A stretch of 64,000 bases of DNA from an uncultured Bacteroidales bacterium (lineage in GTDB: Bacteria; Bacteroidota; Bacteroidia; Bacteroidales; UBA932). The translations under genes and the position numbers were made by a program. The stretch is from NCBI GenBank assembly GCA_900316045.1, contig ONBM01000002.1, positions 1-64,000 on the forward strand, read 5' to 3'. Below the pieces are notes generated by a model. The model was not told where the DNA came from and did not search any database. It worked only from the letters and a program-made list of their open reading frames with translations. Positions 1-64,000 of the stretch are shown here, piece by piece. Numbering within the stretch: the stretch's first letter is position 1; every line of letters starts with the position of its first letter.

Positions 1-70
1 ATATGTTGTTTATGACGACCATTTTTCCGAAGATACCATCCCGAGGCATTCAAACGATATTTTTTTATAG

Positions 71-85
71 TCCCATTGACTGGGA
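71..85 (+). promoter_or_regulatory. small stem-loop in susC leader
   Basis: The arms TCCCA and TGGGA enclose the loop TTGAC, 25 bases before the susC start and just after a T-rich run. It could be the end of an upstream terminator or a leader hairpin that affects susC translation. No TAnnTTTG promoter element is visible in bases 1-109, so the promoter or the rest of the operon may lie before the window. Confidence 0.3.
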
Positions 86-109
86 AAGTTTTATTTAATT
101 CAATATGTT

Positions 110-3100
110 ATGAAACCCTTTACATTAAAGATTTCATTTTTGCTGCTCTTATGCTGTCTTTTCACGATTTCTGCAGGGAACGTTTTTTCGCAGGAGAAGA
201 AAACAGTTACCGGCAAAGTAACGGACGAAAACGGCTTAGCCTTAATCGCCGCAAGCATCGTCGAAGACGGAACGACAACGGGCACGACCACCGATGAAAA
301 CGGTAATTTCTCTTTGAGAATCACCCCTGGCTCTAATTTGAGAGTTTCCTATCTAGGTTATGTAGATCAGCTGATCGACACGAAAGACAAAACGACTTTC
401 ACAGTCGTATTGCAAGAAGACGCAAACAGCTTGAAAGAACTGGTTGTCGTGGGGTACGGAACGCAAGCCAAGAAAGACATCACCGGATCGGTGAGCGTGG
501 TGAGAGCCAAAGACCTTTTGTCAAGCACCGGATCTTCCGCTACTCAGCAGCTGCAGGGGAAAGCCGCCGGCGTGTATGTAGGACAAACAGGTTCCCCTGG
601 TTCTGCGACTATGGTACGCATCCGAGGCATCAATACGGTGAACGACAATGGCCCTCTGTATGTGATTGACGGAGTATCCACCCGTAACCAGAATTTAAGC
701 AGCTTGAACCCGAATGACATCGAAAGCATGCAGGTGCTGAAAGATGCTTCCTCGGCTGCAATTTATGGGGCGCAAGCTGCCAATGGCGTCATCCTGATCA
801 CCACCAAGAGAGGCATCGGCACGGGACGGCCAAAATTAACTTACGATGCCTATTATGGCATTCAGAAAACCACCAAGCGGTATGATATGCTGAATTCGGC
901 GGACAGGCTGGCACTGGAATGGGAATCACAGCGCAACGCCATGTTGATACGCGGAGTCCCTGAAGCCGAGGCCATTCCTTATCATCCGCAGTTCGGGCAA
1001 TATCCGGAACCACATATTCCGAATTATCTGACGGTAACCGGAGCCAAGGGAGAAAATCAAGACATAAAGAACTATTCATTCCCTGACAATCAGATGGTGC
1101 CTTTCTCCGACACCGACTGGTGGAAAGAACTGGACCGGGTAGCACCTATTCAGAACCATCAATTGACATTATCGGGGGGCAATGACAAAGGCCGGTATCT
1201 GATAGGCTTGAATTATTTCAACCAGCAGGGAACGGTCAAGTACTCTTATTATAAAAGATACCAGACGCGCCTGAATTCTTCGTTCGATGTCCGTCCTTGG
1301 CTGCGCTTCGGAGAAAATCTGCAATATACATGGACGAAAGACGATGGATTGAATACTAACTTCAACGAATCCACGCCTTATTCATGGACCTATCGCGCCT
1401 CTCCTTGGGTTCCGGTAAAAGATGAATTCGGGAATTGGGCCGGTTCTAAAATCACCGGCACGGGCAACTTCCAGAACGTTATCGCGATGGTTTACCGCGA
1501 TAAAGACAATTACTGGAGCAACTCCAGGGTTTTCGGAAATGTCTGGGGAGAAGCAGATCTAATGAAAGGACTGACGTTCCGGACAAGTTTCGGTGTGGAC
1601 TACACGAATAATTACTATTACCGGATGAGCAAAAAGAATCCGGAATTTTCTGAAAGTCCCGGAACGAACAACCTGGAAGAAGGTTCCGGATTCAATTTCA
1701 GATGGGTATGGACAAATACATTGACCTACAATAAAGTATTTCGCGACATCCATTCCTTAAATGTGGTTTTAGGATCTGAAGCCATCCGCGACGGCCTCGG
1801 ACACAGCATGAGCGGAAGACGATACGGCTACCTCTATGAAGATAACGTCAATACTTGGACATTGGGAATGGGAGAAAGAAACGACCTCAGGGAAAATGAT
1901 TCGTCGTTCAATGGAGAATTCGCGCTCTTTGGCATGTTCGCACGTGCTGATTATTCATTTGATAACAAGTACCTGATTACCGGAATCATACGCCGGGACG
2001 GAGTTTCTCGGTTCGCCAAGAAAAACAGATACGGGGTTTTCCCTTCTGCATCTTTGGGATGGCGCGTATCGGAAGAGAATTTCATGAAGGGCACGAAAAG
2101 ATGGCTGGACGACCTGAAACTTCGGGCAGGATATGGAATCACCGGAAACTCCGAAATGATCAGAACCACCAATTATGCGATGGAGTTCACGACCTATCCT
2201 CAATCCACGAATTATGATCTCGGAGGAGCGAACTCCGGTACGACTCTGGGTTACAGGCTGGGACGTTTCGGCAACGAAGACACGAAATGGGAATCTACCA
2301 AAATGGCCAATATCGGAATCGATGCGACATTCTTGAACGGAAGATTTTCCGCGACATTGGATTTATACCACAAAAAGACCTCCGACATGTTGATAGAAGC
2401 TGCCTATTCCGCATTGGCAAATGACGAAATCGGAAAACCATACATCAACTACGGCGACATGAAAAACGTCGGTGCCGATTTCACGTTCAACTACAGGGAC
2501 AACCATGGCGATTTTTCCTGGGATATCGGGCTCAATTTATCCACGTATAAAAATACTGTGCTGCGGTTGGCGGACTCGGATGACTTTGCTTTGTGGGGGT
2601 ATGGAGACCGATTCGACGTAGGAGAGACTCGCACCATCAAAGGACATTCCATATCGGAATTCTACGGCTTCAAGATCATCGGCTTTTATGAGAATGAAGA
2701 AGATGTAATGAATTCTCCTGTGCCGTATAATACGACCCAAAAAGACTTGCTGGATCCTGACAAACCAGGGCCGAAGGAATACGTCGGAAAGTATAAGTAT
2801 GCCGACCTGGGCGGAGGAGAGAACGGAGAGCCCGACGGGAAGATAGACATGAACGACCGTACGGTCATCGGCAGTCCGCATCCCGATCTGATAGCTGGAT
2901 TAAACGCATCCTTCAAGTATAAAAACTGGGATATGACCATGTTCTGGTATTCTACCATCGGGAACGACATTCTCAACAATACCAAATACTTCACGGACTT
3001 TCCGCTGTTTGGAGGAAACCGGTCTACCAGGATGCGTGATCTCTCCTGGAAACCAGGAGCCGACAATTCAAAAGCCAAATTGCCAATACTGGATTCACAG

Positions 3101-3406
3101 GACGGCTGGACTGGAAAGGTGCTAAATTCCTACTACATCGAAGATGGTTCATTCTTAAGGCTGAAAAATCTTGTCATCGGGTATACTTTCCCAGAATCCT
3201 GGCTGCAAAAGGCAACCATTTCCAACTTGCGCATCTATCTGCAAGCCGAGAACATTTTGACTTTCACGAAATATAAGGGATTGGATCCTGAAATCACCAA
3301 CAGGGAAACAGGCACAGGCAACCGAGCAGACCTCAGCCGTGGAATCGACGGAGGTGGCTGGCCTACGACCATGCGTTTGCTTTTTGGCGTAAACTTCACA
3401 TTTTAA
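110..3406 (+). CDS. SusC-family TonB-dependent outer-membrane transporter (PUL 1)
   Basis: Outer-membrane porin that imports oligosaccharides with energy from TonB. The 1098-residue protein has a signal peptide (about residues 1-27), a carboxypeptidase-regulatory-like domain (about 33-110, from TVTGKVTDENG), and a plug domain beginning near VVVGYGTQAKKDITGSVS. It carries the SusC signature in the slightly unusual form DASSAAIYGAQAANGVILIT, where S-R-A or V-R-G is more common. The C-terminus GVNFTF is a typical outer-membrane barrel end. Length is normal for the family. susD follows 20 bases later, so the two form one transcript. No glycosidase or regulator lies in the visible part of the locus, so the substrate cannot be named. 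The gene lacks the TGAATATG octamer that is common elsewhere in the window. Confidence 0.96.
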   Translation: MKPFTLKISFLLLLCCLFTISAGNVFSQEKKTVTGKVTDENGLALIAASIVEDGTTTGTTTDENGNFSLRITPGSNLRVSYLGYVDQLIDTKDKTTFTVVLQEDANSLKELVVVGYGTQAKKDITGSVSVVRAKDLLSSTGSSATQQLQGKAAGVYVGQTGSPGSATMVRIRGINTVNDNGPLYVIDGVSTRNQNLSSLNPNDIESMQVLKDASSAAIYGAQAANGVILITTKRGIGTGRPKLTYDAYYGIQKTTKRYDMLNSADRLALEWESQRNAMLIRGVPEAEAIPYHPQFGQYPEPHIPNYLTVTGAKGENQDIKNYSFPDNQMVPFSDTDWWKELDRVAPIQNHQLTLSGGNDKGRYLIGLNYFNQQGTVKYSYYKRYQTRLNSSFDVRPWLRFGENLQYTWTKDDGLNTNFNESTPYSWTYRASPWVPVKDEFGNWAGSKITGTGNFQNVIAMVYRDKDNYWSNSRVFGNVWGEADLMKGLTFRTSFGVDYTNNYYYRMSKKNPEFSESPGTNNLEEGSGFNFRWVWTNTLTYNKVFRDIHSLNVVLGSEAIRDGLGHSMSGRRYGYLYEDNVNTWTLGMGERNDLRENDSSFNGEFALFGMFARADYSFDNKYLITGIIRRDGVSRFAKKNRYGVFPSASLGWRVSEENFMKGTKRWLDDLKLRAGYGITGNSEMIRTTNYAMEFTTYPQSTNYDLGGANSGTTLGYRLGRFGNEDTKWESTKMANIGIDATFLNGRFSATLDLYHKKTSDMLIEAAYSALANDEIGKPYINYGDMKNVGADFTFNYRDNHGDFSWDIGLNLSTYKNTVLRLADSDDFALWGYGDRFDVGETRTIKGHSISEFYGFKIIGFYENEEDVMNSPVPYNTTQKDLLDPDKPGPKEYVGKYKYADLGGGENGEPDGKIDMNDRTVIGSPHPDLIAGLNASFKYKNWDMTMFWYSTIGNDILNNTKYFTDFPLFGGNRSTRMRDLSWKPGADNSKAKLPILDSQDGWTGKVLNSYYIEDGSFLRLKNLVIGYTFPESWLQKATISNLRIYLQAENILTFTKYKGLDPEITNRETGTGNRADLSRGIDGGGWPTTMRLLFGVNFTF

Positions 3407-3426
3407 ATCATTTAAATAGCTGCACA

Positions 3427-5184
3427 ATGAAAAAGATTATCATATTGCTACTGCTTGGAGCAGCCGCTCTTTCGGTTAGTTCCTGTGGAGAAGATTTTTT
3501 GTACAAAGCACCGCAAGGAAGCATCGATCAAGCAGCATTGATGAACGAGACTGGAATCGACCTGCTGACGACGACCGCTTATGCGAACCTCACCGAAGAC
3601 GGTTGGGGAGCTAGTCCTTTCAACTGGACATTCGGAGGGATGTACGGAGGTGACGCCAACAAAGGCTCCGACGCCAACGACCAATCCGTCTTGAACGACA
3701 TGGAAAAGTATAGCGTCCAATCTAACAACAACTATCTCAATCAAAAGTGGATTTGGATCTATAAGGGCGCAAAGAGGGTGAACATCACCTTGCAGACCAT
3801 GGAAAAAGTGAAAGACCAGCTGCCGGAGACATTCATGAAAACCAGAAAGGGAGAATTGTATTTTCTCCGGGCTCTGTTTTATTTTGAAGGAATAAAGGTG
3901 TTCGGACCTTACATTCCATGGGTAGACGATACCATTTTGGAAGACGATCCCAAAATACATAACGACATCGACATCTATCCGAAAGTACTGGGCGACATAG
4001 ATGTTGCCATCGCCAACCTGCCGGAAAAACAGGATTTGGCGGGAAGAGCGAATTCATGGGCAGCCAAAGCCTTGAAGGCGAAAATTTTGATGCAGAAAGG
4101 CGACATGGCTTCCGCAGAACCTATCCTGAAAGATGTCATCGAAAATGGGCAAACTTCAAATGCTTTGAAATACGGACTGGAAGATGATTTGAACGCCAAT
4201 TTCGACAGCTATCGGGAAAACGGCAAAGAATCCATTTTTGCCGTTCAGTTTTCCAATGACTTGAACAACGCAAACACCGGAATGTCGCTGTGCTACCCAC
4301 ATGGCGGCTCAGGCTCTCCTGGCGGATGTTGCGGTTTTTATCAACCTTCCTATGAATTGGCAAATTCATTTAAAGTGGATGCGAACGGATTGCCTTTCCT
4401 GGACAATTCCTACAGGAATGCACCGTTTGTGTCAGTCAAAAATCCGTCAACAGAACAGGATGCCCCGCTCTCGCTCAATACGGATGCCCTCGTAGATCCG
4501 CGTCTGGATTTTGCCATCGGACGTTTCGGCGTTCCTTATAAAGATTGGGGACTTCCGAAGAACAACTGGGTAAGAGACATGGGAAACGGAGGATTCTTCA
4601 TGCCGAAGAAACACGTATATTCCAAAAAAGAACTGGATGCCGGGCTGGCCGGAGGAGGGTTGAGCGCCGGCTGGGCGCCAGGATCGGCCATGAACCTGCA
4701 ATACCTGAGCTTAAGGGATATGATACTGCTTTATGCGGAATGCCTGGCTAACGACGGAAAGACCTCGGAAGCCATGGAAATGGTCAATCGAATCCGCAGA
4801 CGCGCAGCTCATCCCGCAAATATCATACGTCTGCCGGATGGCACTCCCGCAGCAAATTACCTCGTCAAAGAGTATCCATCCTCGCATCCAGCATTCACAG
4901 ACAAAGAAGTATGCATAAAAGCGGTCCGGATGGAACGAAAGCTGGAATTGGCGATGGAAGGCCAACGCTGGTTCGACTTGGCGCGATGGGGCGGCGAATA
5001 CATGGCACGACAAATCAAAGATTATATTGATTTCGAGAAAGGCTATCTGTTCGCCAAATTCAGTGCGGCAGTTTCACTAGATGCCAGTAAGACGATGTTC
5101 CCAATTCCTCAGACTCAGATACAAACGATGGGAAATGACGAGAACGGGAAACCTTACTTGGAGCAACCGGCTCCGTGGAAATAA
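3427..5184 (+). CDS. SusD/RagB-family surface glycan-binding lipoprotein (PUL 1)
   Basis: Partner of the preceding SusC: a lipoprotein lid on the transporter that captures the glycan at the cell surface. The 585-residue protein starts with a lipoprotein signal ending at SVSSC (Cys about 20), followed by the SusD helical fold with TPR-like units (for example RKGELYFLRALFYFEG around 140). The family's C-terminal region is visible in RMERKLELAMEGQRWFDLARW. Length is normal. It lies 20 bases after susC and is followed by a strong terminator, so the visible transcription unit is probably susC-susD only. Confidence 0.95.
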   Translation: MKKIIILLLLGAAALSVSSCGEDFLYKAPQGSIDQAALMNETGIDLLTTTAYANLTEDGWGASPFNWTFGGMYGGDANKGSDANDQSVLNDMEKYSVQSNNNYLNQKWIWIYKGAKRVNITLQTMEKVKDQLPETFMKTRKGELYFLRALFYFEGIKVFGPYIPWVDDTILEDDPKIHNDIDIYPKVLGDIDVAIANLPEKQDLAGRANSWAAKALKAKILMQKGDMASAEPILKDVIENGQTSNALKYGLEDDLNANFDSYRENGKESIFAVQFSNDLNNANTGMSLCYPHGGSGSPGGCCGFYQPSYELANSFKVDANGLPFLDNSYRNAPFVSVKNPSTEQDAPLSLNTDALVDPRLDFAIGRFGVPYKDWGLPKNNWVRDMGNGGFFMPKKHVYSKKELDAGLAGGGLSAGWAPGSAMNLQYLSLRDMILLYAECLANDGKTSEAMEMVNRIRRRAAHPANIIRLPDGTPAANYLVKEYPSSHPAFTDKEVCIKAVRMERKLELAMEGQRWFDLARWGGEYMARQIKDYIDFEKGYLFAKFSAAVSLDASKTMFPIPQTQIQTMGNDENGKPYLEQPAPWK

Positions 5185-5199
5185 TGAATCATATAAATT

Positions 5200-5238
5200 C
5201 CATGAAAAGGGAGAGAATCCTCCCTTTTCATGGTTTTA
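5200..5238 (+). terminator. rho-independent terminator after susD
   Basis: A perfect 14-base inverted repeat (5200-5213 and 5220-5233) with a 6-base loop AGAATC is followed by TTTT. It begins 16 bases after the susD stop. It ends just before the next gene's ATG at 5243, so that gene either reads through or has a start site inside this region. Confidence 0.88.
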
Positions 5239-5242
5239 AGTC

Positions 5243-5722
5243 ATGGGAAAACATATTTCATTCACCCTCTGTTTACTCGCCCTGCTGGTTTGCGGTTGCA
5301 ACGTAAGTACGGTACCAAAGGATTTCACTTACAAATTCAGCATGGAAAGCGTATGCAACTTCAAAGTGGAATTTCAGCTGAATTCCGATTCGAGCTATGC
5401 AATCACGCGGGAAAATTATTTTTTCGACCGGTTTGAGGGAAAACACAGTCCGGTTGAGAAGGAAGGCATCGCGACGAAATCGGAATTCGACGAATTCCGC
5501 AAGTTAATCAGCGGCAGCGACATCCCTAAAATGGAAGATGCCTATGGCTTCATAGATGGGGAAAATTCAGGCAATGCTGTTTTGTACATGGTCACCTTGA
5601 CACAAAACGGGAAGAGCAAATCCGTCTTCATCAATGCCGGCACAAAACAGCATTTCCCCAAAAAATTCATTGCGTTGATTGAGTATACCAACAACTTCAT
5701 AAACGCACATGTAAAACCCTAA
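5243..5722 (+). CDS. small lipoprotein of unknown function
   Basis: A 159-residue protein with a hydrophobic N-terminus and a lipobox-like LLVCGC (modified Cys about 19), so it is predicted to be exported and lipid-anchored. The mature part is hydrophilic with alternating beta-like segments. I do not recognise a family. The ATG sits only 9 bases after the susD terminator stem. An overlapping frame from 5230 is a shadow. It may belong with PUL 1, but the terminator argues for separate expression. Confidence 0.7.
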   Translation: MGKHISFTLCLLALLVCGCNVSTVPKDFTYKFSMESVCNFKVEFQLNSDSSYAITRENYFFDRFEGKHSPVEKEGIATKSEFDEFRKLISGSDIPKMEDAYGFIDGENSGNAVLYMVTLTQNGKSKSVFINAGTKQHFPKKFIALIEYTNNFINAHVKP

Positions 5723-5767
5723 TCATGAAGCGTCGGGCACAAGAGCTAAGCCGGCGTGGGGATTGGC

Positions 5768-6052
5768 TTAGAATTCGAATTTTTCAAGTTTCCACTCCCC
5801 TTTCATCAGTTTCTTGAGATTGGCGCAGCCGTCCGCAAATGATTTGCTCTCACCATGGGCATCCAGGACTTTCTGGTCTCTCCATGTCTCGCAGAACAGG
5901 TAGACGCGTTCCCTGCTTGTGCTGGCGAAAAGATCATAGGAGACGTTGCCCTCCTGAGTCCTTGAATCGCGAACCATCTCTGCGGTAGCAGCCTTCACCT
6001 GCTCCGGGGTCACGCCCTCATTAACTTCGAAAAAAACATTTAATCTGATCAT
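5768..6052 (-). CDS. ABM-domain protein (putative quinol monooxygenase type)
   Basis: A 94-residue ferredoxin-like protein of the antibiotic biosynthesis monooxygenase (ABM) family. Typical features are the start MIRLNVFFEV, the central TRTQEGNVSYDLF-like strand and the FCETWRDQKVLDAH segment (YgiN-like). Small ABM proteins act as dimers on quinols or haem-like substrates, or have unknown roles; nothing here fixes the substrate. Its ATG overlaps the stop of the HAD gene by four bases (ATGA), so the two are translationally coupled. Confidence 0.8.
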   Translation of the reverse strand: MIRLNVFFEVNEGVTPEQVKAATAEMVRDSRTQEGNVSYDLFASTSRERVYLFCETWRDQKVLDAHGESKSFADGCANLKKLMKGEWKLEKFEF

Positions 6053-6648
6053 GATATTAAGGATTTAAGTTTGTCAGTCACATTATGAATGTCATCGAAT
6101 ACGATGGCATTGAATCCCAACGCATCGGCTGCCTGAATGTTCGCAGCATTGTCATCTATGAACACGCATTCTTCTGCCTGCAGATGATACCGGTTCAAGA
6201 GAATCTGATAAATTTTGGGATCAGGCTTGCTGACCTTCTCGATTCCGGATATCACCATCCCGTCGAACAGCTTGAAGAAATCATATTCCTTGATCAGCCC
6301 CTCGGCTTTCTCCCAAGACCAGTTCGACAGGCCATATATTCCTAATCCGCCGGCTTTGAGCTTCTTCAAAAGAGCTACGCTTTCCGGGAAGCATCCTTTC
6401 ACGGTACGCCGCCATTCATCGTCGAACAGCTGAATCTCCTTAGCATATTCAGGGAACCTATCCTGCAACTCCTTTACTCCTTCTGCGAAAGGCTTTCCTG
6501 CATCGAGGGTGGCGTTCCAGTCGTACAGGCCAACCTTGGCGAAGAAATTTTCCATCTCTTCTTCTGTCTTGAAATATTGTCTGTAAAGATACCTCGGATT
6601 CCAGTCAAGAAGCACTCCGCCGAAGTCGAAAACTATGTTCTTTATCAT
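6049..6648 (-). CDS. HAD-superfamily phosphatase, YihX-like
   Basis: Cytoplasmic sugar-phosphate-type phosphatase of 199 residues. Motif I is VFDFGGVLLDW near residue 8, where the second Asp is replaced by Gly as in the YihX/epoxide-hydrolase N-domain branch. Motif III is around KVSKPDPKIYQ and motif IV is VFIDDNAANIQAA. It is the first gene of a two-gene unit with the ABM protein. A -7 element (6669-6676) sits 21 bases upstream of the ATG. The in vivo substrate is unknown. Confidence 0.88.
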   Translation of the reverse strand: MIKNIVFDFGGVLLDWNPRYLYRQYFKTEEEMENFFAKVGLYDWNATLDAGKPFAEGVKELQDRFPEYAKEIQLFDDEWRRTVKGCFPESVALLKKLKAGGLGIYGLSNWSWEKAEGLIKEYDFFKLFDGMVISGIEKVSKPDPKIYQILLNRYHLQAEECVFIDDNAANIQAADALGFNAIVFDDIHNVTDKLKSLIS

Positions 6649-6668
6649 ATTCCGCCTGAAAACTTTTT

Positions 6669-6676
6669 CAAAGATA
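6669..6676 (-). promoter_or_regulatory. -7 promoter element (HAD-ABM unit)
   Basis: TATCTTTG on the minus strand matches the Bacteroidota -7 consensus TAnnTTTG and lies about 20 bases before the HAD start codon. No clear TTG -33 element is visible. Confidence 0.55.
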
Positions 6677-6702
6677 AGGAAAATTGCGGGAATGGGCGAT
6701 GT

Positions 6703-8313
6703 CTAGTTGTGGCCTGCCAAGGTGAGACGGAGGGTGAGGCCGAAGTTGTCGGCGTAAAGACTGCCTTTGTCTATGTAGGCTCCAGCGGAGACGAGACAGG
6801 GGAATGCCTTGCTGAATTTCGGGAAATTAACTTCAAACGCACAGGAAAATTGCTTTGGAGCGGATTTGAAGGCTTCGATGCGCTGAGTGTAATTGCCGTA
6901 ATTAATTGAATATGTCGCCTTCAGCCTGTAAGGAACCTTACGAGCCACCTTGCCAGCAATGCCGATGTGGTGGGCACGGATTCTGTTATTGGCGATTCCA
7001 AGCACTACTCCATCGCTGCCGACAGGCATCGGAGTCATCAGCGCCAGCCCCATCGTGCGACCATAATTGGTCCAGCCGGAAGCATATTCCCCATTGTTGA
7101 AATAGTTGTCCCTTCCGCCAAGGTAGCGATAAAGCCGGTCAGGCTTCTTGCGAAGCTCCTCCTCGGTGGCAGGCCTTGCATGCACCGAACCCGACTGCGA
7201 ACGCGTGAAGACATATTCATAAAGCACGTCGGTCACCCATTTATCCCTGTCTCTCAAAGAGATGCCAATAGTTGTCACTCCGTCGGGGAAATTCTTGAAG
7301 CGCACCCCTGAGCCATCCTCGAATGGCCTGTCGTGGGCTGCCAGAAGCGTGAATTTCTCCGCCCGCCAGTTTAGCTGGAACAACTCGCGGCCCCTATGGT
7401 CGCCAAGCACGTTAGCCTGATCGCTCGCAGTGGCACCACTGCCTCCGCTCCTGCCCAGCACGACCTTCATATAATCTTTGAAAGAATGCGGCTGAGACCC
7501 ATATTTCGGGCTGTCGCCTGCCCACATGGCGAAATGCTCCAGGCCCATCTGGAAGTCAACCCTCTCGCTAAATCTGACCCTGAAATACAAAGACTTGTCG
7601 TGCAGACGAGCCTTGTCTACATACCTGTCATCTATGAATATGTAGTCAGCGTAATTGAACCTGAATGCTAGGATTCCCTTAGTCCAAGGCACGTCAATAT
7701 ATTCAGAATAAATATTATAGCCCGGCGCATTGCGAGCGTTTCCAGTCCACATCATGTCGCCGCCGGTGAGGGAAAGTTCCGCAATGTTGCTCCTGTCGGA
7801 GGCACCACGGAATCCAGGCAAAGCGCAGGCGACATCACTGCACCAAGGCTTGGCACAGTACATCGATTCTTCAAACCAACGTGTTCTATCCCGCATCCCC
7901 AGATACAGCCTCAAAGCCTTCCAGCCAATCCCCGCATAAAGCTGCCCAACCTTGCCGTAGAAGGCATCATGGGTGGCGGATGAAGAACCGTATGCCTCAA
8001 CCGCAGGCGAAGCAAAGACAGCAGCATTCTGCGACAAAGAGGCAGCCAGCGTCGTCCCGCCATAGAGAGTCCAGCCTTTGCCAAAGCCATATCGCAAATC
8101 GGCAGCACCGGCAATCATGCCTCCGCGAGCATCTGGAAAAAGACCTCCTTTATTTGTCACTGCCCAGAAAGGCAAAGACTTCTCGCTCGCCGCAATTCCG
8201 TACATGGACACATTCCAACAGGCGGAAAGGCCATTCCCGGAATCGGATCTTTGATGAGCAGCAGATCCTGCCGGCAAGGCCACTACGACCAGAAGCGCCA
8301 TTATTGATTTCAT
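6703..8313 (-). CDS. Wzi-like capsule assembly / outer-membrane beta-barrel protein
   Basis: About 536 residues from the chosen start MKSIMALLVVV, which begins a clear signal peptide ending near GSAAHQ; ATG codons three and fifteen residues further upstream are also possible. The rest has the alternating strand pattern of a large barrel. It resembles the Caps_assemb_Wzi family of Bacteroidota: KSLPFWAVTNKGG after the signal, then GRDNYFNNGEYASGWTNYG and GNYTQRIEAF near the end. Wzi proteins sit in the outer membrane and help attach capsular polysaccharide. No capsule gene cluster surrounds it. A short decayed copy of part of this gene lies at 17522-17551. Confidence 0.75.
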   Translation of the reverse strand: MKSIMALLVVVALPAGSAAHQRSDSGNGLSACWNVSMYGIAASEKSLPFWAVTNKGGLFPDARGGMIAGAADLRYGFGKGWTLYGGTTLAASLSQNAAVFASPAVEAYGSSSATHDAFYGKVGQLYAGIGWKALRLYLGMRDRTRWFEESMYCAKPWCSDVACALPGFRGASDRSNIAELSLTGGDMMWTGNARNAPGYNIYSEYIDVPWTKGILAFRFNYADYIFIDDRYVDKARLHDKSLYFRVRFSERVDFQMGLEHFAMWAGDSPKYGSQPHSFKDYMKVVLGRSGGSGATASDQANVLGDHRGRELFQLNWRAEKFTLLAAHDRPFEDGSGVRFKNFPDGVTTIGISLRDRDKWVTDVLYEYVFTRSQSGSVHARPATEEELRKKPDRLYRYLGGRDNYFNNGEYASGWTNYGRTMGLALMTPMPVGSDGVVLGIANNRIRAHHIGIAGKVARKVPYRLKATYSINYGNYTQRIEAFKSAPKQFSCAFEVNFPKFSKAFPCLVSAGAYIDKGSLYADNFGLTLRLTLAGHN

Positions 8314-8620
8314 AACAGACATTGTCACTAAATTAATTATTCCTTTTGAAATCCACAATTAGGGGTATGATTGTCTTTTCTTTCATATCACTTCAATAAT
8401 TTATTCGCATATTCGTATGAAAAGAGGATGAGTCCTATATACTTATTCATAAGGTCATACGACTTGAACGTTTTAAATATAATGCGCAAATTGCGAATAT
8501 CAGAATTTTAGTCAGTCATTGTTTTCGCTATTTTGCGCTTTTCGCAGGAGGCCAGAACAATGGCGCTAAGCATTAATGGACATACTCTCATGCTTCTTAA
8601 GATAACAGCCAATCCTAGAA

Positions 8621-9745
8621 TCACCGTTTGAGCCAAGAGGCAAAGAAGTAATCGTACAGGCGATAGGCGTTGCCGTCCTGCAGAACTATATCGTTGTTTA
8701 CCAAAGGGCGCAGAGCCGACTGGACAGTACTTGAAGAATCCAGATTGTATTTCTTTATAAACCCCGACCTTGTGATTCCCGTCACGGTTCCCTCTTTTGC
8801 AATCGCCTGGACGAGAGCCTTCTGTTTCAGCGAAAGATTAGAGAGAATCTGCTCGTAATTCACTGCCTGGACATCCACCGCATTCTGGAAGGCCGCATCA
8901 AATTTGGCCGTCTTGCAGGTCTCTCCTTGACCCGTCATGGCAAACAGCTCATTCATAATAACTTGGACAAACCACGTAACTCCATCGAAATGGTCATACA
9001 CCATGCCGACAAGTTCCGGTTCAACTTCTTTGCCATATTCTTTGAATTTAGAAATTGCGAACTTGACATAGGCATCTTTCGGAAGAGGATTGATGCCGAT
9101 GCTTATAACGCTCTGATAAAATGGCTTGGCAGGGGAATTGAACATGTTCGCCATAAGATGTTTTTTGCTGCCAGCGAAAATGAAATGGGTCTGCCGGCAT
9201 TGCTGGATCTTCGTCCTGAGAAGCGCCTCTGCTCTGACTCCTTTATAGCTGCCAATCTGCTGGAATTCATCTATCGCCACAATGCATGGCTTATCTGCGG
9301 ATTCCAGATACTCAAAAATTTCGTCCAACGTTTTTTCCGGCTCCTTGATGTCCCCTAAGCTGAGACTTAATTCAGGCTCTCCAGTAACGGCATCTGTTCT
9401 GAAGGCTAGGCGCAAAGACTTGACCAAGTCCCAGAATCGTTTCTTGAGCGATTTTCGCTGCCCCACGTATATTGCACTGCTGAGTGAGTAGACAAATTCC
9501 TCAATTGTCTGAGTAGCATAAATATCAGTAAAAAAAACATGATACCTTTGGGCAACCTCTTTCTGACCGAAAAGATGATAGATCAGACCAGTTTTGCCCA
9601 TACGCCGTGGAGATAACATGGCGACATTCCTGCCATTGACGATCTGCTTATACAGAAACTCAGTTTCTTTCTCCCTGTCACAGAAGTAATCATCAGAAAT
9701 ATATTTACCTATAACGAAAGGATTGTCTACCAATAATTTACTCAT
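8621..9745 (-). CDS. AAA-type ATPase of the archaeal-ATPase (ATPase_2) family
   Basis: A 374-residue cytoplasmic NTPase. The start VDNPFVIGKYISDDYFCDR is typical of this Bacteroidota family. Walker A is LSPRRMGKTGLIYH (about residues 44-57), Walker B is PCIVAIDEFQQIG (about 173-185), a sensor-type segment is HFIFAGSKKHLM, and a C-terminal winged-helix domain spans about 290-374 (TRSGFIKKYNLDSSSTVQ). Such genes are numerous in Bacteroidota but have no agreed function; defence, mobile-element and regulatory roles have been suggested. It stands alone between the Wzi-like gene and the M16 peptidase. Confidence 0.8.
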   Translation of the reverse strand: MSKLLVDNPFVIGKYISDDYFCDREKETEFLYKQIVNGRNVAMLSPRRMGKTGLIYHLFGQKEVAQRYHVFFTDIYATQTIEEFVYSLSSAIYVGQRKSLKKRFWDLVKSLRLAFRTDAVTGEPELSLSLGDIKEPEKTLDEIFEYLESADKPCIVAIDEFQQIGSYKGVRAEALLRTKIQQCRQTHFIFAGSKKHLMANMFNSPAKPFYQSVISIGINPLPKDAYVKFAISKFKEYGKEVEPELVGMVYDHFDGVTWFVQVIMNELFAMTGQGETCKTAKFDAAFQNAVDVQAVNYEQILSNLSLKQKALVQAIAKEGTVTGITRSGFIKKYNLDSSSTVQSALRPLVNNDIVLQDGNAYRLYDYFFASWLKR

Positions 9746-9764
9746 AGCAGCTAAAAATTTATTA

Positions 9765-9772
9765 CAAATATA
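9765..9772 (-). promoter_or_regulatory. -7 promoter element (ATPase gene)
   Basis: TATATTTG on the minus strand, 19 bases upstream of the ATPase ATG. The nearest upstream TTG is about 26 bases away, longer than the usual 19-20, so only the -7 element is convincing. Confidence 0.5.
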
Positions 9773-9868
9773 ATAATTATTTTTATAATAAATGACTTCA
9801 ACACGAATCCGAAGCCGTTCGATGTACGCATGGCTCCGGATCCGTTGGATTAGTATGTGAGTCTTAGC

Positions 9869-12775
9869 CTAGTAACCAAAGACTTCTTCGAGGGTAAGGG
9901 TCTGTACTGGACCGAGGGTATTCAGGAAGTCCATGTCGAAGCCTTTCTGGTCGCCCAGAAAGCCGTAAATGTATTTCCTGTCCTTGACCCACTTCTGCTG
10001 GAACGCCTTCACGTCATCGAGGGTGAGAGCCTGGATCTGCTCAAAAATAGCCTTGTTCCTGTCTTCGCTTAGCCCTAGATCCTGAAGGTCGAGGTAAGAA
10101 TATATGACATCGATGCCCGTCGTTCTCGCAGTACGCAAGTCATTGATCATCGCAGTCTTCGCCACGTCGAAAGCCTGCTGAGATTCAGGCATGTCATTGA
10201 TGATCTTGTCGAATCCCTCGACTGCGGCCTTCTGCTTATCGTTCTGAGAAGCGATGTAAGCGAAGAAAACATATGGGATGTCCGATGAATATGGCTCCAC
10301 GAAACGTGCCGAAGCCGAATATGCCAGCCCTCTGGCTTCCCTCATCTCCTGGAATACTATTCCATTCATGCTGCCTCCGAAATAATTGTTGTACAGCCTG
10401 TCGACAGCGTCATTCGAGACATCGAATTTCTCGCCTCTGTTGGAATATTGCAGGTAATAGAATTGGTTGGCATCGTATGGGACTATGTACACCTTGCTCT
10501 CGTCTACGGCTATCGGCTGAGGATATTTTTTAGCCAGCGGAGCCGGATTCTCCCCGATCTTATGGTTTTTCTTGAGCATGCCTTCCACCTTAGCAAGATC
10601 GGAAGGCCCGTAATAAATGATCTTGTGCTGCTTAGAATACAGATTCCGGACTGCATCCAGAAGTTCTTCGGAATTCAGCGCCATGATCTGATCGTTCGTG
10701 AATGTGAACTTATGAACGAATTCAGCCCCATAGCGAATGTAATTCCACATATTGGAGAAGCAGGACTGCTGATTGAGCTTGTTGTCAGCCCTGCTCTTCA
10801 GGACATCCGATTTCAGCTTCGAAAGAATTGCAGTGTCAGGAATCGCATTGAAGATTCTGTCTTCAATGATGCCCAGGGCCTCCCCGACATTTTCATCCAG
10901 GCCGGTGATGCCGATGGTCGAAACAGCATTGCTGGCAGACAGGACCTCATCGCAAGCCAGTTCGTACAAATCCTTGTTGATTTGCTCTGCGCTACGGGAC
11001 GGAGTTCCAAGATAAGAAAGATAATCCAAGGCAAGCGGCAGGCGAGGGTCGTTTTGGCTGCCCATGTCGAAAATCATCCTGACTTGGGTGATGTCATTGA
11101 TGTCATTCTTCTTGTAAAGCAGCTCGATGTTCTTTTCTAAAGTCTTCTTCGTCATATCATTCGCATAGTCCACGAACACCGGCTCGATAGGTTTCACGGA
11201 ATCGGCTTGAATATCCCTCAGGAAAGCGCTCTGCTTGTCGCGATTGGTTTCTATCGGGGTGATAGCAGGGGCAGCGATCTTCTCGATGCTCTTGTCCTCG
11301 CCGACGAACTTGAACGCCTCGACGTAATTGTTCTCTCCAAGATATTCATTTGCCCAGTCTACGATCTGTTGCTTCGTGACCTTCTCCATTCTGGACAGCT
11401 GCCGGGCGTCGTCTTTCCAGCTGGAACCATTGATGAATGAGTTCACGAACATCATGGCACGGCTGTCATTATCTTCAAGCTGACGCATCTCGTTAAGCTT
11501 GTAGTTGTTGATGGTAGCCTTTATAAGCGTGTCGCTGAACTCCCCTTTGCGCAATTTCTCCACTTCTCCCAGCATTAAGTCGCGCACCTCATCTAGCGTC
11601 TGGCCCTCGCGAGGATACCCAAGAAGAAGGAATTGTCCTTCGTCCGGAAGGGAATAGTTCACGGCAAAGGCAGAATTGATCTTCTGGGCCTGCAATAGGT
11701 TCAGGTCGAACAGTCCAGCCTTGCCATTGTAGAGAATGGAGCGGACAAGGTCTCCCACCTCGCTGTTCCTGAAATCCTTCGATCCCGGCACTCTCCAGCC
11801 AAGCACCATGAATTCCGCATCATTGCCGTACACGGTTTTGTGCACAGGGGCAGTGATGGGATCCTCCGGCATTGCCTCCATATCTTTGAGGTTCTCGTTA
11901 GGCTTCCAGTCGCCGAAATATTTCTCGATAGTGGCCACGAACGCATCCGGGTCGAAATCGCCGGAAACGCAAATCGCCACGTTATTCGGCACGTAATAAT
12001 AGTTCCTGTGATTCTCGATGTTGACTATGGAAGGGTTCTTCAGATGCTCCTGCGTCCCCAGAGTCGTCTGCTGGCCGTAAGGGTGGTTCTTGAAGAGAAC
12101 GGAGTCGATGGCCTCCAGGCACTTGCTCAGATCCTCTGTCAGGCTCATGTTCTTCTCCTCGTAGACCGCCTCCAGCTCAGTGTGGAATCCGCGAATCACA
12201 GGATGCATGAATCTGTCAGCCTCGATTTTCGCCCAATTGTCTATCTGATTCGAAGGAATGTCCTCGGTGTAGACAGTCATGTCGTTGGAAGTGAAAGCAT
12301 TTGTCCCCTGAGCGCCTATGACCGACATCAATTTGTCATATTCATTAGGTATGGCAATCTTCGATGCCTCATAGCTGATGGAGTCGATCTGGTGATATAT
12401 CGCCTTTCTCTCCTCAGGGTCAGTTTTGGTCCTGTAGACCTCGAACAGGGCCTTGATTGAATCCAGCTTCGGTTTCTCGGCTGCGAAGTCGGAAGTTCCG
12501 AAGCTTTCAGTGCCTTTGAACATCAGATGCTCAAGGTAATGGGACAGACCCGTCGTCTCGTGAGGATCGTTCTTCGAGCCAACCCTGACCGCAATATAAG
12601 TCTGCAGGCGAGGGGTTTCTTTATTGACGGTCATGTAGATTTTCAGCCCGTTGTCGAGCGTATAAATCTTCGTCTTAAGCGGATCGCCCTTCACTGTCTC
12701 ATATTTGTATTTAGAGCAAGAGCCAAGCATGAACAATGCAAGGACAGACGCAAGACCCAATAAAATCTTTTTCAT
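9869..12775 (-). CDS. M16-family zinc metallopeptidase (insulinase/pitrilysin type), lipoprotein
   Basis: A 968-residue protein with two pitrilysin-like halves. The signal peptide has lipobox LGSC (Cys20), predicting an envelope lipoprotein. The inverted zinc motif HYLEH (His79, Glu82, His83) lies in HYLEHLMFKGTESFG, and the downstream metal-binding Glu is in the LEAVYEEKNM region. The second half lacks an HxxEH motif, as usual for the non-catalytic half. These peptidases degrade peptides in the periplasm. Length is normal for a two-half M16 protein. It lies just downstream of metX on the same strand, with a 64-base gap holding two TGAATATG octamers. Confidence 0.93.
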   Translation of the reverse strand: MKKILLGLASVLALFMLGSCSKYKYETVKGDPLKTKIYTLDNGLKIYMTVNKETPRLQTYIAVRVGSKNDPHETTGLSHYLEHLMFKGTESFGTSDFAAEKPKLDSIKALFEVYRTKTDPEERKAIYHQIDSISYEASKIAIPNEYDKLMSVIGAQGTNAFTSNDMTVYTEDIPSNQIDNWAKIEADRFMHPVIRGFHTELEAVYEEKNMSLTEDLSKCLEAIDSVLFKNHPYGQQTTLGTQEHLKNPSIVNIENHRNYYYVPNNVAICVSGDFDPDAFVATIEKYFGDWKPNENLKDMEAMPEDPITAPVHKTVYGNDAEFMVLGWRVPGSKDFRNSEVGDLVRSILYNGKAGLFDLNLLQAQKINSAFAVNYSLPDEGQFLLLGYPREGQTLDEVRDLMLGEVEKLRKGEFSDTLIKATINNYKLNEMRQLEDNDSRAMMFVNSFINGSSWKDDARQLSRMEKVTKQQIVDWANEYLGENNYVEAFKFVGEDKSIEKIAAPAITPIETNRDKQSAFLRDIQADSVKPIEPVFVDYANDMTKKTLEKNIELLYKKNDINDITQVRMIFDMGSQNDPRLPLALDYLSYLGTPSRSAEQINKDLYELACDEVLSASNAVSTIGITGLDENVGEALGIIEDRIFNAIPDTAILSKLKSDVLKSRADNKLNQQSCFSNMWNYIRYGAEFVHKFTFTNDQIMALNSEELLDAVRNLYSKQHKIIYYGPSDLAKVEGMLKKNHKIGENPAPLAKKYPQPIAVDESKVYIVPYDANQFYYLQYSNRGEKFDVSNDAVDRLYNNYFGGSMNGIVFQEMREARGLAYSASARFVEPYSSDIPYVFFAYIASQNDKQKAAVEGFDKIINDMPESQQAFDVAKTAMINDLRTARTTGIDVIYSYLDLQDLGLSEDRNKAIFEQIQALTLDDVKAFQQKWVKDRKYIYGFLGDQKGFDMDFLNTLGPVQTLTLEEVFGY

Positions 12776-12839
12776 AATATTGAATATGAATTATTTAAAC
12801 ATTGCTCTAAAGATATTCATAATAAATGAATATGCAAAA

Positions 12840-13862
12840 TTAGACGAATTCTTCAATCGCAGGCTGCAGGATCTTGCCGATGGCGTCGGTCTCTATCAGG
12901 AAGCCGTCATGGCCGTAGACAGTAGGAATCTCGAAATAGCGGGCTCCAGGGATCATGGCAGCCAGGGGTTTCATGTCCTCAGGAGGGAAAAGCTCGTCTG
13001 AGGACATGCACACCAATGTGAAATATTCCTTCAGCCTGCCTAGGGCTGCCTTCAAGCCGCCGCGCCCACGACCTAAGTTATTGCTGTCCACCTGATCGCA
13101 GATGGATTTATACGAATATGCATCCCAGGACTTGATGAATTTCAGGCTCTGGTGGCTGTAGTAGGAGGAAACTTTCTCGGCGAACACGAAGTCCTCGTTT
13201 TCCTCTTCCTGCTTGAAGAGGCCTTCCTCACAGCGATATGTCAGCAGCGCTATCGCCCTTGCAGCCTTGAGACCGAAGAGACCACCCTTAATCGTGGTGC
13301 CAGCCTTGAAGGTCGGGTCTGCCTCCAGCGCAAACCTCATAGCCGTGTTGAAACCTGTAATCCACGGGGTAACGCGAGCGCCCGAGGCAATGATGAACAC
13401 TTTCCCGAATGTCTCAGGACATGAATATGCCCACTCGAATGACATGAAACCTCCCATGGACGTGCCAATGAGAATATCGATCTTTTCTATTCCCAAGTGC
13501 TTGCGAAGCATGTCAAAAGCCCTGACCGTATCTCTTACAGTGACCCTCGGGAAAGCCAGCCTGTACGGCTTGCCAGTTTTCGGATCGATGCTCTCAGGCC
13601 CGGACGAGCCGCAAGCTGAGCCAAGCACATTGGCGCAGATGACGAAATATTTCTGTGTGTCAATCAGCTTTCCAGGCCCCACAAGCGCAGGCCACCATTC
13701 ACCCTCCGGATCGGAAGATGCCGTAAGCGCATGGCAAAGCCAGATAACTTTTTTCCCGGGGTTATATTCAAAAGGAGAAGTATGATAAACAACTTTCAGA
13801 TTCTCAATGCTTCCACCCGCCTCAAACTCGAATTTTCCACCGTCGAAGACATGCCTGTCCAT
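12840..13862 (-). CDS. metX: homoserine O-acetyltransferase (alpha/beta-hydrolase fold)
   Basis: Transfers an acyl group from acyl-CoA to homoserine in methionine synthesis. The 340-residue protein has the alpha/beta-hydrolase core with the nucleophile Ser135 in GTSMGGFMSF, the oxyanion-side WLCHALTASSD, the family's GSSGP and the Asp/His partners near MSSDELFPPEDM and YGHDGFLIETD. Whether acetyl- or succinyl-CoA is used cannot be read safely by eye. The Ser and His motifs support MetX rather than a generic hydrolase. The gene is divergent from ispF with 85 bases between the starts. Confidence 0.92.
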   Translation of the reverse strand: MDRHVFDGGKFEFEAGGSIENLKVVYHTSPFEYNPGKKVIWLCHALTASSDPEGEWWPALVGPGKLIDTQKYFVICANVLGSACGSSGPESIDPKTGKPYRLAFPRVTVRDTVRAFDMLRKHLGIEKIDILIGTSMGGFMSFEWAYSCPETFGKVFIIASGARVTPWITGFNTAMRFALEADPTFKAGTTIKGGLFGLKAARAIALLTYRCEEGLFKQEEENEDFVFAEKVSSYYSHQSLKFIKSWDAYSYKSICDQVDSNNLGRGRGGLKAALGRLKEYFTLVCMSSDELFPPEDMKPLAAMIPGARYFEIPTVYGHDGFLIETDAIGKILQPAIEEFV

Positions 13863-13934
13863 ATTTTTTTGTTATAATATGGATGTGAATTTAGCAATTA
13901 TCTCAATACCGATAGCATGTTCATGGATTTTTTT

Positions 13935-13942
13935 TAATTTTG
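13935..13942 (+). promoter_or_regulatory. -7 promoter element directly at the ispF start
   Basis: TAATTTTG ends five bases before the ispF ATG at 13948. If used, transcription would begin at or next to the start codon and the mRNA would be leaderless. No TTG is seen at the proper -33 distance. Confidence 0.4.
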
Positions 13943-13947
13943 TGAAT

Positions 13948-14424
13948 ATGTCAAATTTCAGGATTGGAAACGGCTACGACGTGCATGCTTTGAAGGAAGG
14001 ACTGCCGATGTGGCTCTGCGGAATAAAAATCGATGGCAGCAAAGGCTTCGTGGCCCACTCGGACGGGGACGTAGCCATTCACGCCCTATGCGATGCCATA
14101 CTTGGCGCAGCGGCTCTTGGCGACATAGGGAAGCATTTTCCAGACAACGACGACAAGTGGAAAGGCATCGACAGCAAAGTGCTGCTGGGGAACGTAATGA
14201 ATATGATACCTGAATATTCCGTCTGCAACGCCGACATAACCATAGCGCTTCAGGCTCCCAAGCTGCGCCCTTACATTGACAAAATGCGCTCTTCGCTCGC
14301 TTCCGTGATGAATATCGACCCTTCGCAAGTTTCCGTGAAAGCGACGACGACGGAAAGGCTCGGCTTCGTGGGCAGAGGCGAAGGCTGCGAAGTCTGGGCT
14401 ACGGTATTATTAGAAAAGAAATGA
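13948..14424 (+). CDS. ispF: 2-C-methyl-D-erythritol 2,4-cyclodiphosphate synthase
   Basis: Fifth enzyme of the MEP isoprenoid pathway: cyclises CDP-methylerythritol 2-phosphate and releases CMP. The 158-residue protein has RIGNGYDVHAL with the Asp-x-His metal ligands (Asp11, His13), the FVAHSDGDVAIHALCDAILGAAALGDIGKHFPD core and the C-terminal KATTTERLGFVGRGEG signature. The longer frame from 13807 is rejected because the family starts at MSNFRIGNGYD and the extra part overlaps metX. Its stop overlaps the start of the symporter (ATGA), so the pair is co-translated. Confidence 0.96.
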   Translation: MSNFRIGNGYDVHALKEGLPMWLCGIKIDGSKGFVAHSDGDVAIHALCDAILGAAALGDIGKHFPDNDDKWKGIDSKVLLGNVMNMIPEYSVCNADITIALQAPKLRPYIDKMRSSLASVMNIDPSQVSVKATTTERLGFVGRGEGCEVWATVLLEKK

Positions 14425-15863
14425 CACCTGTCGCAGTCATAATCACGGCTCTGGCTTATTTCGCCGCGATGTTCATGGTTTCTTGGCTTTCTTCCAGAAA
14501 AGCTAGCAATGCCAATTTCTTCAACGGAGGCAGGAAATCGCCTTGGTGGATAGTGGCGATTGCCATGATCGGGGCGCCGATGTCTGGGGTAACCTACGTC
14601 TCGGTGCCAGGAATGGTGGGCGTGGGTGGCACACAGATGGGCTACATGCAGATGGTGCTGGGTTTCTTCGTGGGCTACATAGCAATTGCCTACGTCCTGA
14701 CTCCGGTTTTCTTCAAGATGAACATAGTCTCTATCTATCAATATCTAGACGAACGTTTCGGAGTAACCTCTCACAAGACCGGAGCCTGGTTCTTCTTCAT
14801 TTCAAAGATATTGGGCGCAGCGGTCAGGCTGTTCCTGGTCTGCGTGACGCTGCAGCTGATGATATTGACGCCTCTGCATCTGCCGTTCATCCTGAACGTA
14901 ATCATTTCCATGTTGATAGTGCTTGCCTACACGTTCAGGGGCGGAGTGAAATCCATAGTATGGACAGATGCATTGAAGACCGTCTGCATGATTGTCTCCA
15001 TAGCGCTCGCCATCATATTCATAGCTAAGGCCCTCAGCCTCGACTTCAGCGGCCTCTGCAAGACCATCAAGAATAGCGAATATTCAAAGATTTTCTTCTT
15101 CGAGGACGTGAATGATAAAGAATATTTCTGGAAGCAGTTCCTCGCCGGCATATTCACAGTGATTGCCATGACCGGCCTGGATCAGGACATGATGCAGCGG
15201 ACTCTCAGCAGCAAAAACGCCAGAGACTCCAAGAAGAACCTGATAACCAGCGGTCTCCTACAGGTTCCCGTGATATTCCTCTTCCTGTGCCTAGGGGCGC
15301 TGATGTACATATTCGCAGGAGCCAACGGCATCTCCGAGACCGGCGACACCCTCTTTCCCGCAGTAGCCACGGGCGGTTATCTGCCTGCTATCGTCGGGGT
15401 CCTGTTCGTGCTTGGGCTAGTTTCCTGCGCATTTTCCGCTGGCGGCTCCGCCCTTACTGCGCTTACGACCTCATTCACCGTGGACATCCTCGGCGTAGAA
15501 GGGAAAAGCGAAGAAAAAGTCACCGCGACACGCAAAAAGGTGCATCTGGCGATGGCAGTCCTCATGGGAGTCGTAATATTCATATTCTACATCCTCAACA
15601 CACAAAGTGCCATAGACATGGTGTACAAGCTTGCCAGCTACACCTACGGGCCTATCTTGGGATTGTTCGCATTCGGCATATTCACGAAATGGCATGTATG
15701 CGACCGCTGGGTGCCTCTCATTGCCATCCTTGCACCATGCGTCTGCCTAGTGCTGCAAATGAATTCGGAACGCTGGTTCGGCGGCTACCGATTCAGCTAC
15801 GAAATCCTCATCATCAACGCCCTCCTCACCTTCCTCGGCCTCTGCCTCATCCGCAGGAAATAG
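14421..15863 (+). CDS. sodium:solute symporter family transporter
   Basis: An inner-membrane secondary transporter of the SSS (PF00474) family: 480 residues with about 13 hydrophobic helices. Visible family traits are NFFNGGRKSPWWIVAIAMIGAPMSGVTY near the N-terminus, QYLDERFGVTSHKTGAWFF, and GLDQDMMQRTLSSKNARDSKKN in mid-protein. The solute (sugar, organic acid or other) cannot be deduced. It overlaps ispF by four bases, but a metabolic link to isoprenoid synthesis is not known. A decayed copy of residues about 173-215 is found at 16671-16786. Confidence 0.92.
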   Translation: MTPVAVIITALAYFAAMFMVSWLSSRKASNANFFNGGRKSPWWIVAIAMIGAPMSGVTYVSVPGMVGVGGTQMGYMQMVLGFFVGYIAIAYVLTPVFFKMNIVSIYQYLDERFGVTSHKTGAWFFFISKILGAAVRLFLVCVTLQLMILTPLHLPFILNVIISMLIVLAYTFRGGVKSIVWTDALKTVCMIVSIALAIIFIAKALSLDFSGLCKTIKNSEYSKIFFFEDVNDKEYFWKQFLAGIFTVIAMTGLDQDMMQRTLSSKNARDSKKNLITSGLLQVPVIFLFLCLGALMYIFAGANGISETGDTLFPAVATGGYLPAIVGVLFVLGLVSCAFSAGGSALTALTTSFTVDILGVEGKSEEKVTATRKKVHLAMAVLMGVVIFIFYILNTQSAIDMVYKLASYTYGPILGLFAFGIFTKWHVCDRWVPLIAILAPCVCLVLQMNSERWFGGYRFSYEILIINALLTFLGLCLIRRK

Positions 15864-16106
15864 CACCCATCATTAATGGATGGTTCTTCCCCCCATTAAA
15901 ATTGGCACATCGTTCATTTCAAATGGATTGCTCATCCTAATTGCCGATAACAAGATGAAATTCGTCGGGAACGGCTATGCCAAAACAGCACTCTCTGCAA
16001 CTATAGGTCGTCTCCCACCCCACCCTCAAAAGGCGGGAGAGCAACGACATGCCCCAAATAAATGAATATATCGCATAGCGCCGTCGCCAACGATTTGCCG
16101 ATTACG
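15864..16106 (+). other. non-coding stretch after the symporter
   Basis: No credible gene. CCATC/GATGG arms at 15868-15884 with a following C/T-rich run may be a weak terminator. A short C-rich inverted repeat lies near 16014-16037 (CTCCCACC and GGCGGGAG). A faint resemblance to the first codons of ispF occurs at 15954-15980 but is too short to claim. The stretch ends at the toxin-antitoxin promoter. Confidence 0.4.
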
Positions 16107-16138
16107 TTTGGCAGTTTCGTGGAATTGCATTATCTTTG
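16107..16138 (+). promoter_or_regulatory. promoter of the toxin-antitoxin operon
   Basis: A TTTG -33 element (16107-16110) and a perfect -7 element TATCTTTG (16131-16138) are separated by 20 bases, the classical Bacteroidota arrangement. The antitoxin ATG is at 16177. The -7 element overlaps the operator palindrome. Confidence 0.8.
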
Positions 16139-16158
16139 TGTACCGATTTTGGTACACA
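16137..16158 (+). promoter_or_regulatory. palindromic operator at the toxin-antitoxin promoter
   Basis: A perfect inverted repeat TGTGTACC / GGTACACA with a 6-base spacer lies across the end of the -7 element and the transcription start. Phd/YefM antitoxins typically repress their own promoters at such palindromes, so this is inferred to be the autoregulatory site. Confidence 0.72.
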
Positions 16159-16176
16159 ACATAAATTATGTAAGTT

Positions 16177-16437
16177 ATGGCGGTCATTCAGGTTACGTCA
16201 AGAGAGTTTCGGGAAAAACAGGCATCCATGTTTGCACTCGCTGACAAAGGACAGCAAGTAGTAATCAGGCGCAGGGGGAAAGTCTCTTATATGCTGACAC
16301 CAGTTTACGATGATGATTTTGTCCTTTCTCCTGAGGCTGAAAAGAGACTCGAAGAGAGTCGCAGGCAATACAGGGAGGGCAATGTCACGACCTTCACCAC
16401 AAAGGAGGACCTTAATAGATTCCTGGAAAAGCTATGA
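16177..16437 (+). CDS. Phd/YefM-family antitoxin
   Basis: An 86-residue protein: an N-terminal DNA-binding domain (MAVIQVTSREFREKQASMF, then VVIRRRGKVSYMLTPV) and a charged flexible C-terminus (RRQYREGNVTTFTTKEDLN) that should wrap the toxin. It neutralises the toxin and represses the operon through the upstream palindrome. The reading frame looks intact. The toxin gene starts within its last codon. Confidence 0.88.
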   Translation: MAVIQVTSREFREKQASMFALADKGQQVVIRRRGKVSYMLTPVYDDDFVLSPEAEKRLEESRRQYREGNVTTFTTKEDLNRFLEKL

Positions 16438-16664
16438 GCATGTTGTATGAGATAGATTTTACCCCGATAGCGATAAAATCTATATCGAAATACAAGAAAT
16501 CCAATCCTGTGCAATACAAGAAGCTCGTCAAATTGCTTAATGAGCTAATGGAGCATCCGAGGATAGGGACTGGACACCCAGAGCCACTCAAATCAGGCGA
16601 TTCGCTAACATATTCCAGAAGAATATCAAAAAAAGATCGCTTGATTTATGACATATACGAATAA
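16434..16664 (+). pseudogene. YoeB/Txe-family mRNA interferase, C-terminally truncated
   Basis: The RelE-fold ribosome-dependent nuclease is recognisable from residue about 5 to 76: EIDFTPIAIKSISKYKKSN, then GTGHPEPLKSGDSLTYSRRI, then KKDRLIYDIYE. The equivalents of E. coli YoeB Glu46 (in HPEPLK) and Arg65 (in KDRL) are present. The protein stops just after IYDIYE, about 12 residues short of the family end, so the catalytic C-terminal His-Tyr pair is missing. The DNA directly after the stop is a decayed piece of the symporter gene, not toxin sequence. The toxin is therefore probably inactive. The ATG overlaps the antitoxin stop by four bases; a second ATG is six bases on. Confidence 0.82.
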
Positions 16665-16670
16665 GGTAAA

Positions 16671-16786
16671 TCTGGCGGTGTGATGTCCATGGCCTAGACC
16701 GAACATTTAGGCGGTCTGCAGGATCATCTCCATAATAATATATTCATAGCGAGGGTTCTCAGCCTCTACTTCAGCAGCCTTTGCAT
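16671..16786 (+). pseudogene. decayed fragment of a sodium symporter gene
   Basis: About 115 bases resemble 14938-15065 inside the intact symporter, with one gap of 6-8 bases. In the frame continuing from the toxin stop, GGV-S, T-E, IFIA-VLSL-FSSLC can be read against GGVKS, WTD, IFIAKALSLDFSGLC of the symporter, with stop codons in place of Trp and elsewhere. The last 46 bases match at about 39 positions. It sits exactly where the missing toxin tail should be. Confidence 0.8.
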
Positions 16787-16844
16787 GATTAGCAGGCGCT
16801 GAGGACGCTCCCACAAGACTCCCTCGCAAGACGTACCCGTAAAT

Positions 16845-17477
16845 TTACCAGCGTTCGCGATGAATGCGCTCTGGCTTCCACTTATCTTTTGGAGTATTCT
16901 CTGAATCAGGATACCCTAAAGCCACGACCTCATAAGGTAGCACCTGAGGTGGCAGTCCGAGAGCTTCCTTGACCGGAAGATACCTTTCCTTAAACGGGTA
17001 GCATGCCGTCCACACCGAGCCTATGCCAAGGGAGGTAGCAGCCAGCACAAGATTCTCCGTGGCGGCTCCCAGATCGTCGCGCCACATAGGGTTAGGACCT
17101 ACCGTCCTGTTTTCACCTTCCCCACGAGCCCACGTCGTGTCCGCACAGGTTACGACCAGCGCAGCTGCACGCTTGAACATTGGAAGATTCTTGTTGTCTT
17201 TGAAAATCTCGTCATACCTCGAAGTGTCGGTCAGGACTATGAAATGCCAAGGCTGCAGGTTCACCCCTGACGGAGCTGACATCGCAGCGCGAAGAATGGT
17301 GCTCATATCTTCATCAGAAATTTTCTGATTCGTGTATGACCTCACGCTGGTACGAGCAAGAATTGTCTCTATGACTGGGTTGGAAGCTTTATTTTCGGCA
17401 GCTTCATTCGAGGCGGTATTTTTACATGACGCCATCATGACTGCGGCTAGCACAAGAATAAGACATGATTTCTTCAT
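16845..17477 (-). CDS. nitroreductase-family lipoprotein
   Basis: A flavin-dependent reductase of the nitroreductase fold, 210 residues. The signal peptide has lipobox MMASC (Cys18), so this one is predicted to be exported. FMN-binding features are RTSVRSYTNQKIS at the start of the domain, APSGVNLQPWHFIVL, and the late AATSLGIGSVWTACYPF segment with YEVVALGYPDSE. Electron donor and substrate are unknown. It lies downstream of gltA on the same strand, about 300 bases away. Confidence 0.88.
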   Translation of the reverse strand: MKKSCLILVLAAVMMASCKNTASNEAAENKASNPVIETILARTSVRSYTNQKISDEDMSTILRAAMSAPSGVNLQPWHFIVLTDTSRYDEIFKDNKNLPMFKRAAALVVTCADTTWARGEGENRTVGPNPMWRDDLGAATENLVLAATSLGIGSVWTACYPFKERYLPVKEALGLPPQVLPYEVVALGYPDSENTPKDKWKPERIHRERW

Positions 17478-17521
17478 ACCGTAATATTTTGAATCATGTA
17501 AAATTAAAAAAAATTCACAGA

Positions 17522-17551
17522 AGCATATTCCCCATTCCCGAAATAGTTTTC
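17522..17551 (-). pseudogene. short decayed copy of the Wzi-like gene
   Basis: Thirty bases match 7081-7110 inside the Wzi-like gene at 26 positions. Both encode an NYF-NGEYAS peptide in the same frame on the minus strand. No longer coding context surrounds it. Confidence 0.6.
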
Positions 17552-17608
17552 AGGTGCAGCGCAACGATTGATTTGCATCGACTTAGGTGGTAAGTGAAAG
17601 ACTTCATC

Positions 17609-17770
17609 GGAGGCAGGAGCGTGCGGTGGCGGCCGCAGGGCGGCTGACAATGAACTCGTTACAGAGACGAGCCCCACGCACCATGGGCTGGAGGCAGGAG
17701 CGTGCGGTGGCTGCTGCGGAGCTGCTGACAATGAACTCGTTACAGAGACGAGCCTCACGCACCATGGGCT
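17609..17770. repeat. tandem 81-base repeat, two copies (downstream of gltA)
   Basis: Copies at 17609-17689 and 17690-17770 are identical at about 75 of 81 positions. Each contains GGAGCGTG, the segment AATGAACTCGTTACAGAGAC and CACGCACC near its end. A second tandem pair with the same 81-base period and related sequence is at 31521-31680. The period is a multiple of three, which keeps a spurious 84-codon frame open on the minus strand. Confidence 0.9.
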
Positions 17771-17774
17771 GGGG

Positions 17775-19130
17775 CTATCGGTCTTTCATCTTAATGTAGC
17801 CTCGTTCGTCAGTGACGCAGCGGTAGGCGGGACGAATGATCCTCCGCCCTTCGAAATTGAGTTCCTCGTTGCGGTGGGCGCACCACCCGACTATCCTGGC
17901 CATGGCGAACAGAGGTGTGTATATCTCCATCGGAATGCCAATCAGGTCATAGACGAAGCCAGAATAAAAATCAACATTGGCGCAAAGCGTCTTGTGTTTG
18001 CCTTTCGTCTTATAAATCGTCTCGATGGCAACCTTCTCGACCCTCTGATAGAATTCATATTCCTTGGAACGTCCTTTCTCCTCGGCAAGGGGACTAGCCA
18101 TTTCCTTCAGAAGGACCGTTCGAGGGTCTGATTTAGTATAGACCGCATGGCCTATGCCATACACAAGTCCGGACTTGTCGAAAGCCTCCTTGTTCAGCAA
18201 CCGCAATATGCAAGCCTCTATCTCTTCTTCATCCTCCCAGCGTGACACTGAACTTTCTATATATTGCATCATGTTGCAGACCATTATGTTGGCTCCGCCA
18301 TGCTTCGGGCCTTTCAGGGAGCCAAGGCCGGCAGCGATTGATGAATATGTGTCAGTCCCAGTTGAGGACGTTACCCTGACGGTAAATGTGGAGTTGTTTC
18401 CTCCGCCGTGCTCGGAATGCAGTATCAGAAGCAGGTCCAGAGTACGTGCGTCCAATTTCGTGTAATTATTGCCTTTCAGCATGTAGAGGAAATTCTCGGC
18501 CAAGGACAGGCCGCCCTGAGCATAACGGATGTGAATCGAGCTTCCCAGCTTCTTGTGACGCAGGATTGCATAAGCGTACGCTATGATCGTAGGGAACTTC
18601 GAGATGAGCTCTATGCTCTGCCTCATGAGGTTGTCCCGCGAAACATCGTCGGGATTGTCGTCGTACGTGTAGAATTCCAGCACGCTCCTCGCAAGAATAT
18701 TCATGATGTCCGAGCCTTCCAAATCCATGATGTGCAGAATAGTCTTCTGCTTCAGTGGCATATTCTCGAATATCAGCTTTTTGAAGTCATCCAGCTCTTC
18801 ATGGTCGGGAAGACGTCCGGAAAGGAGCAGAAAGGCTATCTCCTCGAACCCGAACCGGTTTTCTTCGATGAAAGCCCGCACGAGATCTCTGACTTCATAT
18901 CCACGGAAAAACAGTTTCCCCTCTATAGGCACAAGGCTGCCATCGGCTCTGCGATCGTAGCCCACCACATTTCCGATGTTCGTGAGGCCGACGAGAACGC
19001 CGGTGCCATCTTCGTTACGCAACCCTCTCTTCACGTCGAGTTTCTTGAAAAGCTCAGCGTCTATCTTCGTGCTCTCTTTCATTTCGTCGGAGAGCTTGAA
19101 TATGAGATACTCTTTCTTCTTGAGTTTCAT
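17775..19130 (-). CDS. gltA: citrate synthase
   Basis: Condenses acetyl-CoA and oxaloacetate to citrate. The 451-residue protein has the catalytic motifs [30 protein letters not shown] and the Asp in [12 protein letters not shown]. The frame begins further upstream, but the ATG at 19130 ([11 protein letters not shown]) is chosen because it overlaps the idh stop by four bases and the upstream part lies inside idh. It is the last gene of an acn-idh-gltA operon. It belongs to the longer (about 450-residue) Bacteroidota citrate synthases. Confidence 0.95.
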
Positions 19131-20269
19131 AGCAGTGAAATCAAGTGTTCCGTAAATTCCTTTGTGCCAAGAGCTTTGCCTTCTGGCATGAGACGGGCTA
19201 GGTCGGCAGTGGCATAACCTTCGCCAAAAGATTTCTCTAATGCTGAATATATCAGCTCGGCAGCCTTGTTCCATCCAAGATGCTCAAGCATCATGGCACC
19301 AGAAAGAATGTTCGAGCATGGATTGACGATGTTCTTTCCAGCAATGTCTGGAGCTGTGCCATGAGTCGCCTCAAAGATTGCGTTGCCCGTCTCGAAATTG
19401 ATGTTGGTGCCTGGAGCAATGCCTATGCCACCCACCTGTGCAGCCAGCATGTCGGAAATGTAGTCTCCATTCAGGTTCATGGTGGCTATTACTGAATATG
19501 CTTCCGGCTTCAGAAGCGCGTTCTGCAGGAAGGCATCGGTGATGCAGTCATCGACTACAAGCTTGCCGGAAGATAGTTCCTCGGCGAATTCCCTTTCTGC
19601 CAAGGCGTAACCCCAACGCTTGAACCCACCCTCGGTGTATTTCATGATATTCCCCTTGTGCACGAGAGTAACCTTCTTTCTGTCATGCTTTATGGCATAT
19701 CTGAATGCCGCGCGAATCAGCCTCTCGCTGCCCTCGCGGGAAACTGGCTTCACTCCGAATGAGGAGCTTTCAGGGAAGCGGACCTTCTCCACTCCCAGCT
19801 CGTCATGAATGAAGCTATAGAATCTAGAGGCTTCCGGAGTTCCGCTGTCCCATTCTATCCCGGCATAGATGTCCTCGGAGTTCTCTCGGAATACGACCAT
19901 GTCTACGTTCTCAGGATGCCTGACCGGAGACACGACTCCCCTGAACCAACGCACGGGCCGCAGGCAGACATAGAGATCAAGTCCCTGACGAAGCGCAACG
20001 TTCAGGGAACGGATGCCGCCACCAATAGGAGTGGTAAGAGGTCCTTTTATGCCTACATGATATTCCTTGAAAGCCTCAAGGGTCGAATCTGGAAGGTAAG
20101 TGCCATATTCATCGAAGGCTTTTTTCCCTGCAGGCACCTCAAGCCATTCTATCTGGCTTTCTCCTCCGCATGCTTTCGAAAGGGCCGCATCTAGCACCAG
20201 CTTCATTGCCGTGGTGACCTCTGGCCCTACTCCGTCTCCGGAAATGTATGGAATCGTTCGCTTATTCAT
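19127..20269 (-). CDS. icd: isocitrate dehydrogenase, NAD-type cofactor signature
   Basis: Oxidatively decarboxylates isocitrate to 2-oxoglutarate. The 380-residue protein is of the E. coli Icd type: [20 protein letters not shown], then [14 protein letters not shown], then [18 protein letters not shown]. At the positions where NADP-dependent E. coli Icd has Lys344-Tyr345, this protein has Asp-Ile (APDIAG), as in NAD-dependent enzymes, so NAD use is inferred. It overlaps acn by 8 bases and gltA by 4. Confidence 0.93.
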
Positions 20270-22481
20270 TTTCTTTCAGGCTGTTAAGCGCAGAACCGGC
20301 CTTAAACCAGCCAATCTGCACGGAATTATAGCTATGCTTTGTCTCAATCTCTTCGGACGTTCCATCCTCATGATGAAGGACGACCTTCACAGGTGTGCCC
20401 GCCGTAAGGCCGGAGCACAGGATGTCGAACTTGTCGCCATGTCTGACTTTCTCATAATCAGACGGACAGCTGAACGTAAGCGCAAGCACTCCCTGCTTCT
20501 TGAGATTGGTCTCGTGAATACGGGCGAAACTTTTGGCGATGATGGCCTTGACCCCAAGAAAACGAGGTTCCATGGCAGCATGCTCACGGCTTGATCCTTC
20601 ACCATAGTTATCCTCAGCAACTACGACGCTGCTATGCAGTTTCCTCGCCAGAGGAGCGACCGGCCCGGACTTTCCCGTAAACGCGTCGGTTGCGCCAATG
20701 AGCAGGTTCTCGGAAATATGCTCCAAGTGTCCACGATATTTCAGCCACGGTCCAGCCATGGAAATGTGGTCCGTCGTGCATTTTCCTTTTACCTTTATTA
20801 GCAGAGGCAAGGAAATGAAGTCTTTGCCGTCCCATTTCTCGAACGGCTTGAGTTTCTGCAGTCTTTCGCTTTCAGGAGAAATCAGCGGCTCTGGGCTGCC
20901 AGGCTTTGGGAATATGCGTCCGGAGCCATGTCCGATGAAGCCACCCTCGGGAAAATCGTTGCCCTGAGGCTCAGGGAAGCGGAATCCGTCAAACGAATCT
21001 GCGAGAGGATTGAAGGAGAGGGATCCGGCAAATGCAAGGGCAATGGCCATTTCAGGAGAGACTAAGAACGCATTCGTGTTCGGGTTGCCATCGGCCCGTT
21101 TGGCGAAATTGCGGTTGAAGGTGGTAACGATGGAGTTCTTGGCAGCGTTGTCCGTCACCTTACGCCTCCACTGTCCGATGCAAGGCCCGCAGGCATTTGC
21201 CATTATGGTTGCGCCTGCCCTTCTGAACGTGTCCAGAATACCGTCACGCTCCGCAGTGGCGCGGATCATCTCGCTACCCGGATTAATAACGAGGGAAGCT
21301 TTCGGCTTCAGGCCTGCCTTCATAGCAGTCTCCGCGACAGAAGCGGCTCTCGAAAGGTCGCCGTAGGAAGAATTCGTGCAGGAACCAACCAGAGAGACCT
21401 CGATCCTGTCGGGGAAGCCGTTTTCCTGAATCCTCCGCTTCATATCGCTCACTGGACAGGCGGCATCGGGCGTGAAGGGTCCGTTCACGTATGGCTCCAT
21501 CTGCGAGAGATTTATGTGGAGGACTTCGTCAAAGTACCGAGACGGAGCTCTGACGACCTCCGGATCTGCCCTAAGATCGTCAGCATAAGCGGAAGCCGTT
21601 TCTGCAACATCTTGGCGGCCTGTGGCAGAGAGATACTTTGCCGAATTTCCGTCGAACGGAAAAATGGAGCTTGTGGCTCCGACTTCAGCTCCCATGTTGC
21701 AAATCGTCGCCCTGCCTGTGCAGGAAATCGTGCCGACGCCAGGTCCGAAATATTCAAGAATCGAGTTCGTGCCGCCTTTGACGGTAAGCATCCCTGCGAG
21801 CTTCAATATCACGTCCTTTGGACTGGCCCAGCCACTCAGAGAGCCGGTAAGCTCGACCCCGATGATTCTTGGCATCAGGAGTTCCCACGGCATGCCTGTC
21901 AGCACGTCTACGGCATCTGCGCCGCCAACCCCTATCGCGAGCATAGACAAGCCCCCGGCATTCGGAGTATGCGAGTCCGTGCCAACCATCATGCCGCCAG
22001 GGAAAGCATAATTTTCCAGTACTATCTGATGGATGATGCCAGCGCCTGGCTGCCAGAAATCAATGCCATAACGGGAAGATGCTGAAGAAAGAAAGTCATA
22101 TACTTCCATATTCGCCTCCCGCGCTGCAAATAAATCGTTGTCTGCGCCATCTGAAGCGCAGATAAGATGGTCACAGTGTACGGATGCCGGAGTGCAGACT
22201 TTTTCCTTGCCGGCATTCATAAACTGTAGGAGAGCCATCTGCCCAGTCGCATCCTGCAACGCAACACGATCCGGACGGAAATCGCCATAGTCCGCAAGCC
22301 TGTGCAGAGGCCGCACCACTGAACCACAGCCCTGCCAATCGCCGGTGGCGCCATTCCAGCGTTCGCCGGCATCCCAGTCAAAAAGATGGGAATAGAGAAT
22401 CTTTTCAGAAAGCGTAAGCGGATGCCCGAGGGCCTGACGCACGATCCTGACCTTCTCCTCGAAATTGGGATAATAATTCAT
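20262..22481 (-). CDS. acnA: aconitate hydratase
   Basis: Isomerises citrate to isocitrate with a 4Fe-4S cluster. The protein has 739 residues from [11 protein letters not shown]. Cluster ligands are visible in [11 protein letters not shown] and in [10 protein letters not shown]. The C-terminal swivel domain shows [19 protein letters not shown]. Length and motifs fit the mitochondrial-like aconitase of Bacteroidota. The first in-frame ATG at 22520 is rejected: it lies upstream of the predicted -7 element at 22499-22506, and the family starts at the chosen Met. It is the first gene of the acn-idh-gltA operon. Confidence 0.95.
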
Positions 22482-22498
22482 TAAGTTCGTTTTATGAA

Positions 22499-22506
22499 CA
22501 AATATA
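22499..22506 (-). promoter_or_regulatory. -7 promoter element of acn-idh-gltA
   Basis: TATATTTG on the minus strand ends 18 bases before the chosen acn ATG. The upstream T/G-rich stretch offers no TTG at the ideal distance. Confidence 0.5.
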
Positions 22507-22594
22507 AGATTTTTCCCCAAATTCTATCTTCGTTCTAACTTCCATATTCCCATCTTATAGGTATCTGTCTCACCTGCGAACAATGTTTTTTTCT

Positions 22595-22602
22595 TAATTT
22601 TG
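22595..22602 (+). promoter_or_regulatory. -7 promoter element of the sulfatase maturase gene
   Basis: TAATTTTG lies 47 bases upstream of the ATG at 22650, in the divergent space shared with acn. Confidence 0.5.
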
Positions 22603-22649
22603 AAAATGGAATTCCTAAAGAGCCTTGTAAAGGGAAGGAAAAATGCAAA

Positions 22650-23948
22650 ATGAGACAAAGCATTCAAGACACCATCACTCTCACTGATGCCATCAGGCTC
22701 ACAGGCCCGATGGCATTCAACATAATGCTCAAGCCGGCCGGGTCGCTCTGCAACTTGGATTGCAGCTATTGCTACTACCTGGACAAATCCGAGATATACG
22801 GTGGCAGAGAGCCAATAATGAGCGACGAGATGCTGGAAATCGTAGTTCGTGAATATATCAAAGCGAACGACGTTCCGCAGGTGACTTTCAACTGGCACGG
22901 AGGCGAGCCACTGGTGCTGGGACTGGATTTCTACAAAAAGGCGATCGCTCTTGAAAAGGAATATGCCGACGGCAAGAAAATCCTGAACACCCTGCAGACG
23001 AACGGCACCCTCATCACGCGCGAGTGGGCGGAGTTCTTCAAGGAGAACGATTTTCTCATCGGAATATCCTTGGACGGGCCACAGGACGTGCACGACAAGT
23101 TCAGGCGCGACAAAGGCGGGGCGCCGACGTTCGAGAGAGTCATCCGCGGTTTAGGGATATTGCAGCGCGAAGGCGTCGAGTTCAACACCATGAGCACGGT
23201 GAATCGCGCCAGCGAAGGCCGAGGGCGCGAAGTCTACTTGTTCTTGAAGTCTCTCGGCAGCCATTACATGCAGTTCATGCCTGTCGTGGAGCACGTCAAA
23301 TACCCCCTGAATGGAGCAGGGAGGCCCAACAAGAAACTTAGGCCTCACATCGTGGACCCGGCTGAGGATGGCGCCATGATCGCTCCATGGTCGGTGGGCG
23401 ACATCGCTTTTGGGAAATTCCTATGCGACATATTCGATTACTGGGTCTGCAATGACGTGGGGCAGTATTTCGTGAACGAGTTCGATGCCGCATTGGCTAA
23501 CTGGTGCGGGCTTCAGCCAGGCACCTGCGTCTTCGCGCAGACCTGCGGAGGCAATTCCGTCATTGAGCACAACGGTGACCTCTACCCCTGCGACCATTTT
23601 GTCTATCCGAAATACGTGCTAGGGAATATTCAGACTTCAGGAATCCGAGAGATGATGGACGGACCCGCCCAGATGCGTTTCGGCATAGGCAAGCGCAACT
23701 CCCTGCCTCGCAAGTGCCTGCGATGCGAATATCTCTTCGCTTGCAATGGCGAGTGCCCTAAGCACCGCTTCAACAAGACGGAAGCTGGTGACACCGGCCT
23801 CAACGCACTCTGCGCTGGTTATTACATGTTTTACGCCCACGTTGCCCCATACATGGAGAAGATGAAGGAATTTCTTCTCCAGAAGCAAGCCCCAGCCAAC
23901 ATCGTCCCTTGGGCGCGTCAGAGGCTAGGCAGCCGATCCGTCTTATAG
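22650..23948 (+). CDS. anaerobic sulfatase-maturating enzyme (radical SAM, SPASM)
   Basis: Converts a Cys or Ser in sulfatases to formylglycine, which activates them for degrading sulfated glycans such as mucin. The 432-residue protein has the radical-SAM cluster motif CNLDCSYCYYLDK (CxxxCxxC, about residues 31-38). A SPASM region with two auxiliary clusters follows: GTCVFAQTCGGNSVIEHNGDLYPCD and RKCLRCEYLFACNGECPKHRF. No sulfatase is encoded in the window, so its clients are elsewhere. Convergent with the next gene, 8 bases between stops. Confidence 0.94.
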   Translation: MRQSIQDTITLTDAIRLTGPMAFNIMLKPAGSLCNLDCSYCYYLDKSEIYGGREPIMSDEMLEIVVREYIKANDVPQVTFNWHGGEPLVLGLDFYKKAIALEKEYADGKKILNTLQTNGTLITREWAEFFKENDFLIGISLDGPQDVHDKFRRDKGGAPTFERVIRGLGILQREGVEFNTMSTVNRASEGRGREVYLFLKSLGSHYMQFMPVVEHVKYPLNGAGRPNKKLRPHIVDPAEDGAMIAPWSVGDIAFGKFLCDIFDYWVCNDVGQYFVNEFDAALANWCGLQPGTCVFAQTCGGNSVIEHNGDLYPCDHFVYPKYVLGNIQTSGIREMMDGPAQMRFGIGKRNSLPRKCLRCEYLFACNGECPKHRFNKTEAGDTGLNALCAGYYMFYAHVAPYMEKMKEFLLQKQAPANIVPWARQRLGSRSVL

Positions 23949-23956
23949 TGGCATAT

Positions 23957-24625
23957 TCATACCCACTCCACTGGCCTTCCGGCGCCAATTTCGAAATGGT
24001 ACTTCACTATTCCGAGATCCACATCGCTGAAAAAGCCTTGGCCCGCCTTCGCAAGCTCGACCTTGTCACCTTGCCGCAGGATGAATTTAAACTTTTGCTG
24101 ATTCATGGCAGTCGGAGCGAGCAGAGCAGCATCCACCCCGTCAAGAAACCATTGAGGGGCATTCTCTGCCTCCATCACTTCTGCACGAGCTTTAATCTTG
24201 TGGCTGATGCCTCTGCTAGTGCCATGACCGAAGCAAATCACCCCGACATATTTCTCGCCTTTCCTGACTTCGACCCTATTCGTCTTCTTCGAGAACGTAA
24301 GGCCGACCCAGCAGAACTGAATATCCTGCTGAGTTAAGCTCAGGGCCATTTTCTCTCCGAAATAGCCAAGCTTTTCTTCAAGATCTCCCGTCGTCTTGCC
24401 GCCAACTAGCGCGACGTAATTCCTGACGCCAGAGAATTTGCCATAGTGGGCCATGCCCTTCGTAAATGCCTCAGGGTCATCAGTTACTATCTGAATATGA
24501 AGACCTGCGGCTTGGTTGTACTGTTCGGCCAGAGACTTCAGGCCGTCTATGATTTCCTGAGCGACTGGCTCATCAGTGAAGTTCCGCACGCCATGACGGA
24601 TCTTGATTGCCTCGATAAGTTCCAT
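23957..24625 (-). CDS. nitroreductase-fold protein (TM1586-like)
   Basis: A 222-residue cytoplasmic flavoprotein candidate starting MELIEAIKIRHGVRNFTDEP. The pattern fits the putative nitroreductase family typified by TM1586: long spacing between the N-terminal RHGVRNF and the later LLAPTAMNQQKFKF motif, and QFCWVGLTFS in mid-protein. It ends VKYHFEIGAG. The 23 residues upstream in the same frame are not family-like, so the later ATG is chosen. The substrate is unknown. Confidence 0.82.
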   Translation of the reverse strand: MELIEAIKIRHGVRNFTDEPVAQEIIDGLKSLAEQYNQAAGLHIQIVTDDPEAFTKGMAHYGKFSGVRNYVALVGGKTTGDLEEKLGYFGEKMALSLTQQDIQFCWVGLTFSKKTNRVEVRKGEKYVGVICFGHGTSRGISHKIKARAEVMEAENAPQWFLDGVDAALLAPTAMNQQKFKFILRQGDKVELAKAGQGFFSDVDLGIVKYHFEIGAGRPVEWV

Positions 24626-24724
24626 GACATTCAAATGGTTAACGCTTTTGTCATGTAAATGTACTGAAAATAATGCTACCATGGAACAGCGCACGATTAG
24701 TTCGCGATGCCCAGGAGCTGGAGG

Positions 24725-25504
24725 CTAGACGGTCATATAGTGCTGGCGGTCGGTGGGGGTGAGGCGTTCGAGGGAATAGCGGAGCATGGTGCGAGGCATC
24801 GTGGCGGCATGGTCATCCAAGAAGGCTTTCAAGGCTGTCTCATCGGCTTTGCCAGCCTCCCGGAGCATCCACCCAGTGGCCTTCTGCATCAGGTCATGAA
24901 TCTTTCCCTTCTTCATGAATATGCCAGCTAGAGCGAAAATGTCCTTTAGGTCGCCTCTTCGGATGAAGGTGAGACAGGAAACTACCGAAATGCGATTCTC
25001 CCATAAGGATTGACTGTCAGCAAGAGAATACAGGATGTCTCTCGGCCTGTCCAGAAGGTGGGCGCCCACGATGCAAGGGGCACTGCAGTCAACAAAATCC
25101 CAGTTATTGATATATTTGGTGTTAGCCAAATAAAAATTGAATATATCTTCTTCTGCCTCAGCGCTCACCTTAGGCTTCTTCTTCCTGGACTGTTCGCAGG
25201 CATGCGCCAGCAGAAAGAGAGCCGCTTCTCTATATTCATGATATTCATTGCAAAGCAATTTGCTGATGCCTTCTAAGGCTCTCTGTGGCGACTTAGAAAG
25301 TTCCGCAAAGAACTCGTCAGCATATTCATTGCAAATCTTGCGAAGCGGAGGCACCTTCAGCCCAAGGAATTTGTCGCCTTCGCCATATTCTCCTTTCCCA
25401 GTCTTGAAAAACCACAGACACGCTTTCGCCTGGGCAGGATCCGCAGCTGAATTTATTGATTTAGAAATATTCTGAACCCATTTCATGATAGTCGTTTTTT
25501 CCAT
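24725..25504 (-). CDS. AlkD-like DNA alkylation repair glycosylase
   Basis: A 259-residue all-helical HEAT-repeat protein, family PF08713, that removes alkylated purines from DNA. Typical sequence is AKACLWFFKTGKGEYGEGDKFLGLKVPPLRKI near the start, then NWDFVDCSAPCIVGAHLL with the family's Trp-Asp pair, and GWMLREAGK later. Alternative starts are 25561 and 25486; MEKTTIMKW at 25504 fits the family length best. It stands alone. Confidence 0.87.
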   Translation of the reverse strand: MEKTTIMKWVQNISKSINSAADPAQAKACLWFFKTGKGEYGEGDKFLGLKVPPLRKICNEYADEFFAELSKSPQRALEGISKLLCNEYHEYREAALFLLAHACEQSRKKKPKVSAEAEEDIFNFYLANTKYINNWDFVDCSAPCIVGAHLLDRPRDILYSLADSQSLWENRISVVSCLTFIRRGDLKDIFALAGIFMKKGKIHDLMQKATGWMLREAGKADETALKAFLDDHAATMPRTMLRYSLERLTPTDRQHYMTV

Positions 25505-25598
25505 AGATATTGAAATCTTAGATTTTCCAAATGGATTTATTTTTGATGTGAAGATAAACATTTTTTAGTAAGAAGCCCCGGCTCGACGGTTCGGGGAA

Positions 25599-26333
25599 TT
25601 ATAGCACCAACGCCAGGATTTCCGAGAATTTCCGAAGGCGGAACAGGCGGTCATGGTCGTACTCATCCATCTTTTCCAGCTGCCATGTGTTTTCCGCCGG
25701 AATATAGATTCCGCTCCCGCCCATCTCCAAGACCGGTGCTATGTCGGATTTGAAGGAATTGCCGACCGAGAGAACTTCCTTTGCGCTGACGCCGAGCTTG
25801 CCGAACAATTCTGAATATGCAGCCTTCGTCTTGTCGGAGGTTATTTTTATGTAATCGAAATATGGCCTGAGCCCAGACCTGTCCAGCTTATGCCCCTGAT
25901 CAAGCAAATCGCCTTTCGTGAAGCAGGCAAGGCAGAAGCGACCGCTCGCCCTGAGGCCTGCGAGAGTTTCTTTCACGCCGACAAAGGGGGTTGCAGGATT
26001 ATGAAGCAACCCTCGGCCCACCTCTAGGATTTGCGAAACCTGCTCGCCAGTAAGCCTGCTTCCGGAAATCTTCCCATTCTCCACCTTGCCGCCAGAAACT
26101 TTCACGGCATTTTCAAGCATCGAGAGCGTGAAAGCCATGGCTCCAAAGCCGTAATCCGGCATATTCTTGACCTCGATTGAATAGAGAGAGGAAGACATCT
26201 CCTGGAATGAGACATATTCCTTTAATATCTCGCCGGCCTCGCGCTCGGCAGCCCTGAACCTGCCCTCATTCTCCCATAGGGTATCGTCCGCATCGAAGAT
26301 AATCGTCCGTATATTCCTGAAATCCTCGTTCAT
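25599..26333 (-). CDS. HAD-superfamily hydrolase
   Basis: A 244-residue cytoplasmic phosphatase-like protein. Motif I is IIFDADDTLWENEG (DxDDT) near residue 13, motif II is ACFTKGDLLDQ, and motif IV is SVGNSFKSDIAPVLEMGGSGIYIP. The start at 26333 is fixed by a strong promoter at 26355-26385; the frame runs further upstream but that part precedes the promoter. The substrate is unknown. Confidence 0.87.
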   Translation of the reverse strand: MNEDFRNIRTIIFDADDTLWENEGRFRAAEREAGEILKEYVSFQEMSSSLYSIEVKNMPDYGFGAMAFTLSMLENAVKVSGGKVENGKISGSRLTGEQVSQILEVGRGLLHNPATPFVGVKETLAGLRASGRFCLACFTKGDLLDQGHKLDRSGLRPYFDYIKITSDKTKAAYSELFGKLGVSAKEVLSVGNSFKSDIAPVLEMGGSGIYIPAENTWQLEKMDEYDHDRLFRLRKFSEILALVL

Positions 26334-26354
26334 CGCAGAATTTATTTCGTCATG

Positions 26355-26385
26355 CAAAAATAGCATAGTTCCTCGAGTAAGCCAA
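26355..26385 (-). promoter_or_regulatory. promoter of the HAD hydrolase gene
   Basis: On the minus strand a TTG -33 element (26383-26385) and the -7 element TATTTTTG (26355-26362) are 20 bases apart. The ATG is 21 bases downstream. Confidence 0.75.
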
Positions 26386-26501
26386 TCTTTGCCATCGAAT
26401 TCCAGACTTCTTGTCCGTCGCATGAATTGGCTCAAACGAAAAAGCTGCGAACCTGAATTGCTCCAGATCCGCAGCCATTCCAATAAAGCTTGACAGTATT
26501 G

Positions 26502-28640
26502 CTAGTTCTCAGTCCAGTTCAAAGTGAAGAGCATCTGGGCGGAAGGACCGCTGCCGAATGACAGCACGAATTCTCCTCCGTTGTCCACGACATTGCCGTT
26601 CACGCTCCACTTGCCCGTTCCAGGCTCGTAAATAAGCTGGAGATTGCCAGCGTATTCGTCAGGTGAGGTCGTGTCATCTTCCTTGATATATGCCCTGAGA
26701 TTAACCGTATGAGTCTTGTACATAGAAATATTAGTATTCCCGATGGTATAAGGACCTTTGTTCACGGTCCCCCATTTTCCTGTGCTAGGATATGCGCTTG
26801 CATTATCATCGACATCAATATTGAATGGGGTCACCATCTGATATTCGCCCTTGCCGTCCAGATTGGCCCATACCTTTATATCCTTAAGCTCGGCAGTGCC
26901 GCCGGCATCATCGGACATGTAGCCAATCTTGGTTAAGGTCAGCTTGAGATACCTGTGGGTTGTGACTTTGCTTACGATAGGTTGCTCAAGGTACGTCTTC
27001 GCAGCATTCTGGATTTCAGTCTGCCTTGAGGCATCGTCTGCCAGTTCCCAGATAGGAATCATCTGGGTTCCGTCGTAGTCAATCATCACCCACTTGTTCT
27101 GGTTCTCAAGGCTAGAGAGCCATGAGGTGTACGTGGACTCGCTGACATTCGGATTCTGCGATGTGTACTGGGACTCTCCGCCGCGAGCCTTCAGTGAAGA
27201 CTCAAAGTTGGAAGACTCTCTCTTCATCGCATTGTAAGAATCTACCTCCACGGAAGCCGAGGCACCCTTTGAAAGAACCTTGAATCCGCCGGATGCTGCC
27301 ACGCTCCATTCTACTGCGCTGGACATAGAGCTTACATCTGCGCTCATGGAGAAGTCAAGAGATCCTCCGAGGATGAATCCAGTGAGAAGGTGCGTTCCAT
27401 ATTTGGCGAACAGGGTCTCCGGAGACACGCTGCTGCTATTGATATCACTCTTCACGTTGTCGAGCAGGTAGTTTTTCATGGTCTCGGCAGTGACGCTGTT
27501 CAGGAACTTGATCGAACGCTTCTGCGTGATGCTTCGGAAGGAGGCGAACTCGTTCTCCTGTGAAGACAGGGTCTGCGCAGAGAAGGAGTTGGACACTGAC
27601 AGGCTGAATGCCTTGAAGCGTGCCGAGATGTTAGCGGTCTGGGACAGATTCGACTGGTACTCTTCGTATGTCTTGCCATAGATGTACCTCTCGTTCGTGG
27701 TATTCAGGGAGAGAGGGTCAGCTATCAGTTCGTCATCCTCAAGTTTGTCGATGTCCACCATCATGGCGCGGACGCTTCCGTCAGAGGCATATTCTCCAGC
27801 TGCATCATAACCCATTCCAAGGTACTTGTAGCCTTCGATGCCATTCGGATTGCCTGACTGAACTACTTCCAGGGCGATGGACTGGCCGGAAAGCTTGTTC
27901 GTGAACGAAAGCTGGGTTGTGCGGTCTTTCATGAAGTTATTCGCCTTGGCCTTCAATGTTATCAGAGCATCGCCGGAACCCGACGTAGGACTGACAGTCA
28001 GCCATTTAGGTATGTCTAACCCCACCTGATTGTTCAGAACCCATTCTCCTGTAGAAGAGAGCTGAACGTATGAGGTGTTGGCATCGTAGCTGAGAGTAAC
28101 TACAGGCTTGTTGAACTCGAATACTACCACGCCCTTCTTCTGATGCACCTTAATCACTTTCTGGACCTCTATCTCTCCGCCATCCTCAACCATTACGGTA
28201 ACATAGGCAGTCCTATCCTCAACCATGTTGAAGCCGGCCTTGATCACCACGTCGCGACCGTCGACCTCGGCTACGCACCAGTCAGACGAAGACTTGACGG
28301 TGATAGGCTTAGAGGAGTTGGTAGGAAGCTTGAGAGTGTCGCCGCTGGAAACCAGCTCAGCCTCGTTGACTAACAGGTCAAGGAATGACCCCTCACCACT
28401 CTGGATGACCGTAAGGTTGCGGACGATAGGCTCGTCTTCCTGGTCAACAGTGTGCACAGTGACGATTCCCGAACGCTTGGAGGTGCTAGTATTGGCTGCA
28501 ACCGTGAGGTTCACCCATGCATTCTTGTCTCCGTCGCCATCTTCAATTGCGCCTATGGTGATCCAGTCGACCTCGGAGTGAACCTCAACCTTGGACTGCT
28601 GGCCTCCGAGGAGGTACTCGAATCTGAGGTTGGGACTCCT
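26502..28640 (-). pseudogene. MACPF-domain protein with BACON-like N-terminal domains, 5' end disrupted
   Basis: Membrane-attack-complex/perforin proteins of Bacteroidales are secreted; some (BSAPs) kill related strains. Three Ig-like BACON-type domains come first (DWITIGAIEDG, later DWCVAEVDGRDV, then PKWLTVSPTSGSGDALITLK). The MACPF domain follows with FAKYGTHLLTGFILGGSL, and a C-terminal beta-rich domain ends FTLNWTEN. The frame stays open upstream of the first possible start (a GTG at 28514) to a stop at 28641-28643, and that upstream part clearly completes the first domain (LRFEYLLGGQQ). No ATG, signal peptide or lipobox precedes it. The neighbouring frame just upstream reads DEGFAEGVPT, the natural lead-in to LRFEY, so a one-base deletion near 28630 is likely. 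The gene cannot make a secreted product as it stands, unless the assembly is wrong. Confidence 0.8.
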
Positions 28641-28819
28641 TCAGCGAAGCCTTCATCGCTATGTTCTCTTGAAGCAGCCCGGCTGCTTCATTCCTGGTCT
28701 TCGTTAACTCATCGATGAGCCTTGCCAAAACGATATTTTTTCCCCTGATGACCCCATCTGCAATACAAGAAGCGGAGCACAGCCATCACTATCAGAATCG
28801 AAATGAATGCCCAGATCAT
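28585..28819 (-). pseudogene. remnant of a small membrane-anchored coiled-coil protein after rsmA
   Basis: An ATG (28819) directly follows the rsmA stop. It opens a 36-codon frame with one transmembrane segment (MIWAFISILIVMAVLRFLYC). At a G4A6 run (about 28736-28745) the coding signal appears to jump one base into a frame reading NIVLARLIDELTKTRNEAAG and on through LLQENIAMKASLKES, an amphipathic coiled coil ending at 28585. Removing one base of the run joins both parts. I do not recognise the family. The end overlaps the broken 5' part of the MACPF gene. Confidence 0.45.
28671..28689. repeat. palindrome at the MACPF 5' break
   Basis: GAAGCAGC and GCTGCTTC with a 3-base centre. It lies where the expected MACPF signal-peptide region is missing. 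It could be a recombination site, a hairpin or chance within coiled-coil coding sequence (it encodes EAAGLLQ). Confidence 0.4.
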
Positions 28820-29593
28820 CTAACTCATCCGCTTGCAAAGGTCAACAAAACCATCCACTCCGAGCCGCTCAGGACGCAGCTCGAACATAGGGTCGGAAAG
28901 GAATCTTTGGCTGTCTTCTTTGAATATGCTGAGGATCAGCGGCTTGAGCGAATTTCTCAGGGTCTTGCGTCTCTGGCCGAAAGCCGTCTTCACAACAGTC
29001 CTGAACAGTTTTTCATCGCAGCCGAGGCTCTGCCGGTCGTTCCGTGTGAGCCGGATTACCGCAGAATGCACTTTAGGAGGCGGATTGAATGCTCCTGGCT
29101 CAACCCCGAAAAGATATTCTATGTCATACCAAGCCTGAAGAAATACCGAAAGGATTCCATATACCTTGGTTCCAGGCTTCTCGGCAATGCGCTCTGCGAC
29201 TTCTTTCTGCACCATGCAGACTATTTCCGTAACCTGGTCTCTGTGTTCCAGAATCTTGAAGAATATCTGAGATGAAATATTATATGGGAAGTTACCTATC
29301 ACTGAATATTCATCATTGAATATGCTGCCGAGATCCATTCTCAGGAAGTCGCCTTCGATGAGGCCGTCGCCAAGCCGAGGAAAGCGCTTGCGAAGATAGG
29401 TTACCGACTCATCGTCGATTTCCACTGCCTTGAAATCTGTTTCCGGCCGTTCAATGAGGTATTGGGTAAGGACGCCCATGCCCGGACCTACCTCCAGCGC
29501 CTTATGCCCCTGAAGAGAGCCGACTATATTCTTTGCTATTTCCTGATCGATGAGGAAATGCTGCCCTAATGATTTCTTTGCGCGAACTTCCAT
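28820..29593 (-). CDS. rsmA: 16S rRNA (adenine1518/1519-N6)-dimethyltransferase
   Basis: Dimethylates two adjacent adenosines in the 3' hairpin of 16S rRNA. The 257-residue protein has KSLGQHFLIDQ at the N-terminus, the SAM motif VGPGMGVLT, the acidic AVEIDDES, catalytic NFPYNISSQIFF and the C-terminal PPPKVHSAVIRL. Length and motifs are complete. Divergent from aspS; a -7 element TATCTTTG lies 9-16 bases upstream. Confidence 0.96.
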   Translation of the reverse strand: MEVRAKKSLGQHFLIDQEIAKNIVGSLQGHKALEVGPGMGVLTQYLIERPETDFKAVEIDDESVTYLRKRFPRLGDGLIEGDFLRMDLGSIFNDEYSVIGNFPYNISSQIFFKILEHRDQVTEIVCMVQKEVAERIAEKPGTKVYGILSVFLQAWYDIEYLFGVEPGAFNPPPKVHSAVIRLTRNDRQSLGCDEKLFRTVVKTAFGQRRKTLRNSLKPLILSIFKEDSQRFLSDPMFELRPERLGVDGFVDLCKRMS

Positions 29594-29601
29594 AACAATT
29601 G

Positions 29602-29609
29602 CAAAGATA
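29602..29609 (-). promoter_or_regulatory. -7 promoter element of rsmA
   Basis: TATCTTTG on the minus strand, 8 bases before the rsmA ATG, implying a very short leader. No clear -33 element. Confidence 0.5.
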
Positions 29610-29644
29610 AGTTATTTCTTCGACCACGGTTATGGATAATTTGC

Positions 29645-29652
29645 TAAATTTG
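29645..29652 (+). promoter_or_regulatory. -7 promoter element of aspS
   Basis: TAAATTTG on the plus strand in the divergent rsmA-aspS space. It would give a leader of about 90 bases to the ATG at 29749. Confidence 0.45.
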
Positions 29653-29748
29653 CATTTTGGGATTATGAACAGTTCCGCCTATCATCCTGACGAAAGCCAG
29701 GAGCTGAGTGAACGGAAAACACAGGCTGTCAAAATATTCATTAACAAT

Positions 29749-31518
29749 ATGTACAGAACACACACTTGCGGAGAACTCCGCATTGGGAACGCAGGACAAA
29801 AAGTCACCCTCGCCGGCTGGGTGCAAAGAACGAGAAAGCTCGGAGGCATGACATTCATCGACCTCCGCGACCGTTATGGCATAACCCAGCTCGTAGTTGA
29901 AGCTGACGCAGAGGCATCACTCCTTAGCACGGCTACATCTCTTGGCAGGGAATATGTCATCCAAGCCATTGGAACGGTGGTTGAACGGCAGAGCAAGAAC
30001 TCCAAGATGCCGACAGGCGACATAGAGATCAAGCTGGACAAAATCAACATTCTGAACAAATCAATGACTCCTCCGTTCACCATAGAGGATGAAAGCGATG
30101 GCGGCGAGGACATCCGCGCGAAATACCGTTACCTGGACTTGCGCAGGAATCCGCTCCAGAAGGCTCTTGCCCTCAGGCACAGGCTTGCCCACGAGGTCCG
30201 CAACTATCTGGATGCACATGACTTCATGGAAATCGAAACACCATACCTCATCAAATCCACGCCGGAAGGAGCTCGCGACTTCGTGGTGCCTTCCAGGATG
30301 AACCCAGGTGAGTTCTATGCATTGCCGCAATCTCCGCAGACATTCAAGCAGCTGCTGATGGTGGCAGGATATGACCGTTATTTCCAGATCGTAAGATGTT
30401 TCCGCGACGAAGACCTGAGGGCAGACCGCCAGCCGGAATTCACCCAGATTGACTGCGAGATGAGTTTCGTGGAGCAGGATGATGTTCTGAATATGTTCGA
30501 AGGCATGATGAGGACGCTCTTCAAGAATGTCATCGGGGTGGATGTCCCAAATCCGCTTCCTAGGATGAGCTGGTTCGACGCCATGGACAACTACGGATCG
30601 GACAAGCCTGACGTGCGCTTCGGAATGACGATTCACGAGATAACCGACAAAGTGAAAGGCAAGGGATTCTCTATTCTCGATGAAGCCAAATATGCCGGAG
30701 CCATAGCCGTCCCGGGAGGAGCCGAATACACTCGCAAGCAGATTGACGAACTGACGGAATGGGTGAAACGCCCTCAGGTCGGCGCAAAGGGCCTTATATA
30801 CATAAAGCTGAACGCAGACGGCTCGGTTAAGTCTTCCATTGACAAGTTCTATGCGCCGGAAGACCTCAAAGCCATCGGCGAAGCGGTGGAAGCCAAGACC
30901 GGAGACATCATATTCATAATGTCAGGGAACGAAAAGCGTAAGGTCCAGACCATGCTGGGCGTTCTCCGAATTGAAATGGGCAACAGGCTTGGGCTTAGGG
31001 ATCCCAAGGTGTTTGCTCCGCTCTGGATCGTTGATTTTCCTCTTCTTGAATGGAGCGACGAGGATAATCGATTCTACGCCATGCACCATCCGTTCACAGC
31101 ACCGAAGCCAGAGCACATGGACCTCTTCTACAGCGACAAGAAAGAAGACCTCGAGAGGGTTTGCGCCAACGCATACGATTTCGTGCTGAACGGCACTGAG
31201 CTGGGAGGCGGTTCAATCAGGATTCATGACTCTGAGGTGCAGAAGAGAATGTTCGAGGTTCTGGGCATTGGCCCAGAGGAGGCAGAATACAAATTCGGAT
31301 TCATCATCCATGCCTTCCAGTACGGAGCTCCGCCTCACGGAGGACTCGCTTTCGGGTTCGACCGCGTCTGCGCCCTATTCGCCGGCAAGGACACTATCCG
31401 CGATTTCATCGCTTTCCCTAAGAATAACATGGGACGCGACGTGATGATTGATTCTCCTTCCCGCATCGATCAGGTGCAGCTCGACGAGCTTCGCATCGAC
31501 ATCCGCAAAGAACAATGA
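29749..31518 (+). CDS. aspS: aspartate-tRNA ligase
   Basis: Charges tRNA-Asp. The 589-residue bacterial-type enzyme starts [14 protein letters not shown], with an N-terminal OB fold ([20 protein letters not shown]), class II motif 2 ([19 protein letters not shown]), the GAD insertion in mid-protein and motif 3 ([16 protein letters not shown]). The frame opens at 29632, but the 39 extra residues do not fit the family. Two copies of an 81-base repeat follow directly after the stop. Confidence 0.96.
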
Positions 31519-31520
31519 AA

Positions 31521-31680
31521 GGAGCGTGAGGGGCGTCTATGGGAATAGCTAATATTCAACTAGTTGCCGATATTCCCCTCACGCTCCCCCTCGGTTGGCA
31601 AGGAGCGTGAGGAGGTGCCTTAGGGATAGCTAATATTCAACTAGTTACGAAAGCCTGACTCACGCTCGAAAATATTAATA
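31521..31680. repeat. tandem 81-base hairpin repeat, two copies (downstream of aspS)
   Basis: Units start at 31521 and 31602. Each opens with GGAGCGTGAGG, holds TAGCTAATATTCAACTAGTT in its middle and ends with CTCACGCTC. In the first unit GGAGCGTGAGGGG pairs perfectly with CCCCTCACGCTCC (31575-31587), giving a 13-base stem around a 41-base loop. The second unit pairs over about 9 bases. Ungapped over 64 bases, unit two matches the 17690 repeat unit at about 41 positions. Confidence 0.88.
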
Positions 31681-31693
31681 AATCAATATGCCT

Positions 31694-32563
31694 ATGAAAC
31701 TTGACGGACGAAGAGAAAGCACAAACGTAGAAGACCGCAGAGGCATGAGCCGCGGCGTGAAAGCCGGCATCGGCGGTGGCATCGGCGGAATATTACTAAT
31801 CGCTCTCATCACTTTCCTTGGTGGTGGGGATTTGGGGGATGTCGTCCAGAACGTGGCATCTTCAGGTGTCCTTGAGCAGACAGACCCTCAGACAGAACAA
31901 TCTTTCTCGGAAGAGGAACAACAGCTGGCTAAATTCTCTCGTCAGATTCTGGCCGCAACCGAGGATATATGGACCGAGAAATTCAAAGAGATGGGCTACG
32001 CATACACTCCTCCGACGCTGGTTCTGTTCACCAATTCAGTGCAGAGCGCTTGTGGCTCGGCATCTTCGGCTGTCGGTCCGTTCTATTGTTCCGGAGACCA
32101 AAAACTCTACATAGATCTCTCTTTCTTCTCGACGATGAAGCAGCAATTAGGCGCTGACGGCGATTTTGCCTACGCCTACGTAATTGCTCACGAGGTTGGA
32201 CATCACGTGGAGAATCTTCTGGGAATATTAGGGGAGGCGCACAAGAAGATGGCTCAAGCTAGCAAAACGGAAGCCAACAAGATAAGCGTCCGGCTAGAGC
32301 TCCTAGCCGATTATTATGCCGGCGTGTGGGCGCACTACGACAACGAGGAATACCAGTCGCTGGAAGATGGAGACATAGAAGAAGCTATCAACTGTGCCAA
32401 TGTCATAGGCGACAATTACCTTCAGAAAAAGGCTCAAGGTTACGTCCAGCCGGATTCCTTCACTCATGGAACCAGCGCCCAGCGCATGAAATGGCTGAAA
32501 CTCGGCCTCCAGACCGGCGACATGACCCGCACCACCTTCGGCATCCCCGAAAGCCAGCTGTAG
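31694..32563 (+). CDS. YpfJ-like neutral zinc metallopeptidase, membrane-anchored
   Basis: A 289-residue protein of the PF04228 family. N-terminal signature MKLDGRRESTNVEDRRG, one transmembrane helix (about 25-45, GGIGGILLIALITFLGGG), and a peptidase domain with zinc motif VIAHEVGHHVENLLG and the following RLELLADYYAGVWAHY. GSASSAVGPFYC is also typical. Active site predicted outside the cytoplasm. The family's physiological substrates are unknown. The ATG six bases upstream is possible, but the E. coli-like start is preferred. Confidence 0.92.
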   Translation: MKLDGRRESTNVEDRRGMSRGVKAGIGGGIGGILLIALITFLGGGDLGDVVQNVASSGVLEQTDPQTEQSFSEEEQQLAKFSRQILAATEDIWTEKFKEMGYAYTPPTLVLFTNSVQSACGSASSAVGPFYCSGDQKLYIDLSFFSTMKQQLGADGDFAYAYVIAHEVGHHVENLLGILGEAHKKMAQASKTEANKISVRLELLADYYAGVWAHYDNEEYQSLEDGDIEEAINCANVIGDNYLQKKAQGYVQPDSFTHGTSAQRMKWLKLGLQTGDMTRTTFGIPESQL

Positions 32564-32632
32564 GTTTTCGTTTACATGGCCGAGCGGAAAGTTCAGGACA
32601 CCGGCATCGAGTAGGACATAGGCACATGAAAC

Positions 32633-32671
32633 GAGGATGGCTGTGGGTCATAAAAACTTACAGCCATCCTC
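32633..32671. terminator. bidirectional terminator-like hairpin
   Basis: A perfect 12-base inverted repeat GAGGATGGCTGT / ACAGCCATCCTC with a 15-base A-rich loop, between the convergent zinc-peptidase and isomerase genes. There is no long T run on either side. Confidence 0.65.
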
Positions 32672-32705
32672 TCATCAAATTAATGATTCCGTACAAGAGT
32701 GCTCG

Positions 32706-33638
32706 TTATGGCAGATAACTGATTACTTTATCCATATCCCTGGATAGTTTGGCCAGTTTCTCCTTGCCGCCTCCTGAGACCTCTGCCGTTATCCAGCCGC
32801 CGGAATACCCTACCTCGCCAACTGCCTTCATTACTGCAGGCCAGTCATCATCGCCTTTCTCGATGTCTACATCGAACCCTTTCCATAGACCCTGTTCATT
32901 CATTTTTTTTATGCTGAATTCTTTTAGATGGAGCTTGACAATCCTCTTATTGAGCGTCTTGATCCACTGCTCCGGCCAACCATAGCGCAAAACGTTGCCG
33001 ATGTCGAACCACCACCCTATGAGAGGGCAGTTGATATCATCCACGAATTGCTTTGCCTCAAGCGGGCTAAGCAAGAAATTATTCCAGACATTCTCAAGGC
33101 CAATCTTGACTCCGGTGCTCTCTACAGCTGGAATCAACTCCTTGATGGCATAAAGCGCCGTATAGTAGGCTTCCTCGTAGGAAGATTCCTTATTGACCAC
33201 GCCTGGAACCACCAGCACAGTATCACCCCCGATTGCCTTAGTGTCCTTTAGGGACTGGGTCACGGACTCCAGTATCTTTTTCCTGACTGCTGGATCAGGA
33301 GACGACAACGGGAGTTTCCAATGGTCCTTGTTCACCGTCGTAGGAAGCTCTATCCCGGATATATCCCTGGCTTTCAGAAGCTCATCGACAGGGAACTCCA
33401 GGGGACTGTTGAACTCAATGCCATCGAATCCGATTTCCTTGACCATTTTGAATTTATCGACCAAGGAGAGCTCGTCCTGAATCATTCCGTATCCCAAAGC
33501 CTTCTTCATTTTTACAGCCTTTGCCGGTTCCTTCTCTCTTGCAAAAGAAGAGATGTTCTCGGCAGAAACGAGTCCCGGGGCTGCCACCATGCCCGTAGTC
33601 AGCACCGTGGCTGATTTGATGAAATCTCTGCGTCTCAT
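32706..33638 (-). CDS. sugar phosphate isomerase/epimerase-like TIM-barrel protein, Tat-exported
   Basis: A 310-residue xylose-isomerase-like TIM barrel (AP_endonuc_2 family). The N-terminus MRRRDFIKSATVLTTGMVAAP carries a twin-arginine signal, so the enzyme should be folded in the cytoplasm and exported. Barrel motifs: EIGFDGIEFNSPLEFP, VKIGLENVWNNFLLSP, WWFDIGNV and KLHLKEFSIK. The Glu/Asp/His metal site of the fold is inferred from GLEN and FDIGN. Relatives in PULs with Gfo/Idh dehydrogenases take part in keto-sugar chemistry or C-glycoside cleavage; the exact reaction is not readable. It ends the susC-susD-dehydrogenase-isomerase operon. A 38-base relic of this gene is at 40752-40789. Confidence 0.87.
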   Translation of the reverse strand: MRRRDFIKSATVLTTGMVAAPGLVSAENISSFAREKEPAKAVKMKKALGYGMIQDELSLVDKFKMVKEIGFDGIEFNSPLEFPVDELLKARDISGIELPTTVNKDHWKLPLSSPDPAVRKKILESVTQSLKDTKAIGGDTVLVVPGVVNKESSYEEAYYTALYAIKELIPAVESTGVKIGLENVWNNFLLSPLEAKQFVDDINCPLIGWWFDIGNVLRYGWPEQWIKTLNKRIVKLHLKEFSIKKMNEQGLWKGFDVDIEKGDDDWPAVMKAVGEVGYSGGWITAEVSGGGKEKLAKLSRDMDKVISYLP

Positions 33639-33650
33639 GGATTCCGTCGC

Positions 33651-34988
33651 TTAAAGACCAGGGATTGCCACCGGAAGATCATACTTCGTATCCAAAGTAA
33701 GATCCTCTGGGAAGAATTTCTCATCCGAGCAGAGAGCTTGCTCCATTGTCACTTCCTGCCCGGTGTAAGCAGACATCCTGGCTGCCAGCGCGACAAGATT
33801 CGACCGAGCCGCCCAGTCGAAGTCATTAATGAGAGTTTTGTTGCGGATAGCAGCGAAAAGTTCGTCGTGTTCTTGCTGGTACATGCTCTTCACCTTGGCG
33901 TTCTTGTAGGCATTGGCATCAGTGAACTTGAAGGTGTCGTCATATTTCCAAGGATTTTTTCCGGTAATATAATGCTGTCCGTTCAAGCAATCTACTACGC
34001 ATTTCCCATCCTCACCGACGAACTCCACTCCGTAGGAATGAGCCACGTTATTCTGTTGTTTGCAGCTGAAATAGGCCTTGGTTCCATCCGGATACTCAAA
34101 TTTCGCCCCGAAATGGTCGTACACGTTGCCGAATTTAGGATCGGTTCGCTTAATCCTGCCGCCAGTCGCCACAACTCTTGAAGGGAGCGTGTCATTCATG
34201 CCCCACTGCATGAGGTCAACGCTATGGATTGCCTGCTCGACGATATGGTCTCCTGAAAGCCAGTTATAGTAGAGCCAGTTCCTGAGCTTGTATTCCATGT
34301 CGGTCCAGCCGCTCTTGCGTTCATGGAACCACAATTCACCTGAGTTGTTGCTTGCTTCGACCGCAAGAATCTTACCGATGCTTCCATCTAATAGCCTGGA
34401 GAATGTCTCTCTCTTAGGTATATGATATCTCCAGCAGAAGCCAGACATCAATTCCGTGCCTTGAGCCTTTGCTTTTTGAGCCGCCGCTATTACCCTCCTC
34501 ATGCCGGGTCCATCGACCGCAAACGGCTTCTCGCAGAAGATGTGCTTTTTTGCATTGACGGCATACTCAAGATGAGCCGGCCTGAAGCATGGCGGCGCTG
34601 CCAGGATTATCACGTCCACATCGGAATCAATCAGTTTCCTGAAGGCATCCAGCCCGACGAATTTATGGTCTTTCGCAACTTGGACTTTCTTAGGGAATAG
34701 CTTCATCAGGTAATCGTATGAATTGTCGAGCTGATCCTTGAATGCATCAGCCATCGCTGACAGAACCACATTCTCATCGGCATTCAAGGCCTGTTCAGCA
34801 GCCCCCGATCCGCGGCCACCACAACCAATAAGGCCAACTTTCAGAGTGTTGCTGTTTCCTGTCCACGCACCTGACCTCGTTCCGGTCACGGCTTCCGCCG
34901 CAATTATGTCGCCAAGGCCACTGTTAGCCGAAATCATTGTTCCGACAGTCGCCATTCCGGCTGTCCGTAAAAAATCTCTTCTTTTCAT
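33651..34988 (-). CDS. Gfo/Idh/MocA-family oxidoreductase, Tat-exported
   Basis: A 445-residue NAD(P)-dependent sugar dehydrogenase-like protein. The N-terminus MKRRDFLRTAGMATVGTM is a twin-arginine signal, implying export with the nucleotide already bound. Rossmann motif VGLIGCGGRGSGAAEQA (about 50-66), catalytic Lys in IFCEKPFAVDG, and the second-domain EQAIHSVDLMQW with the His usually used in catalysis. It lies 24 bases after susD and 12 bases before the isomerase. By analogy with periplasmic family members it may oxidise a glycan hydroxyl to a ketone; how the cofactor is reoxidised is unknown. Confidence 0.92.
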   Translation of the reverse strand: MKRRDFLRTAGMATVGTMISANSGLGDIIAAEAVTGTRSGAWTGNSNTLKVGLIGCGGRGSGAAEQALNADENVVLSAMADAFKDQLDNSYDYLMKLFPKKVQVAKDHKFVGLDAFRKLIDSDVDVIILAAPPCFRPAHLEYAVNAKKHIFCEKPFAVDGPGMRRVIAAAQKAKAQGTELMSGFCWRYHIPKRETFSRLLDGSIGKILAVEASNNSGELWFHERKSGWTDMEYKLRNWLYYNWLSGDHIVEQAIHSVDLMQWGMNDTLPSRVVATGGRIKRTDPKFGNVYDHFGAKFEYPDGTKAYFSCKQQNNVAHSYGVEFVGEDGKCVVDCLNGQHYITGKNPWKYDDTFKFTDANAYKNAKVKSMYQQEHDELFAAIRNKTLINDFDWAARSNLVALAARMSAYTGQEVTMEQALCSDEKFFPEDLTLDTKYDLPVAIPGL

Positions 34989-35012
34989 AATCTATCTCTA
35001 TATTGAAATGCA

Positions 35013-36959
35013 TTAATCATAATTAGGATTCTGCTGGAGAGCAGGGTCACGATTAATCTCCTCCTTCGCGATAGGCAACCAGTAAGCACAACCGTTGGAG
35101 TTCCAGCTCCTTTCATCCGTCATCGTAGTCGTGTCCCAGTAAACGATAGTCACTCCGTCAGCGAAATGATTTATGTAAGTAGGCGAGACATTAAAGACAT
35201 TCTCTTCGGCGATCATCCATTTGCGGATCATGAACCAACGGTCTCCCTCTCCCATCATCTCTATCTGCCTCTCGTGACGGTAATATTCGCGAGCCTCCTG
35301 CTGTGTGCAGCTTGTGGATTTGCTTGGCAAACCGGCCCGATTGCGAACCATGTTGACATACCTCATTCCCTCGGCGACTTCACCGAGTTCAATGCACGCC
35401 TCGGCGTAATCGAGCAATACCTCGGCATAACGGATTTCCATCCAAGAGTTAGTGTTGCTATGAGCCTCGGCATTCTCAATCTCCGGGTCAAGCATTTTCC
35501 TGAGATAATACCCTGTCTTAGTACCATTCCAGGCCTGCTTCGAAGCGCTGCGAGAATCAACGCCACCAATCTTGACGGCAGTACCCTCACCGAAATCATG
35601 AATTGTTTTCAAATCGCTATCCAGATACGATGCTCCATTTGTCGCAGTGTAATGAGAACCGATGTCAATAATGTTAGAGGCAGTCTCTCGATTTGCCCAT
35701 GTCGCTCCATCATAAAGAATTGACGCATAAAACCTGGCCTCTCGCCCATTGTAAGGATTCCTCTCTGGGTCTGCGGCGAGCTGCTCAGCAGTCCAAGCCC
35801 TTACATTATTGTCGCCTGGCTTATATTTATCCCATTGGAACGGGGTTCCATCCGCCATTTCGTACTTGCGGACAAGGTTCTCGGTAGGGCCATTGTTCCC
35901 CCAGCAGCTGTATCCGTTAGGACCCCACCAAAGGTTATTCCAGGCTGTGTTCCCGACTTGGTCAAGATACTGTACTCCGAAAATAGCCTCATCGTTCCAC
36001 TCACCTTTTTGTAAGAATATGCCAGCATAATTATCAATGTAGCCTTGGAAATCGACATCGGACATGTCGGCTGACGGCTCTCCTTCCTTGTACTGCGCCA
36101 AGGAATAGGTTCCATACTTGCCATCTATGACATCTTTTGCGGCTGTTTTAGCCGCACGTAGCCTTTCTTCACGAGAGCCACTTGAGAAGTGCACCAAGTC
36201 ATTGCCAGCATTGAATGTTCCGTTCATCAATTCCCCGGTCACGAAACTCAGAAGTCTCGACTTCAATGCACCGGCGGCGCCTTTTGTCGCACGGCCTTGG
36301 TCAATGCCCGACTTGTCAGGAAGCCCGGCGATGGCCTTCTCCAGATCTTTGAGTATGAAATCCACTGTCTCTTGTAAAGTAGAACGCGTCACATTCGTGA
36401 AGTCGTCTTTCAGCGAGAATGGTTTGTCCATCAATACGACACCGCCATAGCTTCTGAGCAGGTTCGTATATTCATAAGCTCTAAGGAAATAAGCTTCTGC
36501 CTTTATCTGACTGAGTTTTGCCTCTTCAGACGAATTCGATGTAGGAACATCGTCTGCGCCTCCAAGCAGAGTGTTGATGCTTTGGATATCACGATATAGG
36601 ACAGGCCATGTCAGCCAGCCATAATAACTTGGCCAATTCGGATAATTGAACATGCCCAAATTGCTCGGAGAGAGTGTATTTTTCAGAAACACTACGCTAC
36701 CTGCCCGATGGATGTTGAGAGTCTCGTCTGTCGAGGAACTGAGCAAATCCTCCCTCATCCCCAAGACGGAACCATCGTTCCCTCCCAGTTGGTCATAACA
36801 TTCGTAAAGATATGCTTCCAGCAGGTTGATATCCTGGAATACGTTGTCCTGCGTGAAGGAATTAACTGATTCTTTGTCAAGCACATCACCCGTGCATGAT
36901 GACAAAGCCATTGCAAGCATTGCAGCAAAACTCAATATTGTGTATTTAAACTTTTTCAT
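35013..36959 (-). CDS. SusD/RagB-family surface glycan-binding lipoprotein (PUL 2)
   Basis: A 648-residue lipoprotein with lipobox MALSSC (Cys22) and the SusD helical fold: EAKLSQIKAEAYFLRAYEYTNLLRSYG near 170, and a C-terminal region with EYYRHERQIEMMGEGDRWFMIRKW. Partner of the SusC directly upstream (38 bases). It binds the incoming glycan on the cell surface; the ligand is unknown. Confidence 0.95.
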   Translation of the reverse strand: MKKFKYTILSFAAMLAMALSSCTGDVLDKESVNSFTQDNVFQDINLLEAYLYECYDQLGGNDGSVLGMREDLLSSSTDETLNIHRAGSVVFLKNTLSPSNLGMFNYPNWPSYYGWLTWPVLYRDIQSINTLLGGADDVPTSNSSEEAKLSQIKAEAYFLRAYEYTNLLRSYGGVVLMDKPFSLKDDFTNVTRSTLQETVDFILKDLEKAIAGLPDKSGIDQGRATKGAAGALKSRLLSFVTGELMNGTFNAGNDLVHFSSGSREERLRAAKTAAKDVIDGKYGTYSLAQYKEGEPSADMSDVDFQGYIDNYAGIFLQKGEWNDEAIFGVQYLDQVGNTAWNNLWWGPNGYSCWGNNGPTENLVRKYEMADGTPFQWDKYKPGDNNVRAWTAEQLAADPERNPYNGREARFYASILYDGATWANRETASNIIDIGSHYTATNGASYLDSDLKTIHDFGEGTAVKIGGVDSRSASKQAWNGTKTGYYLRKMLDPEIENAEAHSNTNSWMEIRYAEVLLDYAEACIELGEVAEGMRYVNMVRNRAGLPSKSTSCTQQEAREYYRHERQIEMMGEGDRWFMIRKWMIAEENVFNVSPTYINHFADGVTIVYWDTTTMTDERSWNSNGCAYWLPIAKEEINRDPALQQNPNYD

Positions 36960-36997
36960 ATTGACTGATTGTAAATAATAAACATCCTTCAGCTGAA

Positions 36998-39900
36998 CTA
37001 GAAAGTAATATTTAGACCGATTGAATAGTTCTTCATCGCAGGGTAACCTTGAGGGTTAGCCGTCTCAGGATCGTAATGTCGCTGCGCAGAGTAAAGCAAC
37101 GCCACGTTATATCCGGTCAGCATGATCGTGGCTCCGGAGATGTTGAACTTCTCCAACAATGGCTTTGGAAGCGAATAGCTCAGGGTGATGTTCTTGAGGC
37201 GGAAATATGCCATATTGTCGTACCAGTAAGTGTTGTTGTGACTGTTGTAAGTCCAGTACTGGTCGGCGCGGCTCCAAGGACGAGGATTGTTGGACATATT
37301 GTTTTTTGGCGTCCAGTAATCCTTCGTCATCCATTTGAACACATTCATGCCGGTTCCTCTGTTGCCGTAAACTGCGCTGACGTAAAATGTTCCCTGCCCT
37401 TGGCCAAGGATAGAGAGAGCCCAGTTCTTCCACGAGAGGTTAACGTTGATGCCGTAGAAGAGTTCTGGCGCGTCAGTTTTGTGAAGGTATATTCTGTCAT
37501 CGCTATTGATCTTGCCATCTTTGGACACATCTTCGAAGATGAGGTCTCCAGGCTTTGCTCCCTCCCAGTGAGGATAGTTGTCAACCTCATCCTGAGTATG
37601 GAAAACACCGATAGCCTTATACACCAAGGCAGAGCCATACGGATGTCCGGTCTGCTTCTGCCATTCTACGGACTGTGCCGGCTCGTCCATGAACACGACT
37701 TTGTTTCTCGACCAGCTGAGGTTGCCGGAAATGTCCACGTTGAGGTTTCCGAACTGCTTCGTGAACCCACCTTCAACCTCGAAACCTCTGTTGTCCACCT
37801 TGCCGATGTTCTCATCCGGCAGGGTGAGGCCAGTGAAATTAGGAACTGAGGCGTTTCTGGTAATGAGAATGTCCCTGCGCTTGTTGTAGAAGAACTCGGT
37901 GTTCAGCCAGAGCATGTTTTTCAGGAACTTGGAGTCGAAGCCCCAGTTATACGTCGTCTGGGTCTCCCAAGTGATGTTCGGGTTTGCGACAACCGACTGA
38001 TAAATCCTGGTCATGACGTTCTTGTTCGCCCCGAAAGTAGGCCCAGAGGCCAATGCGAACTTGTTGACGTACTGGAACGGATCGCCAGGATCCATTCCCA
38101 TCTTTCCTGCCGTGAAGCGTAGCTTGAAGTAATCGATGGCTGAGAGGTTGTTCTTCCAGAACGGTTCCTCAGATGCACGCCAGGCAAGAAGTACTGCAGG
38201 GAAGTTGCCCCACCTCTCGTTTGAAGGGAACTTAAGGGATCCGTCGCGCCTGAATATGAACTCGAACAGATATTTCTCTTTGTAGTTGTAATTCAGACGA
38301 CCGATGAACGACTTACGGGCGTAGATTGACTCCGTGCCGGAGTTATTCTTGTCTTTCTCGCCTCCAGCATTCAGTATCTCGATGAGGTCGGAGACAAAGT
38401 ATTTCCTGAAAGCCGAGAAGTCGGAATCCAGATCGTTGTACTGCTCGTATGCAGCAAATACGTTGAAATTGTGATTCCCGAATGTCCTGCCGTAGTTGGC
38501 GCTCGCCGTGTAGGTGTATTTCTTTATGTAGTTGTTTTTTTGATTTAGCTGAGGATTGTCGTATCCGTTCTTACTAGGAATAAGCACGGCGCCTTCGTTG
38601 GTGATGTATCCATTCGATCCCTTTTTGCTGTTCGCCACATCGAGGGTGTAGAGAGTCCACGGTTTGTTGAATTCCTTATAGTTAATGTGATCGACGTCAT
38701 AATTGAAAGATCCGGAAATCGTGAGCCCTTTTATCATAGGAGGAGTAATGTCCAGTTGGAAGTTAGTCTGATCCTTGTGAGAGTCGGTTTTCCTGTAGCC
38801 GGCTGCATAAGAGGTGTTGACCACAGGGTTCACGCCGCCCTCAAACGCCGGACCAGGCTCGCCTGTCGGCCAGTAATCGGCTACGGTCGGAACGACCATG
38901 GATGCCCAGCCGAACAATTGACTCACATCAATCGTAGGGTATTTCTTCTTGGAATACAGACCGCTGTACTGGGCTGTAACCTTCACCCAGTCCTTGAGCA
39001 GCTTAACATCGAACTTGGCCCTGAAGTTATACTGCTTATAAGTGGTCGAGGAATGAGAGTAGATGCCGGACTCGTTCTTGTAGCCTCCAGATATGAAGTA
39101 GTGCATTTTCTCCGTTCCTCCGTTCACGCTCACGTTGTAGCGTTCGTTATGGGTCCAGTTCCTCACGAGAGATTTCATCCAGTTCGTGTTCGGATGCTGC
39201 CATGGATCAGCGCCACTCTCGTAGAGAGCGATGTCATCGTCGGAATACAGTCTAGCAACGCCTTCGTAGTCTTGAAGATCGCTGACATAACGTGCGTACT
39301 CAGGAGCGTTCGCCGCCTCAGGCATGATGGTCGGCTTCGAGAAACCCTGCGTATATTGCATATTCACGGTCGGCTTGTGTTCGCCTCCATTCTTGGTGGT
39401 AATAAGAATGACACCGTTTGCAGCACGAGATCCATAGATGGCCGCGGATGCGTCCTTAAGCAACGAGACGTTGGCTATGTCATTAGGATCAATCTCATAT
39501 AGACTCCTATCAGGGATTCCATCAATCACGATGAGCGGACCAAGATCAGCCTTTTTCCCGAACGAGGAACGTCCCCGGACGTTAATCTGGGCAATGTCGT
39601 TTCCAGGTTCTCCTGTGGTCTGCCTGATTTGAGTTCCGGACAACTGCCCATTCAATGCATTTGAAACATCGAACGCCGCAGACTTAGTGAGTTTCTCACC
39701 TTTAACTGAAGATATCGCCCCGGCCACAGCCTCTTTCTTCTGGGTGCCATATCCAACAAGAACCACTTCCTGCAGAGTCTCTGTGTCTTCATTCAGAACG
39801 ACGTCAATAGTCTGGCTTTCCCCGACGATGATTGTTTTCGTGATGTAGCCTATGCAAGAGACTTCCAATGTCGCGCCTTCCTGAATGCGAAGAGAGTATT

Positions 39901-40114
39901 TTCCATCGACATCCGTGACAGCACCCGTCGAAGTTCCCTTGACTAAGACGCTTGCGCCGATGACCGGCAATCCAGTTGCATCGGAAACCGTGCCTGTGAT
40001 GGTTTTCTGTTGAGCAAAAGCATTGGCAGTGCCTATCACGCAGAATAGTAGCAGCAAGGTGACGCCCTTCAATAAGACATGCCCTTGATGTCGAGCATTA
40101 TTAAATAAATTCAT
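36998..40114 (-). CDS. SusC-family TonB-dependent outer-membrane transporter (PUL 2)
   Basis: A 1038-residue transporter: signal peptide (to about 34, AFAQQ), carboxypeptidase-regulatory-like domain (about 36-115), plug from VVLVGYGTQKKEAVAGAIS, and SusC signature DASAAIYGSRAANGVILIT. The barrel ends YSIGLNITF. First gene of susC-susD-dehydrogenase-isomerase. No exact -7 element was found in its upstream region. Confidence 0.96.
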   Translation of the reverse strand: MNLFNNARHQGHVLLKGVTLLLLFCVIGTANAFAQQKTITGTVSDATGLPVIGASVLVKGTSTGAVTDVDGKYSLRIQEGATLEVSCIGYITKTIIVGESQTIDVVLNEDTETLQEVVLVGYGTQKKEAVAGAISSVKGEKLTKSAAFDVSNALNGQLSGTQIRQTTGEPGNDIAQINVRGRSSFGKKADLGPLIVIDGIPDRSLYEIDPNDIANVSLLKDASAAIYGSRAANGVILITTKNGGEHKPTVNMQYTQGFSKPTIMPEAANAPEYARYVSDLQDYEGVARLYSDDDIALYESGADPWQHPNTNWMKSLVRNWTHNERYNVSVNGGTEKMHYFISGGYKNESGIYSHSSTTYKQYNFRAKFDVKLLKDWVKVTAQYSGLYSKKKYPTIDVSQLFGWASMVVPTVADYWPTGEPGPAFEGGVNPVVNTSYAAGYRKTDSHKDQTNFQLDITPPMIKGLTISGSFNYDVDHINYKEFNKPWTLYTLDVANSKKGSNGYITNEGAVLIPSKNGYDNPQLNQKNNYIKKYTYTASANYGRTFGNHNFNVFAAYEQYNDLDSDFSAFRKYFVSDLIEILNAGGEKDKNNSGTESIYARKSFIGRLNYNYKEKYLFEFIFRRDGSLKFPSNERWGNFPAVLLAWRASEEPFWKNNLSAIDYFKLRFTAGKMGMDPGDPFQYVNKFALASGPTFGANKNVMTRIYQSVVANPNITWETQTTYNWGFDSKFLKNMLWLNTEFFYNKRRDILITRNASVPNFTGLTLPDENIGKVDNRGFEVEGGFTKQFGNLNVDISGNLSWSRNKVVFMDEPAQSVEWQKQTGHPYGSALVYKAIGVFHTQDEVDNYPHWEGAKPGDLIFEDVSKDGKINSDDRIYLHKTDAPELFYGINVNLSWKNWALSILGQGQGTFYVSAVYGNRGTGMNVFKWMTKDYWTPKNNMSNNPRPWSRADQYWTYNSHNNTYWYDNMAYFRLKNITLSYSLPKPLLEKFNISGATIMLTGYNVALLYSAQRHYDPETANPQGYPAMKNYSIGLNITF

Positions 40115-40786
40115 AAGATTTAGTGTTATTAATTTGGGATAGCAATTTAAGAATATTCAAAATAACATGCAATATTGTCCTGCCCTCTTTTCAAAATCCA
40201 CCACATGGAGATCATTGTCTTATTTGCATGAACGAAAAAAACGACAAGGGATGACGTGGTGTGTCGTTCGGGATGAAGTAGAGAGTCGTTCAGGATGATG
40301 GAGCGAGATTTCGCAAAGTGCTGTCGGAGTATGTCCTTCCGGGGGGTCTGCAAATGGGGGGCGGTCGACAACGTGCCTCTTGGGATGCCTCGATGTCGAG
40401 ACATGCCCTTCCCTGCGCACTTCTGTGCAGCCTGCCTCGACGGCGTTTTGCGAGTCACTTTTTCCGAACGGTTTATACGTATGCAATTCTTTATTGCTTC
40501 AGCATCGACAAGGTTTGGTGAAATCTTGAAGAGAGGTTGTGATTATTCACAATCGAAGGCAACGGTGACATTCATTATAAGTGCCGAGAGCACATATTCC
40601 CATTGCCAACCCCCGTTCTGGAAACCGGGTGTGCGACGCAGTCCTTCATTACAAGCCAGCCGGTGGCACTATACCCTTGCCGATAAATGTAATTCTCTCG
40701 CTCTTCTGGGCGAGGGCATGGATGAATCCTTTGTGACCACAGCGACCACAGCCTCGCCAACTGCCTTCATGACAGCAGGCCAGTCA
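40115..40786. other. 672-base intergenic stretch without a credible gene
   Basis: It should hold the PUL 2 promoter, but no exact TAnnTTTG is visible. Contents: two imperfect 22-base direct repeats beginning GTCGTTC (40263 and 40285) that resemble the CGTTCAGGATGA elements common in intergenic DNA, GC-rich small palindromes around 40390-40450, and a relic of the isomerase gene at the right edge. A plus-strand open frame at 40295-40798 is not protein-like. Confidence 0.5.
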
Positions 40787-40789
40787 TCA
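40752..40789 (-). pseudogene. relic of the TIM-barrel isomerase gene
   Basis: Thirty-eight bases match 32813-32850 at 36 positions, in the same orientation, encoding DDWPAVMKAVGE. It overlaps the stop codon of the next gene (40787-40789) by three bases. Coding homology does not extend clearly beyond it. Confidence 0.75.
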
Positions 40790-41380
40790 GAAATTTAGCG
40801 CAATACCGAAGCCCTTCGAAGATGTGCTGATATATGGTTGACGACGAGACCCATGAAGACGACCATTATAGTCATCTGCGATCCATTCCAGTCTCTTCTT
40901 TCCGATGACTAGCAATGGAATACCAACGTCAATGCATGTGCTTCCAGCCAATCCAGCAAGTAGTCCCGCGGAATACAGGCCATAATCGTAGTATTCGCCA
41001 TCGTCATATTCCATGGAGTTCAAGCCCGCTATCATCATCACAATCCCAGCGACTGCGACAGGAGCTCCGATCCAGACTAGGGTCTTTCCGCTACGTAGCT
41101 GCTTGCGTGCGCCTACGTAAGTGTCTTCGTAAATCTGATTCCCTATATAGAAACGAATGTCTTCTGGTTTTATTACGTTCCCTTCGGAATCGACCAAGTC
41201 ACCTCCACGGTATCTTATCTGGCCGGGGACGATGTTCGGCTCGGAACCTTGTCGGGACAACATTTCCGCGGCCGCAGAAGGATTGGAATATGCTGTAGGG
41301 ATGATCTGGGCAGATACGTTCGTGGCTGAGAAAGCAAATATGCCAGCAAAGATTGATAAAATAAAGTTGAGTTTAGACAT
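40787..41380 (-). CDS. exported membrane-associated protein of unknown function
   Basis: A 197-residue protein from MSKLNFILSIFAG. Signal peptide ending near NVSAQ; a soluble segment with SRQGSEPNIVPGQIRYRGGDLVDSEG-type text; then two hydrophobic stretches (TLVWIGAPVAVAGIVMMIAGL and LLAGLAGSTCIDVGIPLLVIG); and an aromatic end GIALNF like an outer-membrane protein. The frame opens 7 codons earlier, but this ATG starts the signal peptide. Not recognised as a named family. Its stop codon lies inside the isomerase relic, so the present 3' end may itself come from that rearrangement. Confidence 0.7.
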   Translation of the reverse strand: MSKLNFILSIFAGIFAFSATNVSAQIIPTAYSNPSAAAEMLSRQGSEPNIVPGQIRYRGGDLVDSEGNVIKPEDIRFYIGNQIYEDTYVGARKQLRSGKTLVWIGAPVAVAGIVMMIAGLNSMEYDDGEYYDYGLYSAGLLAGLAGSTCIDVGIPLLVIGKKRLEWIADDYNGRLHGSRRQPYISTSSKGFGIALNF

Positions 41381-41409
41381 TTGAGAAAAAATTGTTGTCA
41401 ATACTGCCT

Positions 41410-41417
41410 CAAAGATA
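41410..41417 (-). promoter_or_regulatory. -7 promoter element of the 41 kb membrane-protein gene
   Basis: TATCTTTG on the minus strand, 29 bases before the chosen ATG at 41380. This also supports that start. Confidence 0.5.
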
Positions 41418-41544
41418 GATAATATTTATCGATTCAGCATAAAAATGCTACTTTTTAACCAACAATCCTCGCGCATGAAAAAGGTGGCTAATCAGTCAGA
41501 TTGACTCATTAGTCACCCAGCAAGTAATTATAATCCGAGATTTT

Positions 41545-42642
41545 TTACCTGAACAGGCTCATGATATACACGCAGGCGCGGGCGGCGTGCATCGGATATT
41601 TCCTGAACGCATTGGCATTCGCGCTGTCGGATAAATGAGCCTTGATGTAAGCCCAGAGCGAAAACGCATTATCTGCTCCTTCAGCGAAGCACTGATATTT
41701 CCATCCACACAGATTAGCGATTACAGCTTCCGCCTGAACATAAGGAACCATAGTTGTGTACAACTTGCCATCTGCATCAATGCCAAAAGCAACGTGCCCG
41801 TCTGCCTGCTGCCCTTCCATGCCATACATCAGCAGCCTTGTGGTTGGATCCTTCACCATATTCACGACATCCATGTCCTCGGTAGCATATGCGGCATCAA
41901 GCAACGCCCACGATGCCTCAAGATCAAGACCATACTGAATTCCCATATTGAGATTATTCCAGTCTTTATCCATTTTTGGAACCATGTGGCCTGTCCTAAC
42001 ATCATAGAACTTGTCTGTAATTACAGTGAGCAGAGCAGTAAGGTCGTACCTCAGGGCCTCGTCTTTCCAAACCCGGTAAAGCGTAGAGAGACCCTCGGCA
42101 AGATACACGTGAGCAACTGCATCTTTTGTGGCATCTTTCTTCTCGAACTCTCTCGAGAGCTTAAAATAATAACCGCCTTTTTCCTCGTCCCTGAATTCCT
42201 TCCTGACGATTTTATAAAGGTTGACGGCCGATTTCAGCGCCTCATCATCCTTAGTCGCGGCGTAGAATTCGCTAAGAGCATATATTGATAAAGCTTGATT
42301 GGCAAGGGTGCAGTCGGTGTCAACCCTTTCGCCATTTTTATCGACTGTGGAATAGACTCCTCCGAATTTATGATCGATGAAATTCTTCAAGAAATAGTCA
42401 TTAGCGTTGATCGCTGGCATGAGATATTCCTTCTTCTTGAAAAGCCTGTAAGCCGTAGAATAAGCCCATAGGATCCTTGCATTCAGCTGAAGGCTCCGGG
42501 GAGCCTCCCTATCTGGCTCGCCGTCAGATCCGAGATCGCCGAAAAATCCACCCTGAGGGTCCTGCATCACGGACCAGAATTTAAGAATATCCCACTGAAG
42601 GACTTCTTTCGCTTCTTTGATAAGATTATCTGTTCTAATCAT
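41545..42642 (-). CDS. AGE-family 2-epimerase (cellobiose 2-epimerase / N-acylglucosamine 2-epimerase type)
   Basis: A 365-residue (alpha/alpha)6-barrel protein without a signal peptide, thus cytoplasmic. The start MIRTDNLIKEAKEVLQWDIL and REAPRSLQLNARILWAYSTAYR match cellobiose 2-epimerases, as do ANQALSIYALSEFYAAT and GLDLEASWALLDAAYATED. The WWPQAE stretch common in cellobiose epimerases is changed to VPYVQAE, so substrate specificity may differ. The upstream part of the frame overlaps the DUF1080 gene and is not used. It is second in an operon with DUF1080 (13 bases apart). Likely epimerises or isomerises a sugar released by the nearby glycan systems. Confidence 0.82.
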   Translation of the reverse strand: MIRTDNLIKEAKEVLQWDILKFWSVMQDPQGGFFGDLGSDGEPDREAPRSLQLNARILWAYSTAYRLFKKKEYLMPAINANDYFLKNFIDHKFGGVYSTVDKNGERVDTDCTLANQALSIYALSEFYAATKDDEALKSAVNLYKIVRKEFRDEEKGGYYFKLSREFEKKDATKDAVAHVYLAEGLSTLYRVWKDEALRYDLTALLTVITDKFYDVRTGHMVPKMDKDWNNLNMGIQYGLDLEASWALLDAAYATEDMDVVNMVKDPTTRLLMYGMEGQQADGHVAFGIDADGKLYTTMVPYVQAEAVIANLCGWKYQCFAEGADNAFSLWAYIKAHLSDSANANAFRKYPMHAARACVYIMSLFR

Positions 42643-42655
42643 ATAATATGATATA

Positions 42656-43942
42656 TTACAATGTCTTAACATGAATATTACGCCAGCGCACCTTAATGCC
42701 GCCACCATCGTGAATCTGCAGCGCGATCCGGCCATGGCCTGCGCCAATCTTAGCATCGTGAATGTCCGTCATAGGCTCGCCATTAAGCCAAGACTGCAGA
42801 TGATCCCCCTCCAGACGGATGCGCATAGCGTTCCATTGGCCCTCTTTAAGAATGTTTTCTTTCTCGTCTGGAATTTGATAGAGCCAGCCGCGGCCGTATG
42901 ACTCATAAACTCCGCCAGTATCGTTGCCCTTTGGTGCAACCTCAACCTGCCAGCCATGAACTGTGGTGCCATCAACAGTAGAGCGGATGAACACGCCAGA
43001 ATTCCCATTTGCCTCTTGCTTGAACTCGAGCGTCAGGTCGAAATCGTCATAATAGTCTTCTGTAGCAAAATAGCCGTACTGCTTATCAGGACCGCTCTCG
43101 CAAACGAGGTAGCAGCTATCGTCCACATACCAAAGCTCCGTGCCGTAATTAATCCACCCGGTAAGATCCTTCCCATTGAAAAGATCTTTTTCTACAGGCT
43201 TTGAAGGCAGTTCCTTTATCTTAATGTTACGAAACCATGCAGGATATCCGTGATCCTGGAGGCAGATATGACCCTTCGGCGACATGCCATATTCAGGAGC
43301 ATCCTTCCACTTGCCGCTCTCTTTGCGCTGGCGCCAGTCCGGGGTCCAGGCATCGAACTCGACTGTCACCTTGCCATTCAAAAGATAAGTTACATGACCA
43401 TTATCGAATATAATCTCGGACTGATTCCATTGCCCAGCAGGCTTCATATTCCTAGCCTCCAGATCTGGAACATACATGGCATAATCAACTCCGCAGCGCT
43501 GCCAGTCTTCCAGCTGATAGCCGTCGTTCATCTCAGCAAAATTATCATCATCTATTAGCTGGTATTCAGGCCCCGTGATGTAAGGAACCTTGAAATCCGG
43601 ACGCTCCACCACATGATAAAGCATTCCGCTGTTGCCGCCTTTGCTGATCTTCCATTCCCATTTAAGATCGAAGTTAGCATATTCTTTATCAGTCACTATG
43701 TAACCGCTGGCATCGCCGCCTTGGCCTTCTGCCTCTATGGCGCCATCAACGACAGTCCATGGTCCAGTAAGTTCTGTTCCGTTATAATCCCTCCATCCGC
43801 TAAGTGTCTGGCCGTCAAACAACAACTGCCATCCATCTTGCTGTTCTTGAGCTGTCAGCTCATTTGGCTTTTGCCCGCCACAAGACACGAAAGCCACGGC
43901 TGCAGCAGCCATGGCCCCTAAAATAATAAACGACTTTTTCAT
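42656..43942 (-). CDS. two-domain DUF1080 (3-keto-disaccharide hydrolase-like) lipoprotein
   Basis: A 428-residue protein with signal peptide and lipobox VAFVSC (Cys about 22), then two DUF1080 jelly-roll domains. Domain 1 (about 30-220) reads DGWQLLFDGQTLSGWRDYNG. Domain 2 (about 240-428) reads KDLFNGKDLTGWINYG and ends GRIALQIHDGGGIKVRWRNI. DUF1080 proteins act on 3-keto-glycosides or serve as concanavalin-like binding/lyase folds. It is first in a two-gene operon with the epimerase and has a strong promoter. It lies just upstream of PUL 2 on the same strand. Confidence 0.9.
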   Translation of the reverse strand: MKKSFIILGAMAAAAVAFVSCGGQKPNELTAQEQQDGWQLLFDGQTLSGWRDYNGTELTGPWTVVDGAIEAEGQGGDASGYIVTDKEYANFDLKWEWKISKGGNSGMLYHVVERPDFKVPYITGPEYQLIDDDNFAEMNDGYQLEDWQRCGVDYAMYVPDLEARNMKPAGQWNQSEIIFDNGHVTYLLNGKVTVEFDAWTPDWRQRKESGKWKDAPEYGMSPKGHICLQDHGYPAWFRNIKIKELPSKPVEKDLFNGKDLTGWINYGTELWYVDDSCYLVCESGPDKQYGYFATEDYYDDFDLTLEFKQEANGNSGVFIRSTVDGTTVHGWQVEVAPKGNDTGGVYESYGRGWLYQIPDEKENILKEGQWNAMRIRLEGDHLQSWLNGEPMTDIHDAKIGAGHGRIALQIHDGGGIKVRWRNIHVKTL

Positions 43943-44020
43943 ATTGAGCATGGTATTAAAAAATTTTGGTCATTAATCGATATTAAGGCCCCTAGCCTTA
44001 ACTAAGAGACCCAATCATCA

Positions 44021-44050
44021 CAAATATAGTCAGATTTTGTCATAAAACAA
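44021..44050 (-). promoter_or_regulatory. promoter of the DUF1080-epimerase operon
   Basis: On the minus strand TTG (44048-44050) and TATATTTG (44021-44028) are 19 bases apart, an ideal Bacteroidota promoter. The leader to the DUF1080 ATG at 43942 would be about 70 bases. Confidence 0.78.
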
Positions 44051-44085
44051 CGAGGAGAATGCAATGAAAGCTTCGACTTTTTAAG

Positions 44086-44093
44086 TATTTTTG
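44086..44093 (+). promoter_or_regulatory. -7 promoter element of the M24 peptidase gene
   Basis: TATTTTTG, 23 bases upstream of the ATG at 44117, in the divergent space with the DUF1080 operon. No -33 element is clear. Confidence 0.5.
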
Positions 44094-44116
44094 TGAGAAT
44101 ATGAAATATTCTGATT

Positions 44117-45559
44117 ATGTTTAATAAAAGCGTTTACACTGCAAGACGCCAGAGGCTCATTGAGCTGATGGCCCGGACGGCGCCTCAAGGCAGCCGCGGA
44201 ATCGGTATTTTCATTGGCAACGGAGAGGCTGCGGCCCAGTACAGAGACAATGCCTACAAATTCCGCCAAGATTCTTCGTGGCTCTATTTCTTCGGAATAG
44301 ATGCCCCAGGCTACGCCGCAGTGATGGATTTCGATAGCGGAGACGTAAAAATCTATGCCGACGACGTGGAGATAGGCGACATAATCTGGATGGGGCCTCA
44401 GCCGTCAGTGGCATCAATCGCCGAAGGAGCCGGCGTGCACGTGACAGCTCCATTCTCAGCCCTCAAGGAAGATGTAGGCAAAGCCCGTTCACAACACAGG
44501 AAATGCCATTATCTACCGCTTAGCCGGTGGTACAATACCATGCTCATTGAAACGCTAATGGGTCTCGGACCTGGCGACCTTGGAAAGGCAAAGGAAGATG
44601 GCGCCACGGAGGGCAGGGCACCTTCGCTGGAGCTGACTAAAGCAGTGATAGAGCTCAGGCTCATTAAAGAAGATTGCGAAATCGCAGAAATGGATGATGC
44701 CGGCGCTCTCGGGCAGGAAATGCACACCGTGGCTCGCAACAGCATAAAAATCGGGACGATAGAGCAGGAAATCGTCGGCAAGATGGATGGCGTGACACTC
44801 AGCAAGGGCTGGGGCGTTTCATTTCCGACAATCCTCACGCAGCACGGCGAAACGCTTCACAATCACCTGCACGACAAGGTAATAGAGCCAGGAAAGCTGA
44901 TGGTGATAGATGCCGGCGCAGAGAACAACAGTCACTATGCATCAGATTTCACCAGGACCTATCCTACCAGTGGAAAGTTCACTCAGAAGCAAAGGGACGT
45001 CTACCAGATCGTATGCGACTGCAATGAATATGCTTTCAAGCTCACTAAGCCAGGGATAGCGTACAGAGATGTCCATCTGGCCGTTTCTAAACTGATGCTG
45101 GAAGGTCTGAGCCAGCTCGGCCTTGTCCATGGGAATCTTGACGACATGGTTGCCGAGGGCGTAGCGGGAATGTTCCAGCCACATGGCCTTGGACATAACA
45201 TTGGACTGGACGTGCACGACATGGAGGATCTTGGAGAGGATCTGGTGGGCTACGATCCGGATCAGCGGCGTTCTCCTCAGCTGGGTCTTGGGAACCTTAG
45301 AATGGCCCGCGTGCTGAAGCCTGGACATTTCATTTCCGATGAGCCTGGGATATATTTCATTCCTGCGCTGATAGAGAAATGGAAGAGCGAAGGCACCTGC
45401 AAGGACTTCCTCAATTTCGACAAGCTTAAAGAATATTACGACTTCGGAGGCATCCGCCTGGAGGATGATGTTCTCGTAACCATTGATGGAGCCCGCCACA
45501 CTGGCCCTAACCGACTGCCGATTCAGCCAGACGACGTAGAGACCGCAATGCAAGGATAA
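44117..45559 (+). CDS. pepP: Xaa-Pro aminopeptidase (M24 family)
   Basis: Removes N-terminal residues before proline. A 480-residue cytoplasmic enzyme with an N-terminal AMP_N domain (about 1-150, GIGIFIGNGEAAAQYRDNAY) and the pita-bread metallopeptidase domain. Metal ligands are visible in VIDAGAENNSHYASDFTRTYP (two Asp), the His in HGLGHNIGLDVHDM, the Glu in SDEPGIYFIP and the Glu in GIRLEDDVLVT. Length fits PepP-like enzymes. Followed by a good terminator. Confidence 0.94.
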   Translation: MFNKSVYTARRQRLIELMARTAPQGSRGIGIFIGNGEAAAQYRDNAYKFRQDSSWLYFFGIDAPGYAAVMDFDSGDVKIYADDVEIGDIIWMGPQPSVASIAEGAGVHVTAPFSALKEDVGKARSQHRKCHYLPLSRWYNTMLIETLMGLGPGDLGKAKEDGATEGRAPSLELTKAVIELRLIKEDCEIAEMDDAGALGQEMHTVARNSIKIGTIEQEIVGKMDGVTLSKGWGVSFPTILTQHGETLHNHLHDKVIEPGKLMVIDAGAENNSHYASDFTRTYPTSGKFTQKQRDVYQIVCDCNEYAFKLTKPGIAYRDVHLAVSKLMLEGLSQLGLVHGNLDDMVAEGVAGMFQPHGLGHNIGLDVHDMEDLGEDLVGYDPDQRRSPQLGLGNLRMARVLKPGHFISDEPGIYFIPALIEKWKSEGTCKDFLNFDKLKEYYDFGGIRLEDDVLVTIDGARHTGPNRLPIQPDDVETAMQG

Positions 45560-45593
45560 ATCACTCCTTCACGGACGATCTAAAATTTAAATT

Positions 45594-45629
45594 CCAGGGC
45601 GGACCTCTCGGCCGGCTCTGGAGTTTTTT
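45594..45629 (+). terminator. rho-independent terminator after pepP
   Basis: CCAGGGC (45594-45600) pairs with GCTCTGG (45615-45621), one wobble pair, followed by AG and six T. It starts 35 bases after the pepP stop. Confidence 0.8.
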
Positions 45630-45836
45630 GCTTACGTTAACGATCTCTTTTCAAGACCATGTGACTTCTTACTGATTCATAATCAATAACACTGCGACAA
45701 AGGTAATCTCGTCTCGAATGGCCTGCAATACCATGAAATTATGATTTTGGGCTTTGTCATCATTTCTAGGTATCAGCGAAGCAGCGCGGCGGCATATTCA
45801 TAATAAATAAGGATAAGCGAGCTGGGCATTTTTTGC
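45630..45836. other. non-coding stretch before the hemerythrin regulator
   Basis: Between the pepP terminator and the -7 element at 45837 I see no gene, only A/T-rich unstructured sequence with one CATATTCA octamer near 45794. Confidence 0.4.
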
Positions 45837-45844
45837 TACATTTG
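45837..45844 (+). promoter_or_regulatory. -7 promoter element of the hemerythrin-LuxR gene
   Basis: TACATTTG, 19 bases before the ATG at 45864. Confidence 0.52.
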
Positions 45845-45863
45845 CCTAATAATTTCATAATCA

Positions 45864-46802
45864 ATGCGCACACAGAAAGTTTACGAGCCGAAGGATATGA
45901 TGATTGACCTCATCAGAGACAATTACAACGTGCTTCAGGCTCTTGGCAGTTTCGGCATCAATCTAGGTTTTGGCGACAAGACGGTGGAAGAGGTCTGCAA
46001 AGACAACGGCGTAGACTGCAGAACTTTCCTCATTGTAGTCAATTTTCTGGTCAATGGCTATTTCCGGGACGAAGAACTCGAATATGTCAATGTCGGCACT
46101 CTGCTGCATTACCTTCAGGCCAACCATAAATATTATCTGGATTTCCAGCTGCCTTTCATGAGAAAAGAGTTGTCCGATTCTCTTGATCCTGACGGCCGGG
46201 TGGACAAACTGATAATGGATTTTTACGATGCATATGCAGCTGAAGTACGGAAACACATGAAATACGAAGAAGATCGTCTGTTCCCATACATCAACAGCCT
46301 GCTGGAAGGGGTGAGGGAGGAAGCTTATAACATCGATGCCTACGCAAAGCATCATGGAATGGCAGACGTAAAATTGAAGGAGCTTAAGAATATAATAATA
46401 AAGTACTTGCCAGGAGACAGCCTACGCAATAACATGCTAACCGCTACCCTCTACGACCTTTACAATAACGAAGAATGGCTACAGCTTCATGCAAAAGTTG
46501 AGAATGAGATTCTTGTGCCAGTCATAAAGAATATGGAAATGAATATTTCGACTGGTGCTGATGCATTAAATGTCGAGGAAGGTGGCGAGAGCGCTCTCAG
46601 CCCTCGCGAGAGAGAGGTCGTGTCGTGCCTGGCGATGGGGCTGTCTAACAAAGAAATAGCCTCGAAACTGAATATTTCGATAAACACCGTGATCACTCAT
46701 CGGAAAAACATAGCTACCAAGCTCAGCATTCATAGCGTTGCGGGAATAACCATATACGCAATAGTGAATAATCTTGTGGATATAAACTCTGCTAAGCAAT
46801 AA
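45864..46802 (+). CDS. hemerythrin-like di-iron sensor fused to a LuxR-type DNA-binding domain
   Basis: A 312-residue cytoplasmic regulator. Residues about 1-60 resemble the N-terminal domain of RIC/ScdA iron-repair proteins (VLQALGSFGINLGFGDKTVEEVCKDNGVD). Residues 80-220 are a hemerythrin-like helical bundle with candidate iron ligands His88 (ANHKYY), His131 and Glu135 (HMKYEED), His163 or His164 (AKHHGM), and His209 and Glu213 (HAKVENE). Residues about 244-305 are a LuxR helix-turn-helix (LSPREREVVSCLAMGLSNKE, NISINTVITHRKNI). It probably senses oxygen, nitric oxide or iron-cluster damage and controls transcription. Its targets are unknown; the adjacent barrel gene is on the same strand with its own promoter. 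Confidence 0.88.
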   Translation: MRTQKVYEPKDMMIDLIRDNYNVLQALGSFGINLGFGDKTVEEVCKDNGVDCRTFLIVVNFLVNGYFRDEELEYVNVGTLLHYLQANHKYYLDFQLPFMRKELSDSLDPDGRVDKLIMDFYDAYAAEVRKHMKYEEDRLFPYINSLLEGVREEAYNIDAYAKHHGMADVKLKELKNIIIKYLPGDSLRNNMLTATLYDLYNNEEWLQLHAKVENEILVPVIKNMEMNISTGADALNVEEGGESALSPREREVVSCLAMGLSNKEIASKLNISINTVITHRKNIATKLSIHSVAGITIYAIVNNLVDINSAKQ

Positions 46803-46815
46803 AAACTATTTTTAT

Positions 46816-46823
46816 TATATTTG
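46816..46823 (+). promoter_or_regulatory. -7 promoter element of the small barrel-protein gene
   Basis: TATATTTG, 34 bases before the ATG at 46858. Confidence 0.52.
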
Positions 46824-46857
46824 AACAATAATATTGTGGTTATAATAATCATTAGTT

Positions 46858-47331
46858 ATGAAAAAAGTAGTTTTATTCGCAATTGCTTTACTAGGCTGCG
46901 CTGTTATGGCAACCGCTCAGCCTAAGGCTATCGGAGGAAGGTTAGGCTGGGGTTTAGGCGCTTCATATGAACATTATCTCGGGGAGCCGCATTTCCTTGA
47001 GTTCGACGCTGAAATGTTTAATGTGGATAACATCGGCTTCAGGCTCGACGGCATCTACAATTTCGTGTTTGCCGAGCCGGATTGGACTCCCAGGGGAACG
47101 TGGCAATGGTACGCCGGGCCTGGAGTTGCCCTAGGCTCTGCCTACTACAACAACGACGACAATTTCTTCTTCTTGTTCGAGGGCCAAGTCGGCCTCGAAT
47201 ACAAATTCTGGTTCAATCTGCAATTATCCGCCGATCTCCGCCCTGGCTTCGGAATATGCGATGGAGAATTCTTCACAGACGGTTTCTATTACGGCTTCGT
47301 GCCAACCTTAAGCGTAAGATATTATTTCTAA
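46858..47331 (+). CDS. small outer-membrane beta-barrel-like protein of unknown function
   Basis: A 157-residue exported protein. Signal peptide MKKVVLFAIALLGCAVMATAQ, then glycine- and aromatic-rich alternating strands (RLGWGLGASYEHYL, FRLDGIYNFVF, WYAGPGVALGSAYY) and a barrel-type end TLSVRYYF. It resembles small eight-strand barrels, but the family is not identified. A perfect terminator lies about 115 bases after the stop. Confidence 0.75.
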   Translation: MKKVVLFAIALLGCAVMATAQPKAIGGRLGWGLGASYEHYLGEPHFLEFDAEMFNVDNIGFRLDGIYNFVFAEPDWTPRGTWQWYAGPGVALGSAYYNNDDNFFFLFEGQVGLEYKFWFNLQLSADLRPGFGICDGEFFTDGFYYGFVPTLSVRYYF

Positions 47332-47444
47332 CTGACGCAGCGACTCGCCCCGTCGAGCCTTGGCGGCACGCAATTACCCCGATGGCACGGAACGACTTCC
47401 ACCGGTGGAGTAACCTCTGGCTGAATACAGAATATTCACGATAT

Positions 47445-47484
47445 TCGCTGCCCCCAGCACACTCAGGGCAGCGATTTTCTATTT
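47445..47484 (+). terminator. rho-independent terminator after the small barrel gene
   Basis: TCGCTGCCC (47445-47453) pairs perfectly with GGGCAGCGA (47466-47474), with a 12-base loop, followed by TTTTCTATTT. Confidence 0.82.
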
Positions 47485-47563
47485 ACGCCCAACCACTCCC
47501 GTTCCCTCCATGCCATCCTAGGTGTTTGCATGCACGCATGCGGCTCAATGGACTCAGTGGCAC

Positions 47564-47593
47564 ATCACCTCGCGCAGCAAAAGCGCGGGTGAT
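47564..47593. terminator. hairpin near the end of the deformylase gene
   Basis: ATCACC(T)CGCGC pairs with GCGCGGGTGAT, 11 pairs with one bulged T and loop AGCAAAA. It lies 33 bases beyond the deformylase stop on the minus strand. No T run follows, so a terminator role is only probable. Confidence 0.45.
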
Positions 47594-47625
47594 CCGGAAG
47601 CCTCCCCCAAAATATTCAAATGGCG

Positions 47626-48345
47626 TTAGCGTTGCGAACGGAGGTATTTGCCCTGAGTGGCGAAAGCATCATATTCAACCTTCCATTCTTGATCTACGAA
47701 TATGCTGTCCGCTTTATCGATGAAAAGCTCTCCGTTCAAATGGTCGCACTCGTGCTGGAAAATGATTGCGGAAAAACCTTTGACGGTATCCCTGCAAAGG
47801 CTGAAATCAGAAGGATTGCGATATGATATGACGACCATTGGATAGCGCATCACTCGGCCTCGCTTCGTAGGCACGGAAAGACAGCCCTCGAAGCCAGGAA
47901 TCATGTTCCCTAAAGCCGTGTCTATCTGAATATCAGGATACACCTCAAACGGTTCTCCGGGCTTATCCACCCTCTGCACTGCAATGACGCGCCGATTCAC
48001 CCCGATCTGCGGAGCTGCGATGCCCACTCCGCCATATTCGGGAGCTTTCACTGTAGCCAGGAGTTTGGCTTTCAAGCTGTTATATTCATTAGACTTCAGC
48101 GCATCTGCCCCTAACTGCAATGATTTGATCCTAAGGATTTTCTCGTCATCAGGATCATTGACATTCAGCACATACATCACAGAATCCCCAGAAGACAGTA
48201 ATGCGGTCTCTTCCTTCGTAAACCCTTCCGCATCCTTCTTTTCCCTGGAAAGCTGTAGTGACATTATAGTCCCCACCACCAGCAAAATCACCAGCAGCAC
48301 GAACGAGAACGTCGAATTGTTATGTTTGTTTTCTTGAATTGGCAT
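47626..48345 (-). CDS. peptide deformylase with an N-terminal membrane anchor
   Basis: A 239-residue protein. The C-terminal part (about 95-239) holds all three deformylase motifs: GGVGIAAPQIG, EGCLSVP and the metal motif HECDH. Unlike the usual 150-200-residue cytoplasmic enzyme it begins with a charged leader and a hydrophobic helix (about 14-31, FSFVLLVILLVVGTIMSL), then about 60 linker residues. The catalytic domain would thus lie at the membrane, probably on the outside if the helix acts as an uncleaved signal. A standard def gene is expected elsewhere in the genome. Its role, perhaps on exported peptides or ester/amide bonds, is unknown. Confidence 0.88.
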   Translation of the reverse strand: MPIQENKHNNSTFSFVLLVILLVVGTIMSLQLSREKKDAEGFTKEETALLSSGDSVMYVLNVNDPDDEKILRIKSLQLGADALKSNEYNSLKAKLLATVKAPEYGGVGIAAPQIGVNRRVIAVQRVDKPGEPFEVYPDIQIDTALGNMIPGFEGCLSVPTKRGRVMRYPMVVISYRNPSDFSLCRDTVKGFSAIIFQHECDHLNGELFIDKADSIFVDQEWKVEYDAFATQGKYLRSQR

Positions 48346-48368
48346 GATAATAAATATTTCGTTATTAT

Positions 48369-48417
48369 GGATCCTGAATCAAGTTCAGCATGACGAGGCG
48401 GGTCTTCAGGATGACCT
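48369..48417. repeat. REP-like intergenic elements
   Basis: GGATCCTGAATCAAGTTCAG at 48369-48388, followed by CATGAC, is the widespread imperfect palindrome seen in many bacterial intergenic regions. A partial second element, TTCAGGATGAC, follows at 48405-48415. Related text (GTTCAGGATGATGG) occurs near 40289. Confidence 0.55.
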
Positions 48418-48496
48418 CTGATTGGGAATGGCGTTTTGAAAAGGGAGTGATGTTCTGAATAATAGCAGAGCACGGTCTCTTGACAAATCGCATCCG

Positions 48497-48550
48497 ACGG
48501 GAAGTTCGCCCTGAGCGGCATTTTTCAGCCGCTCAGGATAACTTCCGGAG
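48497..48550 (-). terminator. large hairpin downstream of the tricorn-like gene
   Basis: A perfect inner stem CCTGAGCGGC / GCCGCTCAGG (48510-48519 and 48528-48537) with an 8-base T-rich loop, extended by an outer GAAGTT / AACTTC stem (48501-48506 and 48540-48545). It lies 30-70 bases beyond the protease stop on the minus strand. Confidence 0.6.
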
Positions 48551-48572
48551 GATGCATACTTAACAGAATTCA

Positions 48573-51500
48573 TCACGGAATTTGAGGGAGGCCGAGGTCC
48601 TTGAAGGTGCGAGCTTCAGGGGTCTTTGGCAGCGGCTTGCGATTCTTAATCTGCTCCATGGCCACCTCAATAGCCTTCAGCAACTGCTCATCCTCGCCAG
48701 CATATTCTTTTATCGGATCATTGTCAATTAATATGTCAGGATCAACGCCGTGATTCTCAACTATCCACTTGCCAGTCTCGGCATCATAATTAGTGAAGAA
48801 CGGAACTCTCACGTCAGTGCCATCCATGTAAGGCAGCGAACCACTGATCCCGACTATGCCACCCCAAGTCCTGGTGCCAATCACAGTGCCAATCTTGTTC
48901 GCCTTGAAGCTCCAAGGGAACAGGTCACCGTCCGAAGCAGAATATTTGTTTATAAGCAGCACCTTAGGACCAGTCTGAGTACCCTCAGGCACGGTTCCGT
49001 TCAGAGAAGACGTACGAGACATCGTCATCCTGTAAACCTTACGCAAAAGCCTCTCTATAATCATAGGGGAAATGTTTCCGCCACCATTCGCACGGTCATC
49101 TATGATGAGCGCCTCCTTGTCCAACTGAGGGTAATAGTAACGCACGAACTCGTTCAAGCCCTCCGGCCCCATGTCCGGAATGTAGATGTAACCCACCTTG
49201 CCGCCAGACTTCTCCTCAACGGTCTTGATATTCTTCTGAACCCACTCATAATGCTCGAGAGGATATTCATTTGCAGTCGGCGTGACAACCACCTTCCTGC
49301 CACCTTCGGCTGCAGATTTATTAACCGTAAGCTCGCAAAGCTTGCCAGCTTTGCCAACCAGCAACTTATAGATATTGTCCACGCCCTTCAGCGACTGTCC
49401 GTCAATCGCAGTGATATAGTCGCCCTCCGAAATATTCATTCCTGGCTCCATCATTGGCGAACGCAACTCAGGACGATACGCAGCACCCTGATAGATGTGA
49501 TCAATCTTGAAATAGCCGCTCTTATCCTTGCTGAGACGCGCCCCAAGAAGACCCATGTCGATGCGCTCCGGCTTCGGGTAATCGCCAGGGGTGACGTAGG
49601 CGTGACCGCTGGCCAGCTCCGAAATCATGCCACCTATGACATAGTTCAAATCCAAGCGAGTCTTAACATAAGGAAGTAACACTGAATATTTTGCCTTGAT
49701 TGCGTTCCAGTCGCGGCCATGCATGTTAGATACATAATAACCATCACGGAATGCCCTCCATACCTCATCGAAGATTTCCGGCCACTCCTCAGCATAATCC
49801 ACAGTCGCATACATATTGCTCAGGTCCACGCTTTCGCCACCGCCAACCTTGTCAGCAGGGAAATTCACGGCCTTCCAATCAGAGCCGAGCATCAAGCCGC
49901 ACTTGTCACCAGTTCGGTAAACAATTCTGTTGTCCGAGCATTTTTCCGACTTCCCTTTCTTGAAATCGAACACCTGAGTGCCACCGTTCCCGGAATACCA
50001 CACCTTCTTGCCATCGCAGAAATAATCCCAAGCCTTGAAAGGAAGCTTTATGGTTCTCTCCACGAGTCCTTCAGGGTCAATCTTCACATCGGCTGCCTTA
50101 GGCCCTTTGTCATCCTTCTTCACTTCATCTTTTCCCTTAGCGCCCTCCTTGCCCTCTGCCTTATAGTCAGAAGCAGAAGACTCGCTGTCGGTCTCAAGCA
50201 ATGGGGATGGAGTGTCTTTGGCCAGCATAACCATGTACACGGCTCTCATGTCTGTATAAGCATAGTTCCACTCTATCTGGCTGTATACTGGATGCAAATC
50301 ATTATCTGCGGTGTAGAGCAAATACTTTCCATCCGATGAGAACACAGGGTTTCGAGAATTGTTCCAGCTGGTAGTGACAGGATATTCCTTCTTGGAAGCC
50401 AGATTATAGACATAGGCCACCGAAAGCTGGTTCTTGGCAGGCTTCGTGTATGCAATCCATTTACTGTCAGGAGAATAATTCACTCCATAGAACTCCTGTC
50501 CGGGATTTTCCATTACAGTTCTCTTAGTCTTGGCGAAAGGATCCACCTCGACTATTCGGTTTTTCCTGTCGGTATAAAGAATATGCTTGCTGTCAGGGCT
50601 CCACTGGAGCGAACGGATGTATGTGTCATTATCCTTGGTGATTTGCTCAGGCTCGCCACCCTTGGCAACGTCGTAGAGATAGACCTCGGTCTCGCCAGTG
50701 GCATCCCCTACGAAAGCGATGTATTTCCCATCTGGGCTCCAGTCCGCACTCCTGTCGTTGGAATTTGGCGACTTCGATATATTCCTGGATATGCCCTTCC
50801 CAACCGGGACATCGAATAGCTCTCCCCTGGCAGTCACGGCCAGCCTCTTCCCATCAGGCGAAAGACTGTAGCTGTTGCGCCCTTTCTTGCCGACGTTCAT
50901 CCTTTCCGCCCTGGCATAGACAAGATCGGAACTGAGCTTGACGTGAATCTGCTCCGCCACCTTGGTGGAAGGGTCCAGCTTATAGAGGTAACCGCCCTTC
51001 TCGAACACAACCAGCTTCCCGTTGGTGCTAGGGAACTTGACATCATAGTCAGAGAAATCCGTTACCTTCGAAGTAGCCTTCGTCTTGGTATCGTAAACGA
51101 ATATATTCATGGTCATATCCCTGTCGGAAGCAAAATAAATCTCGTCGCCCACCCACATCGGGAATATGTCCTGAGCCGGATTGTCAGTAATCTTTGAAAC
51201 ACCCTTGCCGTCATAGACCCACACTTCGTCTGCCATGCCGCCGCGGTAATATTTCCATGTCCTGAACTCTCTCATCACTCGGTTGTAAGCCAGCTTTTTG
51301 CCATCAGGAGAATAGCTGCAAAAGCCACCTTCAGGAAGCGGAAGCATCTCTGGCATGCCGCCTTTCACTGAAACCCTCCATAGGCGGCCATCAAAACCAT
51401 CACCAGTACGATTTCTGAATATGACATATTTCCCATCAGGAGTCCAGCCCATCACTATATTATTAGGCCCCATCCTGTCGCCAAGGTCGTCTCTTGAATT

Positions 51501-51839
51501 CGTGGCAGTGTAAGTCAGTCGCACTGGCTCCCCGCCTTCGGCAGAAATGATGTAGACCTCACGGTTCCCGTCATATTCCCCGGTGAACGCAATCGTCTTT
51601 CCGTCAGGAGAATAGCGAGCGAACATCTCGTAGCCCACGTGCGAGGTCAGCCTGCGAGCCTCACCGCCAGAGAGCGGCGCAGTGAATAAATCTCCTGCAT
51701 AAGAGAAAACCACTTCTCTACCATTCGTCGAAGGAAACCTAAGAAGCCTGGCCTCTCCGCCAGCATTCTGCGAATAGCCTTGGAAGCCACCCAATGCCAA
51801 AAGACCGCCAAGGACAAAAATCAAGAACATTTTTTTCAT
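48573..51839 (-). CDS. secreted tricorn-like S41 peptidase
   Basis: A 1088-residue protease. Signal peptide MKKMFLIFVLGGLLALGGFQGYSQ. N-terminal beta-propellers follow with many PD40 repeats (RYSPDGKTIAFTGEYDGNRE, DWSPDGKYIAFVGDATGETE, QWSPDSKHILYTDRKN). Then come a core domain, a PDZ domain (about 790-860, ISEGDYITAIDGQSLKGVDN) and a C-terminal S41 domain whose nucleophile Ser is in NKYSASDGDLFPWSFKANK. Archaeal tricorn is a cytosolic peptidase of similar size; this one is exported, so it likely degrades peptides in the periplasm. A Lys/Asp-rich low-complexity insert lies around 545-575. Confidence 0.94.
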   Translation of the reverse strand: MKKMFLIFVLGGLLALGGFQGYSQNAGGEARLLRFPSTNGREVVFSYAGDLFTAPLSGGEARRLTSHVGYEMFARYSPDGKTIAFTGEYDGNREVYIISAEGGEPVRLTYTATNSRDDLGDRMGPNNIVMGWTPDGKYVIFRNRTGDGFDGRLWRVSVKGGMPEMLPLPEGGFCSYSPDGKKLAYNRVMREFRTWKYYRGGMADEVWVYDGKGVSKITDNPAQDIFPMWVGDEIYFASDRDMTMNIFVYDTKTKATSKVTDFSDYDVKFPSTNGKLVVFEKGGYLYKLDPSTKVAEQIHVKLSSDLVYARAERMNVGKKGRNSYSLSPDGKRLAVTARGELFDVPVGKGISRNISKSPNSNDRSADWSPDGKYIAFVGDATGETEVYLYDVAKGGEPEQITKDNDTYIRSLQWSPDSKHILYTDRKNRIVEVDPFAKTKRTVMENPGQEFYGVNYSPDSKWIAYTKPAKNQLSVAYVYNLASKKEYPVTTSWNNSRNPVFSSDGKYLLYTADNDLHPVYSQIEWNYAYTDMRAVYMVMLAKDTPSPLLETDSESSASDYKAEGKEGAKGKDEVKKDDKGPKAADVKIDPEGLVERTIKLPFKAWDYFCDGKKVWYSGNGGTQVFDFKKGKSEKCSDNRIVYRTGDKCGLMLGSDWKAVNFPADKVGGGESVDLSNMYATVDYAEEWPEIFDEVWRAFRDGYYVSNMHGRDWNAIKAKYSVLLPYVKTRLDLNYVIGGMISELASGHAYVTPGDYPKPERIDMGLLGARLSKDKSGYFKIDHIYQGAAYRPELRSPMMEPGMNISEGDYITAIDGQSLKGVDNIYKLLVGKAGKLCELTVNKSAAEGGRKVVVTPTANEYPLEHYEWVQKNIKTVEEKSGGKVGYIYIPDMGPEGLNEFVRYYYPQLDKEALIIDDRANGGGNISPMIIERLLRKVYRMTMSRTSSLNGTVPEGTQTGPKVLLINKYSASDGDLFPWSFKANKIGTVIGTRTWGGIVGISGSLPYMDGTDVRVPFFTNYDAETGKWIVENHGVDPDILIDNDPIKEYAGEDEQLLKAIEVAMEQIKNRKPLPKTPEARTFKDLGLPQIP

Positions 51840-51939
51840 ATCAGAGTGTTTGAAAAAATACTTTTAAATATAGCGAATATATTGAAAAAAGCCTTGGATT
51901 TTTGGGTTTCCAAGGCTTTGAGAATGGCAATTCCTGCGT

Positions 51940-53007
51940 TTATTCGGAAATATAAGCGAGAGTCATGTGCTTAGGGTTATGAGAGCCATTATCGGCGAAG
52001 AATTTCAATTTGTGATCCCCAGCCGGCAAGTTAATCTGGAATGAATCATCATCGATGAATTGTCCCCAGTTGCCGCTGCCCTGAATCGGCATGGTTTCGG
52101 TAGCCTTGACTCCGTCGATTTCAAAATGATACTTGCCCTGAGAGCCGCCGCTACCAGATGAAGCGTTTATGGTAATCTTGTAGGTTCCCGCATCTTTCAC
52201 GCTTATGGAATAGATGTACCATTCGCCACTGGCAAGATAGCCGATGTTGCCGCCACCTTCGATGGTCACCATTGAGCTTGTAGGGTCACCATGCTGGGCG
52301 CGGTAAGTGTTCCCGCCACCGCCGCCGGTGTCGTAGAACGCAACGTTCATTCCTCCGCGGTCGAAATCCCTGAACCAGATGACGGTAGGCTCATCTTTGC
52401 TGATAACGAACGGATGCCCCTTCTCGAACGGGAAAGTAACCTGAACGTCAAAGGTCACAAACTTGGCGAACGAGCCCTTGCGGTAGTGGATTTTCGTAGT
52501 TCCCGTGCCTATGCCCTTGACGACTCCGGACTGGCTTACTCTGGCGACATTCTCGTCATCAGACCACCAGCTGAAATCCGTGGTTGGAACGTCGTTGGCA
52601 TCCGATGGGACCATCGACACCGGAATGGTGACAGTGGCACCGATTGCAAGCTCGATCAGGCTGTCGCACTTCATGGCAATGTCGGTCAGGGCAACCTTTC
52701 TGCTTACGTAGACCTCAGTCTCGAACGACATGTCTCCCGATTCGCAAAAAATGGACGCAGAACCCTGCTTTATGGCTTTGACCAAGCCTGAATTGTCGAC
52801 CGTGGCAATGGATTCGTCGCTCGTAGACCATTTGAACGTAAGACTGGACGGACTAGCCGTCAGCTGAATCTCGTCCCCTTCAAACAACGTAACGGAACTG
52901 TGATCCACTGTGATGGTTGGGTAAACATCCGTCCTTTGGAAGTTGTCGCATGAAGCGGAAAGCGCCAACAAAGAGACCAACGATATATTCAATATTATTT
53001 TTTTCAT
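51940..53007 (-). CDS. Big2 + CBM6-like surface glycan-binding lipoprotein (PUL 3)
   Basis: A 355-residue lipoprotein with lipobox SASC (Cys20). Two bacterial Ig-like (Big2) domains span about 30-105 (WSTSDESIATVDNSGLVKAI) and 110-190 (WSDDENVARVSQSGVVKGIG). The C-terminal 150 residues resemble a CBM6-type carbohydrate-binding module (GGGNIGYLASGEWYIYSISV, AGTYKITINASS, LPAGDHKLKFF). It occupies the last position of the PUL 3 operon, where surface glycan-binding proteins are usual. Its gene ends convergently with nothing; the protease gene lies beyond on the same strand. Confidence 0.85.
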   Translation of the reverse strand: MKKIILNISLVSLLALSASCDNFQRTDVYPTITVDHSSVTLFEGDEIQLTASPSSLTFKWSTSDESIATVDNSGLVKAIKQGSASIFCESGDMSFETEVYVSRKVALTDIAMKCDSLIELAIGATVTIPVSMVPSDANDVPTTDFSWWSDDENVARVSQSGVVKGIGTGTTKIHYRKGSFAKFVTFDVQVTFPFEKGHPFVISKDEPTVIWFRDFDRGGMNVAFYDTGGGGGNTYRAQHGDPTSSMVTIEGGGNIGYLASGEWYIYSISVKDAGTYKITINASSGSGGSQGKYHFEIDGVKATETMPIQGSGNWGQFIDDDSFQINLPAGDHKLKFFADNGSHNPKHMTLAYISE

Positions 53008-53016
53008 GTCTGCCTC

Positions 53017-53991
53017 CTACTTTATTGTTTCTATGATAGTGAAACCCTCGTCCACCTCCTTATCCTCCGAATAAAGAAACCTCGTCTCCTCCCGCATCTC
53101 ATATACATCATTTCCTATCTGATACTTGTAATGCAGCAGGAAGGTCTTATAGGTATTGTACCCATCGTCTATGATGCCGTACACGTTAGGATATTCAGGG
53201 TCATCGTCCAGCTGCGTCACTTTAATATCCCGGTAAGGCTTCAGCGTAACCTTGTGATAGCCTTTCGCATCGGCCGCGGCATCGATGTACGCTATCATCG
53301 CCTTTGCCTCCAAGGTGTGCTTGTCTTTGCTGAAAGTCTCATTCCCGGGCATCATCCTCACGCTGTTCGCAGTCCAGCAATGAATCGTCTTGGTTCCAGG
53401 CATATTGATAGGAGACCCATCCGGCAAGAGTTTTCTGTTTCCCACCATCTGATAACCTATTCCGCTGGAATTAGACCATTGATTCTTTATTGCTATCTTA
53501 AGCAGAAGGGAACTCTTGTCTGGATGAAGTTCGGCGCCATCATAGGAAAGGACTCTCACAGGAATGATGTAATCCTTGTCTGGAGACAGGCCTGCGGGGT
53601 GAATCGTGACAGGGATAGTGCCAAGCACCTCGCCAGATTTTATTACGCATGTCATGCTGGATATCTCGTATTTATCAGCAGGCATGACAACTGCATATTT
53701 CTCGACATCTACGTCATAGTTCGCCTTATTGTACTCATCTACGAGAGTGGAATCCAAGACGATGTTTATTTTGACGTCATTCTTTGGAGCCTTCGTGCCT
53801 CCCATCGATAATGACATGTACGTCGTGGTTGTCTCATAGTGAAGGCTGACCGTCATCTTCTTAGTGTTGTCAGACTCGCTCACGAATCCGAAGATGTTCT
53901 TGTACTGCTCTTTCTCGAACACCTCCTTGTCGTTGCAAGAAACGATGGAGAATGCTGCCAGAGCCGCTAATATTATGCATTTGTGTTTCAT
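53017..53991 (-). CDS. DUF1735-family surface lipoprotein (PUL 3)
   Basis: A 324-residue lipoprotein with lipobox SIVSC (Cys19). The N-terminal half is DUF1735 (BT_3987-like: KNDVKINIVLDSTLVDEYN, YEISSMTCVIKSGE, YIIPVRVLS). The C-terminal half resembles DUF4361 (DAKGYHKVTLKPYRDIKVTQ). Such proteins commonly accompany SusCD pairs and are thought to bind glycans. It sits 9 bases from the next gene and 19 from susD. Confidence 0.85.
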   Translation of the reverse strand: MKHKCIILAALAAFSIVSCNDKEVFEKEQYKNIFGFVSESDNTKKMTVSLHYETTTTYMSLSMGGTKAPKNDVKINIVLDSTLVDEYNKANYDVDVEKYAVVMPADKYEISSMTCVIKSGEVLGTIPVTIHPAGLSPDKDYIIPVRVLSYDGAELHPDKSSLLLKIAIKNQWSNSSGIGYQMVGNRKLLPDGSPINMPGTKTIHCWTANSVRMMPGNETFSKDKHTLEAKAMIAYIDAAADAKGYHKVTLKPYRDIKVTQLDDDPEYPNVYGIIDDGYNTYKTFLLHYKYQIGNDVYEMREETRFLYSEDKEVDEGFTIIETIK

Positions 53992-54010
53992 GATTCAATA
54001 CGTGTTGATG

Positions 54011-56011
54011 TTAGCTTTCCCAACCCGGGTTCTGGTCGCAAGAAGGGAGCTTGCGGATTTCGCTCAGTGGAATAGGAAGCAGGTAGAGTTTCTTATGAAC
54101 CAGGCGAGCTCCGATTCTGGAAGTATTCGGAACTGTTCTTTGATAGAAATTCTCCTTAGAGCCATCCACGTTCATTCCCATGATTGTTTCATTCTCTGTT
54201 TCCTCGTAAATTCCCCACCTGCGGACGTCGAAGTAACGCAGCCCTTCGTGCAGGAATTCCTTCATTCTTTCGATTTCAAGGATTTTCTGGAAGGTTTCCT
54301 CGTCTGCAAGATCATTATTGCTGATTCCCGGCATCCCGGAACGGTGGCGCACGAGGTTAAACGCCGACTTTATCTCATTCAGGTCCCGCGACACCGAATA
54401 AGTCTCGTCGCCGAGCTTTATCTCATAAGCCTTTGTCAGATGATTGAGACTCTCGGCATACATGAGCAGTATGTCAGCGTACCTTATGATAGGATAGCCT
54501 TTATCCATTCTCCTGGCGTTATCTCCGTCCCAGGCATCATTAGGATGAATGTATTTCACAATGACATAGCCCGTAGGGCTGTAGTCCGTCGCAGAATTCT
54601 GCTTTCCGTTAGGGGAGTCATAGTAATATGTCACCGTCTGGTTGTACTTCCCAGACATGGTGGTGGAAGACATCGGCCAAAATCTCTCCGAAAACCCTAC
54701 GCAGGCATAGAAACGCATCTCCCTGTTGTCGTACATGTTATAGACGCCGGCATTGAGCCTGTAGCCCGAGAAAGACTTCTGCTCGTTGGTGAAACCCGAT
54801 TCCGAGTACGGATAGGCTTCGCTGGAATTGTCTATGGAGCGTCCGTCGTACATGGAATAGCTATCCACTATTTTCTGCGTAAGGGCCATTCCTCCCCATC
54901 CTCCGAAGCTGATAGGGAAACTCATCCGGGTATTGTCAACAAGGGACTGGCTTTTCCTTCCCCAGACATATTCAGGATTGGTGGCTATCACCGCCTCCCC
55001 CGTGAACTGCTCCGAATACGACCTCAGGTGGTCGATCCCTGCAGCTCCCACAGGATAAGGCTCGTAAAAGTCCGGATCGGAAGTCACGCCCTCAGGCAAA
55101 GGCGGAGTCTGCGTATCTTCCTGCACGGTAAAGAGGCTATACATCGGAGCCCCGTTCCTTTTCATGTCCATCACTCTCTTGCAAGCAGCAGCGGCAATAG
55201 CCCAGCGCTCTTCGTCATATTCATCGGTGGTGACGTATTTTACTCGGTCTGTTTTCCTGTACCAATTGCCAAAGCACCTTCTGGCTGCTTCTCCTCCATT
55301 CCATAGAGGGCTGGCGTAATAAGTTCTGATCCTTGCGATCAGTCCGTATGCGGCTCCCTTTGTTGGCCTTCCGAATTCCATAAGAGGATAGGTTTCAGGA
55401 AGATATTTAGCTGCCTCCTCAAGCTCGCTGCAGATATATTCCACAGTCTCTTCATTCGTGGCTCGAGCCCTGTCATATTCTCCCAGATCAAGGTTAGAAG
55501 GTATTTCCTCGTCCCCTACCAAGATTACCGGCCCATACGCAAGCCAAAGCTTATAGTAAGCATAGGCACGAATGAACCTGTTCAGGGAAAGAAGTTCAGC
55601 CCTGTCCTGAGCGGTGAGATCTTTAGCTTCATCTATCCTTGCGAACACAGTATTCGCTCTTCTGATGCACTGGTAGCTTGTCGTCCACACGTTGGAGAAG
55701 GAGTATGGGCTGCTGGCAGAGATTTCTCCGAGAACAAGCCTCATTCCATTGTAGCCATGCTGAGTGCCGTACATAGTAAAGGCCTCGTCTGTCGCAAGAG
55801 GTCCGGGAAAATCAGAATCCTGATAGAGAGAGCCTTCGTCACGCAGATCCCCTGTCATGCCCCAGATATATGCCTGGACATTCCTCTTGTTGGCGAATAC
55901 TTCGTCAATCTTTATCTCGTCGGAGAAATAGTCATCTATGCTCAGATAGTTGCAGGAAGCAAATCCGGCCGACAAGATCGAGGCTAAAATAACGTATGAT
56001 ATTCTTTTCAT
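54011..56011 (-). CDS. SusD/RagB-family surface glycan-binding lipoprotein (PUL 3)
   Basis: A 666-residue lipoprotein with lipobox GFASC (Cys20) and SusD features: ELLSLNRFIRAYAYYKLWLAYG (about 140) and ILEIERMKEFLHEGLRYFDVRRW near the end. It lies 13 bases after susC. It is somewhat longer than average but otherwise normal. Confidence 0.95.
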   Translation of the reverse strand: MKRISYVILASILSAGFASCNYLSIDDYFSDEIKIDEVFANKRNVQAYIWGMTGDLRDEGSLYQDSDFPGPLATDEAFTMYGTQHGYNGMRLVLGEISASSPYSFSNVWTTSYQCIRRANTVFARIDEAKDLTAQDRAELLSLNRFIRAYAYYKLWLAYGPVILVGDEEIPSNLDLGEYDRARATNEETVEYICSELEEAAKYLPETYPLMEFGRPTKGAAYGLIARIRTYYASPLWNGGEAARRCFGNWYRKTDRVKYVTTDEYDEERWAIAAAACKRVMDMKRNGAPMYSLFTVQEDTQTPPLPEGVTSDPDFYEPYPVGAAGIDHLRSYSEQFTGEAVIATNPEYVWGRKSQSLVDNTRMSFPISFGGWGGMALTQKIVDSYSMYDGRSIDNSSEAYPYSESGFTNEQKSFSGYRLNAGVYNMYDNREMRFYACVGFSERFWPMSSTTMSGKYNQTVTYYYDSPNGKQNSATDYSPTGYVIVKYIHPNDAWDGDNARRMDKGYPIIRYADILLMYAESLNHLTKAYEIKLGDETYSVSRDLNEIKSAFNLVRHRSGMPGISNNDLADEETFQKILEIERMKEFLHEGLRYFDVRRWGIYEETENETIMGMNVDGSKENFYQRTVPNTSRIGARLVHKKLYLLPIPLSEIRKLPSCDQNPGWES

Positions 56012-56024
56012 GTTCGTGATTTTT

Positions 56025-59000
56025 TTAGAAGTGCAGATAAACCTGGAATGTAAAAGTGACAGGTATTGGATAAGCCCGGCCGCTGTATTGAGCCTGCTCA
56101 GGATCGAAGAGCTTCACAGGTGACCATACGGCCAAGTTATTTCCCACCAGCTGCAGGTCAGCAGACTGGAGTCCGATCTTTTTCATGAATTTCGCCGACC
56201 AGTTGTAATTGATGGTAATTTCTTGAAGTCTCAAGTACCTTCCATTTCCTTTCCAGAACGTTGAAGTCTGGGTGTTGTTCGAACTGCTTCCATAGGTCAT
56301 GCGTGGATAAATCGCATCTGGATTCTCAGCCTGCTCGAGCGGAATCCCATGCTTTTCGGCATAATCTTTAGGAATCCATCTGTTCTTGTATTCCATGGCT
56401 TGCGCAAGCACGTTTCCGAGCCTTCCGGAAGCAAAAGGAATGTAGCCCGCTCCGCCATAGAAGAAATCTGAATTTCCGGTTCCCTTGAAGAGCACCCCGA
56501 TGCTGAGCTTTTTGTACTGAAACTCGCCGCCGAAGCCGTACATCAGGATAGGAACGATCGCCCCTGACGATGACAGCCCGTAAGCGATAGGCACTCGGTC
56601 GTCGGAATCTATGCGGCCATCTCCATTTACGTCGCGATACTTGATGTCTCCCGGCCTGTATTCACCGAACGTCTGCACCGGGCTTGTATCTATGTCTTGC
56701 TGATCTTTGAACAAGCCAAGGGCGTAATAACCCCTTACGACTCCGTAAGGATAACCTGAGCGCTCCTGATAAGGATAGGCAGGATTCGACTCCTCCCAAT
56801 TCTTGACATCATTCTTAGAGTATGTGAAATTGGCCCTGAGGGTGAGGTTCATGTCGCTTCCAATCTTCTGCTTGAATGAAACATTGCCATCAGCGCCGTA
56901 TGAACGCATCTTACCGATGTTGGAGTAAGGCCTGGACATGAGCCCGACATAGAGAGGAACTTGCTGGCGTTCCTGGAATATTCCGTCACGCACGTCATTG
57001 AAAAAGTCCAGGACGAAATCCACCTTATCGACGAAAAGCGTTCCCTCGAATCCGAGGTCGAACTTAGTCGCCACCTCCCATTTGAGGTTGTCGGCTCCTG
57101 TGTACGTTTCCCAAAGAGTTTCCGCAGAGGCCGATCCCCAAGGGGAAGTCGAACCTCGATTGACGATTGTAAGGTAAGGGAATCTCTTGGATGAAATCCG
57201 GTCGTTCCCGACCGTTCCGTAAGAAGCCCTGACCTTGAAGAAATTCAGCCAAGGCAGATTGTCCTTCATGAACTTATATTGGGTAGGCACCCAGCCGACA
57301 GCCACGGAAGGGAAGAATCCGAAACGCCTGCCTTTCTGGAAGTTCTCCGATCCGGTGTATCCGAAGTTCAGGTCTATCAGATAGGTGTCAGAGTAGCCGT
57401 AAGTCAGCCGGCTGGATATTCCCTGATATCTCTTTGGGATGGAGCTCATGTTGCTGACGCTCTCGCTGGAATACTTATCATCGGACATATAGTAGTAGAC
57501 AAGGCCAGAAACCCTGTGGTCTTTGCCGAACAGACGATCATAATTAAGAGTGGACTCGAAGTGATATTTCCTATAATTATTAGTAGCCTTATTGTAAGAA
57601 GCAGCTTGCTCGCTAACCCTCTTGATCGTCACCAGTTCTCCGGTAGATGTCCTGCTCACCGCCTCGTAAAGCTCCGGCTGGACATGGCGGCTCTCGCTGA
57701 ACCATGAAGTGTAATCGAAAGCACCCTGCGCGCGAATCCTAAGTCCCTTGGTGATCATGCCCAGGTCTTGTTCAAGAGCGACTGTCGTCTTGGACTGGAA
57801 CTCTGTGTCCAAACGTTTTCCCAAACGGTTGATCATAACGTAAGGGGAAGTCTGCGCACCCTGTCCTACGCCCGGCAGCTGTCCATTGGAATATACAGTG
57901 GGAAGTCGGAGCGGATGAATATTTGCCTGGGCTGACCAGATGTAATCTGTGTTTGCGACGCCAGGATTCCTGTTCACGGCCAGGTGACCCGTGCTACCGA
58001 AATAAAGCTTGGTAGTCGGAGTCAGGTTCATGTCAATGTTGGAGCGGAATCCGTATGTATCGTAACCGACGTTCTGGGCGTAAGGGCTGGAATGGTCCAC
58101 TTTATAAGCCGCATCTTCCTGATTGACAGACAAAGACAGGAAATATTTCGCTGCCTTGGCTCCTCCTTGCGCACTCACATAGTAGGCCCTCTTCCATGAA
58201 TTATTCTTCACGATTTCCTTCTGCCAGTTCACGTCTGGATAGAGATCGGGATCCAGATTATTGCGGATAATGTCCATCTCGACGTTGGAATACAGCGGCT
58301 CTTCTCCGCGCACCTCTCTGGCTTCATTCGCAAGAGTTGCATAATCGTATGCACCCACATAATCAGGAAGCCTCCGAAGGTGAGACAAAGTAGTTGAAAC
58401 CCTGCCAGTGATGCGTACTTTGTCCGTGCTGCCTCGTTTCGTAGTGATAAGCACGACTCCGTTGGCACCCCTGACGCCATAAACTGCGGTGGCAGATGCA
58501 TCTTTCAGGACGGAGAAATTCTCGATGTCCGAAGGGTCTATCGAGTTGATGTCGCCTTCCAGCCCGTCAATCAGCACAAGGGCAGAAGAATTAGCTCCGA
58601 ATGTCCCTATGCCTCGAATCCAGAACTCGGCAATGTTTTTGCCTGGCTCTCCGCTGGTCAGAGAAGAAATGACGCCAGCGACTCTGCCCCCGAGGAGGTT
58701 ACTGATGGATGTCGTAGGCTGATCAAGCAGTTTCGCGTCAATGGATGTCACTGCAGCCAGGTTAGATATCTTCCTCTGGGTGGTACCGAGGGCCGTGATG
58801 ACGACCTGGTCAAGTTCCTGAGTCGTTTCCGTGAACGTTATGCTAATTTTCGTGTCTTCCTTGACGACGATATATTCAATGTCCTTGAACCCCATCATCT
58901 GGAAAATAAGCTTGTCGCCTTTCTGAGCCTTGATGGAAAAATGCCCTTTGTCGTCAGTCATCGTTCCCACTGTAGAACCTTGGACTATTACGGCGACTCC

Positions 59001-59117
59001 CGGCAGTGGGCCATCCTGGTCATAAACCGTTCCTGCCAGCCTGTAAGTCTGGGCATGGGCTTGAAAAGATCCTATCATCAATATGATAGAAATCAGGAAA
59101 TATAACTGTTTCTTCAT
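56025..59117 (-). CDS. SusC-family TonB-dependent outer-membrane transporter (PUL 3)
   Basis: A 1030-residue transporter with signal peptide ending QAHAQ, a carboxypeptidase-regulatory-like domain (about 27-100), plug from QVVITALGTTQRKISN and SusC signature DASATAVYGVRGANGVVLIT. The last residue is Phe (QVYLHF), typical of barrels. It lies 11 bases after the IPT/NHL gene in one operon. Confidence 0.96.
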   Translation of the reverse strand: MKKQLYFLISIILMIGSFQAHAQTYRLAGTVYDQDGPLPGVAVIVQGSTVGTMTDDKGHFSIKAQKGDKLIFQMMGFKDIEYIVVKEDTKISITFTETTQELDQVVITALGTTQRKISNLAAVTSIDAKLLDQPTTSISNLLGGRVAGVISSLTSGEPGKNIAEFWIRGIGTFGANSSALVLIDGLEGDINSIDPSDIENFSVLKDASATAVYGVRGANGVVLITTKRGSTDKVRITGRVSTTLSHLRRLPDYVGAYDYATLANEAREVRGEEPLYSNVEMDIIRNNLDPDLYPDVNWQKEIVKNNSWKRAYYVSAQGGAKAAKYFLSLSVNQEDAAYKVDHSSPYAQNVGYDTYGFRSNIDMNLTPTTKLYFGSTGHLAVNRNPGVANTDYIWSAQANIHPLRLPTVYSNGQLPGVGQGAQTSPYVMINRLGKRLDTEFQSKTTVALEQDLGMITKGLRIRAQGAFDYTSWFSESRHVQPELYEAVSRTSTGELVTIKRVSEQAASYNKATNNYRKYHFESTLNYDRLFGKDHRVSGLVYYYMSDDKYSSESVSNMSSIPKRYQGISSRLTYGYSDTYLIDLNFGYTGSENFQKGRRFGFFPSVAVGWVPTQYKFMKDNLPWLNFFKVRASYGTVGNDRISSKRFPYLTIVNRGSTSPWGSASAETLWETYTGADNLKWEVATKFDLGFEGTLFVDKVDFVLDFFNDVRDGIFQERQQVPLYVGLMSRPYSNIGKMRSYGADGNVSFKQKIGSDMNLTLRANFTYSKNDVKNWEESNPAYPYQERSGYPYGVVRGYYALGLFKDQQDIDTSPVQTFGEYRPGDIKYRDVNGDGRIDSDDRVPIAYGLSSSGAIVPILMYGFGGEFQYKKLSIGVLFKGTGNSDFFYGGAGYIPFASGRLGNVLAQAMEYKNRWIPKDYAEKHGIPLEQAENPDAIYPRMTYGSSSNNTQTSTFWKGNGRYLRLQEITINYNWSAKFMKKIGLQSADLQLVGNNLAVWSPVKLFDPEQAQYSGRAYPIPVTFTFQVYLHF

Positions 59118-59128
59118 TAGAATAATCT

Positions 59129-60460
59129 TTAGTTGATGGATAGTTTGCGGACTCTCCTGTTGCCGAAGTCAGCCACGTAGACAGAACCGTCTTTGCTAAT
59201 TCCGATACCTCTTGGAGACTTGAAGAGAGCCTCTTCTTTTGTGCCGTCTTTCCAGCCTGACTTTCCGGGAACTCCCAGCACTGTCTCCACCTGGTTCTCC
59301 GGGGTTATCCTCCTGATGCAGTGGTTATCGCAGTCGGCGACGTAGATGTTGCCGTCATTATCGCTGAAAAGCTGAGCCGGGCAATTGAACCGAGCCTCGG
59401 CAATCTTGCCGTCCCTGTGGCCGGTGATGCCGCTCGACAGTTTCTCCATCTCCGGCTTGTCTTTGTTAAGGTCTACCTTCGCAATGGAATTGGCCATGCC
59501 TGTCATATTGCTCCAGCAAGCCACGTAAAGCACGTTAGGGTCTGTTGGCCGGAACGTAAGGCCGAAAGAATCTCCGTTAGGAGTGTCGCAGACAACCTCT
59601 GCCTCATAAGTCACAGGATTGATTTTCACTACCTGGCCGTAATAGAAACGCGTGTAAATGAATCCGTCGTAAGGATTCACCACGAAAGTGTGCTTATAGC
59701 CGTTCGCAGGACGGCCTGCAGAACTCTTCGACCAGTCGATCTTTGCGCCGAAGTCCCGGACTCTCAGACCCCACATCTCCTTCGGATCCATCTCGACGAA
59801 CATCCCGACTGTAGTCTCGGTAGGAGCCATGACCTTCTGAGTGACAGGATCGACGCAAGGCACGTTCGCATAGTACTGAGTCGAAATCGTCACCAGTTCA
59901 TTCGTCTTGAAATCAATCCTGGCAATGCCATTGACGTCCCCTCCATCTCCGTTTGAGCTGCTGTGGTCTACTACGAACACGTTTTCGCTGCTGTCCACGC
60001 AGCAATAATAAGGAGAAACTTGCGCCTCGCTCAGGTCTCCGGCTTTATAGATGCCGGTGCCGTTGCCACAGACCGTGGTCACAGTGGTAGAAACCGTGTA
60101 AGCAAATGTTTCTTCGTAGGAAAGAGAGTCCTTGCCGTTCGACACGGAAATGACGCAAGTATCACCGGGGAGTCGCGGAGCCTGGACGTACAATTCCGTG
60201 CCATCGCGGCTGACCCCGATTACAGGTGCTTTTCTCTGATTAAAATAAACCCGCATCTGGGAAGGGTCACCGAAACCTTTCCCTTGCAGGATGACCTTCT
60301 CTTGATACTTCCCGTAATTAGGGTGGAATGACGTGAGCGTCAGAGACTCATTCGATGAGGAGCCTCCTTTCTTGTCATCATCATTGCATCCTACGCATAA
60401 TGCAAGCGCACATGCCAAGATACAGGTCGATTTGGTAGAAAAACGAAAAATAGTTACCAT
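59129..60460 (-). CDS. IPT/TIG + NHL-repeat lipoprotein, first gene of the PUL 3 operon
   Basis: A 443-residue lipoprotein with lipobox LCVGC (Cys25). An IPT/TIG Ig-like domain covers about 40-125 (SFHPNYGKYQEKVILQGKGF, the typical GFG signature). A beta-propeller of NHL-like repeats follows (IYVADCDNHCIRRITPENQV, VYVADFGNRRVRKLSIN). Such proteins occur with SusCD in Bacteroidota and may bind glycan at the surface. The operon promoter is directly upstream. Confidence 0.87.
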   Translation of the reverse strand: MVTIFRFSTKSTCILACALALCVGCNDDDKKGGSSSNESLTLTSFHPNYGKYQEKVILQGKGFGDPSQMRVYFNQRKAPVIGVSRDGTELYVQAPRLPGDTCVISVSNGKDSLSYEETFAYTVSTTVTTVCGNGTGIYKAGDLSEAQVSPYYCCVDSSENVFVVDHSSSNGDGGDVNGIARIDFKTNELVTISTQYYANVPCVDPVTQKVMAPTETTVGMFVEMDPKEMWGLRVRDFGAKIDWSKSSAGRPANGYKHTFVVNPYDGFIYTRFYYGQVVKINPVTYEAEVVCDTPNGDSFGLTFRPTDPNVLYVACWSNMTGMANSIAKVDLNKDKPEMEKLSSGITGHRDGKIAEARFNCPAQLFSDNDGNIYVADCDNHCIRRITPENQVETVLGVPGKSGWKDGTKEEALFKSPRGIGISKDGSVYVADFGNRRVRKLSIN

Positions 60461-60534
60461 TGGTTAAAAAATTAGTGGTGTCATTAATATTTTTATGTGG
60501 TTCTACTAATGTAATATACGCCATTCATTGCCTC

Positions 60535-60564
60535 CAAAGATAACACTTTCCCCCGATTTCCCAA
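60535..60564 (-). promoter_or_regulatory. promoter of the PUL 3 operon
   Basis: On the minus strand TTG (60562-60564) and TATCTTTG (60535-60542) are 19 bases apart. The leader to the ATG at 60460 is about 68 bases. Confidence 0.8.
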
Positions 60565-60598
60565 AAACGTTTTTAGAATTAGCTCTACGCATGAAGAT

Positions 60599-60662
60599 CC
60601 CTCACAGGAATACAACCCCCCGAAACTGCAAAGCATGCAGCTTCTTAGCATTCCTGTGAGGG
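60599..60662. repeat. long inverted repeat between the GH127 gene and the PUL 3 promoter
   Basis: A perfect 13-base inverted repeat CCCTCACAGGAAT / ATTCCTGTGAGGG encloses 38 bases, which contain a smaller CTGCA/TGCAG palindrome. It may terminate the GH127 transcript before the PUL 3 promoter. Its build resembles the CTCAC/GTGAG hairpin units at 31521. Confidence 0.65.
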
Positions 60663-60684
60663 TGCCTAGCTTGGACTGCGGTTG

Positions 60685-62523
60685 CTACTCTGAATACGGA
60701 ACCCAGACCTTCATCTTGCCGGCGGTGCGGTTGTCCCAGGCATAATATGGAATGAAATTCAGCACCTGATCGCCGTTCACAGCCTTTATAGTCTCGACTC
60801 CGCAGAGCAGGTCTGGTTGGAAGGTCGCCTCGAAAGCAGCCGAAGGCGAAATATTCAGTTCATCAAAGCCTTCAGGATTGTCCGCCTCTTCCATGCAGTA
60901 CACCAGCGGTCCTCGCTGAATAGCACGCAAGCCCTCGTCTTCCTTCACCCTAGGATCAGCGGCAATGACTTCTACCGGCATATTCATGGAAAGCTCTATT
61001 ACGTCGCCGTCTTTCCACTTCCTGTCCAGCACGGCATATCCCTTGTCCATGACAGGCTCTGCCTTCTTGCCATTAACCGATATGGAATATTCCTTGCACC
61101 ATCCCGGGATGCGCAGTTTCAGTGCTTTCTTCAGCTTCCCGCCAACTGTGATCTTAACATCCCCTTCCCAAGGATAGCGGGTTTCCTGAGTGAGCGTGAG
61201 GCCTTTTTCAACGTCAGCCTCGCCCCCGATGTAAAGGTTCACCCAGACTGCGTCGCCGGAAGTGCCGTAGATGTAGTTCCCGATGGAAGGCAGGAAGCGG
61301 CAGATCTGGCTAGGGCAGCAGGCGCATCCGTACCATTCCTGCCGATGATGGTCGCCATTCGATGCCAAAGGATTCACATAGAAGAAATGATCACCGGCAA
61401 GGGATATTCCTGCCAGAGCTCCATTGTACATGGACCTTTCCAGCACGTCAACATATTTCGAATCCCCCGTCATCTGATTCATCCTCCAGTTCCACAGCAC
61501 CATCCCGACCGAGGCGCAAGTCTCGCAATAGGCAGTGAGATTCGGCAAGCTGTAATCTTCCGTGAAGCCCTCATTGTGGGCAGACTGGCCGATGCCGCCG
61601 GTTATGTACATATTCCTCAGCGCCACGTCATCCCACAGGCGGTTCAATGCACCGATATAGCCTTGGTCGTGAGTGTAGGATGCCACGTCTGCCATGCCGC
61701 AATAAAGGTACATGGCACGCACGGCATGCCCTGCGATGTCCGTCATCTGGGTGACAGGCTTTTCGTCCTGGTAATATAGCGGATTCCATTTCCGTCCATC
61801 GCCGTGGCTGCCAAAGCCGTGTCCCCTCTCGTTCAGAAGCCAGTTCGAGAACTCCAGATATTTCTTTTCGCCCGTGACCTGGTAGAGCTTCACTAAAGCC
61901 AGCTCGATTTCTTCGTGGCCTGGCACCCAATCTCGCTTTCCGGAGCCAAACACGCTCATCATGTGGTCTGCCATGCGGATCGCCACATCCAGGAACTTGC
62001 GCTTCCCCGTGGCCTTGTAATATGCCACCGCGGCTTCGGTCATGTGCCCTGCGCAGTACATCTCATGTTTGTCCATGTCGGTCCAGCGTTTGTCCAGGCC
62101 GGTTAGGGTGTAATATGTATTAATATAGCCATCCGGCTGCTGCGCCGCTGCGAATTTGTCTATCCATTCGTCGCATTTTGCTTCCAGCTCCGGATCCGGA
62201 TGGTTTATCAGCGAATACGCCATGCCTTCCAGCGCTTTATAAACATCGGAATCATCGAAGAATATTCCGGAGTGTTCTCCTTCGCTTTTGGCTGCATTCT
62301 CGAAGTTACGTATGCGGCCTGTCTTGTTCTCGATCTGGTCTATGCAGACCTTCAGCGTAGTGCTCTTGTGCTTGTCCAGCCTAGGCGACCAGAACTCGTC
62401 CTGAATCTTCACTTGCGAAAAGTCCACCGGAGTAACTGTCTTCAGCTGCCCCTCGCCAGAGCCGCCCTGCGCACATCCAGCCAGCAGCAATAAAGAAATG
62501 ATTGCGTAATGTCGTTGCTTCAT
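60685..62523 (-). CDS. GH127 beta-L-arabinofuranosidase, lipoprotein
   Basis: A 612-residue enzyme with lipobox LLAGC (Cys17), likely anchored in the envelope. The (alpha/alpha)6 catalytic domain has the Cys/Zn site known from HypBA1 of the family: Glu334 and Cys336 (AYCETCASVG) plus Cys402 and Cys403 (GCACCPSQ), with Glu318 (HNEGFTEDYSLP) as the likely acid/base. Beta-sandwich domains follow. It releases terminal beta-L-arabinofuranose, for example from extensin or arabinogalactan-type chains. It lies 12 bases downstream of the second GH127-type gene on the same strand. Confidence 0.92.
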   Translation of the reverse strand: MKQRHYAIISLLLLAGCAQGGSGEGQLKTVTPVDFSQVKIQDEFWSPRLDKHKSTTLKVCIDQIENKTGRIRNFENAAKSEGEHSGIFFDDSDVYKALEGMAYSLINHPDPELEAKCDEWIDKFAAAQQPDGYINTYYTLTGLDKRWTDMDKHEMYCAGHMTEAAVAYYKATGKRKFLDVAIRMADHMMSVFGSGKRDWVPGHEEIELALVKLYQVTGEKKYLEFSNWLLNERGHGFGSHGDGRKWNPLYYQDEKPVTQMTDIAGHAVRAMYLYCGMADVASYTHDQGYIGALNRLWDDVALRNMYITGGIGQSAHNEGFTEDYSLPNLTAYCETCASVGMVLWNWRMNQMTGDSKYVDVLERSMYNGALAGISLAGDHFFYVNPLASNGDHHRQEWYGCACCPSQICRFLPSIGNYIYGTSGDAVWVNLYIGGEADVEKGLTLTQETRYPWEGDVKITVGGKLKKALKLRIPGWCKEYSISVNGKKAEPVMDKGYAVLDRKWKDGDVIELSMNMPVEVIAADPRVKEDEGLRAIQRGPLVYCMEEADNPEGFDELNISPSAAFEATFQPDLLCGVETIKAVNGDQVLNFIPYYAWDNRTAGKMKVWVPYSE

Positions 62524-62535
62524 ATTCCTGAAAAT

Positions 62536-64000
62536 TTATTTTAATATTATTGGAAATTCCGTGATTCTCAATGTGGTGCAGCCGTAAGGCACCAGCACTA
62601 TCTTTTCTTCTCCTCCTGCTTCACTTGGTAGCTGCCCGCTCACTGGAATAGGTCCTGCCATTTCATTATACAGTGTCCATGTAGGAATCCTAACGCCCTT
62701 AGCATGAATTTCCAAAGGCGTATTCTCAAGGTTCCAAGGGTACCCGGAAGTATCCCTCTCAACAACTCTAAAAGACTCCTCCGGAACTCTCAGCGCAGTA
62801 GAAGGCAACCCATAGTTCCAAGCCGACCCGGGGTGCACCTGCCAATAGAAATCCCCATAATTAACTTTCTCTTCCTGAGGGACATCCACCTTTTCCCACC
62901 TTTCGTCTATCCTTAATGAATATACCAACGGACCCCTCTCTACCACCACTGATGCCTCATGCCATCTGGAGACAGACACTTTCATGGGAAGATTCAGCTC
63001 AATGTGGTCCCCGTCCTTCCAAGAACGGCAGACAACGGCCGTCGTTCCTTGTGAATATGCCCCTTCCTTCTTTCCGTTGACAGTTACCGTAGCCTCTTTG
63101 CACCATCCAGGGATACGGAGATGCAACGGGAAAACCATGGACTTCGTTTTCCTATCCGGAATTGACAAATCGAAGGATATCGTCTCACTGAAAGGATAGC
63201 CACCGCCTTCAACTATTCTGACTCTCTGTCCATCTGCCACCGTAGCCATCACCTCGCACGGCGAGTAGCACATTGCTGCTAGGCCCTTATCGTCCGAGGC
63301 CAACCAGAGATTTCGGGTGAATTTCGGCCACCCTTGGTGCATATTGGAAGTGCAGCAAGGGTAGCCTGTCAGGATGCCATAGCAGATGTCCGTCCCATCG
63401 TGATCAGTGATGAAGTTATGCACGTGCCTAGAGATATTCGCCTGATTCACCTGCTGATAGTATTGCTTCGACATGAAATCATCATCCGCCTGCGTCGGAA
63501 GGGCATTGAAAGCGATTCTTTCCAGCCAGTCGGCCCAATCCGTCCTTCCCGTGATCTCAACCATTTTTTCTAGGGAGAACATAAGCTCCACTGCCGAGCA
63601 GAATTCTGACCCTTGGGTGGGGTCGGCACTGTGCAGCATTTCGTCTGCACCATACATTCCATTCGGCATGCCCAGAAAACGCATCAGGTCTTCACGTCCC
63701 TTGTCGATGGCATCCAGATAGCTTTTGTCTCCAGTCGCCTGATATCTGATTACCGGTTCTTTGAAGCCTTGCGCCAGGTTCACGCAATGCAGCGAATATA
63801 TCTGCGAGAGCGTCCTCCCGTCAGTCAGGCGACCTTTCCAGTCAGCTGTCTGCGATGCGATGATATCTCCAAGCTTCAGCAGATACTCTTCTCCTGTCTT
63901 GTTGTACAGCCAGTAAACGATGTACAAATTGTCGCCCCCACGTTCAGCACCCCAGAAGGTCCAATGCCCGAGCGGAGTCTTTGGCAGCTCATCTAACTGA
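62536..64000 (-). CDS. GH127-like (PF07944) glycoside hydrolase, 5' part outside the window
   Basis: The frame stays open to the window edge, giving about 488 residues; in-frame codons upstream of 63927 read PKTPLGHWTFWGAERGGDN, so the true start lies outside. It has the PF07944 metal/Cys features in another arrangement: GSEFCSAVELMFS (Glu and Cys) and GYPCCTSNMHQGWPKF (Cys pair). The C-terminal beta domains end FPIILK. It is probably a beta-L-arabinofuranosidase or a related family such as GH146. It forms a unit with the complete GH127 gene. Confidence 0.88.
   Translation of the reverse strand, partial: QLDELPKTPLGHWTFWGAERGGDNLYIVYWLYNKTGEEYLLKLGDIIASQTADWKGRLTDGRTLSQIYSLHCVNLAQGFKEPVIRYQATGDKSYLDAIDKGREDLMRFLGMPNGMYGADEMLHSADPTQGSEFCSAVELMFSLEKMVEITGRTDWADWLERIAFNALPTQADDDFMSKQYYQQVNQANISRHVHNFITDHDGTDICYGILTGYPCCTSNMHQGWPKFTRNLWLASDDKGLAAMCYSPCEVMATVADGQRVRIVEGGGYPFSETISFDLSIPDRKTKSMVFPLHLRIPGWCKEATVTVNGKKEGAYSQGTTAVVCRSWKDGDHIELNLPMKVSVSRWHEASVVVERGPLVYSLRIDERWEKVDVPQEEKVNYGDFYWQVHPGSAWNYGLPSTALRVPEESFRVVERDTSGYPWNLENTPLEIHAKGVRIPTWTLYNEMAGPIPVSGQLPSEAGGEEKIVLVPYGCTTLRITEFPIILK

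Follow-up and report, generated by a model that had tools for sequence, protein, structure and literature searches.

A putative periplasmic 3-keto-glycoside module in a SusC-SusD operon of an uncultured Bacteroidales bacterium

Analysis of the window, the whole 64,000-nucleotide stretch of DNA examined here, revealed an operon in which SusC and SusD genes are followed by genes for an exported Gfo/Idh/MocA oxidoreductase (GFO) and an exported TIM-barrel protein (TIM), close to a second operon encoding a two-domain DUF1080 lipoprotein (DUF1080x2) and an AGE-family protein (AGE). We interpret the locus, with moderate confidence, as a periplasmic 3-keto-glycoside module of the polysaccharide utilization locus (PUL) type, in which exported enzymes probably cleave sugars after first oxidizing them, and not through ordinary hydrolysis.

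The observations comprise the genes, their export signals, invariant active-site residues, the conserved pairing of GFO with TIM, and the repeated association of DUF1080x2 with Gfo and TIM genes; from these we infer the oxidation position, cleavage step, cofactor retention, redox loop, and substrate as follows. Passage of a small glycoside or oligosaccharide through the outer membrane would fall to SusCD; Tat-exported GFO, carrying its own NAD(P), would oxidize the C3 hydroxyl. The DUF1080x2 lipoprotein would be the most likely enzyme for the next step, cleavage of the activated 3-keto-glycoside by beta-elimination, and TIM, with its E-D-H-E metal site, would hydrate the 3-keto intermediate, or epimerize or eliminate it. 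GFO would then give hydride back to the 3-keto sugar, possibly completing a redox-neutral cycle that leaves a free sugar for import. The earlier note held that an electron acceptor must exist; this does not follow, since GFO could return the hydride of bound NADH to the 3-keto product, making an external acceptor dispensable. Transfer of bound NADH back to a sugar is established for GFOR. For NAD enzymes whose net reaction is hydrolytic, SqgA among them, hydride return has been proposed as well (PMC10755693).

Individual steps have precedents. A DUF1080 member is a 3-keto-trehalose hydrolase (PMC9007349), BT2158 is a glycoside 3-dehydrogenase of the periplasm (PMC11300592), and eliminase or hydratase steps are performed by TIM-barrel or sugar-isomerase-type proteins (PMC7676230, PMC10628242). 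Of the periplasmic 3-keto oxidation module proposed in the earlier note, an exported oxidation and cleavage module is retained, as suggested by the conserved GFO-TIM pair and the DUF1080x2 linkage. Periplasmic glycoside 3-oxidation is not in itself a new feature, having been published for BT2158 (PMC11300592).

Two neighboring operons

SusC, SusD, GFO, and TIM form a single tight operon, with intergenic gaps of 12, 24, and 38 bp in ascending coordinates, and DUF1080x2 and AGE are 13 bp apart (Table 1). The two groups are separate operons, because a 672-bp gap and the 204-aa gene lie between them; one operon for all six genes is thereby ruled out. Adjoining SusC and SusD genes with linked enzymes identify the locus as a PUL. 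The genes described previously were confirmed at their coordinates, all on the minus strand, as was the absence of a classical glycoside hydrolase: none was found within the interval 32706-43942. The DUF1080-AGE operon described upstream is present on the same strand as an operon of its own, but its AGE start had been misplaced at 42756, which would lengthen the ORF so that it overlapped the stop of DUF1080; the start is 42642 (MIRTDNL...).

Table 1. Features of the locus and their positions in the window
Feature	Coordinates	Strand	Domain or family match
TIM: AP_endonuc_2 (xylose-isomerase-like) TIM barrel, exported, 310 aa	32706..33638	-	Pfam PF01261, E 2e-32
GFO: Gfo/Idh/MocA oxidoreductase with Tat signal, 445 aa	33651..34988	-	Pfam PF01408/PF22725/PF02894
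SusD-family glycan-binding outer-membrane lipoprotein	35013..36959	-	Pfam PF07980, E 3e-52; PF14322
SusC/RagA TonB-dependent transporter	36998..40114	-	TIGR04056, 900.6 bits (cut-off 368)
Non-coding gap upstream of SusC, between the two operons, 672 bp	40115..40786		
204-aa protein between the two operons	40787..41401	-	No Pfam, NCBIfam, or PHROG match
AGE: AGE/cellobiose-2-epimerase-like protein, 365 aa, cytoplasmic	41545..42642	-	PF07221
DUF1080x2: lipoprotein with two 3-keto-disaccharide-hydrolase domains, 428-431 aa	42656..43942	-	PF06439, 291 bits

No Bacteroidales -33/-7 promoter was found upstream of SusC, and a single relaxed match (44050-44021) lies upstream of DUF1080x2. ECF sigma/anti-sigma genes adjoin many orthologous loci, but not the window copy.

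The SusCD-GFO-TIM cassette is, as synteny shows, a later acquisition next to an older DUF1080x2-AGE operon. A 38-bp piece at 40752-40789, in or at the gap upstream of SusC, is 95% identical to positions 32813-32850 of the TIM gene, and sister genome L041 carries copies of the 204-aa gene on both sides of the cassette. Base composition gave no signal of foreign origin (G+C of 48-50% versus a window mean of 49%).

Enzymes of the locus and related pathways

The twin-arginine signals reported for GFO and TIM were found at both N termini (MKRRDFLRTAG and MRRRDFIKSAT). The RRxF pair of GFO is present in 47 of 47 orthologues and the genome also has a TatC gene (4.8e-62), so that GFO is a predicted Tat substrate. 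The strict twin-arginine pair of TIM (MRRRDFIKS) is kept in 12 of 41 orthologues, the remainder having mostly NRKxF or NKRxF at this position; export of TIM thus looks conserved, the strict motif not. GFO is a Gfo/Idh/MocA oxidoreductase, with a Rossmann NAD domain and C-terminal domains (PF01408, PF22725, and PF02894 each above cut-off), the EKP lysine, and the catalytic His and Asp residues; E153-K154-P155, E251, H255, D258, and H374 were invariant in 40 sequences. As a 3-keto-glycoside enzyme it is, like the rest of its clade, putative. Its nearest folds were YjhC, RgNanOx, SqgA, and DgpA (Z 34-35).

The locus resembles a known Bacteroides 3-keto-glycoside pathway, B. thetaiotaomicron BT2156-BT2160, with a different dehydrogenase branch. 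Like the window, BT2156-BT2160 combines a periplasmic Gfo/Idh/MocA dehydrogenase, a DUF1080 keto-hydrolase, and a sugar-isomerase-type protein, and serves glycoside use without a classical glycoside hydrolase (PMC11300592, PMC9007349). However, GFO is not a member of BT_2158_fam (NCBIfam NF058561, glycoside 3-dehydrogenase): it scored 26.8 bits against the curated equivalog cut-off of 750, over residues 3-215 only, and had no BT_2159_fam match. In addition, the window DUF1080 protein has two domains and SusCD lie inside the operon. A canonical BT2158-type operon is present separately in the same genome (L240), and a paralogue encoded in this genome scored 782.9 bits against BT_2158_fam.

The levoglucosan (LgdA-LgdB1-LgdB2-LgdC) and Agrobacterium AtOGE pathways likewise proceed by oxidation, elimination, hydration, and reduction, using oxidoreductases and sugar-phosphate-isomerase-type proteins (PMC7676230, PMC10628242), but have no described SusCD link. 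Among 32 orthologues, H106, E182, N183, V184, D212, H237, and E286 of TIM were invariant, which by sequence indicates an epimerase/dehydratase-type E-D-H-E metal site rather than an eliminase histidine site. TIM was therefore rejected as an AtOGE-type 3-keto-O-glycoside eliminase, defined by H-D-H metal ligands and a catalytic His two residues past the first ligand: with residues paired by strand order, E182, D212, H237, and E286, with V184, stand in place of AtOGE His132/Asp163/His189 and catalytic His134 (PMC10628242).

The start codon of DUF1080x2 lies at either 43942 or 43951, and its lipobox cysteine is C21. PF06439 (DUF1080, 3-keto-disaccharide hydrolase) matched it in two stretches, far above the curated cut-off of 26.8 bits; its nearest solved structure was 3u1x (E 4e-64), and the two-domain 4jqt was also matched. 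C21, H231, and H411 are conserved, the histidines lying within LQDH/LQIH motifs with a putative catalytic role.

No signal peptide was found in AGE, which was therefore assigned to the cytoplasm. In alignment with RmCE (3wkf), whose H200, H259, and H390 are catalytic residues of cellobiose 2-epimerase, AGE has Tyr for H200 and Leu for H259 and keeps H390. The same pattern (Y/F, L/V, and H390 kept) marks the DUF1080x2-linked AGE clade of the genus, but not five paralogues. By sequence, AGE thus does not qualify as a catalytic cellobiose 2-epimerase, two of the three histidines being lost. These losses and its place in a separate, older operon count against the role in the module that the earlier note gave to AGE.

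Conservation of the GFO-TIM pair and its DUF1080 partner

GFO and TIM are adjacent in approximately 42 of 48 loci (at least 59% GFO identity), usually 8-25 bp apart, and relatives of the pair span Bacteroidales and Sphingobacteriales. DUF1080x2 is linked to the pair in about four independent arrangements: it shares the operon in Phocaeicola oris (L045; order SusC-SusD-GFO-TIM-DUF1080x2), Mariniphaga (L052, L187), and L061, and is adjacent in Tannerella (L053). A second DUF1080x2 copy in P. oris is operonic with SusCD, another TIM, and a Gfo scoring 820 bits against BT_2158_fam (cut-off 750). Full-length DUF1080x2 at 60% identity or more was present in 24 of 42 GFO-TIM genomes versus 8 of the 197 genomes in the order sample (Fisher's test, p = 3e-15, uncorrected for relatedness); 18 of the 42 lacked a full-length copy of the window type. 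Linkage to both GFO-TIM and a BT_2158_fam-type Gfo supports 3-keto chemistry, although in the window lineage the adjacency of DUF1080x2 to the cassette may be accidental, because its operon is the older neighbor.

The gene set is therefore more than chance. Its joint conservation, which the earlier note had named as a check, held for GFO and TIM, in part for DUF1080x2 (P. oris, Mariniphaga-type, and Tannerella loci), and not for AGE, a partner limited to the genus and ruled out as a member of the conserved set beyond it.

Alternative readings and wider meaning

GFO and TIM could instead form a self-contained editing pair in the periplasm, in which C3 oxidation of a sugar or glycoside by GFO, C2 or C4 epimerization by TIM, and re-reduction by GFO cut no bond, DUF1080x2 being a neighbor with a separate task. 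The predicted TIM fold (pLDDT 87) was closest to UlaE (Z 27.6, rmsd 2.6, 260 aligned), with the 3-keto-D-glucoside 4-epimerase YcjR near the top (Z 25.9, rmsd 2.4, 246 aligned); the profile matched 6wn6, and the top NCBIfam matches were L-ribulose-5-P 3-epimerases. E. coli YcjS-YcjR-YcjQ, similarly, joins Gfo enzymes and a TIM barrel on 3-keto-glycosides, but is cytoplasmic, has two Gfo enzymes, and epimerizes. The two-glutamate E-D-H-E site recalls D-tagatose 3-epimerase and UlaE-type enzymes, but does not decide TIM function, because inosose dehydratase (IolE) uses the same site. Many loci do carry GFO-TIM alone, often with no DUF1080 nearby; however, the DUF1080x2 linkage recurs, and many members sit in SusCD operons, which suggests catabolism. 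Overall we consider an editing pair unlikely. It is more doubtful still that the pair, in an IolG/IolE-like manner, acts after uptake on free sugars, polyols, or inositols rather than glycosides: inositol dehydrogenases are among the GFO profile matches and IolG is its best NCBIfam match, but at 67 of 355 bits, with every match far under cut-off, and export and SusCD linkage better suit oligosaccharides.

The Gfo fold is shared with GFOR and Caulobacter aldose-aldose oxidoreductase (Z 31-32 to GFO). Both retain their cofactor and shuttle hydride between sugars, GFOR being Tat-exported, but they oxidize C1 and have no TIM partner. Some GH109 enzymes are also Tat-exported, and GFO might by itself be an oxidoreductive, NAD-dependent glycosidase resembling those of GH109/GH188, with oxidation, elimination, addition of water, and reduction all in one active site, while TIM isomerizes the released sugar. 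SqgA (GH188) is among its closest folds (Z 34.5), and invariant K154, E251, H255, and H374 resemble ArSqgA Lys107/Glu189/His193/His321, a likeness drawn without residue-by-residue superposition (PMC10755693). This set is not diagnostic, because the same-genome BT_2158_fam dehydrogenase also has a His at about the H374 place. GH109 and GH188 enzymes share the Gfo fold and a redox-neutral 3-keto mechanism but, unlike the window module, act alone (PMC10755693). GH109 membership appears unlikely: no GH109-specific Pfam match was found, and the phmmer and profile matches listed included no chain of that family. Overall, a lone glycosidase appears improbable. A sialic acid reading was rejected: a sialidase/NanA/NanM/YhcH-like cluster directly follows TIM in sister MAG L040, and RgNanOx and YjhC are the closest Gfo folds, but the window and L042 have no such cluster here and phmmer scores of GFO were low (YjhC, 53 bits; RgNanOx, 37 bits), so the cluster was treated as a local neighbor.

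Besides its canonical BT2158-type operon, the same genome encodes a cytochrome-Gfo-TIM operon. More speculatively, the exported Gfo and E-D-H-E TIM could represent an unstudied branch, a general periplasmic redox sugar module swapped between Bacteroidota PULs and paired with two-domain DUF1080 proteins, with sister operons of the genus wired through a NapC/NirT-type heme cytochrome to the quinone pool and an AGE-fold enzyme of the genus rewired for a keto-sugar product. Exported Gfo and TIM proteins are abundant in Bacteroidota genomes, where they are annotated merely as oxidoreductase or sugar phosphate isomerase. With the operon of cultured P. oris and the cytochrome-linked sister operon, it can be tested directly in what order the reactions run and where the electrons go. 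If the GFO-TIM pair is a module for oxidative processing of glycans, a class of loci is overlooked when PULs are annotated by glycoside hydrolases and lyases alone.

Organization and conservation of the locus

The genes of the candidate 3-keto glycan-degradation locus form two groups on the minus strand of the window, spanning 43942 down to 32706. The first encodes a lipoprotein with two PF06439 domains (DUF1080x2; lipobox C21) and, after 13 bp, a cellobiose-2-epimerase-like protein (AGE), for which 42642 is the correct start. The other group consists of SusC, SusD, a Gfo/Idh/MocA oxidoreductase (GFO) and an AP_endonuc_2 TIM barrel (TIM), with gaps of 38, 24 and 12 bp. The groups are separated by a 204-aa gene that belongs to no known family and by 672 bp of gap ahead of SusC. 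With these corrections to boundaries and operons, the gene observation of the earlier note was right. As it also stated, no classical glycoside hydrolase was found inside 32706-43942; the closest found were two GH127 genes, one incomplete near the window end, in a second SusCD locus that also encodes BT_3987-like, CBM6 and TIG/NHL proteins.

Coordinates of the window genes and of related features
Feature	Location	Strand
DUF1080x2	window 42656-43942	-
AGE	window 41545-42642	-
38-bp TIM-gene piece	window 40752-40789	
GFO	window 33651-34988	-
TIM	window 32706-33638	-
Second SusCD locus	window 51940-63927	
GH127 genes	window 60685-63927	
204-aa gene copies, sister MAG	L041 3943-4590, 12447-13049	
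Sialidase-like cluster, sister MAG UBA1680	L040 12734-18748	
Canonical 3-keto operon, contig C40	L240 8846-12207	
Cytochrome-Gfo operon, contig C87	L239 8286-12263 (contig about 34285-38262)	

A scan of 84,980 species, one genome apiece, recovered about 47 loci, with GFO identities of 59-97%, from genomes of Bacteroidales and Sphingobacterium type. TIM directly followed GFO in 42 of 48 loci, several of the exceptions being cut by contig ends, and for these two genes the proposed conservation of the set holds. SusC-SusD precedes many of the copies, often accompanied by an ECF sigma/anti-sigma pair; other copies are solitary. Both window proteins have twin-arginine starts (MKRRDFLRTAG in GFO, MRRRDFIKSAT in TIM), and a TatC gene lies elsewhere in the 2.75-Mb genome. 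RRxF was kept in all 47 GFO sequences, but just 12 of 41 TIM sequences had a strict RR, most others carrying RK or KR at the same position. Thus, export of both proteins looks conserved, whereas Tat dependence, as proposed for both, is uncertain for TIM.

Other genes also accompany the pair. A predicted membrane protein of 364-372 aa, NagX/HGSNAT-type transacetylase-like by eye and without a Pfam match, lies nearby in four loci (L056, L063, L048, L055). In UBA1680, a cluster judged from N-terminal sequence to be sialidase/NanA/NanM/YhcH/GntR-regulator-like lies directly 3' of TIM. Four Proteiniphilum-type MAGs (L079, L065, L077, L101) carry, 3' of GFO-TIM and further Gfo genes, a HEAT-repeat protein of ~1100 aa with two PF06439 domains (Pfam basis shown for L079).

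Association of DUF1080x2 with GFO and TIM

In Phocaeicola oris (L045), SusC-SusD-GFO-TIM-DUF1080x2 form one operon. DUF1080x2 lies within the GFO-TIM operon of Mariniphaga anaerophila (L052), Mariniphaga sediminis (L187) and a MAG (L061); a Tannerella MAG (L053) has it close by, in convergent orientation. Counting the window lineage, these amount to about four arrangements, where random placement would be expected to give 0.11 by a rough Poisson calculation. Of the 42 GFO-TIM genomes, 24 carried full-length DUF1080x2 (at least 60% identity), as did 8 of the 197 others from the order (Fisher p 3e-15, a value that is too small because the genomes are related and not independent). A second P. oris DUF1080x2 shares an operon with SusCD, another TIM and a Gfo scoring 820 bits against BT_2158_fam, the NCBIfam glycoside 3-dehydrogenase family (cut-off 750). 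Elsewhere, DUF1080x2 is followed by TIM (L194, L195, L198) or by DoxX-like, Gfo and TIM genes named by eye from N-terminal sequence (L203). Nothing argues more strongly for joint function of the three protein types than this recurring pairing, in which the Gfo and TIM subfamilies differ. Against it, DUF1080x2 stands solitary amid housekeeping genes in many Proteiniphilum-type genomes, and the claim of a gene set conserved together stands only in part for this member.

Four genomes of the same genus (G408, G550, G518 and G531) run from the AspS/RsmA region through AGE and DUF1080x2 to an M24 peptidase, with SusCD-GFO-TIM absent between; G502 likewise has the AGE-DUF1080x2-M24 block. Among 250 genomes of the family, just 3, counting the window's own, had a close GFO, and a 198-genome order sample gave no other genome with one. 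On the simplest interpretation, a pre-existing DUF1080x2-AGE operon acquired SusCD-GFO-TIM as a neighbouring cassette; the cassette's base composition gave no signal for gain. In the window, the 204-aa gene is followed by a 38-bp TIM-gene piece, and a sister MAG has copies of the 204-aa gene on both sides of the cassette, as would be expected had it moved or been duplicated through recombination. In the window lineage the adjacency may be functional or fortuitous; the combination recurs in P. oris and Mariniphaga.

Active sites and predicted folds

E153-K154-P155, E251, H255, D258 and H374 of GFO were invariant among 40 sequences. The best matches to its predicted structure (pLDDT 82), at Z 34-35 and rmsd 2.7-3.9 over ~330 aligned residues, were YjhC, RgNanOx, SqgA, DgpA and levoglucosan dehydrogenase; aldose-aldose oxidoreductase and GFOR were near as well (Z 31-32).

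In TIM, E182, D212, H237, E286, E75 and H106 were invariant in the orthologue alignment, and the predicted fold (pLDDT 87) most resembled that of UlaE; YcjR matched at Z 25.9. The E-D-H-E site is epimerase-compatible and also fits inosose dehydratase; TIM could therefore act on a keto sugar by hydration or elimination. Matched by strand order, Val184 occupies the place of the catalytic His of AtOGE, the Agrobacterium 3-keto-O-glycoside eliminase (PMC10628242); thus, on residue grounds, TIM is not an eliminase of that kind.

DUF1080x2, which has a solved two-domain relative (4jqt), keeps the LQxH histidine in both domains (H231, H411). Compared with Rhodothermus cellobiose 2-epimerase (3wkf), AGE has H259 replaced by Leu and H200 by Tyr, and keeps H390. 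These replacements (L/V and Y/F) are found in the genus's DUF1080x2-linked homologues (L207-L212, L229-L233) and are absent from all five of the more distant paralogues compared. The clade was not seen beyond the genus, which removes AGE from the set conserved outside it.

Redox balance and relation to known pathways

There are precedents for oxidation at C3, elimination, hydration and reduction in BT2156-2160, in the Lgd and Agrobacterium pathways and in NAD-dependent glycosidases (PMC11300592, PMC9007349, PMC7676230, PMC10628242, PMC10755693). Since BT2158 was already termed periplasmic (PMC11300592), periplasmic oxidation here is not new. Nor must an electron acceptor exist, as had been argued: GFO would oxidize C3, DUF1080x2 would cleave, and, if GFO returned the hydride to the 3-keto product, a separate acceptor would be unnecessary.

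The window's own genome also encodes a canonical 3-keto operon of a BT_2158_fam Gfo (783 bits), a DUF1080 lipoprotein close to solved structures of the keto-hydrolase family, and a TIM lipoprotein. Another operon (L239) encodes a NapC/NirT-type cytochrome that has four CxxCH motifs and a fused FGE/SUMF1-like domain, ahead of a Tat Gfo (34% to window GFO), a TIM barrel and ResB-like and CcsA-like genes. Five genomes of the genus likewise have a cytochrome gene followed by the related Gfo (Pfam run on L232), a count in which the G518 stretch is split by the ORF caller and the G531 contig ends within Gfo. No other physical clue points to an electron route serving such Gfo enzymes in either direction, and this one belongs to the sister operon rather than to that of the window; the cytochrome is a possible electron link for periplasmic sugar oxidation.

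Collectively, the window locus is real, conserved and probably functional. It probably represents a new form of the known 3-keto-glycoside pathway, from which it differs in its dehydrogenase branch, with a putative substrate, cleavage step and redox balance.
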